Positions 1 to 64,000 of a DNA stretch of 64,000 nucleotides are shown one piece after another. The stretch's first letter is position 1, and each line of letters opens with the position of its first letter. A program made the position numbers and the translations under genes. A model generated the notes under the pieces. That model searched no databases. It saw only the letters and a list, made by a program, of their open reading frames with translations, and was not told where the DNA came from. The stretch spans positions 1,240,001 through 1,304,000 of the forward strand of contig CANTFL010000086.1 of the NCBI GenBank assembly GCA_947650285.1. Direction: 5' to 3'. Source of the DNA: Hyaloperonospora brassicae (taxonomy: Eukaryota; Oomycota; Peronosporomycetes; Peronosporales; Peronosporaceae).

Positions 1-478
1 TTCGCCCACCGACATCGTCGACGTTGGCCCTGTAGTATCGGCGAGCGACACGGACTGCAAACAACGGTAGGAACAGTTCCAGTCACGGGTTCCCACGGCC
101 TCGTGGCCTCGCCCAGCGCCTTCGCGTATCTTCGCACCCGAAGCGACCGACGCGGCCGTTCCTCTTTCATCGTCTTCGAGCGACACATTGGCGACCGAAG
201 TGGCGAGTAACTGGGCAAACGTCCACGTCTGAAGACCTTCAGGTCTCTTGTCCAGTTGGGAAGCTGCAGGAGGACTCGTCCCGGTCGTGCAGGACGCCCC
301 GGGGGCTCGACGACTGGCGTCGCTCGTTCGGGACTGCATCATTCCAGCCACACGTGCTGACAGGACGTGCGGTGCACGGCGTAGCGTCCGCCTCGACTGC
401 TTCCTCCTGATGAGACAGACCGCTAAGCAGTGCAAAGCATCGAGTGGGGCACCACCACACGCACCGGTACAAAAGGAC

Positions 479-482
479 GGAA

Positions 483-517
<35 letters not shown>

Positions 518-536
518 AGAGGAGGAGGAGGGAGAG
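479..536. repeat. GA-rich purine tract
   Basis: Nearly pure purine strand of GGA/GAA/GAG triplets. It produces a poly-Ser frame on the minus strand and an Arg/Gly/Lys-rich frame on the plus strand, neither of which looks like a real protein. Confidence 0.8.
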
Positions 537-881
537 AATCCGTAGGCGTCGGAAGAAAAGCGGATGTGGTCGTGGAAGGAAGCGGTTGGATGGACGGGCC
601 ACACCTGCGGCAGTGAATGTATCGGGGAGAACGGGACGGAGGGATTTGTTGGTTGGTCCGTTGACCCATTAAGTGGTTGGCCGTGTAGCTGAGACCTGCG
701 GCCCTACTGCTTGAGTTGAGACGGAGATCCTGTCTGTTGTGGCTTCATCCAGCGGCTGGAGGGGACCACTTCTTGCCCCCAAACGTTGTGCAAAAAGGTG
801 CAGTTGGGTTGCTGCAGTTGGACAGTGGGGACTGATCCGAAAACGCAGTGCTGCTTTTGTCGTACGTGATCTCTCACACAT

Positions 882-900
882 GCGTGTGTGTGTGTGTGTG
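882..900. repeat. (TG)n microsatellite
   Basis: Short run of alternating G and T, about nine dinucleotide units. Confidence 0.8.
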
Positions 901-1413
901 GCTCGCAGGAGGTTGTTGGACGGGAGACGTGGAAGGACAAGACGCATTGAGACGTGTCGATATATGTGCGGAGAGGAGTCTGCTTGAGCTTACGAATTAC
1001 GGTCAGTGCAACAACGTCCTGGATGGGTGGGGTTCATCATGGCTCTCGAAAGTCCTCTTGCAGCTGAAAAGCTGTCGGACGACTTCCGAGCCAGTTCGGA
1101 TCGCAGGATATGCGAGTCAGTCGATAATGACCGTGAGATCAGCAGTTAACATGTACATCTCGACGCGCGGTGCATACTGTATTGCGACAAAAGCGAAGCG
1201 GCATGACGAAGTGGGCGACCAGACGATATGGATGGTCACAGTACACGTTCACTCGCACTTCCAGCATGCCTTTCATTCTCCTTCTATCTACTGTCACACT
1301 GCAGTGGGGGAACAGCATTGTGCTACCCACGTGCCTGTGCACCTATCTATGCTGCTGCAAACCAAGGGCCACCTGCGCGTCTCTCAGGCTGATCCGTTGC
1401 GATGAAAGCTATC

Positions 1414-3775
1414 TCAGCACGCAGTAGCAGCGTTGTAGAGCGCCCACGACCGGGTCAGACCGTCATCCATAGTCGCGTTCATCAGCTTGTACAGCGAATC
1501 CATCTTGTTCACGACCGCTGCATTCACCAACAACAACGACAGCCACGTGTTGTTGCTGTTTTTCGTAGTGACGATCTGTTCCTTCGATAGGATATCATTC
1601 CACTCCTCCATCACAAACGGCGTCGTGCGAGCCAACGCATTCACCGGCGACACTGGGATCATCTGGATGCCGTGGATCGCGTACTTCTCGTTCAGGAACC
1701 ACGTGTTGTATAAAATCTTGTTGTCGTAGAAAATGCCAGTGACTCGGTTTCGCACGATCTCAGGCGGGTGAATCTTGTTCTCCGACGTAAGCAGGAAATA
1801 CTCGCGGACCGTATAGGCGTTCAGACGCAGCATCAGACTGCCGAGATCTTCCAAGGTCCTGTGGCCAGTCTCTCTGCCCCACAATGTCATGCCGTAGTAA
1901 AAGTTCAGATCTTCAGACGTGCTCTCCTTGTCCTTGCCGTGGTCCAGCAGTGTCACGCCACGTGAGTACGAGTGGCCGTGGTACCAGGAAAAGTGACGGA
2001 ATCGAGTGTAGACGGGATCATCCAGGCTCGGGTTGGACACGTCTCGCAGCAGCATCCAGATGAATTGTTCCAGCTCTGGCATCAAATACCACGTCGGGTC
2101 CAAGTACTTGAGGATGGCTGCTGACAGCACGTAGTAGCCAAAGTGGTAGTGATGGTCGTTGTAGATCCCACTGCCAAAGTCCATGTACAGATTGTCGTTT
2201 TCGAAGATCAAACCAGAAACAACCCCACCGTACAGCGTTTCGTAGACGAGAGGAGGCGACAACGTGTTGTTCAGCAACGGTTCGAACAACCTCTCCAGCT
2301 TCTGTATACAAAGCGCCAGCAGCGTCGTATCCGAGCCGACTACCGTGGTGTCCGCTGCCATCAGACACAACGACGCGTACTTCTGCAAGGCCTTTCCGTT
2401 AAAGTACCAAGAATTGGTAGCCAAAGTCCAGTTGGCGAGAATGTCCTCTCGCAGCGTGCGAAGCATGTTTGTTTCCCGGACAAGATAGGAGGACAGTTTC
2501 CCAGCTGGGTAAAAGTCGATCTCGAAATCTGCCTCTGGCACGTTGAAGGACCAGCACAACGACATCTGACCCACCATCAGACCTCGCGTAGTTGAGTTCA
2601 GCGTGATGGCACCTGGTGTCTCAGCCGTTATCGGAGAGTCAATCATTGACTCTACTTGGTGCGGTAACGCAAAGTGCAGCAACCCCCCCAGTGTCGCAAG
2701 TACTGCCTACAGTATCCCAGTGCAGCGAGTACTGAGTGCGCGTTTCCATCGAGACAGTGCCACCCCGTACAATACACGATACGTAGTCGTCGTACAGCGT
2801 GTCTGGTGCGCCTTTTGGAAGCACGGCGACTCGTATCGTGCCTGAGTACGTTTTGTCCGCAACAAGAGACGATCCCGACGCGTTCACCGAGAATGTCACC
2901 GAGTCCTCCACGCGCAACGACAGTCTCGTGTCACTGGCATACAGCACCCACGTCTGGTTGCTGCTGAGATGGATAACGAGCTTGCCCGGTGCCGGTTTGT
3001 CCACGCGTGTGATATTGTACTCAGTGTCGATGCGCGGAGTAAGACAGTTGTACGAGGCCGACACGAAGGCCATGCCGCTCAACAGCGCTGAATCGATGCA
3101 GTTGGTCGTCCCGTGATCACAAAGTCGGAGCTTGACACCCATGTCACTCCACGAGTACACTTCGTACGTTGGTCGCGTTTCGTTGAACTCGCGAGCTGAG
3201 AGCGTCAGGTCATTGTGGGTCCCGTGTGAGTACCATTGAACTGTGCCATTGATCTCTGGTGCCATCTCACGATACGTGTAGGGGTAGTACGACATCAATC
3301 CATATGGCCGTACCCTGGGCAGCATGAATGCGTACGGCTGAGCCCATGATGGAAAGTTCTCGGACGTGTTGAGAGCCGTGATGTGGATCAAGTTTCCCCA
3401 CCATTTGTTCGTCGGGATCGGCTGGTTCAAAGCTTCTGCAGCGACATTGATGATCGGAGCAAGTCTTGCGAGACTACCGTTCCGTCTGTACAAAGCCTCT
3501 GGTGGCTCATTAAACCCAAAGGGGGCAAAATAGCCGCCGCTCGTCGGGTCCAGGCCGTTCATCCTCGCTGCTTGGCCGTGCATCTTCGGGCTTCGTTGCG
3601 GTCTTCTCTCAGTACCTTGAGGGCTTCTCAGATGCGTCAGTCTCTGGGTAGCGCCCTCCCCGTCTCGCTCGCGATAGCGAAAACCTTCGCCAACAGCAGG
3701 GTCGGGCACTGAAGCTGCAGCGTTTGTGCCTGCAACCGCAATGACCACAGCAACAGCTCGTCCGAAGAACCTCAT
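1414..3775 (-). pseudogene. Secreted endo-1,3-beta-glucanase, GH81 family, frameshifted copy
   Basis: Paralogue of the intact gene at 47367-49721, in the same orientation. It starts at the ATG 3775-3773, which gives an N-terminus MRFFGRAVAVVIAVAG resembling the signal peptide of the intact copy. GH81 hallmarks are present: PIPTNKWWGNLI, PLVYETLYGGVVSG, the DHHYHFGYY block and the ESTSEDLNFYYG block with the catalytic-type Glu residues. GH81 enzymes cleave internal beta-1,3-glucan linkages; in oomycetes the substrate could be their own wall glucan or host callose. The frame breaks at 2682-2688, where this copy has seven G (minus strand) and one more base than the intact copy, so the N-terminal half runs to a stop at 2639 and the C-terminal half reopens at 2682. 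Everything else is open, so this is either a very young pseudogene or a homopolymer error in the assembly. Confidence 0.88.
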
Positions 3776-4452
3776 CTCCAGCCCCGCGAGTACACAGGTG
3801 GAGAAGGCAGGGAAGGTCCGATGTTTGGCAGCACTTGGGCAGCAATTGAGAGATAATGATGTGAGTGCGGCTTTTTGTCTCGGTGTACAGCAAGCAGTAG
3901 GAGGAAAACATGACGAAGGCGGCGATGGTAGGCAACTGGATAGACGTGCCATTGCCTCGCCATTTCAGTGCATCGGAGCTGGACAGGCTGTCACATGTTG
4001 TCGGGTTGTACGATAGGCGCTACATTCAGAAGCATCGTCCGGCGCAAGAGCTTCAAATCCTCGCTTTGGATCAGAGCGATACAGGTTGACAGCGACCTGC
4101 TGAGAGCACAAAAGACACCATCTGTCGAGTCCGTCGTCGGGGGAGTGTGTTATCTAAGCTTCAGGCCATGGACATGACGGGTCGATAACGGCAGTCTGAT
4201 ACGGCCCATGTACTGATGCCATGTACTGATGCTCACGATACGGTGGACCTCCGGCGATCGTACACTCACAACTAGCACAGCGTCGCAGTGGATGTTTACT
4301 GCACCTTGCAGCCTCGACATGTCGACCAGTACCGCCATTTCCGTCTGTTTACAGCGTCGACCAGTACCGCCAATTCCGTCTGTATCTTTCCTGAAATTCG
4401 AGCGTCTAGACCAGATCGTGGCCACGCGAACGTGGAAGAAGCGACATTTTCA
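3776..4452. other. GH81 upstream region and LINE target flank, no gene recognised
   Basis: Upstream (minus-strand) sequence of the broken GH81 gene and the left flank of the LINE. Contains a 13-bp tandem duplication near 4206-4230 and a 35-bp tandem duplication at 4321-4383. No ORF with recognisable features. Confidence 0.5.
4321..4383. repeat. 35-bp tandem duplication
   Basis: Two adjacent copies, starting at 4321 and 4356, sharing GTCGACCAGTACCGCC and then CCGTCTGT with small differences between. Confidence 0.8.
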
Positions 4453-4470
4453 TGTCATGGGACTGACCTT
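4453..4470. repeat. LINE target-site duplication, copy at the poly(A) end
   Basis: TGTCATGGGACTGACCTT, identical over 18 bp to 13409-13426 and directly abutting the T-run that is the poly(A) end of the minus-strand LINE. Confidence 0.93.
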
Positions 4471-4522
4471 TTTTTTTTTTTTTTTTTTTTTGTGATCAGA
4501 TGGTCTATTAACATGGGTTTAG

Positions 4523-7500
4523 CTATGTACAAGATCTCTGGTAAATGCGGAGCCAAACGGCCAGCCCCGGTTTGTCCGAAGGGTGGCTTTGGCTAGCCCT
4601 TGACATGCCTGGAGGCCCGTCAGGTGCTCGTTCGAGCAACTCGATGCTGGATACTAGCACGGCGCCCATGATGGCTGAAGCCTCTTTTCTGTGCTCTCTG
4701 GTCGCAATCGCGCGAAGTTGGCAGACGCATGCAGTCCAAAAGCTCTGCGTGGTTCCGGGGAGGTCGGACACGACTGTGCTGTAGACGGCTTCATTGCGGT
4801 CGGTCCACAGCCTTGTAAGACACATCGTCGCAAGAATGTGCCACATTCTCTTCCAGACGTGGTCGGCCATTTCCCGATCCTCCTGAAAGCGGTCTTTCAG
4901 TATTGCTGTGCGGTGCTGTGGTACGTGCGACACTCGTCGACTTGCACACGCTTGAAAAAATTGCTGAGTGCGCTGTCGTGATGGTCGCTCGCCTGTCCAT
5001 TGACTAACGAGTTTACCCCAGAGAGCTTCAGCATACGCGCACTCCCAGAATAAATGAGCCGGAGTCTCCTTTTTTCCCCGACAGCCCGGTCGCTTCCTAC
5101 ATTCGTCGTTCTCGGACCGCCCAGCGTGATGGAGATTAAGTTGTCCAGTCACGATCCTGTACCCGGTCCAGACTTGAAAATCAGTCAGGCCATGGCTATG
5201 ATCCCATGCTTGCTTAGGTGTTTGGCTGAGGACTGCTCGTTGCCAGTCATCCGTGCTTGCGCGTGTTTCTAGCCGATCCAAAAAAGCTCCTAACCGCCGG
5301 GCTAGAATTTTTTTGTGAAACGCAAACGCTTGTCGTTTAAGACACGCTATGACGCACTCGTTTGGCGTTGTGTCCGGGACTGACCACGGAAATCGGTGAA
5401 GCAGAGGGTGCGCCTCGAAGACGAAAACCGTTGATTGTGAATCGGAACGTAATGTCCGTTCGGATGCCGTAAACCCGTCTGCCTGCTCCGGGAAATGTCC
5501 CGTACACCTCCAGTGTATACCATCGGTCAGCTGATGCAATTGGACTCGCCGTGTCGGATTAAGCCCAGATTCCAGTGTGCTGCCCTCGATTATTCCTGCG
5601 CCCTGGTAATTCCAGGTGTATGGCGAAAAACCCGGTGTAGCGTGCCGCATGCACAGTGGCTGGTGGGCGTCCAGACGTGAGCCGATCGGTATTGCTGGCG
5701 TGGACAGCAGAAGGGCTGTAGCCCACCGCCGTAATTTTCTCATCGAATGGTGGTGGGGTTGGTGCGGAGGTTTTGGTATTAGGATGACAAATTCTGCCGG
5801 TCCCGTACGTGAGATGCTCAGTCGTGCCAGCGAAGAGTCTTCAATTCTGTCGTACGCCCGTCGAGTCATGATGCCGCCACGATAATCGCGGATCCAGGGG
5901 TTTGCTGACCAGTTAAATGTGGACCAGAAACGCTGGATCTCGTCGGGCATGTCACCCACCCCGAGCCGTCGCGTTGGAAAAGGGTAGGAGTAAGATAAGA
6001 CAAATTCATCTCCCTCCCACCAGCTAGTCGCCGTTTCCAGTAACGAAGCTGAGTGTGCGACAACCCAAGATGAGACTCGCGCAACTTGGTCCTGTGTTGG
6101 GGCGAGCCATTCGCCCAGCGTCTGGTTTACCTCACGTCCTATACTTCGGGACATGCGAGGAGGTTGCCGACGGCCTACCTGCACTGGAGATACCGGGTGT
6201 TCTGCTGCGTGCTCCAGTCCACGGTAAGCCCACTGACGCCACGCCGAAAAGTACCTGTCCGAGCGTTGAGTGAGCCAGAGAAGTGCGTGCTTCGTTCTTT
6301 GTGTGTTGACGGCTACGGACACATCGGCCAGCCCGATACCTCCCGCCAGTTTTGGTGTAAAGAGTAGACCCGGGTTGACTTTGTGCCGACTTTTGTCCGT
6401 CGTCGTTGCATGAGCCCATAAGAATTGCTTATATAAATTGTTCACTTCGATCATCGCCCACGAAGGTATTTCAAAGACGCTCGCCGTAAAGAGCAACGAC
6501 GGTAGTACTATGGAGTTTAAGATAAGAACCCGGTTCTCCACACTTGTAGCGACTTGTGTTGCCGTAAGGAGGCGACGCTGAATCTTCTGAATCCTAAGTG
6601 CCCAATTTTTATTCTCTAAGCCCCCAGTTCCGATCTCAAAACCCAGATATTGCGTTGTGCCGCCCGGCGGAATGACTTCGATTCCCTCGTAGCTCCTCAA
6701 CTTTACCGACCGGTTCAAAAACAGGATTTTGCTCTTGTCCGGTTGGACATGCAAACCCGATAAAGCCCCAAAGGCGTTGACAATACGCATCGCCTGCGGA
6801 AGCTGGTCGGCCTGCTCAAGAAAAAGTGTCGAATCGTCCACAAACGCTGAAAACAAATGCCTTTGACCGTGGAGCCCCGGTGTGCGAAGCCCTGTAAGTG
6901 TCGGGTCCTGCTTTAAGGCAATACCTAATATCTCCACAACGAGCAAAAAAAGCAGGGGCGCTAGCGGGCAACCCTGGCGAATACCGGAGCGCACCGGTAA
7001 AGCTGAGGACTCGCACCCGTTGACGACAAAAGTCGCCGTCGTACCGTTGTGGATGCGTCTGATGAGATCCACAAATTGTTCGGCAAAGCCAAAATGATGC
7101 AGAGTCTCGTACATAAACTCTCGGTCGACGGTATCGTAAGCCTTGCGAAAGTCAAGGAGTAAGATACATCTGCTCTTCCTAGCGGCCAGATCTTCGTGAT
7201 CAGCTGCAGTCTGTAACTGAGCCATCATCATCATAACTGTGTTCATCATTCGACGCCCATGCACAAAACCCTGCTGCGAGTCGCTGATAGCTCTGGGTAG
7301 AGATTGTTGAAGTCGGGTAGCTAATACCTTCGCGAAGACTTTGTAGCTCGTTTGCAGCAAAGAAATCGGACGATAATCCATGGCGTCGTCAGAGTCTCCC
7401 TTTTTCCGCAAGGGAATTATGAACGCCTCGAGAAACGACGGAGGTAGATCCGCTCCTGCCAGAATTAGATTCCCAATCGTGACCAGCGCCGGTACCATGA

Positions 7501-9148
7501 GAGCCGCCGAATCCTTGTAGAAGTCGTTGTTGAGTCCGTCCGGTCCGGCGGATTTATGCCGCTTGAGGCAGGTGACAGCTAAAAGTACCTCAGCCTCTGT
7601 TATCGGCTGCAGCATGCGCTCATTGTCAAGAGCTGTTATGCGTTGCTCCGGCGGGATTGTCGCAAATTGACGTACCGCCTCAGGTAAAAGAGTAGCAGAT
7701 GTGACTCGGTGACTCCGACTCAACACATGAGCCCATTCCGAGGCGAACTGATCCGCCACCGATGTCCCAGGCGAGAATTCTACACCGTAGCGCGCGTGAA
7801 GGGCAGTTATGCGCTGGTCCCGCTCCCAATTAGCGACCCGCTTGTAGGTCCTCCTGAGTCGTGCTGTCGTCCGCGCTAATGACTCGCCAATATACACCAT
7901 ATGGGCCTCCCGCATCTCTTCCATGTTGGCGGACACCCACTGTCGACGCGTCAAAAATTGCTGCCGGTTCCGCTTCCGTGATTTAGCGATAAAGCGTTTT
8001 CTGCGCTGCTTTTCCCTTTTTCGCACAACCTTGATACAGTCGGTGCTACAGGCGACATGCGCATCCCACGACTGGATGGTGGGAGCCTTGCCCACCCCCG
8101 CTGTCGTCAGGTCCCGGATTAAGTCCGATAGAACGCGATCGGGCTGGTTGGTCCGGACAGGATACGAAGCACGTAGTCGGCGCGTGTCTGTATGCTCGGA
8201 CCGCCTTCTGCGTAGGTGCAGAACCACCTGATCATGGTCTGAATACTGCGGCGGAGGGGACGTAGAGACCCATAGGACCTCGGATGACCAGGCTTGAGGA
8301 ACGTAGAATCTATCAATACGGCTAGCAGTCCCTTCCGTCCAGTATGTGTAGTGATGATTGGTATCGAACTCGTCATCCTCTGCATGATCCCGGAGGTGCC
8401 GAGCATCACTGAGACATGTCGCCGCCAACAGAACCCGCAGCGCGGGACTTTCGGGACGGCTGGCTCCCCTGGGGCCTAACCGATCTACCTGCGGGCTCTG
8501 CACGCTATTGAAATCCCCCACAAGCACAGTGTCGTCTGACGGCATGTTCCAGTCCTGAAGGCCGGTAAAAAACTCCTCTCGCTCTGCACGAATTGTTGGT
8601 GCATAGACATTAAGAAGAAAGAAATCGTCAATCTTTACTCCGATCGCTCTTGATGTCCACCTCTCTTCATTCCATGCGCTTGCTAGCGCCGCCGCCGCGG
8701 GAGTGAGTAATATACCCACCCCACGCGCCCTAGACGAACCGAGACTCCAGTAGGACATTATAGGGTGTTGTGGGTCGTGGTGTTTGCCCCACATCTTTTT
8801 CCACTCCTGTTGAAGAGTACTCACTTCTTCCACAGTCGACACATGTGTTTCTTGAATACACCATGCTATCGGCCTGCTGTTTGTAAGCTCTTGCCTCCAG
8901 GCCCGCATCCAAAGGTGGCGTTTATTCTTCGTAAACCCGAGAACATTTTGTGTTAGGAGACGTCTGTCGGCCCCCCGCCGCTTTTCCAAACTCTGATCAC
9001 CGATAGAAAAATTGTTTAGCAGAAAGGTGCGCCCGTAGGCGTCAGCACTTGATAAACCGGTTCTGTCGTAGCGGACCGAGGGTAACTCTCGTGAAGTGCC
9101 CTTAGTACTGATGTAGAGGTTTTTCCTCCAGACGCGCCAGGCCCGCAT
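4523..9148 (-). CDS. LINE ORF2: APE-type endonuclease / reverse transcriptase
   Basis: Performs target-primed reverse transcription. The frame is open from 9229, but the first ATG is at 9148-9146, giving about 1541 aa and a 47-nt overlap with the upstream ORF. Numbering from the start of the open frame, endonuclease motifs are QETH (E127), VGDFN (D239, N241), SRIDRFY (D306) and SDHD (H332). The RT domain spans roughly residues 550-860, with RPISLL, the LLDFRKAYDTV aspartate (D693), GIRQGCPLAP and the catalytic FVDD box (796-799), which replaces the more usual YADD/FADD. Near the C-terminus is a Cys-Cys-His-Cys cluster (CRKRPGCRGK ... HLFWEC), the usual nucleic-acid-binding finger of L1-like ORF2. 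No RNase H domain was seen. No stop or frameshift interrupts it. Confidence 0.93.
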   Translation of the reverse strand: MRAWRVWRKNLYISTKGTSRELPSVRYDRTGLSSADAYGRTFLLNNFSIGDQSLEKRRGADRRLLTQNVLGFTKNKRHLWMRAWRQELTNSRPIAWCIQETHVSTVEEVSTLQQEWKKMWGKHHDPQHPIMSYWSLGSSRARGVGILLTPAAAALASAWNEERWTSRAIGVKIDDFFLLNVYAPTIRAEREEFFTGLQDWNMPSDDTVLVGDFNSVQSPQVDRLGPRGASRPESPALRVLLAATCLSDARHLRDHAEDDEFDTNHHYTYWTEGTASRIDRFYVPQAWSSEVLWVSTSPPPQYSDHDQVVLHLRRRRSEHTDTRRLRASYPVRTNQPDRVLSDLIRDLTTAGVGKAPTIQSWDAHVACSTDCIKVVRKREKQRRKRFIAKSRKRNRQQFLTRRQWVSANMEEMREAHMVYIGESLARTTARLRRTYKRVANWERDQRITALHARYGVEFSPGTSVADQFASEWAHVLSRSHRVTSATLLPEAVRQFATIPPEQRITALDNERMLQPITEAEVLLAVTCLKRHKSAGPDGLNNDFYKDSAALMVPALVTIGNLILAGADLPPSFLEAFIIPLRKKGDSDDAMDYRPISLLQTSYKVFAKVLATRLQQSLPRAISDSQQGFVHGRRMMNTVMMMMAQLQTAADHEDLAARKSRCILLLDFRKAYDTVDREFMYETLHHFGFAEQFVDLIRRIHNGTTATFVVNGCESSALPVRSGIRQGCPLAPLLFLLVVEILGIALKQDPTLTGLRTPGLHGQRHLFSAFVDDSTLFLEQADQLPQAMRIVNAFGALSGLHVQPDKSKILFLNRSVKLRSYEGIEVIPPGGTTQYLGFEIGTGGLENKNWALRIQKIQRRLLTATQVATSVENRVLILNSIVLPSLLFTASVFEIPSWAMIEVNNLYKQFLWAHATTTDKSRHKVNPGLLFTPKLAGGIGLADVSVAVNTQRTKHALLWLTQRSDRYFSAWRQWAYRGLEHAAEHPVSPVQVGRRQPPRMSRSIGREVNQTLGEWLAPTQDQVARVSSWVVAHSASLLETATSWWEGDEFVLSYSYPFPTRRLGVGDMPDEIQRFWSTFNWSANPWIRDYRGGIMTRRAYDRIEDSSLARLSISRTGPAEFVILIPKPPHQPHHHSMRKLRRWATALLLSTPAIPIGSRLDAHQPLCMRHATPGFSPYTWNYQGAGIIEGSTLESGLNPTRRVQLHQLTDGIHWRCTGHFPEQADGFTASERTLRSDSQSTVFVFEAHPLLHRFPWSVPDTTPNECVIACLKRQAFAFHKKILARRLGAFLDRLETRASTDDWQRAVLSQTPKQAWDHSHGLTDFQVWTGYRIVTGQLNLHHAGRSENDECRKRPGCRGKKETPAHLFWECAYAEALWGKLVSQWTGERPSRQRTQQFFQACASRRVSHVPQHRTAILKDRFQEDREMADHVWKRMWHILATMCLTRLWTDRNEAVYSTVVSDLPGTTQSFWTACVCQLRAIATREHRKEASAIMGAVLVSSIELLERAPDGPPGMSRASQSHPSDKPGLAVWLRIYQRSCT

Positions 9149-12100
9149 AGAAAAACCCCTCGATAGCCACCCAATCGGCCAAATTTGTGGAGGAATAGTA
9201 AGCCTCTTTGTATTTGGCGTTGGTGGCAATCAGCTTGAAGTGTGATCGGATTTTACCCGCCACCCGAGTCCCCGATGAGAAGCCCTCTACCAGAGCGGCA
9301 ATCTCTTTATCATACAGTTGTGCACACAGCAAATGGTGACTAAGCCGGGACCGCCGTCTTGGATCACAGAGTTTCAGCAGGTCATCCCCAGCGTAGGATC
9401 GAGCCTCCAGTTTGATCCAGTCATCCATATTGTCAATGAGGGGCGCCAGCATCGTGTTATCCGGTCGGCGCCTCGCATTGTCGAGCCACCGCAGCACCCA
9501 TGACTTTGATTGCTCATCCATCGGAGTTTCGCTGTATCGTTGTAACGCATCCACCACGCAGTCGCGCCTGCTCTCCGTCATCCAGTGAACGAAGACCGAG
9601 GTGTCAAGAATTTGTAAGAGCTCCCCAGGAAATACAAACCGCTTGACCAGCCAAAGCAGATGATCTGGAGCGAGTCGAGCGACCCGCTCCCACTCCAATG
9701 TAGAGCTGTTGGCGTTGGGGAAAGGTAATGTCTGGTGGTTGGGCCATGCCGGCTCCATCAGATCCCACGCAGCAGCCCAGTCATCGCGATCAATGCGATC
9801 GGTGTCTTCGCCTTGCGTAAGCATTAGCGGAGGCATTTGGTCTCCGCGTCCCCGCTTAAATAGAGTTGTGTTGCACCGGTCCGCCTCTTTAAACGTCTGA
9901 GGCTCCTTTTGTTCGGGGGAGGACGTGTGAGCTCGTTTCCGGTCCTGAATAGGGGCTCTCCGCAGATCACGTGACGGTGTTGATGGTGGCCCCACCGGAA
10001 CCAATTGACGCTCCACTGTAACTAGCGCGCCGCTCTGTTCCGACCGCGATGATACTGCTACAAGTGGCGGAATAGTGCTTTTACCGTGTGATGGGGATGC
10101 TGCATCTAAAGTCTGCTCTAGTGTCGGCAAGTCCGCGTCGCCGCTTATTGCAAGATCCGCGATATGAATGCTTTCGTTGCCAATGCGCTTTGACGCGCTA
10201 GACGACCGCAAAATAGCTTCCATTTCAAAATCAGGAAGCCGACTTGTGTACCCAGAGTGCAGAAAAGCTGAGTAATGGCGTGGTTGATACTGCAGGACAA
10301 GCGGTGGTCTCGATGGTGAGTCTATCTTTCCGGCGACCACTTCATCCATGAAAACATCCACCGACAACGAATACTCCGCCCACGTCTCGACCACGCTGTG
10401 GTGACGTGAAACTGTAGTCGGAACGTACTTGACACACCGCCACTCCTGGGACTCTCCATCATTACGCTGAACAACATATATGGCCCGTTTTAAAAAATTG
10501 GATGCCATGCCTACAGTATCACTGCCGCCCCATGCGTCTTCGGGTACGCTTTCCGTCCTAATGGACGTACTCATAGCATAATCGTCCAGGTACCACCGAA
10601 CTTGCGAAGCCGACTCAGCCCGTGTCATTTCCGGCCACCCCCGGCAGACATTGGTCAAAAGATTAACTCGGTGGTCGTGGGCTAGCTGACCCTCCAGATC
10701 TATGAGACCCGAATACTTGATCCCGCGTTTCAGGCAGGCCGTTAGGCATTCGAGTGTCCTGCCCGGGTCATCTAGATTGGCGTCCACTGCCGCCTGAGAA
10801 ATTGCCATGGCCAGGCAGTTCCCGGTTGCGGGGGTAACCGCTGATCTGAGCCCAAGTTGTTGTTCCAGCTCCACCAGTGAAGCCGGGGCGTTGACCGACC
10901 GGGCGCCTATAGGTAGAGCCTCCGTTCGCTGCTTGGTCAGACTTTGGACCAGCCGACTAAAAGAATTCCGCTCTGTACGCTGGCGAGTCAGTAGGACCGG
11001 TATTGGTGAAGTCGGAGCGGGTCCCCGCTCCCGGCCGGCTTTTTTCCGGTGGGACCGGTTTGAGGTGGTTGGGATGTGGGGGGATACCGTCCGCGACGGA
11101 GCCTGCTCGTGGATCCCAGCAGTTGACTCTGATGACGAGAGAGGGGCTGTACTCGTATCTTTACGCTTATTGGCCGTGGCCCTGTCCGCGTGCTGGGTTT
11201 CTTCGACATTGTTTTGTGCACGATTCTCCCGGTCAGTGGGGCTGGACGCAAACACACGAGAAATCAACTTTTTTGCGCGTCCCTTCTTGGATAGGCTGGT
11301 AAGCCATGGGTGTTGCTCCACCGGTTTAGGTTGTGGCTGTACATGCTCGAATTTTTTTCCTTGCTCAACGTGCGGTGCGCTGCTGACTGTGCTGGCGGCG
11401 GGAGGTGGGACTGGCACTGTCTCTGGAGACGCGCTTGCCCCCCTCGGACACGGAGGCGTGACAGCTGCTTGAGCGGCCTTTTCTGCCGCCTCCTGTAGAG
11501 TCAATCGTCGCGCCGCCATGGCACGGATTTCGTCTAGACTGGAGAACGGTTTAGCTAGGTCCTCTAGCTCCCGCACGTCCGCTTCTTTAACGACTAATCC
11601 TCCGGGACCTCGTAATAAGGCATCGGTGAAGCCACACCGGGCGATCGTATGCCCCAGATTTCCACATTGTAGACATTGCAGCCGATGCCCTACGTTTGGG
11701 TGCTTGACAATGATGGTTGTGCCAAACCATAGGAGTCGCACTATCCCATCGAGAAAAGTAGGGCAACCGGCCAGTTTAAATGTCACTCTCCAGATTGTTG
11801 ACGTCCGGGAATTCGGCGTATGTGTATCCAGGTCTTCCATCTCAAACTCGGTTGGTATGTTTGCCTTAAAATATGCCGCAATCCTGCCCACGTCGCTAAA
11901 GCGGGTTAAATTATGGAGATGCACGGTGTATTCCACTCGCCTGCCTTGTTGTTTGCCATTCAACCCTTGCTGCCGTCTCCAGATCGAACCGTGGTCCGGT
12001 CGGTGGGCATTTTGAAGTCGGTAAACAGCTCCTCGGAACGGCACCCGTACATCCTTGTGGCGTTCAGCCGTCGTTCGTGTGAAAAAATAAAAGTGTATGG

Positions 12101-12515
12101 TCTTGGTCACGTGATCATACCCTATCGTCTTGGTCTGGCTTAGCATTAAATGAAGGTCTTGAAGATTTATCCTCGCGAGCTCCGCGCTTTCTAGAATCGC
12201 CTCCGTTAAGGCCTTCGTCGTCCGCCTACTGAGTGGGACAACGCGAGCTCGGTCCAGCTGGAAAGTCAATTCTCCCTCGACTTGTGCTTGAATAGTGCTG
12301 TATAAGCGCAGCCTTTCCTCACTCTTCAGTACTTGCTGGATAAAATCTGGCATGCGCCGGCATGCCACGGTGCCTTCGACGAGCCCCGTAATTATTGCCC
12401 ATTCGTCGTCCGTTCCTGCTCTGACTTGATGCTGCCCTGCACGAGCCGCCGGTGCTGCACAAAGTGATTTAAGACGCGTAATGGTATCCCGCGAGAAAGC
12501 AGAGGGGTCAAACAT
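9102..12515 (-). CDS. LINE ORF1-type protein with CCHC zinc knuckle and OTU-like cysteine protease domain
   Basis: 1137 aa from an ATG at 12515. Residues 1-250 look like an RNA-binding gag-like region. A zinc knuckle CLQCGNLGHTIARC lies at 281-294 (C281, C284, H289, C294). Residues 340-540 are Pro/Ser/basic, probably disordered. Residues about 555-755 match an OTU-type cysteine protease: TGNCLAMAIS with the nucleophile-position Cys567, the WGGSD block at about 662-666 followed by LKRAIYVV, and RHYSAFL with His747 in the catalytic-His position. The usual DGNC is here ATGNC, so activity is uncertain. OTU proteases remove ubiquitin-like modifiers; a role in LINE RNP stability or evasion of degradation is inference. 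The start is 4 nt after the stop of the upstream ORF, suggesting coupled translation. The 3' end overlaps ORF2. Confidence 0.85.
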   Translation of the reverse strand: MFDPSAFSRDTITRLKSLCAAPAARAGQHQVRAGTDDEWAIITGLVEGTVACRRMPDFIQQVLKSEERLRLYSTIQAQVEGELTFQLDRARVVPLSRRTTKALTEAILESAELARINLQDLHLMLSQTKTIGYDHVTKTIHFYFFTRTTAERHKDVRVPFRGAVYRLQNAHRPDHGSIWRRQQGLNGKQQGRRVEYTVHLHNLTRFSDVGRIAAYFKANIPTEFEMEDLDTHTPNSRTSTIWRVTFKLAGCPTFLDGIVRLLWFGTTIIVKHPNVGHRLQCLQCGNLGHTIARCGFTDALLRGPGGLVVKEADVRELEDLAKPFSSLDEIRAMAARRLTLQEAAEKAAQAAVTPPCPRGASASPETVPVPPPAASTVSSAPHVEQGKKFEHVQPQPKPVEQHPWLTSLSKKGRAKKLISRVFASSPTDRENRAQNNVEETQHADRATANKRKDTSTAPLSSSESTAGIHEQAPSRTVSPHIPTTSNRSHRKKAGRERGPAPTSPIPVLLTRQRTERNSFSRLVQSLTKQRTEALPIGARSVNAPASLVELEQQLGLRSAVTPATGNCLAMAISQAAVDANLDDPGRTLECLTACLKRGIKYSGLIDLEGQLAHDHRVNLLTNVCRGWPEMTRAESASQVRWYLDDYAMSTSIRTESVPEDAWGGSDTVGMASNFLKRAIYVVQRNDGESQEWRCVKYVPTTVSRHHSVVETWAEYSLSVDVFMDEVVAGKIDSPSRPPLVLQYQPRHYSAFLHSGYTSRLPDFEMEAILRSSSASKRIGNESIHIADLAISGDADLPTLEQTLDAASPSHGKSTIPPLVAVSSRSEQSGALVTVERQLVPVGPPSTPSRDLRRAPIQDRKRAHTSSPEQKEPQTFKEADRCNTTLFKRGRGDQMPPLMLTQGEDTDRIDRDDWAAAWDLMEPAWPNHQTLPFPNANSSTLEWERVARLAPDHLLWLVKRFVFPGELLQILDTSVFVHWMTESRRDCVVDALQRYSETPMDEQSKSWVLRWLDNARRRPDNTMLAPLIDNMDDWIKLEARSYAGDDLLKLCDPRRRSRLSHHLLCAQLYDKEIAALVEGFSSGTRVAGKIRSHFKLIATNAKYKEAYYSSTNLADWVAIEGFFYAGLARLEEKPLHQY

Positions 12516-12519
12516 GAAG

Positions 12520-13320
12520 TCATCGTAACGTGGAGAGAGGTTGGAGACTTGCGGATGATCGGTGCGTGGAGCAGGCGCCCCCCTTACTAACCACCTGAGC
12601 CCATTGATTTAGAACCGGTGCTTGAGTCCACTTGTGTTGACTTGCGAGGCGCCTTATTATCTCTTTGAAAGCCCACTTGGTATTTAACAATTCATGCGCT
12701 ATCGCAGTCGCCAGTTTCTGCCAGTCAGAAAATGTGCCTTTACTCCGGACGAAGACTTGTTTAAAAAGCCCGAGTAATGATGCAGCCTCTGCTGCGTGAA
12801 TAGCCGGAAAGCGCTTCCTTGCTGCCGGCAAAGCCTCCGTTTGGACCGGCACGGTCTTATAAGCCTCGGCAAATAAGTGTCTGATTGTGGTGCGCCAAGC
12901 TTCCACTTGTCCCTCGTTTGGAGACTCGGCCATGGCCTCCACCAGGGCCGCAAACATCTCGGCCGAAGTTACAGACTTTTGGCTTGGCTGTTGCTCCAGT
13001 CTGGTCGGAAGGGAATCTGATGTCCTATGGGTCACTCCGCCGAGTGTGGCCCCTTCCGCCTCGTCTGTCCCGAATGGACCTGTCGTCGTCGCTTCGGCGC
13101 GACCCTTAGGGTCCGTGTAGTCTGCCTGAATTGGCCCTGGATGGTTAATACTCCCTGAACTCGCCGTGGAACGCCGCTGGCTTGCAGGCTGGTCCTCTTG
13201 ATCCGGGACCATGCTGCCGCCATCCATCCCCGAGTCCGTCTCCGAAGATGCCGCTGCGCGAGGCGGTATCGCCTCCGTTTCCTGTCCTCCCTCGGGGGGG
13301 AGCAGGAGGGGCGGCGACAT
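12520..13320 (-). CDS. LINE leader ORF, unknown acidic/Pro-rich protein
   Basis: About 266 aa from the ATG at 13320-13318; the frame is open slightly further upstream without another ATG. Residues 1-120 are rich in Pro, Glu, Ser and Thr and probably disordered. The C-terminal part (ASVTSAEMFAALVEAM-like onward) looks helical, with Trp-containing segments such as FSDWQKLATAIAHELLNTKW. No known domain recognised. It is the first ORF of the LINE mRNA and ends in TGA (12522-12520), 4 nt before the ATG of the OTU-containing ORF. It may correspond to a split ORF1. Confidence 0.7.
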   Translation of the reverse strand: MSPPLLLPPEGGQETEAIPPRAAASSETDSGMDGGSMVPDQEDQPASQRRSTASSGSINHPGPIQADYTDPKGRAEATTTGPFGTDEAEGATLGGVTHRTSDSLPTRLEQQPSQKSVTSAEMFAALVEAMAESPNEGQVEAWRTTIRHLFAEAYKTVPVQTEALPAARKRFPAIHAAEAASLLGLFKQVFVRSKGTFSDWQKLATAIAHELLNTKWAFKEIIRRLASQHKWTQAPVLNQWAQVVSKGGACSTHRSSASLQPLSTLR

Positions 13321-13408
13321 CGCGCTCTCGTCCAACCTAAAGGTCACCAAACTTGTCCTGTTTATACTCCGCCTTAACCAGGTGGTCTCTGCTCTGCAGA
13401 TTGGGGAG

Positions 13409-13426
13409 TGTCATGGGACTGACCTT
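13409..13426. repeat. LINE target-site duplication, 5' copy
   Basis: Identical 18-mer to 4453-4470. It marks the 5' end of the LINE at 13408 on the minus strand. Confidence 0.93.
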
Positions 13427-14677
13427 CGTCGGGACACGGCGGCCATGTGACAAGTCGACAACGAGACGCAACAGGTGACTAATCGGCCGACCATTACTCG
13501 CTCGCTTGTCTGGCAGCCACAAACTATCGGTGAGTAATACTGAAGTTCGTTGATTGACGCGGGCCCATCCTGATGATGCCAAAGCATTGTATTGCTGCAT
13601 ACAGACGAGCGTGCTTACAGCGATCGATGGTGCTCGAGGCAAGTTGGTGCACTCGACGTCTCTTTCGGTCACAACGGGCCGGGCTGCCAATGTGTTGCCC
13701 TCTCGTTAGAACGTTACCAACGTCGAGACGGATCACATGCGGTCGTCGTGCTCGGGCTCTCGCTGACGCTGCTTGCGCAACCTTTGCCTATGTAGCGCAG
13801 CTACTAACGCGCGCGACACCTTTTTGTCGGGCACGAACGCATTGATGTGATCAACGAGCAAATGCAGTCATTTTTGTTCCGGCGAGCGATAAAAAGAACC
13901 AGCACGTCCTGCGACCGCACGTGCCTGGACGACAACACTTCTGATGGCGTGCATCACGTAATTAGGGTGATCCGCACCTGTCAACGTCGACTGCGAGACA
14001 TGCGAGCATGCCTGGAGTAGCACGAAGTAGGCGAGAACGATCAACGATGTAGAATTTGCCCCGGAAAGAGCACGAGCACGAGAAAACACGGTGTCCTGCT
14101 GGTTCCGGTCAATACGAGAGCCACGAGCATTTTTGCGTGCTCTCTGCTCTCGTGCTTGCTCGACAGGGTGATCGAACACAAGTGAGGGCTGTTCGCTCTT
14201 TCTGAGCGTGTAGTGTTGATAATATCGTCTTCGATATTTTTGATGTACATGTTGCCAAACAATGCAATAAGGCGACGGCCTACTGCATCATTCGTAACGT
14301 CGTCATGAGACGCATTGCTGGCGTCGAAGATTATTCGAGTCTTCATTGTCGCTACTGCCTCGTCGGGAGAGCATCCAAGCTCTGGTCGCACATTCTTCAG
14401 AAAAACCTCAGCTACAAAGGCTTCAAACAAAGCATTGATGTAATTGTACTGCAACAGGACACCCTACGCTTACAGTGTACGTGTGAACATTATATAGTCT
14501 AGATTAGTGCCTCAATGCCTCCCTCCTCACGTGCGTTGTTGTAAGAGTAATGCACAGCAGCTAAACAATAACCTTTGGTTGAGCTGGAAAAAGAAAGGGA
14601 CGCAGCGCAAATGCTACAACTCCCCAACTAATTAAGAGAGAACCCCACTAACGATTAACTGATCCTTGACTTTGTAC
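13427..14677. other. Unassigned sequence with one possible gene remnant
   Basis: The only protein-like frame is on the minus strand at 14041-14454 (about 137 codons, no upstream ATG). It contains a segment beginning NYINALFEAFVAEVFLKN that looks like real coding sequence, but I do not recognise the family. The frame is closed upstream, so it is at best a fragment. No promoter, RNA gene or terminal repeats identified. Confidence 0.35.
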
Positions 14678-14679
14678 TA

Positions 14680-14694
14680 CAGCCGTCCCTCCAT
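14680..14694. repeat. pogo-like element, left TIR
   Basis: CAGCCGTCCCTCCAT, preceded by TA at 14678-14679. It matches the reverse complement of the right end with three mismatches. Confidence 0.75.
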
Positions 14695-14819
14695 ATAGCA
14701 AACCAAAATGTGTGGCGTTTTTGCCTCGTTCCTTATATAAAACGCTCTTATATGGAGGATCAATCTGAACCCATTCTAAGAAATGCATCCATGGTACACT
14801 GAGTCTTTAGCATCGAGCA

Positions 14820-16328
14820 CTACTGTCTAACGTGCTCGGTAATACTTGCCAGCTTCTTCGTCAATTCGTCACTATCATGCTGTAGCGAAAGAAATGGTGA
14901 CAGGCGGAGACAATAGTCTAGAGCCTCGGATGGCCCAATCGTCACCTCATCGGCACTGTCACCATCATTGTCGTTCTTAATCGCCTCACGCTCTAGCATG
15001 TATGAGTCGCACTCGATCGGCTCGTCGTCATCCGCACCGATGTAATCGACGAAAATGACGCTAAAAGTCAAGCCTTCCATGAGCTTGGTCAGCTCGTTCT
15101 CAACGAATCCATCGATGCGTTTGTTGTAGTCGCGTAGTTGGGTGAGATCGGCCATCGTTGCCGCCCCCACGATGGCACACTTGCTCCATCAGTTGCGAAT
15201 CACTTGCTCGGGTACCTCCTCCCAGCTTGATATAGCGAAGCGCACAGCCTCCAGGATATCCAACTTTCGGTCGATTCTGGTGTTGATTGCATGCAGGAGC
15301 CATCGAAAAAATTTCTTTCGAAACCGCGCTTTGAATGCCCGTATGCTATCTATCAGAATAAAAAACATGTGAGAAATTGCTGGTCAAGAGTACATTCATT
15401 CAAACTTAAGTGCGTCGAGCGGTTGCAAGTGTGCTGTCATATTTGGTGGCAGGAATGCCAGCTTGACATCGCACCATTCAACGGCGCCATAGTGACACGA
15501 TGCGGTGTCCTGAAGGAGAAGCACTCACCTCCCGTCCATCTTGGCATCGAAATACCGGAACCCCTTAGCAAACGTTGACCTGTTTTGCCACGCAATCTGG
15601 TTGTTGAAGTACAAAAATCTCATTTGCTTGGTGTTGGCTTTGCGAAATGCTCGTGGTTGCTTCGACTTGCCTATGGCAACGAGATCCATCTTCTCTATCA
15701 CGGTCATGTTGCAGCACATTGCGACTGAAATACGATCCTTCTCTGACTTCTTTTCGTTGCGCTTGACCGCTACCAGTGTCTTATATGGAGGTAGGCGATA
15801 GAAGAGAGCTGATTCGTCAAAACCGGATGCATCTCGTGGTGAATATTGTCCAATCAGCTCTTTAAGCTCCATTCGGTTTACCGCGGGTTGAGCGCGATCA
15901 ACTGAGTCTGCCTCGCCGTGAAGCACATGCTGCTGGATGCCGTGTCGAGTCTTAAATATGTACATCCACCCATTCGAAAGCCGCAGGTCGTTTTCGCTTA
16001 TCGCTTGAGCGGATCGGATTGATCGACATTCTTCTAGTAGTAGATCATCTGTGAGAATCGCTTTGCCGTCATTGAGACGATAGAATGCGAAGAACGCAGC
16101 CTCAAACGCTGGAAAGAGCACCTTTCGATTGAGCTTCCTGTCCGTGGAAAGGAACGCGTTGGCTGGTGCCTGACGAATCCGTTCTGATGCCGTTGTGGAG
16201 ATCCGAAGGCCGAGCTTCGCCCTGACCCAGTCTTGTATTTGGAATAGTTTTATGCGTGGTGTGCGTGTGATGTGCACCTGCACCTGACGCTTTTGCTCTA
16301 TCGTCAGAATCGTTCACTTTGACGACAT
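14820..16328 (-). pseudogene. pogo/Tigger-like transposase (CENP-B-type HTH plus DDE_1), degenerate
   Basis: The likely original start is the ATG at 16328-16326, followed four codons later by an in-frame TGA. The longest open piece (15525-16283) holds the HTH region and the first catalytic Asp context, FDESALFYRLPP, followed by KDRISVAMCCN. After another in-frame TGA at 15522-15524 the frame continues with VLLLQDTASCH (second catalytic Asp) and AFLPPNMTAHLQPLDA, both classic DDE_1 motifs. A further lesion follows near 15405, then the C-terminal part runs to 14820 with one more TGA near 15190. At least three premature stops are all TGA. The product would have cut and pasted the element; this copy cannot. 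Confidence 0.82.
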
Positions 16329-16546
16329 GTTTAAGGTGGAACGGAAGTAAATGTGCAAAGTGGCAGGCAATGCGAGACTAAGGCAAGTCCAATATAGAGG
16401 GAAACTGGTGGTTGTAGCGCGTTGTTTTAGTACCCTATTTCTTAAGTCTCTTGTATAGAGTCAGCATACGAAAACTAAGTGACGCAGCTTGGTGCGGAAC
16501 ACGAAGTTCATTCAACATGAATTTAACCCTCTATAGAGGTTCTTAA

Positions 16547-16561
16547 ATGGAGGGATGACTA
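16547..16561. repeat. pogo-like element, right TIR
   Basis: Reverse complement reads TAGTCATCCCTCCAT. It is followed by TA at 16562-16563. Confidence 0.75.
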
Positions 16562-16563
16562 TA

Positions 16564-18882
16564 CTTCGTGTTGCCTCTCTCTGATTATAATTTCTTACTC
16601 GGCTGATCATACCATAACTGTCAGAAAATCGGCAGTGCATTCCATTTACATTAGAACTTTCTCATATAATATAAGCACAACAGCCACGACCATCCAAGAA
16701 CGTTTCTCCATCCATTTTTCCGCATGACGAACTAAGTCGAAACTGATAGCTGCGTTTCGAGAGACAGTTCTAGCGGACGGCTGTGCTTACGTGACTTTGA
16801 CATCAAGAACCAAGAAAGCAACGCTGACGATATCTGCCCCGTCGGAAGCATACGTGCAAGGACGACATTGTTGTCGCCTGATCTTACTACATCATGAGAG
16901 TTTGTCGAGAGAGCGTCGTAACTTCAAGTGGTTCTCGCAGCTTTCGTGTGGCCTGTGCCAGAACCAGTGCGAGTCTGTCATCAAGTTCGCTTTTGAACGA
17001 GGATATGGGCCTCTGGCTAAATTACGTCGTCATAAATGATCCTGCAAAGTGGACCATGCCTCGCATGACATGTAACGAGCATCAATTTTGCAACCACTCC
17101 GTCGTAAACAGATCTTCTACAGCTTTGTAGTGGATATTGTCAGAGGGGCCATCTCATGCGTGCCATAAGGTCTTCTCTCTAATCTGCCGTGACTCCACCT
17201 ACACAGCGGCAAGGACGCATATACAAGAGTAAAGACCAAGCAGTTGTAGGTAGATCAGATTCAGTTCCAGCTCGTCCTCTTATGCGTTCGTGAGCTGAGC
17301 ACGTTCGGACATGGAGCAGACGTTAATGGTGACGACACCACCACCAGCCGCGTGACCGCCGTCTACAAGCATATTATACAATCAACGTCTGCATTTGCTG
17401 ATCGTGACCTCGACATGAATAAGACATGTATATACAACTCATCAGGCGGGAGGCATTCGCTTGTGTATTTACGAAGCAGCAAGAACGAGATTCGGATATT
17501 CGCCATCGCGCGGATGTTCGACGAAACAGTACATGGGACGTCCGTGCATCGCTCAAGCACATGATAAATCCAAACAAATGCACTAAATTTATGAATACAC
17601 GTCGTGAACAACGGCGTTACAAAAGATGACCTTCAATCCTTCGTTGAAGATGCGGCCAACACACCAGTGACAAAACATGAACGCCTTCGCTTTTAATAGC
17701 ATTAGCCACCACCAGTTTACAGAAGCGAGGTCGGACGAAGGAGACGAAATGAGTATGAAATCGCAGCCGGTAAGCCTAGCATTGAACCATGAAGTACCCT
17801 TTACGAGCTTGGCGTCCGGAGTCATGCGCCACAACAAGAGGTCTTGGAGAGAATAGTTAGGTCGTAGATATTACGAACAACCCAAATAGTTTGTGGTATT
17901 ATATTCGTTGTATCGAACACACAACGCAATGGTCCGTTCACAGATTAGAATCATTTCGCGGCTTTTGAAACTCCGTGGTGCAAAATTGAGATGAAGCTGG
18001 TCGTTGGTAGATTTTAGCTACATCGAGCTTGTAACGGGATGAGCGCCTCATTTATCATTGGCACGAATTGTATCAAAGTAAACATTATCGAACGGTAATA
18101 TCTTGCAATATTACCCTTGCGAGTCAACGTTGTCAGAATATTACTCTCGACGGCAAATTTCGATGCTGCTCCACTCATTAATTGCTGCAGGCCATTTTAT
18201 CAGCCAACATAATCCCCAGGCGCTGCTAGCCGCGCGCAAAGGGTGGTAAGTAGCTACGACAGACATATTTGTAGCTGAATGTCGCGTAATTGTGATCAAA
18301 GAAATATATTTGGTTTATTTTCAAGGCAAAGGGGCTTAGTACCTAAGCACTCTGCACATTTGCTTGAAGACAAACCTTTTAGAAGACATTGTTTCGCACA
18401 GGTATTCGGGGTGTCGAGGTTGAACCGCAAGACCTGTCAAACGTAAGGTCCGACCTCACCTGATTACCTGATATGTGACAGGTTGACAGACAGGACGAAG
18501 ACATACGGTCGCCATGTGGGATCCTCGGCCAGTGATGACATGAGCGACGAGGAGATATGGACGCCATGCGGTAATGACATCGGGCGGTGGGCGGACTGGA
18601 CGTACGCCATGTGACCTGGTCAAGTTGCTCTGTCGGGGACAAATGTATGTTCGAGTGCTAACACGGACGAGAGTGGTAAACACTGAATGTCTATATCTTT
18701 CACTTACTTAACTGCACACGTGTAGACGACTACGCCTCACGGTCAACATAGCCTTCCTCTACACGCACGTGTACGTCAGGTTTTAAAACCACGTGAGAAC
18801 ACTGTGGTCATTGTACTGACACAGTACATGCAGCCTGTATCCAGCACGCTGTTAATTCAGCTTACAACACCCGGGTCGTCGT
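16564..18882. other. No recognisable gene
   Basis: Only short overlapping frames without domains. Around 18430-18780 there are several short inverted repeats (for example CACGTGTAG near 18717 against CTACACG near 18760), but no LTR or TIR ends could be paired, so I leave it unassigned. Confidence 0.45.
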
Positions 18883-18887
18883 CCCAT
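18883..18887. repeat. Target-site duplication of gypsy element 1, left
   Basis: CCCAT, identical to 26873-26877. Confidence 0.85.
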
Positions 18888-19277
18888 TGTAACGGGGCAG
18901 CCCGTTACATGGAATTGTCACTTTAAGGAAAGTGACAATAAAGAATATGAAGTTGAATATTTTTTATACAATATCACCGAAGTGGTGATATTGAAGGGTC
19001 GAACAAAGAGTCTGTTCATTGGTTGATATCTTGATGATATCAACCCACCAATCGCCGCAAGACGCGCGCAATGAGTGGTGACGAGACGTCACCATACACT
19101 CAGTTATATTAGCATAATTAAGTTAAGTCAAACAAAGAGACAGTGGTTAAATACTTAATTATATTAATATAACAGTTCTGCTTTTTCCTTACCTACGCTT
19201 CCTCGCTTGCCTTGTGTACGTCTGTCGGGGCACCGATACCCTTGCGTTAAATTCACGCAAGGGTGTGCCCCGTTACC
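18888..19277 (+). repeat. 5' LTR of gypsy element 1
   Basis: Begins TGTAACGGGG; the last base is C instead of A. It carries hairpins at 18888-18909 (9-bp arms, loop GCAG), 18914-18939 (11-bp arms, loop AAGG), 18969-18993 (10-bp arms) and 19238-19264 (10-bp arms). Confidence 0.92.
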
Positions 19278-19279
19278 CC

Positions 19280-19292
19280 TGGTAGCACTTTG
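19280..19292 (+). promoter_or_regulatory. Putative primer binding site
   Basis: TGGTAGCACTTTG, 2 nt after the LTR. The TGG start suits a tRNA 3' CCA end and TGGTAGC resembles initiator-Met-type primer sites, but the exact tRNA cannot be named from this window. The same site follows the 5' LTR of element 2. Confidence 0.6.
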
Positions 19293-19321
19293 TAGTCCTT
19301 CCAAGGACCACAACATCCAAT

Positions 19322-20482
19322 ATGAACGTGTTGGATGATGAAGAGACTTTTCACGCCACGCGTGAAGGGTTTACCCATTTGAGTGACATCTAATGGGGTG
19401 CGGTAGAACGAATGAGTTCTACCGTAGGCGAGTTCGCCATTAGCGCCATGTTGGAGTCTCTAGACAGAGACCAACAACATGCCGCTATAGCCAAGTTCAT
19501 CCAAAGTGAATTTGTCGCCGAAAAGGAGAAAGTAGCCTTGCTTCACCAGCAAGGCTCTCAACAGGCCGAGCAGTTGAGGGAACTCGGTGATCAACAGACA
19601 GAGCTGTTGAGACAGCAGCAATTCCATGCTGCTGTGGGCGGGACGGCGCATGCGCGTCGTCCCGAGGTCATGAAGGTTGACATCTCCAAGTACAGTGGAG
19701 TCCCGGAGGACTCCCTGTTACTATGGTTTGTCGAACTCGACAGAGCCTTAAGGGCTCGTCGCGTCGAAGATGAGCAAATGAAACTCACATTTGCTCAGAC
19801 CCACTTGGCAGGACGTGCCAAAACTTGGTCCCTGGGACTCGAGAGTAGCGACCCAAATGTGTTTAGGTCGCTAGATGACTTCATGTCCCGGCTCAGACAA
19901 ACGTTTGAGCCGCCACGAGCTGAGTTCAGGGCTCGTTCAGAGCTCCTGAAACTCAAGCAGGGTAAGCGTGATATGCACGCTTACGCTCAACATATACGAC
20001 TCCTCGCGAGTAGTACAACTGCAAACCCTATCCATGAACACACGTTGATTACGGTGTTCATGCAAGGGCTCGCAGAAGGGCCCGTCAGGAGCCACCTGTT
20101 CCGCCTTGAGCTAAATACGCTTGAAGAAGCGATATCAGCCGCGGAACAGGAAGACTTTAGCATGAGACAGGCTCATGCTAGCTCAAACTCTTACCGTCCA
20201 CCAAGACGACAAGATATCGGAGGTCCAGAACCAATGGACCTCTGCTATGTTGAGAGCGAGAGACCTCGCTCTTCAAACAACAATAGATTGCAGAGGTGCA
20301 ATCGCTGTCAGAAGTTAGGGCACTACGCATACGAGTGTAGTGCTCCACGCCCAGTACTTAGCATTACTAATCAAAATGGTTTGGTTGTCCATTTGCCAAA
20401 AAGGAGCAATGGGCGTGGGTCCAGCGCTGTTGCGAAACCGCAACAGCGAGATGGACCATCAAAAAATGGTCGGGGTCAGTAG
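19322..20482 (+). pseudogene. gag: gag of gypsy element 1 (capsid plus CCHC nucleocapsid)
   Basis: The frame begins at the ATG 19322 by comparison with element 2 (ATG 36507). Here it is interrupted by TAA at 19391-19393, after which an open frame of 356 aa runs from the ATG 19412. Residues about 80-230 of that frame form a retrotransposon capsid-type region (LLLWFVELDRALRARR, HLAGRAKTWSLGLES, FMSRLRQTFEP, MQGLAEGPVRSHLF). A zinc knuckle CNRCQKLGHYAYEC lies near residues 297-310. The stop TAG 20480-20482 sits inside a hairpin directly downstream of a slippery heptamer. The product would package element RNA. Only the early nonsense codon distinguishes it from an intact gag, and internal initiation at 19412 might still give a near-full product. 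Confidence 0.88.
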
Positions 20483-20499
20483 GGGCGGAGCGCCCTACT
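20461..20499 (+). promoter_or_regulatory. Candidate -1 ribosomal frameshift site between gag and pol
   Basis: The heptamer A AAA AAT at 20461-20467 is in the gag frame as X XXY YYZ (codons TCA AAA AAT). After a 10-nt spacer comes a hairpin at 20478-20499 with arms AGTAGGG(g)CG and CGCCCTACT around GAG, and the gag stop TAG is within its 5' arm. The pol frame is exactly -1 relative to gag. Element 2 keeps both heptamer (37617-37623) and hairpin (37634-37655). Confidence 0.6.
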
Positions 20500-23400
20500 A
20501 ATCCAGCAACCTCAAGAGAATTTGCAAATCTCTTGAAGAAAGTTGCTCCAGATACACAGTCACTGCGTGTCTCTGCACCTGGTGATGACGTTTCGCTCAT
20601 CACCTTGAAGTTGGAAGCGACAAATGATTTGTCGCTTCGTGCCCTAGTAGACTATGGGGCGTCGAACAACTTTGTTCGTCGCCAGTCACTAGAGGGTCGT
20701 AGGCTCAAGTTCGTTGAGCGCGACATTCCCCCTCACAAGAATGACGGTGCGCCTTGCAACAGGCGCATCGATTAACGTTAAGAAACGTGTAGTCGGAATC
20801 CACTACACGTTGGAGGGCGAACAGTACGAAGATGACTTCATCGTACTGGATCTGGATGACAAATTTGATGTCATCCTGGGATTACCTTGGCTCAGAAAGT
20901 ACAAGCCAAGGGTGAGCTGGCAGCATCGATCCGTGAAGATGCCTGCCACTTGTTCATCAGATGGCAATCTGATGAACATCTTGGAGCGTCCACAAGCGTG
21001 TGGATGTTCTGCGAGTGAGTGCGATGGCCTCACTTGCGGTACGGTCGTTAGCACGACTGCACAAGATCATAGTGTAGTTGATCACTACACTGTGGAGCAA
21101 GCTCCCGGTGGCTGTACAGAAGTACAGGCTGCGCCGAAGGACCACCACTCGAATAAGTCGAGTGGACCGGGACATGGATGCATGCCTAGCGGACAGCATC
21201 TTAGACAGAAGAAACCTGTTGCCCCCAAAGGGCAACATAGAAAACCTAGGTCGACTGTAGTGTCGACCGTAGAGGATCGAGACCTGACTGTGGTTGCACA
21301 GCCACAGTCAGAAGACGTCGAGGAATAAGTACCCACGTACTTGAGGAAGGAATTCCTCAAGAGTCACTTGCTGAAGGATTAGGCCTTCAGCAACCTGTGA
21401 TAAGAAGTTCTTAGGAAGTAACCGAGACGTTGAACGTCTTGGTTAATGACGTATCAAGCGTAGGCGCTTATACGCTTGATCTGATTGTGCCTCCGAAGTT
21501 AACTTCGGAGATAACTCAGTTGCCAACGCTAGAATCGAAACGGTTCTTGCGTGATCTGCGTAGTGGCAAAGTCAAGCAGATCTGCATACTCGTCACAGAG
21601 GATGAGTATGTGGCCGATATTCGGTCGGCAACAGTGTTTGCTGAGAACGAACGGGTTCTCAGCAGCTCATCGATGGACGAAAGTGTCCTCGATGAGAAGA
21701 CTCGGATTGAGCGATACACGTCCCAATCCTGGGAGTCACTTCAGGCAAATCCTTTGTTTAAGGATTTGATCGAATTCAGGGATGTGTTCCCTAAATCCCT
21801 ACCGTGCGAGTTTCCTAAGGACAAAGGCACTCGACACGAGATCGAGCTCAGACCGGGCTCGAAGTATTGTGTCATGAAGCAGTGGCCACTGCCTCGTGAA
21901 CAAGTACTAGCGATCGACAAGTTCTTTGCCGATCGCTTAGCAGCGGGCCATGTGAGGGAATCAACATCCCCTCACAGCTCTCCGACCTTCTGTGTGCGAA
22001 AGGTCACAGGAGGATGGCGGATAGTGCACGCATTCTACAAATTGAATGCTGCAACGGTACAGGCTCAGACGCCGATACCGAGGAAGGACGTGATCATATA
22101 TGGTATGTCAAAGAGTACCATATTTTCGTCCATGGATCTGATGGATGGGTTCTATCAGATCCTCATGCGTGAACGGGACATCCCGTTCACGGAAGTGAGT
22201 ACCCCCAGCGGGATGCTGTGGGGGTGGCTAGTTATGCCACAGGGGCTGAGTAATGCCCCTGCAACATTCAACAGATGTGTCACAAATCTGTTGAGACCGG
22301 TGCGAGACTTCGCACCGAGTTACTTCGACGATGTGTTCGTCCATAGCCGGGCTATGGACGGAAAGACGGACGTTGAAGTTCACAGAACTCACGTTCGTCA
22401 GGTTCTTCAACTTATGCGCAAGCATAAGTTGAACGCCTACCTCAAGAAGTGTATATTCGCGGCTAGCGAAATACCACTTCTTAGTGGAACGTGGGTAAAC
22501 ACGGCGTACGCCCTGATCCCGAAAAGACCAAGGCGATCACCGACTGGCCAGTGCCAGTCGATGTCAAGGGACTTCGTAAGTTCCTTGTACTAGCGGCGTA
22601 CTTGCACAAGTACTCGCGCAAAGACGCCGAGATGACTGTTCATCTTTTTTGCTTGCTCAAGAAAAATGTCAAGTCGTCATGGAACGCTGAGTGTCAGCGT
22701 TATTAGAGGTTATCAAGCAAAGCTTGATGCAATCGCCGATCTCGGCGATTGCAGATCAGGAAAGACCGTTTCATCTGGTCTGTGACGCCAGCGATTTTAA
22801 AATCGGCTGTGCGTTAATGCAGTTCCATGCAGATGGCGCGGAGCGCGTCATCTGTTATCAATCGCGTCAGCTGCAAGCAGCTGAGCGTAATTTACCAGTT
22901 CATGAAAAGGAACTCCTTGCCATGCAGTACGCACTGGCTAAGTTTCGTGTCTATCTCTTAGGAGATAGACCGGTTGTTGTCTATACGGACCATGCGTCAT
23001 TACGCACGGCCGTAAACAGCTCACACCTCTCGCAAAGGATGGCGAGGTGGCTGTCTTTCTTCGCGGAGTATAACGTCTCCGTGGAGTATAAACCAGGACG
23101 ACTCAATGTCGTCGCTGATGCGCTTTCTCGCCGGCCCGATTTCGAGCCGGACGCACAAAAGCAACAGTGAGGATAAGCCCACTGTTGCGACACTGTCAGT
23201 CAGTGTCCCGTCGTCAAGTTTACTTGGCGACGTACGAAAGGCATACGCAGAAGATAAGGATCTTCTGCGATTGATGGATCATCTGTTGAATCCATCCAGT
23301 AAATCCATGAGGGATTTATCGGCTTTGTACCGATCCTCATCGGATCAGTATAGTACACGCAACGGATTGCTGTACTATACAGCTGTTGCCGACGACACGC

Positions 23401-25370
23401 CTCGTGTCGTCGTCCCCGCTCATTATGATTTGCGTTTACGCATCATGTATGAGTGTCACGATGCCCCAACAGGCGGGCATCGTGGTAGAGAAAGACTTAC
23501 CTCACGGTAAGTCGTGACTTTTACTGGCCCCGCCAGTATCAGTTTGTACGCAAGTACATACGTGCTTGCGAGGTTTGTCAACGGGTGAAGCCTAGTCCTT
23601 CATCCCTTGCACCATTGCAGCCTCTGCCTGTTCCGACAGAGTGCTGGCATTCCGTTTCAATGGACTTCGTCTTCGGTTTTCCCGAAGACGCTCACAAGAA
23701 TAATGGTATTCTTGTGTTTGTTGACCGATTCAGCAAGATGGTGCATCTTGCTGCAGTCCCTGAGTAGATCAAGGCTCAAGTTTGTGCTCGTGTCTTTCTA
23801 GACACGGTCTTTAGACTCCACGGGCTACCCCGTGAACTCGTATCCGACCGTGACCCTCGGTTCATGGCGCATTTTGGCAAACCGTGTTCCGCACATTGGG
23901 AACACGATTGAAGATGTCTACTTCTGACCATCCCAAAACAGATGGTCAGACGGAACGTGTGAACCGTGTCCTCGAAGAGACCCTTCGAGGATATGTCCAC
24001 TCGTTTTCGAGTTGGAGCGAATTCCTACCCATGGTGGAATTTGTCATCTATAATTCGGTGCATGCTTCCACACAGCACACACCGTTTTACGTGAATGGCC
24101 TACGCCATCCACATGTGCCCACCCTTCTAGAGTGTTACTCTTGGATAAGGGGGGAGGGACTCGCTCGAGCAAAAACCGTTTTGGCTCTTGCTCATCACGT
24201 GTCGACGCTAACGTCGCCACGTATCATGCCGATGTCGATCAAGTCGACATCGATGAAAAAGATCACCTCAACAATAGCGATGACGCTATTATTGACTCGG
24301 GTGATGATGACGATGCTGGTATATTCAGCATCGTCAACGATTATGCCAGCGAGGAAGAAGACAACCTCGCTAAAGAAGAGAACAATCTCTTAGCAGTGCG
24401 CACGAAGCGCACTGAAAGACAAAACAAAGTCAGCAGAGAACTTCCTGCTTACTCGAGAGGCGGTTGTCCGTTTCGTTCAGGACGCCATCGCAAATGCGGT
24501 GGACCGTCAGAAACGGAACGCAGACAAGAATGGAAGAGCAAATGTTCTTTCATTTAAAGTTAACGACCTAGTACTACTGTCTATGGTAAACTTACCTGGA
24601 CACGCAGTCACTAGTGTCGGCAGTAGTAAACTACTGCCGAAGTACATTGGGCCATTTCGAGTGTTGCATCGCAAGGGCAATGCATACATGATCGAATTGC
24701 CACGTAAGATGCGCAAGCATCCTACGTTTTACGTGGGGAGGCTGAGGCCGCACTGTCAGTAGGAGCCTTCTTCTTCCGATGAAGATAGCCCCCACGTTCT
24801 AGAACATCCATAAAGTTCTTGCGTTCGCGCTCCAGACGATCCGTCTGGTCGCGCAGATATGATACCTCGGAACTTAACCGAGATATCTCCCCGCGAGCTG
24901 TCGCCAGCTCGCCGAATAGGGAGCGGACACCCCGCTCTACCTGAAGCTGCGCCGTGGCATAATCGGCACGATCCCTCGCCCGATCAGCCTCGTGATCCTT
25001 GCGGTTCTTCCGCACGGTATCATTCAAAGCGTAGCGCCGGTCGCGCTCGTGCTTCAAGTCATCGCGCAATTCATCGATTGCGCGATCCATCTCGTAAGGG
25101 TCGAGATGGTGGGCCTGGGGCTCTAGAGGAGGTCTTTCCTCCTCCACCACATCCTTTGGTGGATGCTCACGGTGATCAACGCTTCCTAGTGGAGCGTATC
25201 TTGAATCACCGTGACGATTCAGGATCAAGGACGAGCTACCTCGTCCAGTGGCGGGGGTATCCACCCTCTTATGACAGCTAGGAGCCCCGCTCTCAGCTGT
25301 TGATGGATGTTGAAGGTCTCGTCCGCCAGTATGACGAGACCCATCCGATTAGTCCTCGGGCCCATTGGTA
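20464..25370 (+). pseudogene. pol: pol of gypsy element 1: protease, RT, RNase H, integrase, chromodomain; multiply disrupted
   Basis: Protease: ALVDYGASNNF at about 20635-20667, with Tyr where Ser or Thr normally follows the catalytic Asp. Lesions include a 1-nt insertion near 20733 and a 1-nt deletion near 21326 (both relative to element 2) and TAG near 21412. RT spans 21430-22490, with the YFDD box at 22321-22332, followed by a frameshift near 22490. RNase H spans 22691-23170 (CDASDFKIGCAL, YTDHASL, VVADALSRR) and ends in TGA 23168-23170. Integrase: HHCC finger about 23420-23580 across a frameshift, first Asp in SMDFVFGF, TAG 23765-23767, second Asp in VSDRDPRF, then HPKTDGQTERVN with the Glu. 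A chromodomain (RFLVERILNHRDDSGSRTSY, then LVQWRGYP) occupies about 25175-25330 and is cut by a TAG at the conserved Trp. Chromodomains tether integration complexes to methylated histone tails. This copy cannot make a complete polyprotein. Confidence 0.9.
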
Positions 25371-26347
25371 AACACGCGCTTTAGGCGCTTGTAGACGGAT
25401 TGCAAGTTTGCAATCGCGTCACGCATCTCCTCCGAGAGATGTGCCCTTCCCCAGGGTGAACTTAGGAAATACACGTCCCTATGTGCACGCTGCGAGTTGT
25501 CAACACAACTCGCACAAGGGTCTCTCCATGTGAGGCAAGGAATGTCTGCCTCACTCGACAAACAGTGCAACCGTTACCTGGCACCGGTTGGCGTTCGCTT
25601 TTCGAACCTGAGGCGTGTTGCCTCAAGTTTCTTGAGCCACCCTTCTCGTCCAAAATTCTTTACGTTTTGGACGAACGCGTTCCACGCAGCCAAAAGCGAG
25701 GCTTTGTCATGCTTTTGGTTGCTGTTGTACCATCGATGTCTAAGGAAGACATCGAGATAAAAGTCTTCCTCAGCGTGAAAGTTGCTCGCGCTGGGATTCA
25801 AGCCGTGAAGCTCAGTCGCATCGAATAAGGGTATTCGATGGTGTTGGCTTGTCTCGTGAGACAAGCCATTGATGAGCCGTTCGGGCAAACGCCACGGCTT
25901 CAGCTCATCACGCTTCACGGTGGTACCTTTTTTGGTACCACGGTTGTCAGTATGACGATGGGTTGCACCATCGTCAGGTCGCTCGTGCGTAGGAGCACGA
26001 GCTGATTGCGGTGATGAGCAAACATACTCATCACCATATTCGTCATCACTGCCGAACAGACTGTGTTGCAACTCACGAGTCCGTTCGTTCGGCTATGGCC
26101 TTGGCGAACACTGAGGCGTCGCCGGTGAGCGAGACGCCTCTGCAGCATTGCGCGAGTCAGACACGTCTGACTCGCCAGAGTAGATGCCCATAATGTCGGG
26201 GTCATCATGCGCACGCGGCGAGGTGCCGCGTGCACCTGCAGCACCTCTTGCTGCAGGCGACGAACGAGCAGCAGACGATGAATCGTCTGCCGCAGAAGCT
26301 GGCACAGGCACAGACTCTGTGTGCCTTGAGTCACCCCGCATAGACAT
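24722..26347 (-). pseudogene. Antisense ORF of gypsy element 1 (coiled-coil protein), interrupted
   Basis: Minus-strand coding-like frames fill the element between the integrase end and the 3' LTR and overlap the chromodomain on the other strand. Pieces in order: 26347-26093 (Ala/Ser/Pro-rich, RGAAGARGTSPRAHDDPD), 26071-25574 (conserved-looking, FYLDVFLRHRWYN, AAWNAFVQNVKNFG), 25570-25349 (LHCLSSEADIPCLTW, DPCASCVDN) and 25264-24722 (long Arg/Glu/Asp-rich coiled coil ending LERERKNFMDVLERGGYLHR). Stops lie between the pieces. Element 2 has the same protein with different lesions. No known family recognised. It resembles in position the antisense ORFs reported in some plant Ty3/gypsy Tat-lineage elements, but sequence relationship is not claimed. 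Confidence 0.65.
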
Positions 26348-26466
26348 GTTAACTATGCGAGGTCGAGCGGAAAGTGAATGGAACGGACCCAACAAGTGCT
26401 CCCTGTCCCAATGGCGCCCAACGGGTGGCCGCCAAGTTTTCGATAGTCCTACAGTGATTATCAGTT

Positions 26467-26479
26467 AAGGGGGGGGTGA
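26467..26479 (+). promoter_or_regulatory. Polypurine tract of gypsy element 1
   Basis: AAGGGGGGGGTGA immediately before the 3' LTR start TGTAACGGGG; the plus-strand priming site for DNA synthesis. Confidence 0.8.
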
Positions 26480-26872
26480 TGTAACGGGGCAGCCCGTTAC
26501 ATGGAAATTGTCACTTTGAGGGATAATGACAATAAATAATATTATGTTGAATATTCTTTTAACAATATCACCAATAGTGGTAATATTGGTGAAGCGACCA
26601 AAGAGTCTGCTCATTGGTTGATATCTTGATGATATCAACCCACCAATTGTCGCAAGACGCGCGCAATGAGTGGTGACGAGACGTCGTCATACACTCAGTT
26701 ATATTAGCATAACTAAGTTAAGTCAAACAGAGAGACAGTGGTTAAATACTTAATTATATTAATATAACAGTTCTGCTTTTTCCTTACCTACGCTTCCTCG
26801 CTTGCCTTATGTACGTCTGTCGGGGCACCGATACCCTTGCGTTAAATTCACGCAAGGGTGTGCCCCGTTACA
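26480..26872 (+). repeat. 3' LTR of gypsy element 1
   Basis: 393 bp, TGTAACGGGG to CCCCGTTACA. It is closer to the 3' LTR of element 2 (43639-44030, few differences) than to its own 5' LTR. Confidence 0.93.
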
Positions 26873-26877
26873 CCCAT
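26873..26877. repeat. Target-site duplication of gypsy element 1, right
   Basis: CCCAT, matching 18883-18887. Confidence 0.85.
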
Positions 26878-26878
26878 G

Positions 26879-27121
26879 CTACATCTGTTCGTCCGCAGCG
26901 TTGGTGATACAAGTGCAGAGTCGGCGGCACGAGTCTTGAAGGTCCACTGCGGGCATCTGCTCTATCGATTGGACAGTGTAATTCCTTGCCAAATGTCCAT
27001 AAGTGCTCGCGGCACTATTCTGTCGAACTTCTTTCCTCCAGGAAAATATTGAAGAAAGTGCGGCATATATCACTCGCCCTCGTTCGTAACGAGCATCATC
27101 ATGATCATGAATGTCGGCCAT
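26879..27121 (-). CDS. Small hypothetical ORF beside the gypsy 3' LTR
   Basis: 80 codons from the ATG at 27121-27119, starting MADIHDHDDARYERGR and ending two bases short of the target-site duplication. Composition is protein-like but there is no domain, and no neighbouring exon could be joined. It may be a fragment of a gene interrupted by gypsy element 1, or chance. Confidence 0.25.
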   Translation of the reverse strand: MADIHDHDDARYERGRVIYAALSSIFSWRKEVRQNSAASTYGHLARNYTVQSIEQMPAVDLQDSCRRLCTCITNAADEQM

Positions 27122-27280
27122 TTTAATCCTCGTTACGAGTGTGAGCTAACAAGAAATCGGTGAGCCGGTACGAGGTCGTGCAATCTGAAATTCGCTGAGC
27201 TACGCAACGCCAATCCTAGCATTCCTGCCTTGCTAGAAGGTGGATCTGATCCGACACAAACCATTTAGCGTACGCAGAAA

Positions 27281-27312
27281 GCACGTCAAGCACGTCAAGC
27301 ACGTCAAGCACG
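27281..27312. repeat. 9-bp tandem repeat
   Basis: About 3.5 copies of GCACGTCAA. Confidence 0.85.
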
Positions 27313-27770
27313 GTTTATTCTCCATCAGAAATGCAGTGTCATGCACAGCACACCCTCTTCAAGTGTTCTTTTCCGACACGAAGATCACTCGAAAAGAGCC
27401 TCTTCCGGAGCTTTGTACACCTCCCGCACGAACCTCTTGACTTCAGCTCGACGAAAATGAGTCATGTTGCAAAGAGCTGCGCGACGGTCCAAGCTGACTC
27501 ATACACGCAGCAATGCTCTACAGTGGTTGTGTTTCTGCATCGTCAACCATCAGGCACAAATGTTTCTACAGCAGAGGTTCCAGTGTGAGCGAGTATGATT
27601 CCTGGTGGGGCAAGAAGTACTGTAATTGTGCCTGCCAAAAATTCGCTCATCCAGTTATATGAAATTTGCAGTTTTTCTGCCGCAATTTCAGTAGACCCGG
27701 TATATACCGGTACAGTCGAAAACCAATCCTTGTCCATTGGCTATTCAGTTCACACTTGCCAATGCTGCAG

Positions 27771-29627
27771 CGTACGAGCTGCCTCGCGCGTGGCATCATC
27801 GATCGAGAAGAAGCTCAGTGTGCACTCACTCGTCGCGTATATGCGGAAGTAAGCGTCACACTTTTTTCTCAGAAACGATCGGAAACGCTCAGTACTACCA
27901 AACGATATTCATCATAAGATCTCTTTTATCACATGTTGTGTCTGTAGGTGCAAAGCATTCTGGATGAGATCGTGTACGACGTCGAAAGCTGTGAACACGA
28001 GTGCGAGCTTGAGAAGCTGAGACGTCAACTGGCCGTGGCTGAGAATTCGCTAATGGGGTATCTCGAGCGTGAGAAGAATTTGATTCTGGAGAGACAGCAG
28101 GTCAACCAAAGCTTTGTGCTTGAGAACGGAGAACGCTTTTGCAGGGATTGACAAGGGGTATCAAATTTCCATATACAGGCGTGCGAACATCTTGTCAAGG
28201 TCGAGCAAGAGGGAAGAAAGATCTGGACAAAAGTAAATCAGCACATGTCGATGGCGATCACGGAGCTCGCCACGAAGGAAGTGTACGTTGAATGCGTCAT
28301 GTTTTACTCGACCATTGAACGCGGTCCGCTGAACATAAGGTACTTGCAGCATCGAAAACGAATTGCAACAGGCAAAAGAGCAATTGAGGTTGGCTGGTCA
28401 GCTCTCAAAGGAGTTGACGGATGCACAGCGCGAGATCCGGGAACTGCGACGTTCGGATGATGTCCAAACCAGCTTTCAGAGAAACATTTTGGCACGAAAT
28501 TCGAGTATACCGCAACGGGTAGATCACGCGCCAGCAGAGGCAAGGTCAACGTCTCAAGGACTGCCGGATGTAGTGAAACAAAGTCAGAACACCTTCTCAC
28601 AAATTCCGGACAACGTGATGCGTAAGCTGTTCTCATTTTTGGACGAAGAGAGCATGGTCCGGATAAGCCTTGCGGATAAAGTGCTGGTTCGACGCGTAAA
28701 CTATTTGTTCAGGGTCACGACACCTTCTAGCCTGGCAAAAAGCGCTCCTTGCACCCCTGCAAAACAATCTATACCCAGGCCGCAGAAGCGAGTAGCGACT
28801 CGAAGTCTCAGCTTTGTTAACTCGTCAGAAAAAGACAAGGTATTGCGTCACGTGTATGGTGTACCCTATTCAGTGTATGCTCATAACGATACTTCGTAGG
28901 CTGGACCAACACAGTTGTCGAAGGTGGATGCAATTGTGAAGTCGTTGAAACCTGATCAGATCAAACTTTTTCACGACATGTCGATGAAGGTGAAGACACT
29001 AGAGGTAAGCCGCTACTTCGAGATCAGTTGCTTACACAACGAGAAGCTCACATTTTCCTTGCAGGCCCATCTTTCTCAGGTGCAGACCGAAAAGGAAGAC
29101 GTTGCTGCACGCCTGTACAACGCAGAAAGTGTGCGCGACTTTTTGATGAAGAAGCTAACAAACACCGAAGATATGCTTGACGACATCAGGACAGCCTGCG
29201 CAAAGAAAGACGAGCAGGTTGCAATGGACCACGAGATTATCGGGTTTCTCGATGCAAAGACGCAGGAGTGCGAAAGCGCGCTGAAACAGTACGCGCACCA
29301 AAACAGCAGGCTTCGAATGGAAATTGAGCAGCTTCGCGAAAGCCACCGCTCCAACACCACGGTTCGTTGTTTTTTTTGCTTGACGTTGCACGCTACGTTT
29401 TGATGTCGTATTGCCCTATGCTACAGATCGTCCAAGACATGGTCAAGCTGCTGACAGAAGAGAAGAAAGAGCTCGAAGCTCAAGTACGATCCCAACGCAA
29501 GATCCTGGTGCGCGAAGTCAAGGTGCTCCGGGCTCAGAACCGGCAACTCGGCACTGAGAAAGACCACTATTTCACACAACTCAAGCAACTAAAACACGCC
29601 CTGAGACATTTGGATGAGCTCAGCTGA
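27771..29627 (+). CDS. Coiled-coil protein with an F-box-like motif, multi-exon, 5' end unresolved
   Basis: Spliced model with consistent frames and GT-AG introns: exons 27771-27848, 27948-28100, 28179-28282, 28350-28839, 28900-29004, 29065-29361, 29427-29627 (stop TGA); about 475 aa from the first listed exon. Introns are 60-99 nt. Most of the protein is charged heptad-type coiled coil (ECELEKLRRQLAVAENSL, ELQQAKEQLRLAGQLSKEL, KELEAQVRSQRKILVREVK). The fourth exon contains IPDNVMRKLFSFLDEESMVR followed by a Leu/Val-rich stretch, which resembles an F-box core (SKP1-binding in E3 ligases). A preceding exon probably ends at 27592 (donor GTATGA), which would make a 178-nt intron; the true ATG was not located. 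The 60-nt intron 29005-29064 is open in frame, so retention would add 20 residues. No exact family recognised. Confidence 0.72.
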
Positions 29628-31446
29628 GAATCGTATTGCACAGAGGGGTATAGTCACGTCAAGGTCGCGAGAAGGATAGTATCGGCTTACCGCTCATAGG
29701 CGACCATAGTGACGTGGTGCACTGCGCTGCGCTGAGTCGCTACATAGGGCACTTATGTAAGTGTATAGTGTGCGTTCGTTGCAGCAGGTCAACGAATTCA
29801 ACATCGATACTAAATGCGGTCCGTAGTTGCATCAGATTTACTTTTATTACTCGTGGGATGACAACGTTAGCACAAGTTTGAGCACTATTCATGACGGGCT
29901 GTGCTGTGAGGTGCTGTTGCACCGATATGCTGCTGTGCTAAGCACTATTAGCTACAGACGTCGCAGTGTATCCGCGATAAGAAAGGTTCAAACGGAATAG
30001 CACGTTTCTTGAGCAACGCGGTAAGGGCAGCCTCGTCAGGTGTAGAAGCACCGCATGAGCCACGCGCCCAATATTCCATCACTGAACTAATGCTCTACGT
30101 ACACAACACTATTATGCAATGCGAGGTGTGCGAGAATGTGCAAGAGCAGGTCTATACATGACTTACCGACGAAAACGCCGTTGCTCAAAGACCACTTATC
30201 AATTTCCTGTAGGTCAGTCCTTTTAGATGGCGCAATGACTGCATGTGTGAGGAACTCAATCGACTTACACTGGACGACGTATAACTCGATGGATGTGCAA
30301 ACTTCCACATCCATCCAGTTATACATCGTACAGAGCCTCGACGTGAGCGAGTACTGGGCTGTAGTCATTCCAATTACCATTGTCACACCGAGTGACCCTG
30401 CCTGTCTATGATGCCAGCGGAAAAGTGGCATGAAATATGACGTCGACAAGAAGAGCGGAAGGGAAGTAGACAGTGCGTGGCGTGCGATTGAGTGAGGTAA
30501 TGCAGAACGGCCTGCGCAACTTCTTGCAGACTTACCCTTCATGAAATTGCTTCGTGACAATGGAAACGACTTGGCATTGGGATGACGGTAAGGATGGAAT
30601 GACCACAGAGTATTGCTTTTTGCAGTGAACATCTCGGCTGTGATGATTGGTTGAACAGACTGGATATGCTAATACCGCGAGGAAAAACAATTGAGCTGCG
30701 GTGATATTCGATCACATTGTTGAGCGCATGGTATAAAGGCATATCAACTGCCTCAACATATGACGAGGTCAATTTATATGTATAACATTCTTCCGTGCGG
30801 CCGTCTTCGTAGCCGGCTCGATTATGCGCGCGAGGTACTGGAAGGTGTATTGTCAACTTAGGCTCAATGCATTCTATGCTTAACGAACATCTGTGCGTCT
30901 CGATGGATGGCCGTCTACCTCAGCGATCTCGCGTGGAGTTGAGCCATCCCTGCGTCGGCTAAACGCAAGTGCTATCTATTTACCAGTATGGCCGAATAAA
31001 GTTTGCTTTGCCAACGCTAGGCATGAACGTATCAGCAAGCCGCGAACGACGATTATCTGGAGTACGGACGTTATGTTGTTATACCTGGCATTTCGATAAG
31101 CGCTATCTAATCTGATCAACGTCACACATTTAGCCAGAGAATATGGTTATTGCCGCCTGGTCGAGCCCCCCCCCCCTCTCCTGTACAGGTCAGACGGTAG
31201 GACAGCGGTGATCACCTAATGCTAGATCCGACCATCTCTCAACGTCACCTCAGTCACTGTCGTCACGCTAGCCGCCTGCCAAACCTCGGTAATACAATTC
31301 GACGACATCTGCTAGGGGGTCTGCACCTCAGGACATCGGCCTTTACGCTTTTGCAGGAGGAACACTGTTGGTCCATATAACCAACGTTCCACCAACCTAT
31401 GTCATTGCAATGCCCGCAACAATCCGTAGTACACTTGTCTCGCAGG
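29628..31446. other. No confident gene; one weak ORF and a 64-nt hairpin
   Basis: A minus-strand ORF of 181 codons (30632-30087) starts with ATG and contains two donor-like GTAAGT sites, but its sequence has no recognisable domain and it overlaps the hairpin at 30270-30333. A C10 run occurs near 31167. Otherwise nothing recognised. Confidence 0.4.
30270..30333. other. 64-nt near-perfect hairpin
   Basis: 28-nt arms (30270-30297 and 30306-30333) with three mismatches and an 8-nt loop. The inner 19 bp have a single mismatch. Size and pairing resemble a small-RNA precursor or the core of a small palindromic element; no flanking duplication was found. Confidence 0.6.
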
Positions 31447-31451
31447 CCTAC
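31447..31451. repeat. Target-site duplication of solo LTR, left
   Basis: CCTAC, matching 31892-31896. Confidence 0.8.
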
Positions 31452-31891
31452 TGTAACGGGGCACCGACGACTACGTACTGGTTGACCAGTACGGAGTTTA
31501 CTATCACTGACTGTAGTGATAGCCAGTGCCCAGCTAGGTGTAGAACTACACAGAGGAAGGCATAAGGACTAAGGTGAAAGACTTAAGTCGTAGTAAAAGT
31601 GAAACTGTTATTAAAATAATTAAGCCCTATTACTCTTGTATCTCTGTTTGTCCTGACTTAATTATATCAATCTAACTAAATGTATGATGACGTCTACTCA
31701 CCACCCATTGCGCGCGTCTAGAAGCGATTAGTTGGTTGATATCATCACGATATCAACCAATGAGTAGACCCTTCGTTCATCTTCAACAATATCATCATGC
31801 TCTCTGATATTGTTAAAAAAATTCAACGTAATATTATTTATAGTTATTTTCCTCTTAGTGACAATATCATGTAACGGGCTACCCCATTACA
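31452..31891 (-). repeat. Solo LTR of the gypsy hairpin family
   Basis: 440 bp on the minus strand, with TGTAACGGGG-type ends on both sides (one terminal base change) and CCTAC duplications outside, so it was left by recombination between the two LTRs of one insertion. It belongs to a different LTR variant from elements 1 and 2 but keeps the same architecture: hairpins with arms GTACTGGT/ACCAGTAC, CTATCACT/AGTGATAG, GGTTGATATC/GATATCAACC and CAATATCA/TGATATTG. Confidence 0.88.
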
Positions 31892-31896
31892 CCTAC
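31892..31896. repeat. Target-site duplication of solo LTR, right
   Basis: CCTAC, matching 31447-31451. Confidence 0.8.
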
Positions 31897-32897
31897 TTAA
31901 TATATTAGCTGGACAGATCCGGTAGATCGCTTGATTCAAGCTCGTCTACATGACACTGGATTGCCATGCAAACAAGACTGGCATGTATTCCCTCGACATG
32001 ATCAAGCCTGGGCTTATGAAATACTTCTTGACAAGGTTTGTCCGTAATCTGGTCTAAGACACGGTCGTAAACCTTCATGAAAAGCAACTAGGGGTGTACC
32101 AGATATTGCGCATGTCCACGGACCTGGAACAGCAGCCAACAAAATTAACATTGACGTCGTGAAGCCGATGCAGTGCCTCGGCACCAAGTTTTCACTGTCA
32201 TGGACAATGCTCTGCCCGCGTCGGAATCGAGCAACTGCAAGCCATTCTTGTATCGAACTTGAAGAATTGCTAAGGAAAGCACATCATGAACTCCTGTCTC
32301 ACCCAGGCTTCGCCGGTGTGCGTAGAGAGAAGATTGCGAGCCCAGCAATTTGAAGTCGACCAAATTCCAAACATCGATTGAAAAGACCAGGCTATCTTTC
32401 CACCGAATCTACTAAGAGTTTTCGAGGACGAAAAAGGTCGTTCAACAATACGACAAACTTCTATATATACCGCCGCAATCGTAATGCGCTTTATGATAAA
32501 AATGTGGTGATCGAGTAGAATCTATTTAGTCTCTACAAAAGGTTTTACAGATGTCATACATTGGATTATCCGTCTTATCAGTTCGTTTGGAGAGATGAGA
32601 TGTGTATCGTTCAAATACGTCATTGTATGCGCAATAAGCTCGTTACGTGTATACCGATTTGGTCAATGTGAACATTATATTTAGGGAAGCGTTAACCACC
32701 CCCCAGGTTTTCGTTAACCACCCCACCCCAATATATTACCGAATTTATATACTTTCCATGTTTTTGATTGGTCGTAATTAAACATCATATTGCTAATTAC
32801 TGACAGCCAATCCCAATACAAGAATTGCATCCTTTTTTCTTTCGCCCACACGCTACTTTTTCAACTGTTCAAGAATTTATTTCAGCGCTTAAGCACC
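31897..32897. other. No confident gene
   Basis: A plus frame near 32250-32340 contains LLRKAHHELLSHPGFAGVRR, faintly like the His-rich finger of an LTR integrase, but it is isolated. Two near-identical GTTAACCACCCC motifs occur around 32692-32727, just upstream of the MULE relic. Nothing else supportable. Confidence 0.35.
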
Positions 32898-34838
32898 ATG
32901 GTCAATCATTCTCATATGGCTCTGCTACCACCTCCTGAAACTACGCACGATACGCTGGATCAAGACCGTAAGACACTTGATGAACATGCAGGATATCAAG
33001 GCTATGTCCTAACGATCAAGCGTATTAAGAAGGTGGGTAACAGGAAAGATGGCGCAATCAAACGTATCCTTTTATGGTGTTCACGGGAAAATAGATACAA
33101 GCCAGTTGATGTTAACGAAGAATAGCAAGGAGAACAATCAAGCGCATAAGGGCAAGTAGAAACCTTGGCTGCCGTTCGAGGCTGTCATTTAACGCATTGA
33201 TGAGCGCTGGCAAGTTACAGTCGTTAGAGGGAAGCAAGATCATGAAGCCTTTGATGATCCTCTGCACATCTGAGTGGTCGCGCGTTGAACGAAGAGGACC
33301 GCGGACGAGTCCTCTAATTTACCAGTTCTGGTGTCAAACCTGGTACTATTGTTGCTTCTCTCCACAATTAAAGCATCATGAAAGTCACCACTCAGGATAT
33401 TTACAACATCCGTAACAATGATCGCGCTGTAAGGCTACAAGGTAGAACACCTCTTCGGTCACTGCTAGACGGTCTTGTTGCTTCAGGCGTACATTACCAT
33501 ATTGCACGCGAAGAAGATGGACAGAATCAGACACAACTTTTTGTTGCTTCTCCATCGGCCGAGGGGATTTTTTCAAGATATACTGCCGGGATAGTATGGC
33601 TTATAGACTCTACATACAAGACCAACCGATAAAGTCTACCCTTGCTTCATATTGTCGGAGTTACCAGCACGAACCATATCTTTACTCTCGCATACTGCTT
33701 TATGCAAGTAGAACGAGAGGCGAATTACGTCTGGGCGATGCAAAAGCTACAACAGGAATTTTTCAAGATGGTTATTATCTCTAAGACATTTTTCACAGAC
33801 CGAGAGCTGGCTATGATGCGCGCGATTGGCACAGTCAATCTGAACGTGAACGGGTTGATTTGCCGCTGGTACATATCAAAGAACATTCTTGCCAAGGACA
33901 AGAAGTCCTTCACCACTAGCGATGAGTAGGAGGCCTTTCGTTAAGCCTGGAACATCTTGGTGTCACAAGACCGGATTGAGAACTTCAAAGATAAATAGAA
34001 AAATATGCGCGAAAGCTGGGGCATACCGCAGCCGCAGGTCATTTGATATGTCGAGAAACGTGGCTGTGTTGGAGAGAGAAGTTTGTGACGTGTTTTCTCC
34101 GCAACAAGCGACACTATGGACATGCCACCACGTCTCGCGTGGAAAGTGCACATGCTGCTCTGAAACACTGGATCGGATCCTCGACTGGCAATCTTCTGTC
34201 TGTCAACAACGCTATAAAGCTAGCTTGCGATGAAAATCTAGCTCGTATCAAGCAAGAACATGCAAAAGAGCGAGCGACGTTTGACATGAGATTTGGTAGT
34301 CTATTCAATGATGTCATGGGATAGATCTCGGAAGCTGGCCTGCGTGCAGCCTTCCGCCAATACAAAAATCGATCTGATAATGATGTCGATGACGACGGAA
34401 CCATCATTTTTTGCCAAGGTAAGTATAAGAGATGTCACATGATAGTACACTAGGTGCAGCTCAAATTCCTGTAACATTTTTGCAGGCTTGTTAACGTCGG
34501 TAATGGGATACCCTTTGCCGACATTTCTTTTCCGCTAGACGCATATCCCTATCTCTTGATATTTTCGACAAGCATTGGTGGATGCTGCAGCCGCCCAAGC
34601 TAGTTAGTCCACACCATGTCGTAGAATTGCCAACAGCATGGGAGAAGGTGTCGAAAAAGTACTCAAATGCCGCCGGGGACCGAAAAAGAGAGATCGTCGA
34701 ACATGGTCTGGGGCACCCGATGACGTGCGTGATCCTGGCCAGGTAAAGAGTCGTGGTAGGCCCGTTGGTGCCCTAAATTGTCGTTTTGGAAGCACGGAGC
34801 GCATTTATCGCTTTTCGAGCATGCATAGGTCGCGCTAA
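32898..34838 (+). pseudogene. FAR1-type Mutator-like (MULE) transposase, degenerate
   Basis: Starts at the ATG 32898 with a FAR1-like DNA-binding segment (DEHAGYQGYVLTIKRIKK, ILLWCSRENRYKP). The body carries VTTQDIYNIRN, then the MULE catalytic core: IDSTYKTN (first Asp, about 33605) interrupted by an in-frame TAA, LLHIVGVTSTNHIFTLAYCF, FFTDRELAMMRAI (second Asp, about 33800) and TTSRVESAHAALKHW (Glu, about 34140) in a shifted frame. An apparent intron, GTAAGT at about 34420 to TTTGCAG at about 34483, precedes a C-terminal part with FDKHWWMLQPPKLVSPHHV and a Lys/Arg-Gly-Arg-Pro tail (SRGRPVGALN) typical of FAR1/MULE proteins. Multiple stops and frameshifts make it inactive. Terminal inverted repeats and a 9-bp duplication were not found. 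Confidence 0.8.
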
Positions 34839-35982
34839 ACCCCCCTCAAGAGGCATAAATGCAGAAATGGCGGTCGGTCAGGTCACAACTTTTGAACTTT
34901 CCGTAGCCCTAAATCCCCAGGAAAGCACGTGAAATTTCTCAGTTGAAAAATGTAGCAAAGAATAGCTAGCGAAGACGTGGCGCCCCCATCTTTTTTTAAA
35001 TTCTCTGAATTTTGTCGTTCACCTGATCGTGTTCAGGTTCAAGATCATCGTCTGCAGGGTAGTGGGTGGGAATAGAGGTAGGCTTCCTCCTGCACGTCTT
35101 TATTGCCGACCCGATGCCAATCTGACTCATTCAGAGATTTTGTGTCTGTTTCAATGTACTACAAAGGCGTCCAAAGTAGTTGTCAACACCATTCAGCAGT
35201 GTTTCAAGTACGCCACATTTTGGTTGGAAAAACAACAAACCAAAGAAGACTCGCAAGTCAATCGATCTCGATTCCTTCTGACTTGTCTACGCAGATAGCT
35301 GGTGCTTCCTCACTTTATTTTGACGACCAGAGACCTAGTATTGACAGCCGATACTCGATCGCCACGAACAGGTTTGCCTTTATCATCGTCATCATCATCG
35401 TCATAATCAGTACATTCCCAAGTATCTCATGATGTTTCGAACACCAAACATCTATTATTACATAGGCGACGCTTTTCTTCTATATGCACATGTCGATCGT
35501 GCTCGATGCCTGGTCTGCCGAATGTACGGCAAAAGGATCTAGCCAAATGCGTCGTTCAGAAGAGTCACGATACCACCTAGAGTAGACGATGACAGCGATG
35601 GCGACACCCCGCGATCCATAGGCTTACACATCGAAAAATAAGCTCCCGAAGCGCGCTGTGCATTGCATGATGTCAAGTTGTACGCATCAGTTCGATCATA
35701 CGACGAGCACCGCTGCAATAAAAAGTTGCTTACCACAAGGAGATCGAGACAAAATTCTGTGCCTCAAGTATTTCAACAAGGTCAGAATAGGACGACGAGA
35801 CTGCTGGCCCAATCTTCGATTGTACCCTTCCAGATTGAGAAAGAGTAAACTCTCCATTACCAGAGGGTCTAAAAACAGCATTCCTGTCCAGAACAAACAT
35901 CCAAACTGTCAGTCATACTCTCATATCGGCGCAGAGACCATCGAGGGCACCATATTGTGTCAAAAACGGACACATTGAATCT
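34839..35982. other. No recognisable gene; left flank of gypsy element 2
   Basis: Short frames only. A GTCATCATCATCG-type triplet run lies near 35380-35406. A minus-strand stretch at about 35790-35985 has protein-like pieces with stops, but it does not continue the zinc-finger gene found on the other side of element 2. Confidence 0.4.
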
Positions 35983-35987
35983 GTAAT

Positions 35988-36458
35988 TGTAACGGGGTGA
36001 GCCCGTTACATATAAATTGGTACGAATAAACCAATTTTTGAATATTATCTATTTTGATAATATTCTATCAACATCACTCGAGAAAAGCGATGTTGTCGGA
36101 ATATTACCTCCTAGGGTAATATCCGAGGAGGGGTCCACTTCTTGAATGATGTGCACTGTAAATCAACCAATTTAACCACCAATCGCTGCTGGACACGCGC
36201 ATTGGGTGGTAGACAGAAGACCCACATAGGAAACAGTAGTTAAATATAGTTAGATTACTATGAAAGATGATTTAGTAAGAAAATAAGTATTTTGAATTAC
36301 AGTTCTACTTTTCTCTCAAGACAGAGCCATCGGGTTCTGTATTGTCTTAATCGTGCTTCTTCACGCCACGTGTACGTGACTTCGGGCGTACTCACCCTTG
36401 TATTGTTATCAATACAAGTCCTTGCTCAGTTGTCTAAGCAAGAGCGTGCCCCGTTACA
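35988..36458 (+). repeat. 5' LTR of gypsy element 2 (variant subfamily)
   Basis: 471 bp, TGTAACGGGG to CCCCGTTACA, but the interior differs widely from the LTRs of element 1 and from its own 3' LTR. It still forms a hairpin chain: GAATATTATC/GATAATATTC, GGAATATTACC/GGGTAATATCC, CTTGTATTG/CAATACAAG and CTTGCTCAG/CTAAGCAAG. The preceding 5 bp (GTAAT) do not match the 5 bp after 44030 (GCTTC). Confidence 0.88.
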
Positions 36459-36460
36459 CC

Positions 36461-36473
36461 TGGTAGCACTTTG
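36461..36473 (+). promoter_or_regulatory. Putative primer binding site of element 2
   Basis: TGGTAGCACTTTG, 2 nt after the 5' LTR; identical to the site in element 1 despite the different LTR. Confidence 0.6.
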
Positions 36474-36506
36474 CGGTCCTTCCAACGACCACCCACAATA
36501 TCCATC

Positions 36507-37657
36507 ATGAACATGAGGGTGAGGGATGAGGAAGAGAGCTTTCACTCCACACGTGAAGGCTTCGCCCATTTGAGTGACCTCGAATGGGCCGCGGTAGGGC
36601 GAATGAGCTCTACCGTGGGCGACATTGGCATTACCGCTATATTGGAATCTCTTGACAGAGACCAACAACATGCCGCCATCGCCAGGTTCATTCAATATCA
36701 ACTTGGCGCCGAACGAAGATCGTAGCCTTGCTTCGCCAGCAGGGCTCTTAAAAGACAGAGCTGTTGAAACAGCAGCAAATTAATGCTGCTGTGGACGGGA
36801 CGACGCACACGCGTCGCCCCGAAATCTTGAAGGTTGGCATCTCCGAGTACAGAGGAGTCGAGGAAGACTCCCTATTGTGATGGCCCGTCATAGAATACAG
36901 AGCCATAAGGGCACGTCGCATCGACGATGAGCAAATGAAACTAACATTTGCTCAATCCCACTTGGCAGGACGTGCCAAGACTTAAACCTTAGGACTGGAG
37001 ATGAGCGACCCATTCGCTTTTGAGTCGCTTGAATCCTTCAAAACCCAGCTCAAACGTTCGTTTGAGCCACCAAGGGCTGAGCTAAGGGCTCGATCATAGC
37101 TCCTGAAACTCAAGCAGGGTAAGCGTGATGTGCACGATTACGCTCAGCATATACGACTCCTAGCGAGTAGTATACCTGGAAACCCTGTAAATAAACACAC
37201 GTTGATTACTTTGTTCATGCAAGGGCTCGCAGAAGGGCCCGTCAGGAGCCACCTGTTCCGCCTTGAGCTGAATACGCTTGTAGAAGCGATATCAGCCGCG
37301 GAACAGGAAGACTTTAGCATGAGACAGGCTCATGCTAGCTCAAGCTCTTATCGTCCACCGAGACGACAAGAGATCGGAGGTACAGAACCAATGGACCTCT
37401 ACTATGGTGAGAGCGAGAGACCTCGCTCTTCAAACAACAAGCGATTGCAGAGGTTCAATCGCTGTCAGAAGTTAGGGCACTACGCATACGAGTGTAGTGC
37501 TCCACGCCCAGTACTTAGCATTACTAATCAAAATGGTTTGGTTGTCCATTTGCCAAAAGGAGCAATGGGCGTGGGTCCAGCGCTGTTGCGAAACCGCAAC
37601 AGCGAGATGGACCATCAAAAAATGGTCGGGGTCAGTAGGTGCGGAGCGCCCTACTAA
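36507..37657 (+). pseudogene. gag: gag of gypsy element 2, disrupted
   Basis: ATG at 36507, open until 36723-36725, then several stops (for example TGA 36878-36880 region and TAA near 36984) through the capsid part, which is diverged from element 1. From about 37090 it resembles element 1 and is open again: MQGLAEGPVRSHLFRLELNT and a knuckle FNRCQKLGHYAYEC in which the first Cys has become Phe. A 1-nt deletion in an A run near 37556 shifts its end to 37657. Confidence 0.82.
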
Positions 37658-40600
37658 TCCAGCAACCTCAAGAGAATTTGCAAATCTCTTGAAGAAATTT
37701 GCTCCAGATACACAGTCACTGCGTGTCTCTGCACCTGGTGATGACGCTTCGCTCATCACCTTGAAGTTGAAAGCGACAAATGATTTGTCGCTTCGTGCCC
37801 TAGTAGACTATGGGGCGTCGAACAACTTTGTTCGTCGCCAGTCACTAGAGGGTCGTAGGCTCAAGTTCGTTGAGCGCGACATTCCCTTCACAAGAATGAC
37901 GGTGCGCCTTGCAACAGGCGCATCGATTAACGTTAAGAAACGTGTAGTCGGAATCCACTACACGTTGGAGGGCGAACAGTACGAAGATGACTTCATCGTA
38001 CTGGATCTGGATGACAAATTTGATGTCATCCTGGTATTACCTTGGCTTAGAAGGTATGAGACAAGGGTGAGCTGGCAGCATCGATCCGTGAAGATGCCTG
38101 CCACTTGTTCATCAGATGGCAATCTGATGAACATCTTGGAGCGTCCACAAGCGTGTGGATGTTCTGCGAGTGAGTGCGATGGCCTCACTTGCGGTTCGGT
38201 CGTTAGCACGACTGCACAAGATCACAGTGTAGTTGATCACTACACTGTGGAGCAAGCTCCCGGTGGCTGTACAGAAGTACAGGCTGCGCCGAAGGTCCAC
38301 CACTCGAATAAGTCGAGTGGACCGGGACATGGATGCATGCCTAGCGGGCAGCATCTTAGAAGAAAGAAATCTGTTGCCCCCAAGGGGCAACATGAAAATC
38401 CTAGGTCGACTGGAGAGTCGACCGTAGAGGATCGGTTCCTGACTGTGGTTGCACAGCCACAGTCGGAAGACGTCGAGGGAATAAGTCCCCACGTACTTGA
38501 GGAAGGAGTTCCTCAAGAGTTGCTTGCTGAGGGATCAGGCCCTCAGCAACCTGTGGAAGCAAGATCCCAGGAAGTAACCGAGACGTTGAACGTCTTGGTT
38601 AATGACGTATCAAGCGTAGGCGCTTATACGCTTGATCTGATTGTGCCTCCGAAGTTAACTTCGGAGATAACTCAGTTGCCAACGCTAGAATTGAAAAGGT
38701 TCTTGCGTGATCTGCGTAGTGGCAAAGTCAAGCAGATCTGCATACTAGTCACAGAGGATGAGTATGTGACCGATATTCGGTCGGCAACAGTGTTTGCTGA
38801 GAACGAACGGGTTCTCAGCAGCTCATCGATGGACGAAAGTGTCCTCGATGAGAAGACTCGGATTGAGCGATACACGTCCCAATCCTGGGAGTCACTTCAG
38901 GCAAATCCTTTGTATAAGGATTCGATCGTATCCAAGGATGTATTCCCTTAATTCGTACCTTGCGAGTTGCCTAAGGACAAAGGCACTCGACAAGAGATCG
39001 AGCTCAAACCGGGCTCGAAGTACTGTGTCATGAAGCAGTGGCCACTGCCTCGTGAACAAGTACTAGCGATCGACAAGTTCTTTGCCGATCGCTTAGCAGC
39101 GGGCCATGTGAGGGAATCAACATCCCCTCACAGCTCTCCGACCTTCTGTGTGCGAAAGGCCACAGGAGGATGGCGGATAGTGCACGCATTCAACAAGTTG
39201 AATGCTGCAACGGTACCGGCTCAGACGCCGATACCAAGAAAGGACGTCATCATAGATGGTATGTCAAAGAGTACCATATTTTCGTCCACGGATCTGATAG
39301 AAGGATTCTATTAGATCCTTATGCGTGAACGGGATGTTCCGTACACAGCAGTGAGCACCCCCAGCGGGATGCTGTGGGAGTGGCTAGTGATGCCACAGGG
39401 GCTGAGTAATGCCCCTGCAACATTCAACAGATGCGTTACAAATCTGTTGAGACCGGTGCGAGACTTCGCGCCGAGTTACTTCGACGATGTGTTCGTCCAT
39501 AGACGGGATATGGACGGAAAGACGGACGTTGAAGTTCACAGAACTCACGTTCGTCAGGTTCTTCAACTTATGCGCAAGCATAAGTTGAACGCCAACCTCA
39601 AGAAGTGTATATTCGCGGCTAGCGAAATACCACTTCTTAGTGGAACGTGGGTAAACACGGCGTACGCCCGGATCCCGAAAAGATTACGGCGATTGCCGAT
39701 GGCCAGTGCCAGTCGATGTCAAGGGACTTCGTAAGTTCCTTGTACTAGCGGCGTACTTGCACAAGTACTCGCGCAACTACGCCGAGATGACGGTACATCT
39801 TTCTTGCTTGCTCAAGAAAAATGTCAAGTCGTCATGGAACGCTGAGTGTCAGCGTTCTTTGAGGGTATCAAGAAAAGCTCGATGCAATCGCCGATCTTGG
39901 CGATTGCAGATCAGGACAGACCGTTTCATCTGGTCTGTGACGCCAGCGATTTTGAAATCGGCTGTGCGTTAATGCAGTTCGATGCAGATGGCGCGGAGCG
40001 CGTCATCTGTTATCAGTCGCGTCAGCTGCAAGCAGCTGAGCGTAATTTCCCAGTTCATGAAAAGGAACTCCTTGCCATGAAGTACGCACTGGCTAAGTTT
40101 CGTGTCTATCTCTTAGGAGATAGACCGTTTGTTGTCTATACGGACCATGCGTCATTATGCACGGCCGTAAACAGCTCACACCTCTCGCAGAGAATGGCGA
40201 GGTGAATGTCTTTCTTCGCGGAGTATAACTTCTCCGTGGAGTATAAACCAGAACGACTCAATGTCGTCGCGGATGCTCTTTCACGCCGGCCCGATTTCGA
40301 GCCGGACGCACAAAAGCAACAGTGAGGATAAGCCCACTGTTGCGACACTGTCAGTCAGTGTCCCGTCGTCAAGTTTACTTGGCGACGTACGAAAGGCATA
40401 CGCAGAAGATAAGGATCTTCTGCGATTGATGGATCATCTGTTGAATCCATCCAGTAAATCCATGAGGGATTTATCGGCTTTGTACCGATCCTCATCGGAT
40501 CAGTATAGTACACGCAACGGATTGCTGTACTATACAGCTGTTGCCGACGACACGCCTCGTGTCGTCGTCCCCGCTCATTATGATTTGCGTTTACGCATCA

Positions 40601-42529
40601 TGTATGAGTGTCACGATGCCCCAACAGGCGGGCATCGTGGTAGAGAAAGACTTACCTCACGGTAAGTCGTGACTTTTACTGGCCCCGCCAGTATCAGTTT
40701 GTACGCAAGTACATACGTGCTTGCGAGGTTTGTCAACGGGTGAAGCCTAGTCCTTCATCCCGTGCGCCATTGCAGCCTCTGCCTGTTCCGACAGAGTGCT
40801 GGCATTCCGTTTCAATGGACTTCGTCTTCGGTTTTCCCGAAGACGCTCACAAGAATAATGGTATTCTTGTGTTTGTTGACCGATTCAGCAAGATGGTGCA
40901 TCTTGCTGCAGTCCCTGAGTAGATCAAGGCTCAAGTTTGTGCTCGTGTCTTTCTAGACACGGTCTTTAGACTCCACGGGCTACCCCGTGAACTCGTATCC
41001 GACCGTGACCCTCGGTTCATGGCGCATTTTGGCAAACCGTGTTCCGCACATTGGGAACACGATTGAAGATGTCTACTTCTGACCATCCCAAAACAGATGG
41101 TCAGACGGAACGTGTGAACCGTGTCCTCGAAGAGACCCTTCGAGGATATGTCCACTCGTTTTCGAGTTGGAGCGAATTCCTACCCATGGTGGAATTTGTC
41201 ATCTATAATTCGGTGCATGCTTCCACACAGCACACACCGTTTTACGTGAATGGCCTACGCCATCCACATGTGCCCACCCTTCTAGAGTGTGACTCTTGGA
41301 TAAGGGGGGGAGGGACTCGCTCGAGCAAAAACCGTTTTGGCTCTTGCTCATCACGTGTCGACGCTAACGTCGCCACGTATCATGCCGATGTCGATCAAGT
41401 CGACATCGATGAAAAAGATCACCTCAACAATAGCGATGACGCTATTATTGACTCGGGTGATGATGACGATGCTGGTATATTCAGCATCGTCAACGATTAT
41501 GCCAGCGAGGAAGAAGACAACCTCGCTAAAGAAGAGAACAATCTCTTAGCAGTGCGCACGAAGCGCACTATAAGACAAAACAAAGAGTCAGCAGAGGACT
41601 TCCTGCTGACTCGAGAAGCGGTAGTCCGTTTCGTTCAGGCCTCTATCGCAAATGTGGTGGACCGTCAGAAACGGAACGCAGACAAGAATGGAAGAGCAAA
41701 TGTTCTTTCATTTAAAGCTAACGACCTAGTACTACTGTCTATGGTAAACTTACCTGGACACGCAGTCACTAGTGTCGGCAGTAGTAAACTACTGCCGAAG
41801 TACATTGGGCCATTTCGAGTGTTGCATCGCAAGGGCAATGCATACATGATCGAATTGCCACGTAAGATGCGCAAGCATCCTACGTTTTACGTGGGGAGGC
41901 TGAGGCCGTACTGTCAGTACGAGCCTTCTTTCTCCGATGAAGATAGCCCCCACGTTCAAGAACATCCATAAAGTTCTTGCGTTCGCGCTCCAGACGATCC
42001 GTATGGTCGCGCATATATGATACCTCGGTATTCAACCGAGTTATCTCCCCGCGAGCTGTCGCCAGCTCGACGAATAGGGAGCGGACATCCCGATCGACCT
42101 GAAGCTGCGCCGTGGCATAATCGGCGCGATCCCTCGCCCGATCAGCCTCGTGATCCTTGCGGTTCTTCCGCACGGTATCAGTTAAAGCGTAGCGCCGGTC
42201 GCGCTCGTGCTTCAGGTCATCGCGCAATTCATCGTTTGCGCGATCCATCTCGTAAGGGTCGAGACGGTGAACCGAATCATCTGGAGGAGGTATTTCCTCC
42301 TCCACCACATCCCTTGGTGGATGCTCACGGTGATCAACGCTTTCTAGTGGAGCGTATCTTGAATCACCGTGACTATTCAGGATCAAGGACGAGCTACCTC
42401 GTCCAGTGGCGGGGGTATCCTCCCTCTTGGAACAGCTGGGAGCCCCGCTCTCAGCTGTTGATGGATGTTGAAGGTCTCGTCCGCCAGTATGACGAGACCC
42501 ATCCGATTGGCCCTGTGGCCCATCGGTAA
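37619..42529 (+). pseudogene. pol: pol of gypsy element 2: protease, RT, RNase H, integrase, chromodomain; disrupted
   Basis: The protease region (DYGASNNF, about 37800) is intact in an open frame to 38951, without the two indels of element 1. A TAA after VFP (38949-38951) breaks the region before RT. RT contains YFDD at about 39478 and a TAG near 39314 created inside a hairpin arm. A frameshift near 39650, TGA at 40203-40205 and 40323-40325, a frameshift near 40650, TAG 40920-40922 and a frameshift near 41040 follow. The integrase C-terminal frame 41039-41971 (310 aa) ends in TAA, and the same frame then encodes the chromodomain at about 42338-42497 (RFLVERILNHRDYSGSRTSY, then LVQWRGYPPSWNSWEP), complete here. 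Most lesions from RT onward are shared with element 1. Confidence 0.88.
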
Positions 42530-43507
42530 ACACGCGCTTTTGGCGCTTGTAAACGGATTGCAAGTTTGCAATCGCGTCACGCATCTCAGCCGAGATGTGT
42601 GCCCTTCCCCAGGGCGAACTTAGGGAGTACACATCCCTATGTGCACGCTGCGAGTTGTCAACACAACTTGCACAAGGGTCTCTCCATGTGAGGCAAGGAA
42701 TGTCTGCCTCACTCGACAAACAGTGCAACCGTTACCTGGCACCGGTTGGCGTTCGCTTTTCGAACCTGAGGCGTGTCGCCTCAATTTTCTTGAGCCACCC
42801 TTCTTGTCCAAAATTCTTTACGTTTTGGACGAACGCGTTCCACGCAGCCAAAGGCGAGGCTTTGTCACGCTTTTGGTTGCCATTGTACCATCGATGTCTA
42901 AGGAAGACATCGAGATAAAAGTCTTCCTCAGCGTGAAAGTTGCTCGCGCTGGTATTCAAGCCGTGAAACTCAGTCGCATCGAATAAGGGTATTCAATGGT
43001 GTTGGCCTGTCTCGTGAGACAAGCCATTGATGAGCCGTTCGGGCAAACGCCACGGCTTCAGCTCATCACGCTTCACGGTGGTACCTTTTTTGGTACCACG
43101 GCTCCCAGATTGACGACGGCTCACGCCATTGTCATCACGCTTGTGCGAAGAGGCTCGAGTCGGCGGTGGTAAGGAGTAATACTCTCACCACCCCGATCAT
43201 CATCATCACTGCCGAATAGACTGTGATGCAAATCACGAGTCTGTTCGTTCGGCAGTGGCCTTGGCGAATACTGAGGCGTCGCCGGTGATCGAGACGCCTC
43301 TGGACCATTGCCCGAGTCAGACACGTCTGGCTCGCCAGAATAGATGACTTCAACGTCGGGGTCATCATGCGCACGCGGCGAGGTGCCGCGTGCACCTGCA
43401 GCACCTCTTGCTGCAAGCGGAGAAGGAGCAGCAGACGAAGAATCGTCTGCCGCGGAGGCTGGCACAGCACCGGGATGTGCGGGTCTTGAGTCAACTCGCA
43501 TAGACAT
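41880..43507 (-). pseudogene. Antisense ORF of gypsy element 2 (coiled-coil protein)
   Basis: Same antisense protein as in element 1: N-terminal Ala/Ser/Pro-rich part from the ATG 43507, a middle part at 42959-42732 (FYLDVFLRHRWYNGNQK, AAWNAFVQNVKNFGQEG), then a 282-codon open frame 42728-41880. The last contains a Cys-containing segment (CLTWRDPCASCVDN) and a coiled coil of about 130 residues (YEMDRANDELRDDLKHERDR, then LATARGEITRLNTEV). Lesions are a frameshift near 43120 and a TAA (42734-42732) that both elements share. Residue differences between the two copies in the coiled coil are mostly conservative (E/D, S/T, K/R, L/M). It overlaps the sense-strand chromodomain completely. Confidence 0.65.
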
Positions 43508-43626
43508 GTTAACTATGCGAGGTCAAGCGGAAAGTGAATGGAACGGACCCAACAAGTGCTCCCTGTCCCAATGGCGCCCAACGGGTGGCCGCCAAGTTTT
43601 CGATAGTCCTACAGTGATTATCAGTT

Positions 43627-43638
43627 AAGGGGGGGTGA
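43627..43638 (+). promoter_or_regulatory. Polypurine tract of gypsy element 2
   Basis: AAGGGGGGGTGA directly before the 3' LTR. Confidence 0.8.
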
Positions 43639-44030
43639 TGTAACGGGGCAGCCCGTTACATGGAAATTGTCATTTGAGGGATAATGACAATAAATAATAT
43701 TATGTTGAATATTCTTTTAACAATATCACCAATAGTGGTGATATTGGTGAAGCGACCAAAGAGTCTGCTCATTGGTTGATATCTTGATGATATCAACCCA
43801 CCAATTGTCGCAAGACGCGCGCAATGAGTGGTGACGAGACGTCGTCATACACTCAGTTATATTAGCATAATTAAGTTAAGTCAAACAGAGAGACAGTGGT
43901 TAAATACTTAATTATATTAATATAACAGTTCTGCTTTTTCCTTACCTACTCTTCCTCGCTTGCCTCGTGTACGTCTGTCGGGGCACCGATACCCTTGCGT
44001 TAAGTTCACGCAAGGGTGTGCCCCGTTACA
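43639..44030 (+). repeat. 3' LTR of gypsy element 2
   Basis: 392 bp, TGTAACGGGG to CCCCGTTACA, nearly the same as 26480-26872 and unlike the 5' LTR of the same element. Confidence 0.92.
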
Positions 44031-44396
44031 GCTTCCCACGTGGTTCAATGCGAGTTTAAAACGAATCACATTCTTTAAAGTGGTGACGTACTTCCTAGTG
44101 AAGTATTCGCGCTTCTCCGCGTTACAAAGCTCGCTGTACGCTGCCCAGGCCTTGCCATGCTGCGTCGTGTAGTGACTTCGACAGTTCTGCGGCGCTGACG
44201 GTTTCGTGTAGTATTTGATTTCAACGCCCGACTTACGCTTCCGACCAGTTGAGCTTTCAACCTCATCCTTGCTACGCCTGTCATAGATGCAGAACAGGCA
44301 TCAAACAGTTTGCGCGCCACCCTTATGCGTCTTGATGGGCTCGAGTTCGAACTCCAGCGCATGCTTCTCCTGGAACAGCGTCGTCTTGGGCGCCAT
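44031..44396 (-). pseudogene. Truncated zinc-finger protein, possibly hAT-related, cut by gypsy element 2
   Basis: Minus-strand frame from the ATG 44396 (MAPKTTLFQEKHALEFELEP) to the LTR boundary, about 122 codons with one in-frame TGA. It contains CLFCIYDRRSK followed by HYTTQHGKAW, a C2-H2 spacing like a BED-type finger, then KREYFTRKYVTTLKN. Oomycete genomes hold a repetitive family with this kind of N-terminus that I associate with hAT-like transposase ancestry; that assignment is from memory and tentative. Its continuation is missing at 35987. Confidence 0.55.
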
Positions 44397-46879
44397 CGGA
44401 GTAATTTGGCTGCACAAAATCACGGTTTTGCGTTGTTTTACAGTAATTTGAGAAAGATCTTAGTTTATGGACCATATACATCTTAGATTATGGATATCCG
44501 AATCTATTATAAGATTTTCCGCAAAATCATCAGGCCTGGTATAAATGCGCTGGGGTCACACGGTGAGATTTGTCCCGACCGGGAATTATGAGATCCGCAA
44601 ATTGGTTTGTGATCCATGTTTGCTCGATAATCGGCTCGGGTGCAAGCATCGTATTTTAGCTCTAATGACAGCGGTGTAGATTGAAGATGTCCTGTTTGAA
44701 GCACCAAAACGGGGGCATTCAGGTTCGTTTGTAGAAACATGCGCCGCCTGGCTGGGTGTGAAAGATATTTGCCATGCATCCACGTATACTTGCTATAGTG
44801 TTAAATTCTATTCCTCCATCCAATGCGTTTACTTTACACCGCTGAATGGCTTGGCCAAATGCATAATTGCTTGTAGATCGCTTTCCATGGCCTCTATCCC
44901 CACTGACCCTTTGAAGTGATCGTCAATATACTCACACCGAGCAGCGGTATATCTGAAACCTTTACATTAAAGGCTATGTAGCCGCCGGCGCCGCCTTACC
45001 GTTAAAATTATTGGTTTTTTTTAACTATTGGGTCCTTACCATGCCTTGCAGGAATGTAGGTCAATCATTCATCTAAATTGCGTCTCTACATAACGTAGAT
45101 GGCGTGACGTGAGGTATATCGTGTCCAGATCTTCAAACAAGAATCTGTATAGTTCTTTTACTTGACCTGTGCCGCGATGCGTCCAACTTCGTTCAATTTG
45201 TTGATTTTTGCATACAAGAATTGTGTACCCGATCGCTGCTTCCTTGTCGTACCAGTCGGTATTTCACTGTTATTTCCAGAAAGACCCTCCTTCGAGATGG
45301 TGTGTGCTGATAGCGTGTAGATACGACCTGTAAAAGGGGCTTATCGTCGATTCGTCACGATGCCGTGTACCAAAAAAAGTTGACGAAAACGATGGCCTTT
45401 GTAGTTTCATTTTGATTAATTGTATTCGTCAAATATATGGACTTGGTAATATCGGTGAGGCTCCGCCATATTGTAAAGTCGCCAAGTCAAAAATATTTTC
45501 AATTAATGAACGTGTAGACTGGTGGCGATTGAGAAATCCCGGTTTTTGCCGAGGTGAAGAGCCAGTTAATATTTGGCCGGGCTTTACTAGTACTTATATG
45601 TGAAGACTCTACTAACTGTCCAACACCGCTTGATGAATTTTAGGCATGCGCCTGCACTCTAATTGACCTTCAGCGAACCCGACAATAGTTTTCTACTCGT
45701 CACTAGTGTCTTCGCGTAAGTTAGGATTACGACCAATTTTTGTACGATCCTCAAGTACCATAATGAGTTGCGCTGCAGGACTCGTCGACAATTCGGTCGG
45801 GTCAAACATGAAATCTTCATTTTGCGACCATATCACAGCATTTGTCCTGCCACAGGTGCTGTTTTGTCCTATCGCACAACTTGCGCCTACATGTATCGAA
45901 AAGGAGCCATGACCCATTCAGGGTGACTGTACCGCGTACAAACAATCGACACGAACGCTCACTTAGTCGATGGAGACGTTACCAACTTCGAGTGTAGTGG
46001 TGCTTTGAACGCATACCTGCTTAAATTGGCGTAGCAGACCTGAATTCTCAACATATTATAGCCTTGGAAAGCGTTGTTTTTCGAGGCCGGAAACATTGTC
46101 TCTTTGATCGACATTTTCTCATACTCAGAGGGAAGGAGTTCTTGTACGATCGAGAGCTACGCCTCTTGTTGTAATTACCCGATTTAAATTTATCAACGCA
46201 ATCAGAAACAGATACATATATTGCTGAGGTTCGGGTACCGGTGCTACCTCCACTGCCCGGCTACTTTCCTCGGCCGCTAATCGACCGGACTGAGCCGCCC
46301 CTCCCGGATTTGGCGCAGCTTCGCGTAGCGCTAGGATATTCGAAAGAAGCCACATCTGCATGTGACGATGTCAACCCGCGTGACTTGCCTTCGAATTTCC
46401 GCTCAGCGATGCAAGCCGCAAGCGGAGGAATGCTACGAAGACCAGTGGTTATTTGGTCGCTTGGATGATACACTCGAGCCGATGGATGCTGGATGTCCCT
46501 CGTTTACGTAGGTTCGCCAGCCCTTTTCTTTAGGGCAGACGCGGAGAAGGCTTGTCGTTCGTCTTACAACTGTGAACCTGGCACTTTTAAAAAGCTTTGA
46601 TTGATAATCAATATCAATTTCCAAAAAATGGTCTTTTCGAGAATGAAATATCTTTTTTTCCTCGACGCAAATATTCCCTTTCATTTATTCTTATGTAAAG
46701 ATTTTGTAATGGTTTCCTAAACTTTTTTACCATATTTCTTTTTACTATGACAATAATAATTATTTACAGATATCGCTAACTCCCACGTAAATGCCTCTTG
46801 TAACAGAGATTTGTGTATTCAGCAGAAATTTGAACGAAAGATAGATAGAACACGAGATAGATAGATAGATAGATAGTGG

Positions 46880-46950
<71 letters not shown>

Positions 46951-47366
46951 CAAACAAACAAACAAACAAACTGTCAAATTGACTAGCTGACAAGAAGCAG
47001 CTGCCGAGATGTGTGGCTTTCATCTGACGTCGTGCACTTACCGCAGCTCTGCCATTCGGACTCGAAAGTATTTCAATCGTTAGACGAAGCGAGGTTATCC
47101 TGTGACACAATACGTGTACCGCACGTTGCAACAAAGATCGAGAGAGCCTCTTTACAAACTGGGCAACGAGACATGACGGATATGCAATGCATGTTCGTTC
47201 ACTTGCGCGCTCAGCATAACTTACACGCTTTCGCTCTAATGTCAATTTACAACGCGTCTATCTCGCTCCCACCATAACCCCCACGTGGTAGTGCAACTTC
47301 CTGTGCCGAGCGGATCAAGCGCCATCTATGCGCCTCTCAGGCCAAATTATTGCGATGCAGGCTACC
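44397..47366. other. No recognisable gene; microsatellites
   Basis: AT-rich patches (for example 46560-46760), a long GATA microsatellite and no ORF with a recognisable domain. The minus-strand frames over 46760-47245 are translations of the microsatellite. Confidence 0.5.
46855..46971. repeat. (GATA)n microsatellite followed by (CAAA)n
   Basis: About 23 GATA units with one interruption near 46876-46880, then about five CAAA units. Confidence 0.95.
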
Positions 47367-49721
47367 TCAGCCCGCTGTAGCAGCCATGTAGAGCGCCCAC
47401 GACCGGGTCAGACCGTCATCCATAGTCGCATTCATCAGCTTGTACAGCGAATCCATCTTGTTCACGACCGCCGCGTTCACAAGCAACACCGACAACCACG
47501 TGTTGTTGCTGTTTTTCATCGTAACAATCGGCTCCTTGGACAAAATGTCGTTCCACTCCTCTGTCACGAACGCTGACGTGCGAGCCAACGGACTAACAGG
47601 AGAGAACGGGATCATCTGAATGCCGTGGATCGCGTACTTCTCGTTCAGGAACCACGTGTTGTAGTACACCTTGTTGTCAAAGAAAATGCCAGTGACTCGG
47701 TTTCGCACGATCTCAGGCGGGTGAATCTTGTTACCTGTCGAAAGCAGGAAATACTCGCGGACCGAATGAGCGTTCAGACGCAGCATCAGACTGCCGAGGT
47801 CTTCCAGGACCTTGTGGCCAGTCTCTCTGCCCCACAATGTCATGCCGCAGTAAAAGTTCAGATCTTCAGACGTGCTCTCTTGATCTTTGCCGTGGTCCAG
47901 CAGTGTCACGCCACGTGAGTACGAGTGGCCGTGAAACCACGAAAAGTGACGGAATCGAGTGTAGACGGGATCATCCAGGCTTGGGTTGGTCACGTCGCGC
48001 AGCAGCATCCAGATCAAATCATCCAGCTCTGGCATCAAATACCACGTCGGGTCCAAGTACTTGAGGATGGCTGCTGACATCACGTAGTAGCCAAAGTGGT
48101 AGTGATGGTCGTTGTAGATCCCACTGCCAAAGTCCATGTACAACTGATCAGTGTCGAAAATGAAACCAGAGACAACCCCGCCGTACAGCGTTTCGTAGAC
48201 GAGTGGGGGCGACATCGTGTTGTTCAGCAACGGTTCGAACAACCTCTCCAGCTTCTCGATACAAAGCGCCAGCAGCGTCGTATCTGAGCCGACTACCGTG
48301 CTGTCTGCTGCCATCAGACACAACGACGCGTACTTCTGCAAGGCCTTTCCGTTAAAGTACCAACTATTGGTAGCCATAGTCCAGTTGGCGAGAATGTCGT
48401 CTTGCAGGGTGCGAAGCATGTCAGTTTCCTGAACCATAAAAGGTGTCGGTTTCTGAGCTGGATAAAAGTCGATCTCCATATCTGCCTCGGGCACGCAAAA
48501 TGACCAGCACATTGACACCTGACCCACCATCAAACCTCGCGTAGTTGATCTGAGCGTGATGGCACCTGGTGTCTCAGCCGTTATCGGAGAGTCAATCATT
48601 GACTCTACGTGGTGCGGTAGCGCAAAGTGCAGCAAACCCACAGTGTCGCAACTACTGCCTACAGCATCCCAGTGCAGCGAGTACTGAGTGCGCGATTCCA
48701 TCGACACAGTGCCACCCCGTACAATACACGACACGTAGTCGTCGTACAGCGTGTCTGGTGCGCCTTCTGGAAGTACTGCGACTCGAATCGTGCCGGAGTA
48801 CATATCGTCCGCAACAAGGGACGATCCCGACGCGTTCACCGAGAATGTCACCGAGTCCTCCACACGCAACGACAGGCTCGTGTCACTGGCATACAGCATC
48901 CACGTCTGATTGTTATTCAGGTAAATAGCAAACTTGCCCGGTGCCAGTTCGTCTACATATGTGATGTTGTGCTCGGTGTCGATGCGCGGAGTAAGACAGT
49001 TGTACGTGGCCGACACGAAGGCCATGCCGCTCAACAGCGCTGAATCGATGCAGTTGGTAGTTCCACGATCACAAAGTCGGAGCTTGATACCCACATCACT
49101 CCACGAGTACACTTCGTACGTTGGTCGCGTTTCGTTGAAACCGAGTGCCGAGAACGTCAGGTCATTGTGGACCCCGTGTGAGTACCATTGGACTGTGCCA
49201 TTGATCTCTGGTGCCATCTCACGATACGTGTAGGGGTAGTACGCCATCAATCCATATGGCGGTACTCTGGGCAGCATGAATGCGTACGGCTGAGCCCATG
49301 CTGGAAAGTTCTCGGACGTGTTGAGAGCCGTGATGTGGATCAAGTTTCCCCACCATTTGTTCGTCGGGATCGGCTGGTTCAAAGCTTCCGCAGCGACGTT
49401 GATGATCGGAGCTAGTCGTGCAAGGCTACCGTTCCGTCTGTACAAAGCCTCTGGTGGCTCATTAAACCCAAAGGGGGCAAAATAGCCGCCGCTCGTCGGG
49501 TGCATGCTGCCCGCCGTCGTTTCTTGGATGGCCGTGATAGAGTCTACCTGAAGTATACTCTCCGTAGGGCTCGAAACTTGGACCAGTTTCTTGACCGCAC
49601 TTTCAACGGTTCGATCACGGAACCTAAAACCTTCGCCAACATCAGGGTCGAGTATTGAAGCAACAGCGTTCCGCCCTGCAACTGCAATGGCCACAGCAAC
49701 AGCTCGTTCGAGGAACTTCAT
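47367..49721 (-). CDS. Secreted endo-1,3-beta-glucanase, GH81 family
   Basis: 784 aa, uninterrupted. Residues 1 to about 22 (MKFLERAVAVAIAVAGRNAV) look like a signal peptide, so the enzyme is probably secreted. The GH81 domain starts near residue 75 and fills the rest: NQPIPTNKWWGNLIH (115-129), LVYETLYGGVVSG (507-519), DFGSGIYNDHHYHFGYY (530-546) with the acid-type Asp538, and GKDQESTSEDLNFYCGM (611-627) with the Glu615/Glu619 pair in the position of the catalytic base. Many Asn-X-Ser/Thr sites suggest glycosylation. It hydrolyses internal beta-1,3-glucan bonds, plausible roles being wall remodelling or callose degradation. The paralogue at 1414-3775 is frameshifted. Start chosen because it gives the signal peptide; the homologous start is used by the paralogue. 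Confidence 0.93.
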   Translation of the reverse strand: MKFLERAVAVAIAVAGRNAVASILDPDVGEGFRFRDRTVESAVKKLVQVSSPTESILQVDSITAIQETTAGSMHPTSGGYFAPFGFNEPPEALYRRNGSLARLAPIINVAAEALNQPIPTNKWWGNLIHITALNTSENFPAWAQPYAFMLPRVPPYGLMAYYPYTYREMAPEINGTVQWYSHGVHNDLTFSALGFNETRPTYEVYSWSDVGIKLRLCDRGTTNCIDSALLSGMAFVSATYNCLTPRIDTEHNITYVDELAPGKFAIYLNNNQTWMLYASDTSLSLRVEDSVTFSVNASGSSLVADDMYSGTIRVAVLPEGAPDTLYDDYVSCIVRGGTVSMESRTQYSLHWDAVGSSCDTVGLLHFALPHHVESMIDSPITAETPGAITLRSTTRGLMVGQVSMCWSFCVPEADMEIDFYPAQKPTPFMVQETDMLRTLQDDILANWTMATNSWYFNGKALQKYASLCLMAADSTVVGSDTTLLALCIEKLERLFEPLLNNTMSPPLVYETLYGGVVSGFIFDTDQLYMDFGSGIYNDHHYHFGYYVMSAAILKYLDPTWYLMPELDDLIWMLLRDVTNPSLDDPVYTRFRHFSWFHGHSYSRGVTLLDHGKDQESTSEDLNFYCGMTLWGRETGHKVLEDLGSLMLRLNAHSVREYFLLSTGNKIHPPEIVRNRVTGIFFDNKVYYNTWFLNEKYAIHGIQMIPFSPVSPLARTSAFVTEEWNDILSKEPIVTMKNSNNTWLSVLLVNAAVVNKMDSLYKLMNATMDDGLTRSWALYMAATAG

Positions 49722-49781
49722 CTCCAGTTCCGCGGCTTCAACGGTAGAGAGAAGTAGGGGAGGTACGCTGTTTAGCAGCAG

Positions 49782-49816
49782 AAGTAGTAGTAGTAGTAGT
49801 AGTAGTAGAAGTAGTA
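49782..49816. repeat. (AGT)n microsatellite upstream of GH81
   Basis: About eleven AGT units with one AGA interruption, about 60 bp upstream of the GH81 ATG and so inside its 5' UTR or promoter. Confidence 0.85.
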
Positions 49817-52800
49817 TAGCAACAGTGGAGAGATGATGGAGTCGGTGCAGCTTTTGTGTCTATGGACAGGAGACGGCACAAGAGGTAATGACGAAGGTGG
49901 GAATGCAGAAAATTAGATAGACGGTGCCGCTGCTTTGTCTGCACGACGAACGAACGACATCGAAGCGAAAGTCGCGTTGACGAATCGCCGCATGACCAGT
50001 GTCAGGTCTTCAGAACTGTGTGACTTTGTGGGGTGGTACTTTCCACCTGGGAATCCTCATACGAACGAGCAGACGGCTGGACTGGACAGCCTGCAGAAGT
50101 CGATCGTCCGACTTGACATGTGAAAAAATCGCCTCGCACGGCGGCGTAAAAGACCTCTGAAACTACATCGCTTTGAGAGGTGAATTTAATTTCTAGCAAA
50201 AACAACGGAATGGCCGGTAGCGTGGTACACTCTAAAGAGCCATTCGATAGCCAGTGCGAACTAAACCGCAGTTGACAAGCAGTCTGGGATAGAGAGGCCC
50301 GCGCTGGTCACGGTAGTAATGGGTTATTAGGATACCTTGGTGCGTCGGCTGACCTGATCAAGAGGTGCCTTGTTCTGCTGGCCAGAATGGTCTGAAAAAC
50401 GAAAATGACCCTGCGGAATAGCTCCGGTCTTCTCCTCTCTCGAGCCCAGCACGATAGCGTTATCTGCGATATGTGGGTGGTATGTGAAGAGCATGAATCG
50501 TGGATTTGTATTGAGGGAGTGCCATACAATCTGCGAGTCAATGATAGCAGACTGGAGTGCTGCACTCGATTACCAATGAGTAGGCCAAAGCGAGGTCTTT
50601 CCAATCGAGACTGTCGTCAGTTATGGCACTGTAGATTGCCGTATGAGCGTGTCGAATCGCGCCACGTGTTACGCATGTTTTGTTGTCACAAACTCACGTT
50701 GTGAGCGCCCGATCGTGAAAGAAGGGACAACTCGTGTGATCGCGGCCGTCTGTTCGCATGACAGGAAGGCCGCGATCGCGCGAAGTTCCGTCGTATAACA
50801 CGAGTTTGCCGACAACGCGACACAGGACCTGGCTATATGGCTTATGACTCTATATTGCATTCGTCGGCACCAGTCCAGCGTTGCAATGCATAGCACAGCA
50901 CAGTGGTAGCGTACCATTTGGAACAGACTTTGCATTGGCAGATAGGATGATTATGCCCAGGAAGGCACTTTCTGAGTGCGCGAGTCACGGAAGAAAAATG
51001 CCAGTAAATAAGGATCTTACAACAGCAGAAAGTGAATCATGTCCGGTAGACGTTACAATCTACTAATGGATTCCACCAAATCGTGCTCGAGATCGTAATA
51101 TGTAGGGTCCCCGTATAAGTCACCAAGTGTGCAAGGAAGGTTTGAACTGCGTGGAGGGCTTCTGATGTTACACTATGACAATCCGTACATCTTAAACCGC
51201 CAAAATTGCAGCGAACTTGGGGTGCTGGACATGTTCCAGCCTGTCGGGGTGCTGGCCCTCACTCATCGCACGGTCAAAAACATCCATCGCATTTGTCATC
51301 TCACGTCTTCGACATAAGTCAGCAGCGCGTCATCGAGGGTATTGGCAAGCCCGTCTCTAGATCGCTTGATCTAGCATCTGAAGCCGAAATGCTGCTCATT
51401 CTTGTTATAAATGAGCGCCGCAAACATCGTGGTGGCAAATGAGCTACTGGGTTCGAGTTGATAGCTGACTGCCGGTGGTTTTATGGTAACTCCTTTGACC
51501 GTCCAGAGGGACAAAACAAATATAATTATCTGAAGCCCAACTTATGCTTGACTTACGTGTTGGAGGTAGCAACCTTGGCCTGGTTAACAAGCGCTACTCG
51601 CCAGTCAGTATACTCCTACTTGTGTTCCTATGCACGCCGTCATACACGGTCTTCGCGCACAACCAAGCTAGTTCCAACTTTTTCATGTATCTAAGGCTCG
51701 AGCGATTCGGGGCGTGGCTCCGGCTTCGGAGCTCAACACCACTCCCAGCATGCCAAGCACCTGTATACGCATAAAGTAGCGGCACTACCTCAGTTATTGC
51801 AGCACGTCTAAAGGTTTTGCCCATTTGTTGTGACGTGTGCACTACTTGTCATGCACTCGTGACCTTTCTTGTTCAGTCTGCGTTTGGAAACAGCGCCATG
51901 TGATCGATGTGCTCGTTTTGTGCTTATCATATGTAGGCGTAAGCAGTTTTGCGCACGGTCCGTGAGATGTCAGTCTGAGCTCCCGCCTCAACTCGTACTT
52001 GCAAATAATAATCGTGCCGCAGCAATAGTTCCACCAGTTGGCAACTTGGTGAAAGCTCGTACACCAGTTTTATCTATGAATGCACCTCTTGCTGAACAAT
52101 TACGATAGTAGAACATGTGATGAAGATCCAGGGCCGGTAGCCAAGCGCATCAGGACTCATAAGACCACTCTGGAACCAACAGCGACAAAGGGTCTACAAC
52201 CATCGCTAGCGCTCACAAAGACGCCCCGCCGATAGTGTCGATAGAAGAAGCTGACAGCGTGCAATTGCTGGCGGTTGCAGGCATATGTGGACAATGTACG
52301 TAAGTCCCACGATACCGCTTCCTAGTATGTCAGCGCGATTTCTCTACTCATGTAGGATACGCTCGCCGTGACACAACCACCTGGTGCAGCTCGAGAAAAA
52401 ACGAGGTCACCGAAAAGAGGGAGTATCCCAAAGACCGTCGGCGAGACAAGCGGTTGAAGCTAAGCTTCTTCATCGACGGCTGACAGACCTTTGAGTAACA
52501 TTGCCTTATCCAGCCGTGTGCAGTGTTGACGGAACTTAGCATGCGTCACTGACACAAAAGTTTCAGTGGCGCACGCACGCTAAGCACCGTCACAATAGTT
52601 GAGGAGCAGCAAAGCTAGTGTATTTGTCATGATGATTGCTTGCTACATAGACTTTACAGTAACAAGAGCATGCTAAGCTGCCATGATTGTGCGAACTCGG
52701 AAGCAGTGCATTTTTCGACTGAGCTTTTGCAAAGGAGAAACGTCTTCGTTGATGAAAAGTTGCAGCTTGGTTGCTTGGCATGGTAGAAATTCCCGTCTGT

Positions 52801-53886
52801 CCTATGCGTTGGTACAACGGAAGCTAGGTTCACAAACGAGATGGTTTTCCTTGTATGACCAAAGCGACCGTGGGTAGATTGATGCCTTCGAGTCGACAAG
52901 ACTATATGCAAGCTGCTGTGTTCATTCGTGTACTTATCCGGACTCTATCAACAAGACGATGAAGTTGCGCACATGAAAGCAGATGCGAGAGACGAAGGTG
53001 TGTCATGTCAAATTTCACACGCCACTCCAAAAGCGTTGGTGCGTTCTGCTCTCTTGTTTACGGTCGATGACAAACAAAAGCGCGTTTGCAACGGTGCAAA
53101 AAGTGAGCTTGTAAATGTTAGGATCGTGTGCCTACGTCTGGAAGCGGTGCATCCAAGCCTCCTTGGTCGCCATGGCAGGCAGTTTTGCGTGACGTATACC
53201 ACGAGGTTTGTTGCGCAAACGTTGGGAGATGGATAAGTTTGCTGTGGCTCAACGCAAACAAAAACCTGGACGATGACAGAGTCTTAGTAGACGAGTTCTA
53301 TGCACTCCATCGACATGTAAATAGTTTGTCCATGCTTGTTGTTTGCTAGATGCTTGGCACGCGCATCATGAGGGCAGGAAGTTAGAGCTACGTCGTAAGA
53401 ACATGCCCGTAGTGGTATCGGGGCACCTCCAGTGAGTCTGACCACTGCACTAGGCATGTGCGCAAGTATTCGTGTGATTGCATCGCTACATCGCGGACGT
53501 CGGCTGACGTTACGCAAGGGGACTGTTTGATATGCTTTGTCCATTTTCGAGCACATGTCCGGCAATAGCGACCAAGCAATCGGTCGGCATCACTAGCTTC
53601 GCGACAATGACGAGGTACGATCAAGCCCACATGTGGAAGCATCCTATACTCGTGCAGTCAAACTAGCTTTGCTTTGCGTTGCGGAAGACTTAGCTCATAG
53701 TTGGAATGCCGACAACGTCTGGAAGCCTTGGCCAAATTCCAAGACATCACTTTAGCCACGTCGAAGTGAACATCCACATGCGCGTCTAGCGAGTTGCAAT
53801 GCCTTCGGCGAAGTTGTACATGGAGTTTATTCTTCAACAGAAAGTAGCAGAATATTCTCTTGTATGTAGTGGTCAAGTGTTAAGTG
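49817..53886. other. No confident gene
   Basis: Only short frames. One minus-strand frame (53642-53388, 84 codons, MLPHVGLIVPRHCREASDAD, Cys-containing) is protein-like and could be an exon or remnant, but no partner exons or family were recognised. Confidence 0.4.
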
Positions 53887-54633
53887 TCAAGTGTCACGGA
53901 CAAGGACTGGTCCAGCGCTCGAGGGAGGAAATATCCGCGTCACTGCTGGATCTTGTATGCAGATAGAAGCTTTCTCAAAACGCGCAAAGCACGCTGCAAA
54001 TCGAATACAATCATCGCACATGACCCGATCCACGACAATCACAAGCTGTCGCCAGAACGAGCACCTCGTTCGCGACGGCACCTCGTTCGCGACAAGCTTT
54101 TCTCGAACGTCCATGAGCTTTTGTTTTTCGGCGTGGCACCAGTAGAAGAAGAAGCTGCGACTGTTTAGAACCGCATCGCCACGCTTGTTCCTTTCCAAGA
54201 CGTACGTGTGGCCGATCTCTTCGACAACATTGGCGACAGCTAAACTCAGTCGCTTTTGCGGCAAGAATCCCACTTCAGTGCCAACAGCTCCAAACCCGCT
54301 GCGAGTCCGTCCTTCCAGCAGTTGCTCTAGGACAGCTGCTGCATCTGAACCGAACACGTCGTCCTTTACCACGTCCATGTCATCGTCGGTATCAGCTACA
54401 GGCGCTTTGTCAAGCTTTGCAAAGCTGACGGACGCCTTGGGCGATGCCGTAAAGTGTGCGGCATCAGGCTGCTGGCCCAAGAAGTCCAAGTACTGCTCGA
54501 CCTTTGCCACTTGCTCCGTGTGGCGCCAGTCAAAGAACGAAGCAACTTCGGTCTCCGACAGAAAGTCCTTGAAGCTAAAGTATCGAAGCGGCGGGGCGAC
54601 ACTCTCCACGGACGTCGATAGCGCCATGGACAT
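53887..54633 (-). CDS. Conserved-looking hypothetical protein, 248 aa
   Basis: Single-exon ORF from the ATG 54633 to a stop at 53887. Not recognised. An N-terminal segment FSFKDFLSETEVASFFDWRH is followed by a helical region and an acidic linker (ADTDDDMD, about 90-100). The C-terminal half has an aromatic stretch FFFYWCH and a Cys pair MCDDCIRFAACFARFE, possibly a metal site. No signal peptide or membrane segment. It is divergent with the LKR/SDH gene, only 115 bp between the two outer ATGs, a typical compact oomycete arrangement. The third codon is also ATG. Codon use and composition look like a host gene rather than a transposon. Confidence 0.75.
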   Translation of the reverse strand: MSMALSTSVESVAPPLRYFSFKDFLSETEVASFFDWRHTEQVAKVEQYLDFLGQQPDAAHFTASPKASVSFAKLDKAPVADTDDDMDVVKDDVFGSDAAAVLEQLLEGRTRSGFGAVGTEVGFLPQKRLSLAVANVVEEIGHTYVLERNKRGDAVLNSRSFFFYWCHAEKQKLMDVREKLVANEVPSRTRCSFWRQLVIVVDRVMCDDCIRFAACFARFEKASICIQDPAVTRIFPPSSAGPVLVRDT

Positions 54634-54748
54634 CGATAGCGCTCCAGTGACTCTTATTGCCCCCCCCCACTCCTAATTTAGCGTCTGCTTTGACCTAGTC
54701 GCGCACCTATTTGACTCGACCAATCAAACCGCGTCGTTCAGCGACTCG
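54634..54748. promoter_or_regulatory. Divergent intergenic promoter region
   Basis: 115 bp between opposing start codons. Contains a C10 run (54660-54669) and a CCAAT box at 54720-54724 reading toward LKR/SDH. If LKR/SDH starts at 54932 the region extends to about 300 bp. No clear oomycete initiator element could be assigned. Confidence 0.5.
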
Positions 54749-57700
54749 ATGATCTTCAAGCAGCGGGCGACCAACTTCAACCATAAGGCCGTCATCGCTT
54801 CTTTGATCGTCTGCACGTCGGATGTAGCCATCTCCCACACATTTGCCTTGCACCCCACAAACGTTGCAGTTGCCATTTGTCGTTTCGCCCCCAACTGCCG
54901 ACTACTACTACGCGACAGCGGCAGACACCACATGCCGAGCAAGTGCGTCGGGATCGTCCGCGAGGCGTACAGCAGATGGGAGCGCCGGGTCCCCCTCACG
55001 CCCGCGCACGTCAGCGAGTTAGTGCAGCAGGGCGTGCACGTGCTCGTGCAGCCGTCGACGGCGCGCGTGTTCGCGGACGAGCAGTACGCGCGCGCGGGCG
55101 CGACGTTGACGGACGACCTCACAGCGGCCAACGTGATCGTCGGCGTCAAGCAGGTGCTCGAGCCCGCGCTCTTGGCCGACAAGACGTACCTTTTCTTTAG
55201 TCACACGATCAAGGCCCAGCCCGAGAACATGGCGTTACTGGACGCCGTGTTGCACAAGCGCATTACGCTCGTTGACTACGAGTGCATCACTGAGCAGCCG
55301 AGTGGCAAGCGCTTGATTGCGTTCGGAGCTAATGCAGGTCGCGCGGGCATGATGGCCGGCTTTCGAGGCCTTGGCGAGCGTCTCATTAATATGGGCATCT
55401 CCTCGCCGTTTGTCAATGTCGCGTCGGCGTACATGTACGCAGATTTGGCGCAGGCCAAAGATGCGGTAGCAGCGGCAGGCAGGAGCATTCAGACGGACGG
55501 TCTGCCACGGGCACTGGCGCCCATGACGTTTGTGTTTACAGGCAATGGAAACGTGTCGAGAGGAGCACAAGAGATCTTTCAGCTCATGCCTCATGAAATG
55601 GTGCACCCGTCTGAGCTATCGAGTTTGCCCATGAATAATCGCGTTTTATACGGCACCGTAATCGACGATCCGTCGTTTCTGGTAAAGTCGAGATTGGAGC
55701 TTCCGGGAACGCCTTTGCGCGCACATTATTACCAGAACCCGCACCAGTACGAGGCAGTATTTCACGAAAAGGTGCTACCGTACACTTCGATGCTGGTGAA
55801 CTGCATGTACTGGGACGACCGGTTTCCGCGCTTGATCACGCGGGAACAGATGCGGAAACTAAGAAGCTCTGGAAATCAAAAGCTGCTTGGTATTGCTGAT
55901 ATCTCGTGCGATATTGGCGGCAGCGTCGAGTTCTTGGATCGTGCCACAGAGATTGAGCGCCCTTTTGCTCTGTACGACGTCGAAGAAGGAAAAATGCGCG
56001 ACGATGGAGATTGCCGCGGGCTTGAAGGCGACAATGGCATTATGATGATGGGAGTTGACATCTTACCAAGCGAGCTTGCGCGCGAGTCGAGTCAGCAATT
56101 TGGTGATTTATTGGTGAAATACGTCAGCACGCTTTCGAGCATCTCCACATCTGATGTTCCGCTGCATGAACGAAAGGAGTTGCCGACTGAGTTGCGTGGT
56201 GCTTGTATTGCGAGCAAAGGTAAGCTGACATCCAAGTACGAGTACATACACCGTATGCGTGCTGAGCGTGAGCGCAGCAAGCAGTTCAAGTTCTTGGACG
56301 CCCGACAAGCGGTTGCCGGTAGTACATGCATTTTGCTGGAAGGCCACCTTTTCGACACTGGGCTCATCAACCAGGTGCTCAATCTCATTGAGGGCCATGA
56401 TGGTGGGTTCCACCTTGTGAACTGTGATGTACGTCCAAAGATTGAGGCTGGTGGCAACGGCGACGGCGTCGTTTCGAACGCGATCGTTCAAATTAGCATG
56501 GCAGACCGCGATGCTCTCGAAGGCGTTATCAAGAAGATCCGCTCCCTTGCTGAGCTCACAACAGGAGCCAAGGCTACCGTCACTGAACTGCCTGACTTGT
56601 GTGGAACGAACTTTTCGAAAACGCGCGGTGCGGTTGTAAGAAAGGATTCGGCAGCAAACACGACAAGTGACGTTTCGGTCTCAAGTCCGAAAAAGCGATC
56701 GGTCGTGTGCTTCGGGGCTGGATTGGTAGCTTCGCCGCTCGTCGAGTACTTATCGCGCGATGAAGGAAACGAGGTGCATGTGGTGTCGGGCGTCGAAAGC
56801 GAAGTGAAGGAAATGGTGCGCAAAATCACCCGGCAAAACGTTAAGCCTCATGTCGTTAATGTGGCAGAAGATGCTGCCGGTGTCGACAAACTCTGTGCCG
56901 GAGCTGATTGCGTCGTTTCATTGTTGCCAGCGACTATGCACACGAACATCGCCCAGCACTGTATTCATCATGCAACACCTCTCGTGACTGCTAGTTATAT
57001 ATCGCCCGAAATGAAGGAATTGGACACAAAGGCGAAGAAGGCCGGTATTCCGATTCTTTGCGAAATTGGTCTCGACCCCGGTTTGGACCACATGAGCGCC
57101 ATGAAGGTCATCGACGAAGTGAAGGCGCGCTCGGGCAAGATCGTGTCTTTCTCGTCCGTGTGTGGCGGACTGCCAGCACCGGAAGCAGCGGATAACGCCA
57201 TTGGTTACAAGTTCAGCTGGAGCCCTCGCGGCGTATTAACAGCGGCTTTGAATGCAGCTCGATACTACAAAGACGGAAAAGTCATTGCGGTGGCCGGTGA
57301 AGAGTTGCTCAATTGTAGCGAGCGCGTATCGTTCTTGCCAGCGTTCAATCTTGAGCAAATACCGAACCGCAACTCACTTCCGTACGGTAAAATCTACGGC
57401 ATCCCGGACGCGCACTCGTTGTATCGTGGTACCTTACGCTACGGCGGTTGCTGCGAAATTCTGTACCAGCTACGAAAGCTGGGACTGTTTGACGTGGACT
57501 CTTCAAAATTCATCCCAGACACTTGGTCAGAACTTCTGACACAGCTAGGCGGAGCTCAAGGACTCCGTAGAGACGCCCACGAGTTTCTACAGTGGCTTGG
57601 TGCCTGTGATCACGCGACACCTGTGGTGAAAGCGCCTTCAATTCTTGATGCCTTCTGTGCGCTACTGCAGAACAAGTTGTCGTATCTACCCGGAGAACGT

Positions 57701-57982
57701 GATATGGCCATCATGCACCATGAGTTCGGCATCGAGTACGACGACGGCAAAATGGAAAAGCGCACATCGACGTTCGTGGGCTACGGATCTGAGAAGGGCG
57801 ACACGGTTATGGCTAAAACCGTTGGCCTGAGTGCGGCTATCGGTGTACAGCTCATCTTGCAAGACGCAGTTCGGGGCCGTGGTGTACTCACACCGACGAC
57901 CCCTGATATCTATGTCCCAGCGCTCGCGCGACTCGAAGTCGAAGGCGTGCGATTCGTTGAGAAGTCATTTTCGCAGCACTAA
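54749..57982 (+). CDS. AASS: Bifunctional lysine-ketoglutarate reductase / saccharopine dehydrogenase (alpha-aminoadipic semialdehyde synthase)
   Basis: First two steps of the saccharopine pathway of lysine breakdown: lysine plus 2-oxoglutarate to saccharopine, then to aminoadipic semialdehyde plus glutamate. 1077 aa in one open frame. Residues 62-460 form the LKR domain (VGIVREAYSRWERRVPLTP, FGANAGRAGMMAGFRGLGER, FVFTGNGNVSRGAQEIF). Residues about 520-620 are the linker found in fused enzymes. Residues 649-1077 form the SDH domain, with a Rossmann-type SVVCFGAGLVASPLVEYL, CEIGLDPGLDHMSAMK and SVCGGLPAPEAADNAIGYKF. The fused architecture is as in animals and plants. A second ATG at 54932 (residue 62) begins exactly at the conserved domain in a good start context; residues 1-61 are basic with few acids and could be a mitochondrial presequence or untranslated. 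Confidence 0.95.
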   Translation: MIFKQRATNFNHKAVIASLIVCTSDVAISHTFALHPTNVAVAICRFAPNCRLLLRDSGRHHMPSKCVGIVREAYSRWERRVPLTPAHVSELVQQGVHVLVQPSTARVFADEQYARAGATLTDDLTAANVIVGVKQVLEPALLADKTYLFFSHTIKAQPENMALLDAVLHKRITLVDYECITEQPSGKRLIAFGANAGRAGMMAGFRGLGERLINMGISSPFVNVASAYMYADLAQAKDAVAAAGRSIQTDGLPRALAPMTFVFTGNGNVSRGAQEIFQLMPHEMVHPSELSSLPMNNRVLYGTVIDDPSFLVKSRLELPGTPLRAHYYQNPHQYEAVFHEKVLPYTSMLVNCMYWDDRFPRLITREQMRKLRSSGNQKLLGIADISCDIGGSVEFLDRATEIERPFALYDVEEGKMRDDGDCRGLEGDNGIMMMGVDILPSELARESSQQFGDLLVKYVSTLSSISTSDVPLHERKELPTELRGACIASKGKLTSKYEYIHRMRAERERSKQFKFLDARQAVAGSTCILLEGHLFDTGLINQVLNLIEGHDGGFHLVNCDVRPKIEAGGNGDGVVSNAIVQISMADRDALEGVIKKIRSLAELTTGAKATVTELPDLCGTNFSKTRGAVVRKDSAANTTSDVSVSSPKKRSVVCFGAGLVASPLVEYLSRDEGNEVHVVSGVESEVKEMVRKITRQNVKPHVVNVAEDAAGVDKLCAGADCVVSLLPATMHTNIAQHCIHHATPLVTASYISPEMKELDTKAKKAGIPILCEIGLDPGLDHMSAMKVIDEVKARSGKIVSFSSVCGGLPAPEAADNAIGYKFSWSPRGVLTAALNAARYYKDGKVIAVAGEELLNCSERVSFLPAFNLEQIPNRNSLPYGKIYGIPDAHSLYRGTLRYGGCCEILYQLRKLGLFDVDSSKFIPDTWSELLTQLGGAQGLRRDAHEFLQWLGACDHATPVVKAPSILDAFCALLQNKLSYLPGERDMAIMHHEFGIEYDDGKMEKRTSTFVGYGSEKGDTVMAKTVGLSAAIGVQLILQDAVRGRGVLTPTTPDIYVPALARLEVEGVRFVEKSFSQH

Positions 57983-60900
57983 CTTGGTCGGACAGTTTGG
58001 GCTCGTGATAGTTCAGACGATTCGACCTCTATGGTCTAGCTGATATCGATTCAATGTAGCGCGCCGCTCTGTGGTATACGCTGCTGAGTATTCGATGTTG
58101 CCACGTGTTCGTGAAAGGGGATGTTCATGAAAGGCGTTCGATTCGCAATGGTGGTCAAGAGCGTGAACATCGTGAGCTGTCTTGATGTGTACAGACCACC
58201 GGCCTCGACTGACGCACAGGTTTTGGCTGCAGTATCCGGCGAAGATGACCGCGCCGACGGGGCCTAGCATCCGCGCTTGGAGCCTTTAGCACCCAGATGC
58301 CATTTCTTATCAAGAATCAATTTGTGTCGGAACGACAATGCAATTCCATCGGTCGTTTGATTGTATGACCCGGTTGTATCTGGAAGTACTATTGCCGTCA
58401 ACGCAAGCTTTGGTCCTTTTCGTGTCGCTTTGATATCCGCGTGGCATTGGCGACATGCATTTCGATGGGTAAGAAGAACATAGTAGAAAAAGCTTACGAG
58501 TAGCACTAATGAATGGCTACTCATCGTTACGTCATTGATAGCAGCCTCCACGCTTTCGTCCTCTTACATCAATAAGTCATATGCACCATGGGCAAAGCAG
58601 CAGTCGATGAACGTGCTACCTAGCAACTGGAACGAGCACAAGATAAAGTGCGGGTCTTGCGTTTTGCTGCCGTGCTTTTTTGTTCTTTCGTAAGGAAGAT
58701 GTTTGACTCGCTGGAGCTCTTCGTACCACGTAAACCATCTGACCAACGCGGTCAGGCTTTGATGCTGTTTTCTTCTGTCTGACTATCACACCTTACGGTA
58801 CACTTGTTCAGATTCTTCGTCGTTTGCTACTGATCTCGAAAGTGCGGATGTGTCAACACTTTGCACCGACTCTGGGGTCTTTGTTAACACAATATAGACC
58901 ACTCCATCGCTAATCAGTTAATCGTTACCAAACTTCGGCATTCGGGTCTCAAGTGTTCGGATATGGAGTTCATCCGACCATTTTCAACCCGGCTCAATCA
59001 GGGTCTCTGACACAAACACTCGAAACTTTCCCGCACCATTTAGCGAGCTTGGGTGGACTATTTGACATGCCGCTGGACTATATAGAATAGTGCATGATCA
59101 AAACAGTACGTGTGCCTTCTCCACAAATCCCCGTCTTTTGCTATTGATGCCCACAGATAGATGGCACGCAAACCACTTTGAACCACCATACCATTTGCGC
59201 TTGTCTCCAATTTGACATCAAAGGCAAATCTGATTTCTACGGACTTTGTATGTACGAACGGGGGCGCATAGGGTCATTCAAATTTGTCCGTGACTTCTCA
59301 CCATTCCGCACTACTGCTTTCGCTTACCTTATCGACTACACGCATCACGGTTCCAATTGTCTCAGTTTTTTTGACAACTTCGTGGGTGCCTTGATTCTAT
59401 CTCTCTTAGGAATGCTTCAACGCGTTGTATGGTACGCCATCGATGACCACATCCTTTTCATTTGGACCGATGCAGGTGTCAGCCAAATCGTCCATGCAAG
59501 CGCATGCCATCCAGTTCATCACCAACAGACAGCTCCGATCGTTTTCCAGCGACACGGGTTTCGCCAAGGTGTCTGCAAAACAATGTGCAGAGCCGAGACT
59601 GTTACAAAACGCAGATGAAGTCTTGGAAGGAAAATCGACTCGACGCACCGTTGTCATTTCTTCGTCAGAAGATGGCTCTCGTCTTCCCCCCCCAGCGATC
59701 CTGCGAGCGACTTGCACGTGACGAAAGTCACCGTGTTGTGTTAATTGAGTCGTATAAACGATGCACGTCTTTTCATCGTGAATAGCTGGCTGAACTACCA
59801 TGACCGGCACGTCCACCCGCGCTGTGTTACAGCGGTATCTAGGTCGCAGTTGTGACTACTTTGCTCTCATGGATTGCAGCATAGTCAATGGCAATCGTAC
59901 TCGCATTCGACGAATTACCACATCAGGGGCGGAATCTTCTGTTGTCACTACTGATATGAGCTCAGCTGCCTGTCGAGTCGTCTGATACGTCAACCTCTAT
60001 GTTGCTGGTTCAAAGATCTCCTCACTTCATTGTGCAGTGTCAAGTATCGCTTTCGGTGACTATGCGTCTTGTTGGTGCTAAGCTGCTTTTGAATTGATAT
60101 ACCTGCGTATTTCGAGCAACGGTGATAGCATGTCTGTATTCAATGAGCTACTGATGAGAACGTCCTCCACGTTTATACACAATCTTATCGTTTGCACCAG
60201 TACCAAATTGAAGGATGAATGCGCCAATTGCAAATGACAGTCATTCATTCAAATCAAGGTTTGCTGGTCTTGTGTCTTATGCCTTTCTATGGAAGCTTTT
60301 CGTCTTTATGACCGACAAGCCGTCACTGCCATCACGTCATCGAGTGGTATGTAGAAAGCGACTACTTGTCAGACTTCGCAGACGTCTCTTCCATCCTTCT
60401 ACACCAGCGTTACATGCAGCAACAGTAAGAACACGTTACGCTTATATAGTTAAAAGCAAAAAAAGCGTCGACCCGCAGCTTGTAACTCGCTCGACAAGCA
60501 ATCCTGTTTATCCTGTGTAGCTTGAGTGCGACCAGGTTGGATTACACGGCTATGACTGTTATCGGTCGCACCAGATCATATGCGTTGCAGCTGCAACCTG
60601 CTCCAGTGTTTGTGCTTTCTTCGATTATGACTTACACAGCTGCTGCAGCACGTCGGTATCTTGCTCTACGTTCAGGAACGCACTAGATAAGTAAAACATG
60701 TGCTCGTTGCTCTCTGCGCACAGCCGAGATTTTTGTCGAGCCGCCTCGGTCAGGTGTGCCATTTGGTTGTACCTAACGCCTTCTTATACCCGTCGGCCCC
60801 TTTTCATTGACCGTCATTCATGCCAATTGCACCCCTGTCTCCTTGGATAGCGACCTAGGTCGTAGTCTTTGCGGACGCATGCAACCAAGTTACTGTGTCT

Positions 60901-62592
60901 CCATAAACTGTGGCGAGTGACCCACATCATCCCTGCACGTTTCTTACGCAGCTTCATAGATCCCTTTGTCAAGCTGAGCTCCTCATGTCATCGTGTCTGC
61001 TCCTTTTCGTACACGTTGCTTCATCTGCTAGGCTACCCGCTAGGCTTTCGTGTTCTTGCAAACGGTGAGTCGATGTCACTGCCGTTATCTTGGCCAGCGT
61101 TCTCCGTGCTTTCCAGTGGAAAAGTTTAGACGCACCGTCTGAAACCAAGGGTGATACGCACACGACTACAGGCCCCACGCTGCCACAACCGGCGATCCCC
61201 TTGACCCTCTTGGTGGTGAACAATGAGTCACACCTATCGTGTTCACATACAGTCTGCTGGGGTCGTGCCCGCTTCAGATTGAAATACGCGCCAAACGTTT
61301 GCCGTAGCCATTGACGTGAACTCACTGAGCTGGGTGACTAATGTGTGTTTATGCTTAGTACTGTATCCGTGTTGATTAGACTTGCGATTGTAGCAGTACG
61401 ATGCAATTCGTACCATCATTGGAGCCATCCGATCAAGTGCCGCGCTCTCCATCGCCAGGCAGAATGAAAAACAAGGCCCCAGATGCGCTCCCAGCTTTTC
61501 GTACTCTTCACACAACTTCGGCTGAAGCATTTGGGACAATTCATGCTAGAAGTCCTTACCCGTAGAAAACAAGCATAATTTCGATTCACGTCGTTCGCAT
61601 GGACAAGCAAAAGGTGTCACATGCCCACCACAGCTCTCGCAACTCCACTGTCTGCAAACACCAGGCGGCTCGACACGACGTGAGCTACTCTTCAATGAAC
61701 GATGTCTTATCTATGTATCTGACTCGAAGAGGTCAGATTGGCGGTCACAGCCAGTTCGTCACAGGGATCAGCTCCATGCCAAACGCGAGCGCTGCTCCGT
61801 TTTGTATCGTACGTGAGCAGTAGAAAGTCCTCCACGAGTGCTGTCTTCGATCACCGTATCGTGCAAAAGGCGTGATTCTCTCTGGGAACGTATCAGTGCT
61901 GCGCGCATAGCTTTCCTCTCTCTCACCCATCACTGAAGTATCACACAGAAAAGTAAAGTCGGCGGAATGTAAAGGTGCAGACTGTCTTTAACTGGACCCC
62001 GGCCGAAGTCAACTTGCTTGCTGCCGCACCTTCTCGCCGAGCATCGATTGCGGTCCGCTCAAAGAGGAGGTACGTCATGTGTGAGAACTCTGACTCTGTG
62101 CACTACGCCTATTCAGACGACGTCTTACTTCTTAGCTCCATGCAAATTCGGCCGTATTTCCAGACCAAAGCATTTTCTGCCCGTTCCAAATACTGCGGAC
62201 GGCTCCGCTGCTCGCTTAGCTGCTGGAGGTGCTGGTGAGGCTACAATTGCCAACGGTGGTGCTACAATTGCCAATCGTGATGCTACTACAGTTGATGGTG
62301 ATGCTGCTGATGATGTGGCGCCGAGGTGCGAGACCTTTGCTCCTCCAATGTGTCGAACATGTACTTATTTTTATACGTCACCCTCGATTGCGTTGAGCCG
62401 ATCCTTGCCGTGCGTGTGTGCATGGCGTACAGACAGGCACACCGAATGACAGACAGATACACGAAAAGTAGCTGCCGAAACGTTCGGCTTTCACCTTGCG
62501 CACACTCACGAAGTGAGAGCTATCTGTGCTCGCAACAAATGTCATACTGCCTTAGCCAGAAGCATTTATACACTTTTGTTCGCGTTTACCTC
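57983..62592. other. Long intergenic stretch without a recognisable gene
   Basis: 4.6 kb with only short overlapping frames on both strands, none with a domain. A short imperfect minisatellite lies at 62238-62300 inside a Thr/Ala/Asp-rich frame (62018-62449) that I do not regard as a supported gene. No terminal repeats or RNA genes recognised. Confidence 0.45.
62238..62300. repeat. Imperfect 18-21-bp minisatellite
   Basis: Tandem GCTACAATTGCCAA units followed by degenerate GATGCTACT/GATGCTGCT units. Confidence 0.6.
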
Positions 62593-64000
62593 TCATAGAT
62601 CTCGGAGCTGATCTTCTCGAATGGCAAAGTCCGCAGTGGTGAAGTATTCAGCAAGAGGAGAACTGCAATCCATATCCGTCGGGCGCGGTTCGGCAGCTGA
62701 CGATTTGATGCGCGTGTCTGTTGCAGCGAATGGGTCGCCAAGAGGTGTGTGAGGACTTCTATTCGCTGGCTCTTCAGAAGACAAGTCAAAGCTCACGCTT
62801 GCCATAATCCCGAAGCTCTTGTCACCTTCTAGCTGCATGTCAGCCATTCGCTCTTCACGCGACCCGTTTGACGCCGTCCGTTCAATGTTCGCAGTAGCGG
62901 CTTCGGCCTCATGATCATCAGCCACTAGGTCGATAGGGTAGCCCGAAACGCTACCAGCCGATTCCCCATCCAATTCAGGGTTTTGTCGGAACGGAGGAGG
63001 GCCACTGGGTGGTAGTGGCGGTTCGTCTTCCTGAGGTGGATCACTCGAGCTATGACAGTGCAGCTCCAATCCGTCCATCATCGCTCTTCGCGTAAAGCGT
63101 TCGATGTGCGTGTTCCTCCGCGACGCGCACTGGTACATACTGCCACTCGCGCTCTCGCAACCATCATTGTCTTCCGCATCCTTGTTCGTACTAGCATGGG
63201 GACCGACGCGGGCATGGGGACCAACACTTGCATGGGGGCCGCCTGCATGACGAGATGTAGTACGCGAGTTTCGACTAGACCCATGAGAAGAAGAAGGGTG
63301 GGAACTTGTAGAAAGAGCCTCTGCTGTCTTACGTGGGCCCTTCTTGTCCCCGTAGTGGGTGTCGAAGTCAGGAAAATTGTCGATCGCATCATCCTTCACT
63401 TCGATTCCAATGTCGTTCAGATTGCGCCAAAACGTTTCGGTCGAGGCCTTCAGCACACCCATCTCATCATCACATGTTTCAAGGTCGTGCTCCAAGTTTA
63501 CAATGTCATTCTCCACTGCATCCTTATCGTCGTCAACGGCCTTCTTCAGCTCAGTGTGCTTATCTCGCAACTTCGCCTCGATTACAGCTTGATGCTGCTT
63601 GTTCATCTCCACCTTGTGCATCGTCTCACGCAGCAAGACACGGATTTTGAACTCGCATCGTGGGTTCAGGCAGCAATCCGTGTGTGCCTCTACATCGTGC
63701 CAGATGCGGCACATCTTGTTCTTGCACGGCCTGGAGCTACTGCACATCTGGGCCCGAATCTTCTTGCACCCACGTCTACAGACTTTGCCGCGCGGAGGTT
63801 TGCACAGCAGTGCATCGACAAACCGAATAGAACTGCGCAGTCGGTCTTTAAAGAACTTCGTTTCTGCCTGCGTGCGTTGGTCCGGGTAGCACAACTCGCC
63901 AATAGCATCTTCGAACGATAACGCCTCATCTTCATCTTCCGGCTCTTGTACCGCTTTCCCCTCTTTGTGTCGTTTCTCAACTTTTATCTCCTTCTCATCC
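62593..64000 (-). CDS. TAZ-like zinc-finger protein, 5' end beyond the window
   Basis: The minus-strand frame is open from the window edge to a stop at 62593; no ATG start is visible, so at least 35 further N-terminal codons run to position 64000 and the gene begins outside. A Cys/His-rich block (GKVCRRGCKKIRAQMC, then CKNKMCRIWHDVEAHTDCCL and NPRCEFKIR) resembles a TAZ zinc finger, a protein-interaction domain of transcriptional co-activators. It is followed by a coiled coil (about 110 residues, HTELKKAVDDDKDAVENDIV) and a long Ser/Pro/acidic disordered tail with short VGPHA repeats (about 63190-63245), a PPLPPSGPPP stretch and many Ser/Thr-Pro sites. Probably a nuclear regulator. The TAZ assignment is by cysteine pattern only. 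Confidence 0.7.
   Translation of the reverse strand, partial: DEKEIKVEKRHKEGKAVQEPEDEDEALSFEDAIGELCYPDQRTQAETKFFKDRLRSSIRFVDALLCKPPRGKVCRRGCKKIRAQMCSSSRPCKNKMCRIWHDVEAHTDCCLNPRCEFKIRVLLRETMHKVEMNKQHQAVIEAKLRDKHTELKKAVDDDKDAVENDIVNLEHDLETCDDEMGVLKASTETFWRNLNDIGIEVKDDAIDNFPDFDTHYGDKKGPRKTAEALSTSSHPSSSHGSSRNSRTTSRHAGGPHASVGPHARVGPHASTNKDAEDNDGCESASGSMYQCASRRNTHIERFTRRAMMDGLELHCHSSSDPPQEDEPPLPPSGPPPFRQNPELDGESAGSVSGYPIDLVADDHEAEAATANIERTASNGSREERMADMQLEGDKSFGIMASVSFDLSSEEPANRSPHTPLGDPFAATDTRIKSSAAEPRPTDMDCSSPLAEYFTTADFAIREDQLRDL

Follow-up and report, generated by a model that had tools for sequence, protein, structure and literature searches.

Short perfect hairpins along the elements of a Ty3/gypsy retrotransposon clade in Hyaloperonospora brassicae

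Retroelements of the window and their hairpins

The window, a stretch of 64,000 nucleotides from the genome of the oomycete Hyaloperonospora brassicae, carries on its forward strand an LTR retrotransposon, element 1 (18888..26875), whose LTR pair (18888-19279 and 26480-26875) shows 93% identity and encloses gag, protease and reverse transcriptase (RT) domains recognised by Pfam. The gag open reading frame (19412..20482) matches Retrotrans_gag and Ty3_capsid, its zinc-knuckle match lying under Pfam's cut-off, and pol is represented by a protease part (20714..21328, RVP_2) and a reverse transcriptase part (21430..22593, RVT_1), all on the forward strand. The longest open frame of element 1 has 392 amino acids, against 1100 in the piece of L003, a locus of the same clade, and the pol frame of element 1 is therefore broken. 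In L003 the domains run from RVP_2 (3-102) through RVT_1 (454-619), RNase H (683-813) and H2C2 (931-988) to rve (1007-1097); by its LTR pair and the order protease-RT-RNase H-integrase, the clade of element 1 is a Ty3/gypsy LTR retrotransposon clade. Element 2 (36438..44030, forward strand) belongs to the same clade, and an LTR pair sought within these coordinates was not found. Family B is represented in the window by a solo LTR on the reverse strand (31600..31891), whose hairpins are conserved.

With hairpins defined as inverted repeats with perfect arms of at least 8 and loops of at most 12 nt, and with 200 dinucleotide shuffles as control, element 1 (18888-26872) contains 88, all but one of them (87) mutually non-overlapping, against 1.4 +- 1.2 (maximum 5) in the shuffles, which bears out the excess over one or two chance arms claimed in the original prediction. 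Arms of at least 10 number 34, the shuffles giving an expectation of 0.11, and element 2 holds 67 hairpins (arm at least 8) against 1.6 expected. All 23 hairpins listed in that prediction were recovered exactly, in position and with perfect arms of the length given, and two of them (22729-22752 and 25846-25867) possess one further pair each. Among the stems of 12 bp on the forward strand are those at 20951..20978 (loop GGCA), 22406..22433 (loop GCAA) and 22728..22753 (2-nt loop), the last being one of the two lengthened hairpins.

The hairpins had been described as running through LTRs, gag, pol and the region of an antisense open frame, and their density (arm at least 8) is similar in all parts: 15.3/kb in the 5' LTR (6 hairpins), 9.3/kb in gag (10 hairpins), 10.9/kb in 20483-24700, 11.8/kb in the 3' part (24701..26479, 21 hairpins), which includes the counterpart of element 2's antisense open frame, and 10.1/kb in the 3' LTR (4 hairpins). 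One 10-bp stem of the 5' LTR (19021..19045) has arms that are the same in most family-B LTRs and a loop that is different. Loop sizes in element 1 peak at 4-5 nt, consistent with the many 4-nt loops noticed earlier; for arms of at least 7 the excess is confined to short loops, counts past about 40 nt being close to shuffled values. The phrase 'continuous chain' is apt in that hairpins occur along the whole element, but slightly too strong as to coverage and gaps, since arms of at least 7 cover 26% of the bases of element 1, and hairpins with arms of at least 6 span 43% of it with a longest gap of 202 nt. Dicer-type precursor hairpins, such as those of miRNAs and hairpin siRNAs, have stems of about 20 bp or more; with loops of at most 12 nt, the longest perfect arm is 12 in element 1 and 14 in L003, so that the stems are, as had been supposed, too short for Dicer.

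Distribution of the hairpins and length of their stems

Four other stretches of the window contain 0.0-0.4 hairpins per kb, the highest count being 8 against 3.7 expected (1-18800), and two host genes of the window do not depart from chance. Counts are likewise near chance in other RT loci, in distant gypsy loci and in one Copia element; with the divergent gypsy loci L042, L045 and L047 at chance, the idea of a trait common to all gypsy elements was rejected. The trait is thus restricted, among the elements sampled, to one Ty3/gypsy clade. The shuffle-controlled scan proposed with the original prediction accordingly gave a density above that of shuffled controls, host genes and other gypsy elements, and not the equality named there as refuting.

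Within coding regions the excess was compared with permutations of synonymous codons (100 per locus, arm at least 8). L003 contains 44 hairpins against 1.29 after permutation (maximum 4), L065 33 against 0.70, L043 28 against 0.75, L039 18 against 0.68, L041 12 against 0.92 and L044 11 against 0.77. Codon choice therefore creates the stems and synonymous permutation abolishes the excess, confirming that pairing and protein coding are satisfied together; the excess is independent of protein and codon usage. An effect of codon register is weak in L003 (11/57, p=0.046) and not significant in L039, L041 and L040. An origin of the hairpins in chance, base composition or codon usage can be dismissed with near certainty, being refuted by dinucleotide shuffles and codon permutation alike and by the near-chance level of other elements and host genes.

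Stem length differs between lineages. The element-1 group shows an excess of stems from 5 up to roughly 12 bp with its centre at 8-10, its sister families at about 7-10 bp, and a third group (L040 and kin) in stems of 5-6 bp, with few longer. An assignment of this third group to elements without the trait proved wrong: it looks empty at arms of at least 8 and is strongly enriched in shorter stems, with 63 5-bp stems in L040 against 16.4 after codon permutation (maximum 29) and 33 6-bp stems against 4.6 (maximum 13), at loops of 0-6 nt. Neither the lineage-specific length nor the 5-6 bp families were part of the earlier description. Only 2 of 34 distinct third-group stems of 6 bp or longer (loops 2-6) reach 7, against 25% expected (p=0.009); such an upper limit is significant in the third group only, and in the element-1 group extension past about 10 bp drops towards chance.

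Inheritance of the hairpins across all families was rejected, as their positions turn over between distant families: at a threshold of at least 80% pairing, 1 of 47 L003 hairpins is kept in L041, 0 of 48 in L039 and 0 of 45 in L040, closer families retaining more. The spread of the trait was assessed within the H. brassicae genome alone; Peronospora, Phytophthora and Globisporangium have related proteins among the best 120 of 4821 matches. Relatives sought in viral contigs gave no match with the patterns used, and no report of such an element appeared among the open-licence papers listed.

Folding energy and evolution of the stems

The excess of folding energy over shuffled sequence (MFED) is 42.9% in element 1 (mean of 44 windows), 50.3% in L003 and 48.6% in L067, falling to 27.4% in the family-B locus L084 and to 14.4% and 12.9% in two loci of the third group, against 0.7% in a control RT element and 0.6% in a host gene. 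The local folding z-scores proposed earlier as a check average -4.21 for the sense and -4.23 for the antisense strand of L003, with 95% of 65 windows below -2. A folding advantage of the sense strand, sought by folding both strands, was not found, the two being equal.

Between the element-1 group and family B, with the badly aligned first part of pol left out, changes were less frequent in columns of element-1-defined stems (31/717) than in columns elsewhere (146/1716, p=2e-4), and likewise in those of stems defined in B (16/653 vs 161/1780, p=2e-9); when every pol column is counted, the badly aligned part among them, the difference for element-1-defined stems is not significant (68/781 vs 187/1811, p=0.22). 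The LTRs behave alike, with 18/131 against 87/256 (p=2e-5) for element-1-defined and 32/156 against 73/231 (p=0.02) for B-defined stems, and in the third group each of the six directions compared shows stronger conservation of stems (in one example 34/612 vs 200/1984, p=5e-4). This slower change in pol and LTRs between families argues that the stems are maintained; protein constraint could account for part of the pol result, but the LTR result argues against it. Among 25 copies, variants common to several are rarer in paired columns (66/962 vs 225/2172, p=0.002), and private variants are not (215/962 vs 504/2172, p=0.6).

Compensating double changes between the element-1 group and B number 4 and 3 by direction in the well-aligned part, largely the same ones, against an estimated chance expectation of well under one. 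Inside the clade, only two clear compensated pairs vary.

Explanations and comparison with known systems

The explanation that we consider probable is genome-wide selection, in one oomycete Ty3/gypsy clade, for local self-pairing of single-stranded nucleic acid. Mostly synonymous changes would build simple short-loop hairpins along the whole transcript, each lineage setting its own stem length. The selection on RNA folding first suggested is upheld as selection for pairing, by conserved stems, codon choice and a few compensating doubles, but is strained if confined to sense RNA, G-U not being clearly preferred over A-C. Since G-U and A-C changes are roughly equal in frequency (163 vs 156 cells) and the two strands are equal in folding, the relevant pairing is probably Watson-Crick and open to both complementary strands, genomic RNA together with antisense RNA or cDNA. 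As to target strand and purpose, we infer by analogy that short hairpins in both strands may slow sense-antisense annealing and small-RNA targeting, yet be too short for Dicer; this purpose is preferred tentatively, compaction for packaging into gag particles ranking next as a somewhat more doubtful one. It is possible, at less than even confidence, that the order lies in the Watson-Crick complementarity of both strands and not in RNA folding as such: a hairpin lattice of lineage-tuned stem length, which would serve cDNA as well as genomic and antisense RNA, and in whose 5-6 bp lineage stems of at least 7 bp fall short of the number expected from chance extension, owing to selection or to some property of the RT.

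That ordinary selection acts solely on genomic RNA of sense polarity, whether for compaction or for many dispersed packaging contacts inside gag particles, on the pattern of genome-scale ordered RNA structure (GORS), is rather unlikely. The A-rich loops of the sense strand and the 5' purine in 21 of 22 L039 closing pairs hint at a role of sense RNA and not of both strands, the hairpins cover all parts of the element, and positions turn over between relatives as in viral GORS (PMC7642675, available text). G-U also exceeds A-C just outside the stems, at the second pair, where the element-1 group with B gives 29:14 and the third group 36:12, and the hairpins of L041 and L039 looked up in L040 give 25:8 and 33:18. 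Under selection on sense RNA, however, G-U should far exceed A-C, and differences between families stand at 86:71 (both directions summed and not independent; p=0.002 against 2:1), the share between the element-1 group and B being 14:16, or 6:9 without the badly aligned part. In folds predicted for the element-1 group, G-U accounts for 6.8% of the pairs, under the 12.2% of shuffles, antisense folding equals sense, and the excess sits in short-range hairpins.

Quasipalindrome template switching perfects imperfect inverted repeats, and a mutational origin, in which RT folds back on the nascent strand and copies arm to arm without benefit, stem length being a property of the RT, would account for the Watson-Crick perfection, the parity of G-U with A-C, the symmetry of sense and antisense, a G+C content of the arms close to background in the element-1 group, the likeness of LTR, gag, pol and 3' part, the limitation, among sampled loci, to a single RT clade, the lineage-specific stem length and the non-homologous positions between clades. 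Such mutation is known in E. coli (PMC7202029, available text), and one hairpin (alignment columns 1839-1863), with three group-B differences in one arm, resembles block copying, intermediates existing. Against this origin, fixed single changes between the element-1 group and B outnumber compensating doubles (21 vs 4 and 9 vs 3 by direction in the well-aligned part, 40 vs 8 and 18 vs 4 over all columns), evolution is slower in LTR stems than in the remaining LTR, and the changes in 12 hairpins that vary within the clade are mostly scattered point decay, one hairpin being compatible with a block, so that rewriting of arms as blocks is not clearly seen. Amino-acid identity to the outgroup L040 shows no more than a moderate reduction in the arms of L003 (46% and 48% vs 55.5%, p=0.017) and no consistent one in those of L043 (45/56 against 49) or L041 (53/53 against 51). 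Quasipalindrome mutation moreover acts at hot spots, in contrast to the genome-wide ordered array here; the repeated template switching suggested earlier is thus disfavoured as a purely neutral origin, and appears improbable.

Selection for local self-pairing has its closest parallel in GORS, which in the available text of PMC7642675 is a folding excess extending over the entire genome, coding regions included, and consists of many consecutive stem-loops poorly conserved in position between relatives, with MFED values of 7.5-10.7% in HCV, 12.5% in HPgV, about 15% in SARS-CoV-2 and at most 23.4% among vertebrate RNA viruses. The elements share with it a folding energy above that of dinucleotide shuffles throughout, hairpins spread over coding regions independently of codon usage, and poorly conserved stem positions. 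They differ in being LTR retrotransposons and not positive-strand RNA virus genomes, in an MFED of 43-50% in the element-1 group (shuffling programs differ), and in short perfect Watson-Crick stems of lineage-specific length with no clear G-U preference. Experimentally mapped Ty1 and Ty3 RNAs of yeast, the latter from the same superfamily, are mosaics with stable, highly structured regions of up to 30%, and the available part of PMC11381356 mentions no genome-wide chain of perfect hairpins. The order seen here is like GORS but stronger, and points to a candidate, unrecognised kind of selection on strand folding. In satellite tobacco mosaic virus, a small plant satellite virus and not a retroelement, the RNA forms short stem-loops in linear succession, fitted to the capsid.

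If true, genome-wide ordered nucleic-acid structure would extend from RNA viruses to LTR retrotransposons, with a folding excess about twice the highest viral value quoted above. As stem length differs among related families in one genome, with distant gypsy, Copia and other RT elements as built-in controls, it would be directly testable whether the hairpins serve escape from silencing or packaging, or arise as a by-product of reverse transcription.

Hairpin excess in element 1

Element 1, a Ty3/gypsy LTR retrotransposon at 18888-26875 (+) with LTRs 93% identical and gag, protease and RT domains, had been described as consisting throughout of short perfect hairpins, and 23/23 of the hairpins originally listed were found with perfect arms. 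It holds 88 inverted repeats with arms of at least 8 bp and loops of at most 12 nt (87 non-overlapping), against a mean of 1.4 and a maximum of 5 in 200 dinucleotide shuffles, which upholds the described excess, and they are about equally dense in the LTRs, gag, pol and the 3' part. Arm lengths of 5 to 12 bp are in excess, those of exactly 8, 9, 10, 11 and 12 bp numbering 29, 25, 23, 7 and 4, and the inverted-repeat scan found none of 13 bp or more in the element. Loop sizes peak at 4-5 nt, and for loops above about 40 nt the counts lie near shuffled values. Four other stretches of the window contain only 0.0-0.4 such repeats per kb, the highest being 1-18800 (8 observed, 3.7 expected).

The excess is not a coding artefact, since observed counts also mostly stand far above the means obtained when synonymous codons were permuted 100 times per sequence, leaving protein and codon usage unchanged. 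Among RT-bearing loci of this genome, arms of at least 8 bp numbered 44 versus a permuted mean of 1.29 in L003 (element-1 group), 33 versus 0.70 in L065, 28 versus 0.75 in L043, 18 versus 0.68 in L039, 12 versus 0.92 in L041, 11 versus 0.77 in L044, 1 versus 0.48 in L040 and 1 versus 0.39 in L046. With loops of 0-6 nt, L040 has 63 5-bp stems versus 16.4 in permuted sequences and 33 6-bp stems versus 4.6, and L046 has 52 versus 13.8 and 22 versus 3.6.

Distribution among related elements

The survey covered a single genome (100.6 Mb, 898 contigs) and fetched loci of our own choosing, with family counts as lower bounds because only the best candidates were scored. A 301-base pol probe had at least 40 scored matches at 97-100% identity, and element-1 group copies carry 7.1-13.7 inverted repeats (arm of at least 8 bp) per kb. 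Family B, whose best pol stretch is 84% identical to that group, has 48 hairpins in one element of 7.85 kb, with five more pieces of 3.5 kb containing 17-35 each, and the sister families (eight loci, RT identity 46-71%) have 1.7-5.1 repeats per kb. The third group, tested in 10 of 13 fetched loci with 88-99% mutual identity, contains a single arm of at least 8 bp and 25 7-bp arms versus 14.5 expected, with a strong excess of shorter stems (5-bp 558 versus 213, 6-bp 239 versus 55, each related copy entering the count). Once duplicates are dropped and loops limited to 2-6 nt, the stems number 121 of 5 bp, 32 of 6 bp and 2 of 7 bp. Arm-length counts fit shuffles in nine other RT loci, namely seven that lack an RT match to element 1, plus two divergent ones that Pfam classes as gypsy, L042 and L045; a second run with L042, L045, L047 and one Copia likewise matched shuffles over arm lengths. 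In each of the 30 loci L009-L038, putatively LINE-type because they gave no RT match, between 0 and 3 arms reach at least 8 bp. Long stems may have arisen once or twice, given an RT tree whose root is placed with uncertainty. Among the best 120 of 4821 matches, the nearest named proteins belong to Peronospora effusa (89%) and P. matthiolae (79%).

Folding energy was expressed as MFED, the excess of native over shuffled sequence, in 350-nt windows. It reaches 42.9% in element 1 (44 windows), 50.3% and 48.6% in L003 and L067 of its group, 27.4% in L084 of family B, 12.6% and 6.7% in the sister families (L039, L041) and 14.4% and 12.9% in the third group (L040, L074), with controls at 0.7% (RT element), 0.6% (host gene), 1.8% (L042), 2.5% (L045) and 0.0% (Copia). 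With a different shuffling program, PMC7642675 gives HCV 7.5-10.7%, a pegivirus 12.5% and SARS-CoV-2 about 15%, and puts the highest value on record among vertebrate RNA viruses at 23.4%.

Several features of individual elements were also recorded. Hairpin arms of L039 and its kin L071 and L073 are G+C-rich (0.65-0.66), mostly with G first and C last, unlike those of the element-1 group, whose G+C is near background. L040, a third-group pol piece, has an identical 6-bp hairpin twice on the sense strand (103-120 and 223-240), 120 bases apart. Element 2 (36438-44030, +), of the same clade, looks like a recombinant or one with a diverged 5' LTR, because its 3' LTR belongs to the element-1 type, 36000-44030 yielded no LTR pair, and upstream of 36438 the family-B LTR is matched only by 36176-36210. 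Its antisense ORF (41880-42728, - strand, 282 aa, without Pfam match) is not clearly conserved, the longest open antisense frame in element 1 reaching just 208 codons. The terminal repeats of L084 (126-568 and 7409-7851) are 98.9% identical though its longest open pol frame is at most 244 codons, which suggests recent movement helped by other copies. Elsewhere in the window, 1363-2984 and 47316-48936 form a similar pair in the same order, about 46 kb apart and with 83% and 90% identity over 300-nt pieces, the stretch 47316-48936 overlapping a glycosyl hydrolase family 81 gene.

Maintenance and turnover of stems

Comparison of aligned copies argues that the stems are maintained, not merely present. 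Between the element-1 group and family B, pol without the initial stretch that aligns badly (alignment columns below 1085) changed at 31/717 in group-defined stems versus 146/1716 elsewhere, and at 16/653 versus 161/1780 for B-defined stems; over all columns the figures were 68/781 versus 187/1811, not significant, and 29/686 versus 226/1906. LTR stems changed at 18/131 versus 87/256 when defined in three element-1-type LTRs and at 32/156 versus 73/231 when defined in B (counts back-calculated from percentages), and third-group stems were better conserved in six of six directions (e.g. 34/612 versus 200/1984). When hairpins with at least six scorable pairs were looked up, badly aligned part included, 27 from the element-1 group were kept in B, 10 were one pair off and 8 broken, the reverse giving 30, 5 and 2. 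Among 25 copies, shared changes avoid stems and private ones are indifferent to them; three column pairs show two Watson-Crick types within the clade, and two of these pairs are clear compensations.

Between more distant families little is retained, L003 hairpins being kept at 1/47 in L041, 0/48 in L039 and 0/45 in L040, whereas L041 hairpins are kept at 8/17 in L039. Different families therefore arrived at a like order with stems at other sites, and the same turnover of stem positions is reported for viral genome-scale ordered RNA structure.

Strand, mechanism and possible role

Selection on sense RNA alone should tolerate G-U far better than A-C. Between-family differences sum to 86 G-U versus 71 A-C (directions counted twice, not independent), or 14:16 for group-B (6:9 without the badly aligned part), 36:29 for the third group and 36:26 for L039-L041. 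Element-1 group z-scores are about equal on both strands (L003 sense -4.21, antisense -4.23), and G-U makes up 6.8% of the group's predicted pairs versus 12.2% in shuffles. Against a both-strand reading count the A-rich loops of the sense strand and the 5' purine in 21/22 closing pairs of L039, and G-U also exceeds A-C, pointing to the sense strand, at the second pair beyond the stem ends (29:14 and 36:12) and when hairpins of sister families are traced in L040 (25:8 and 33:18). Our tentative reading is that pairing would matter on both strands, with a part of the signal coming from the sense strand.

A neutral fold-back mechanism of RT as the source of the hairpins explains several features but fits poorly with the slow-changing LTR stems and with the preponderance of single over double changes (21 versus 4 and 9 versus 3), and clear block rewriting is not seen. 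The best account is that selection favours local hairpin formation by the single strands of the element. As to purpose, the proposal is a defence against small RNAs, with packaging into gag particles as its chief rival. In Phytophthora infestans, according to PMC3522703, small RNAs map in both orientations along two Gypsy-type elements; because of such coverage, an element could gain from strands that resist annealing and whose stems would be too short for Dicer.
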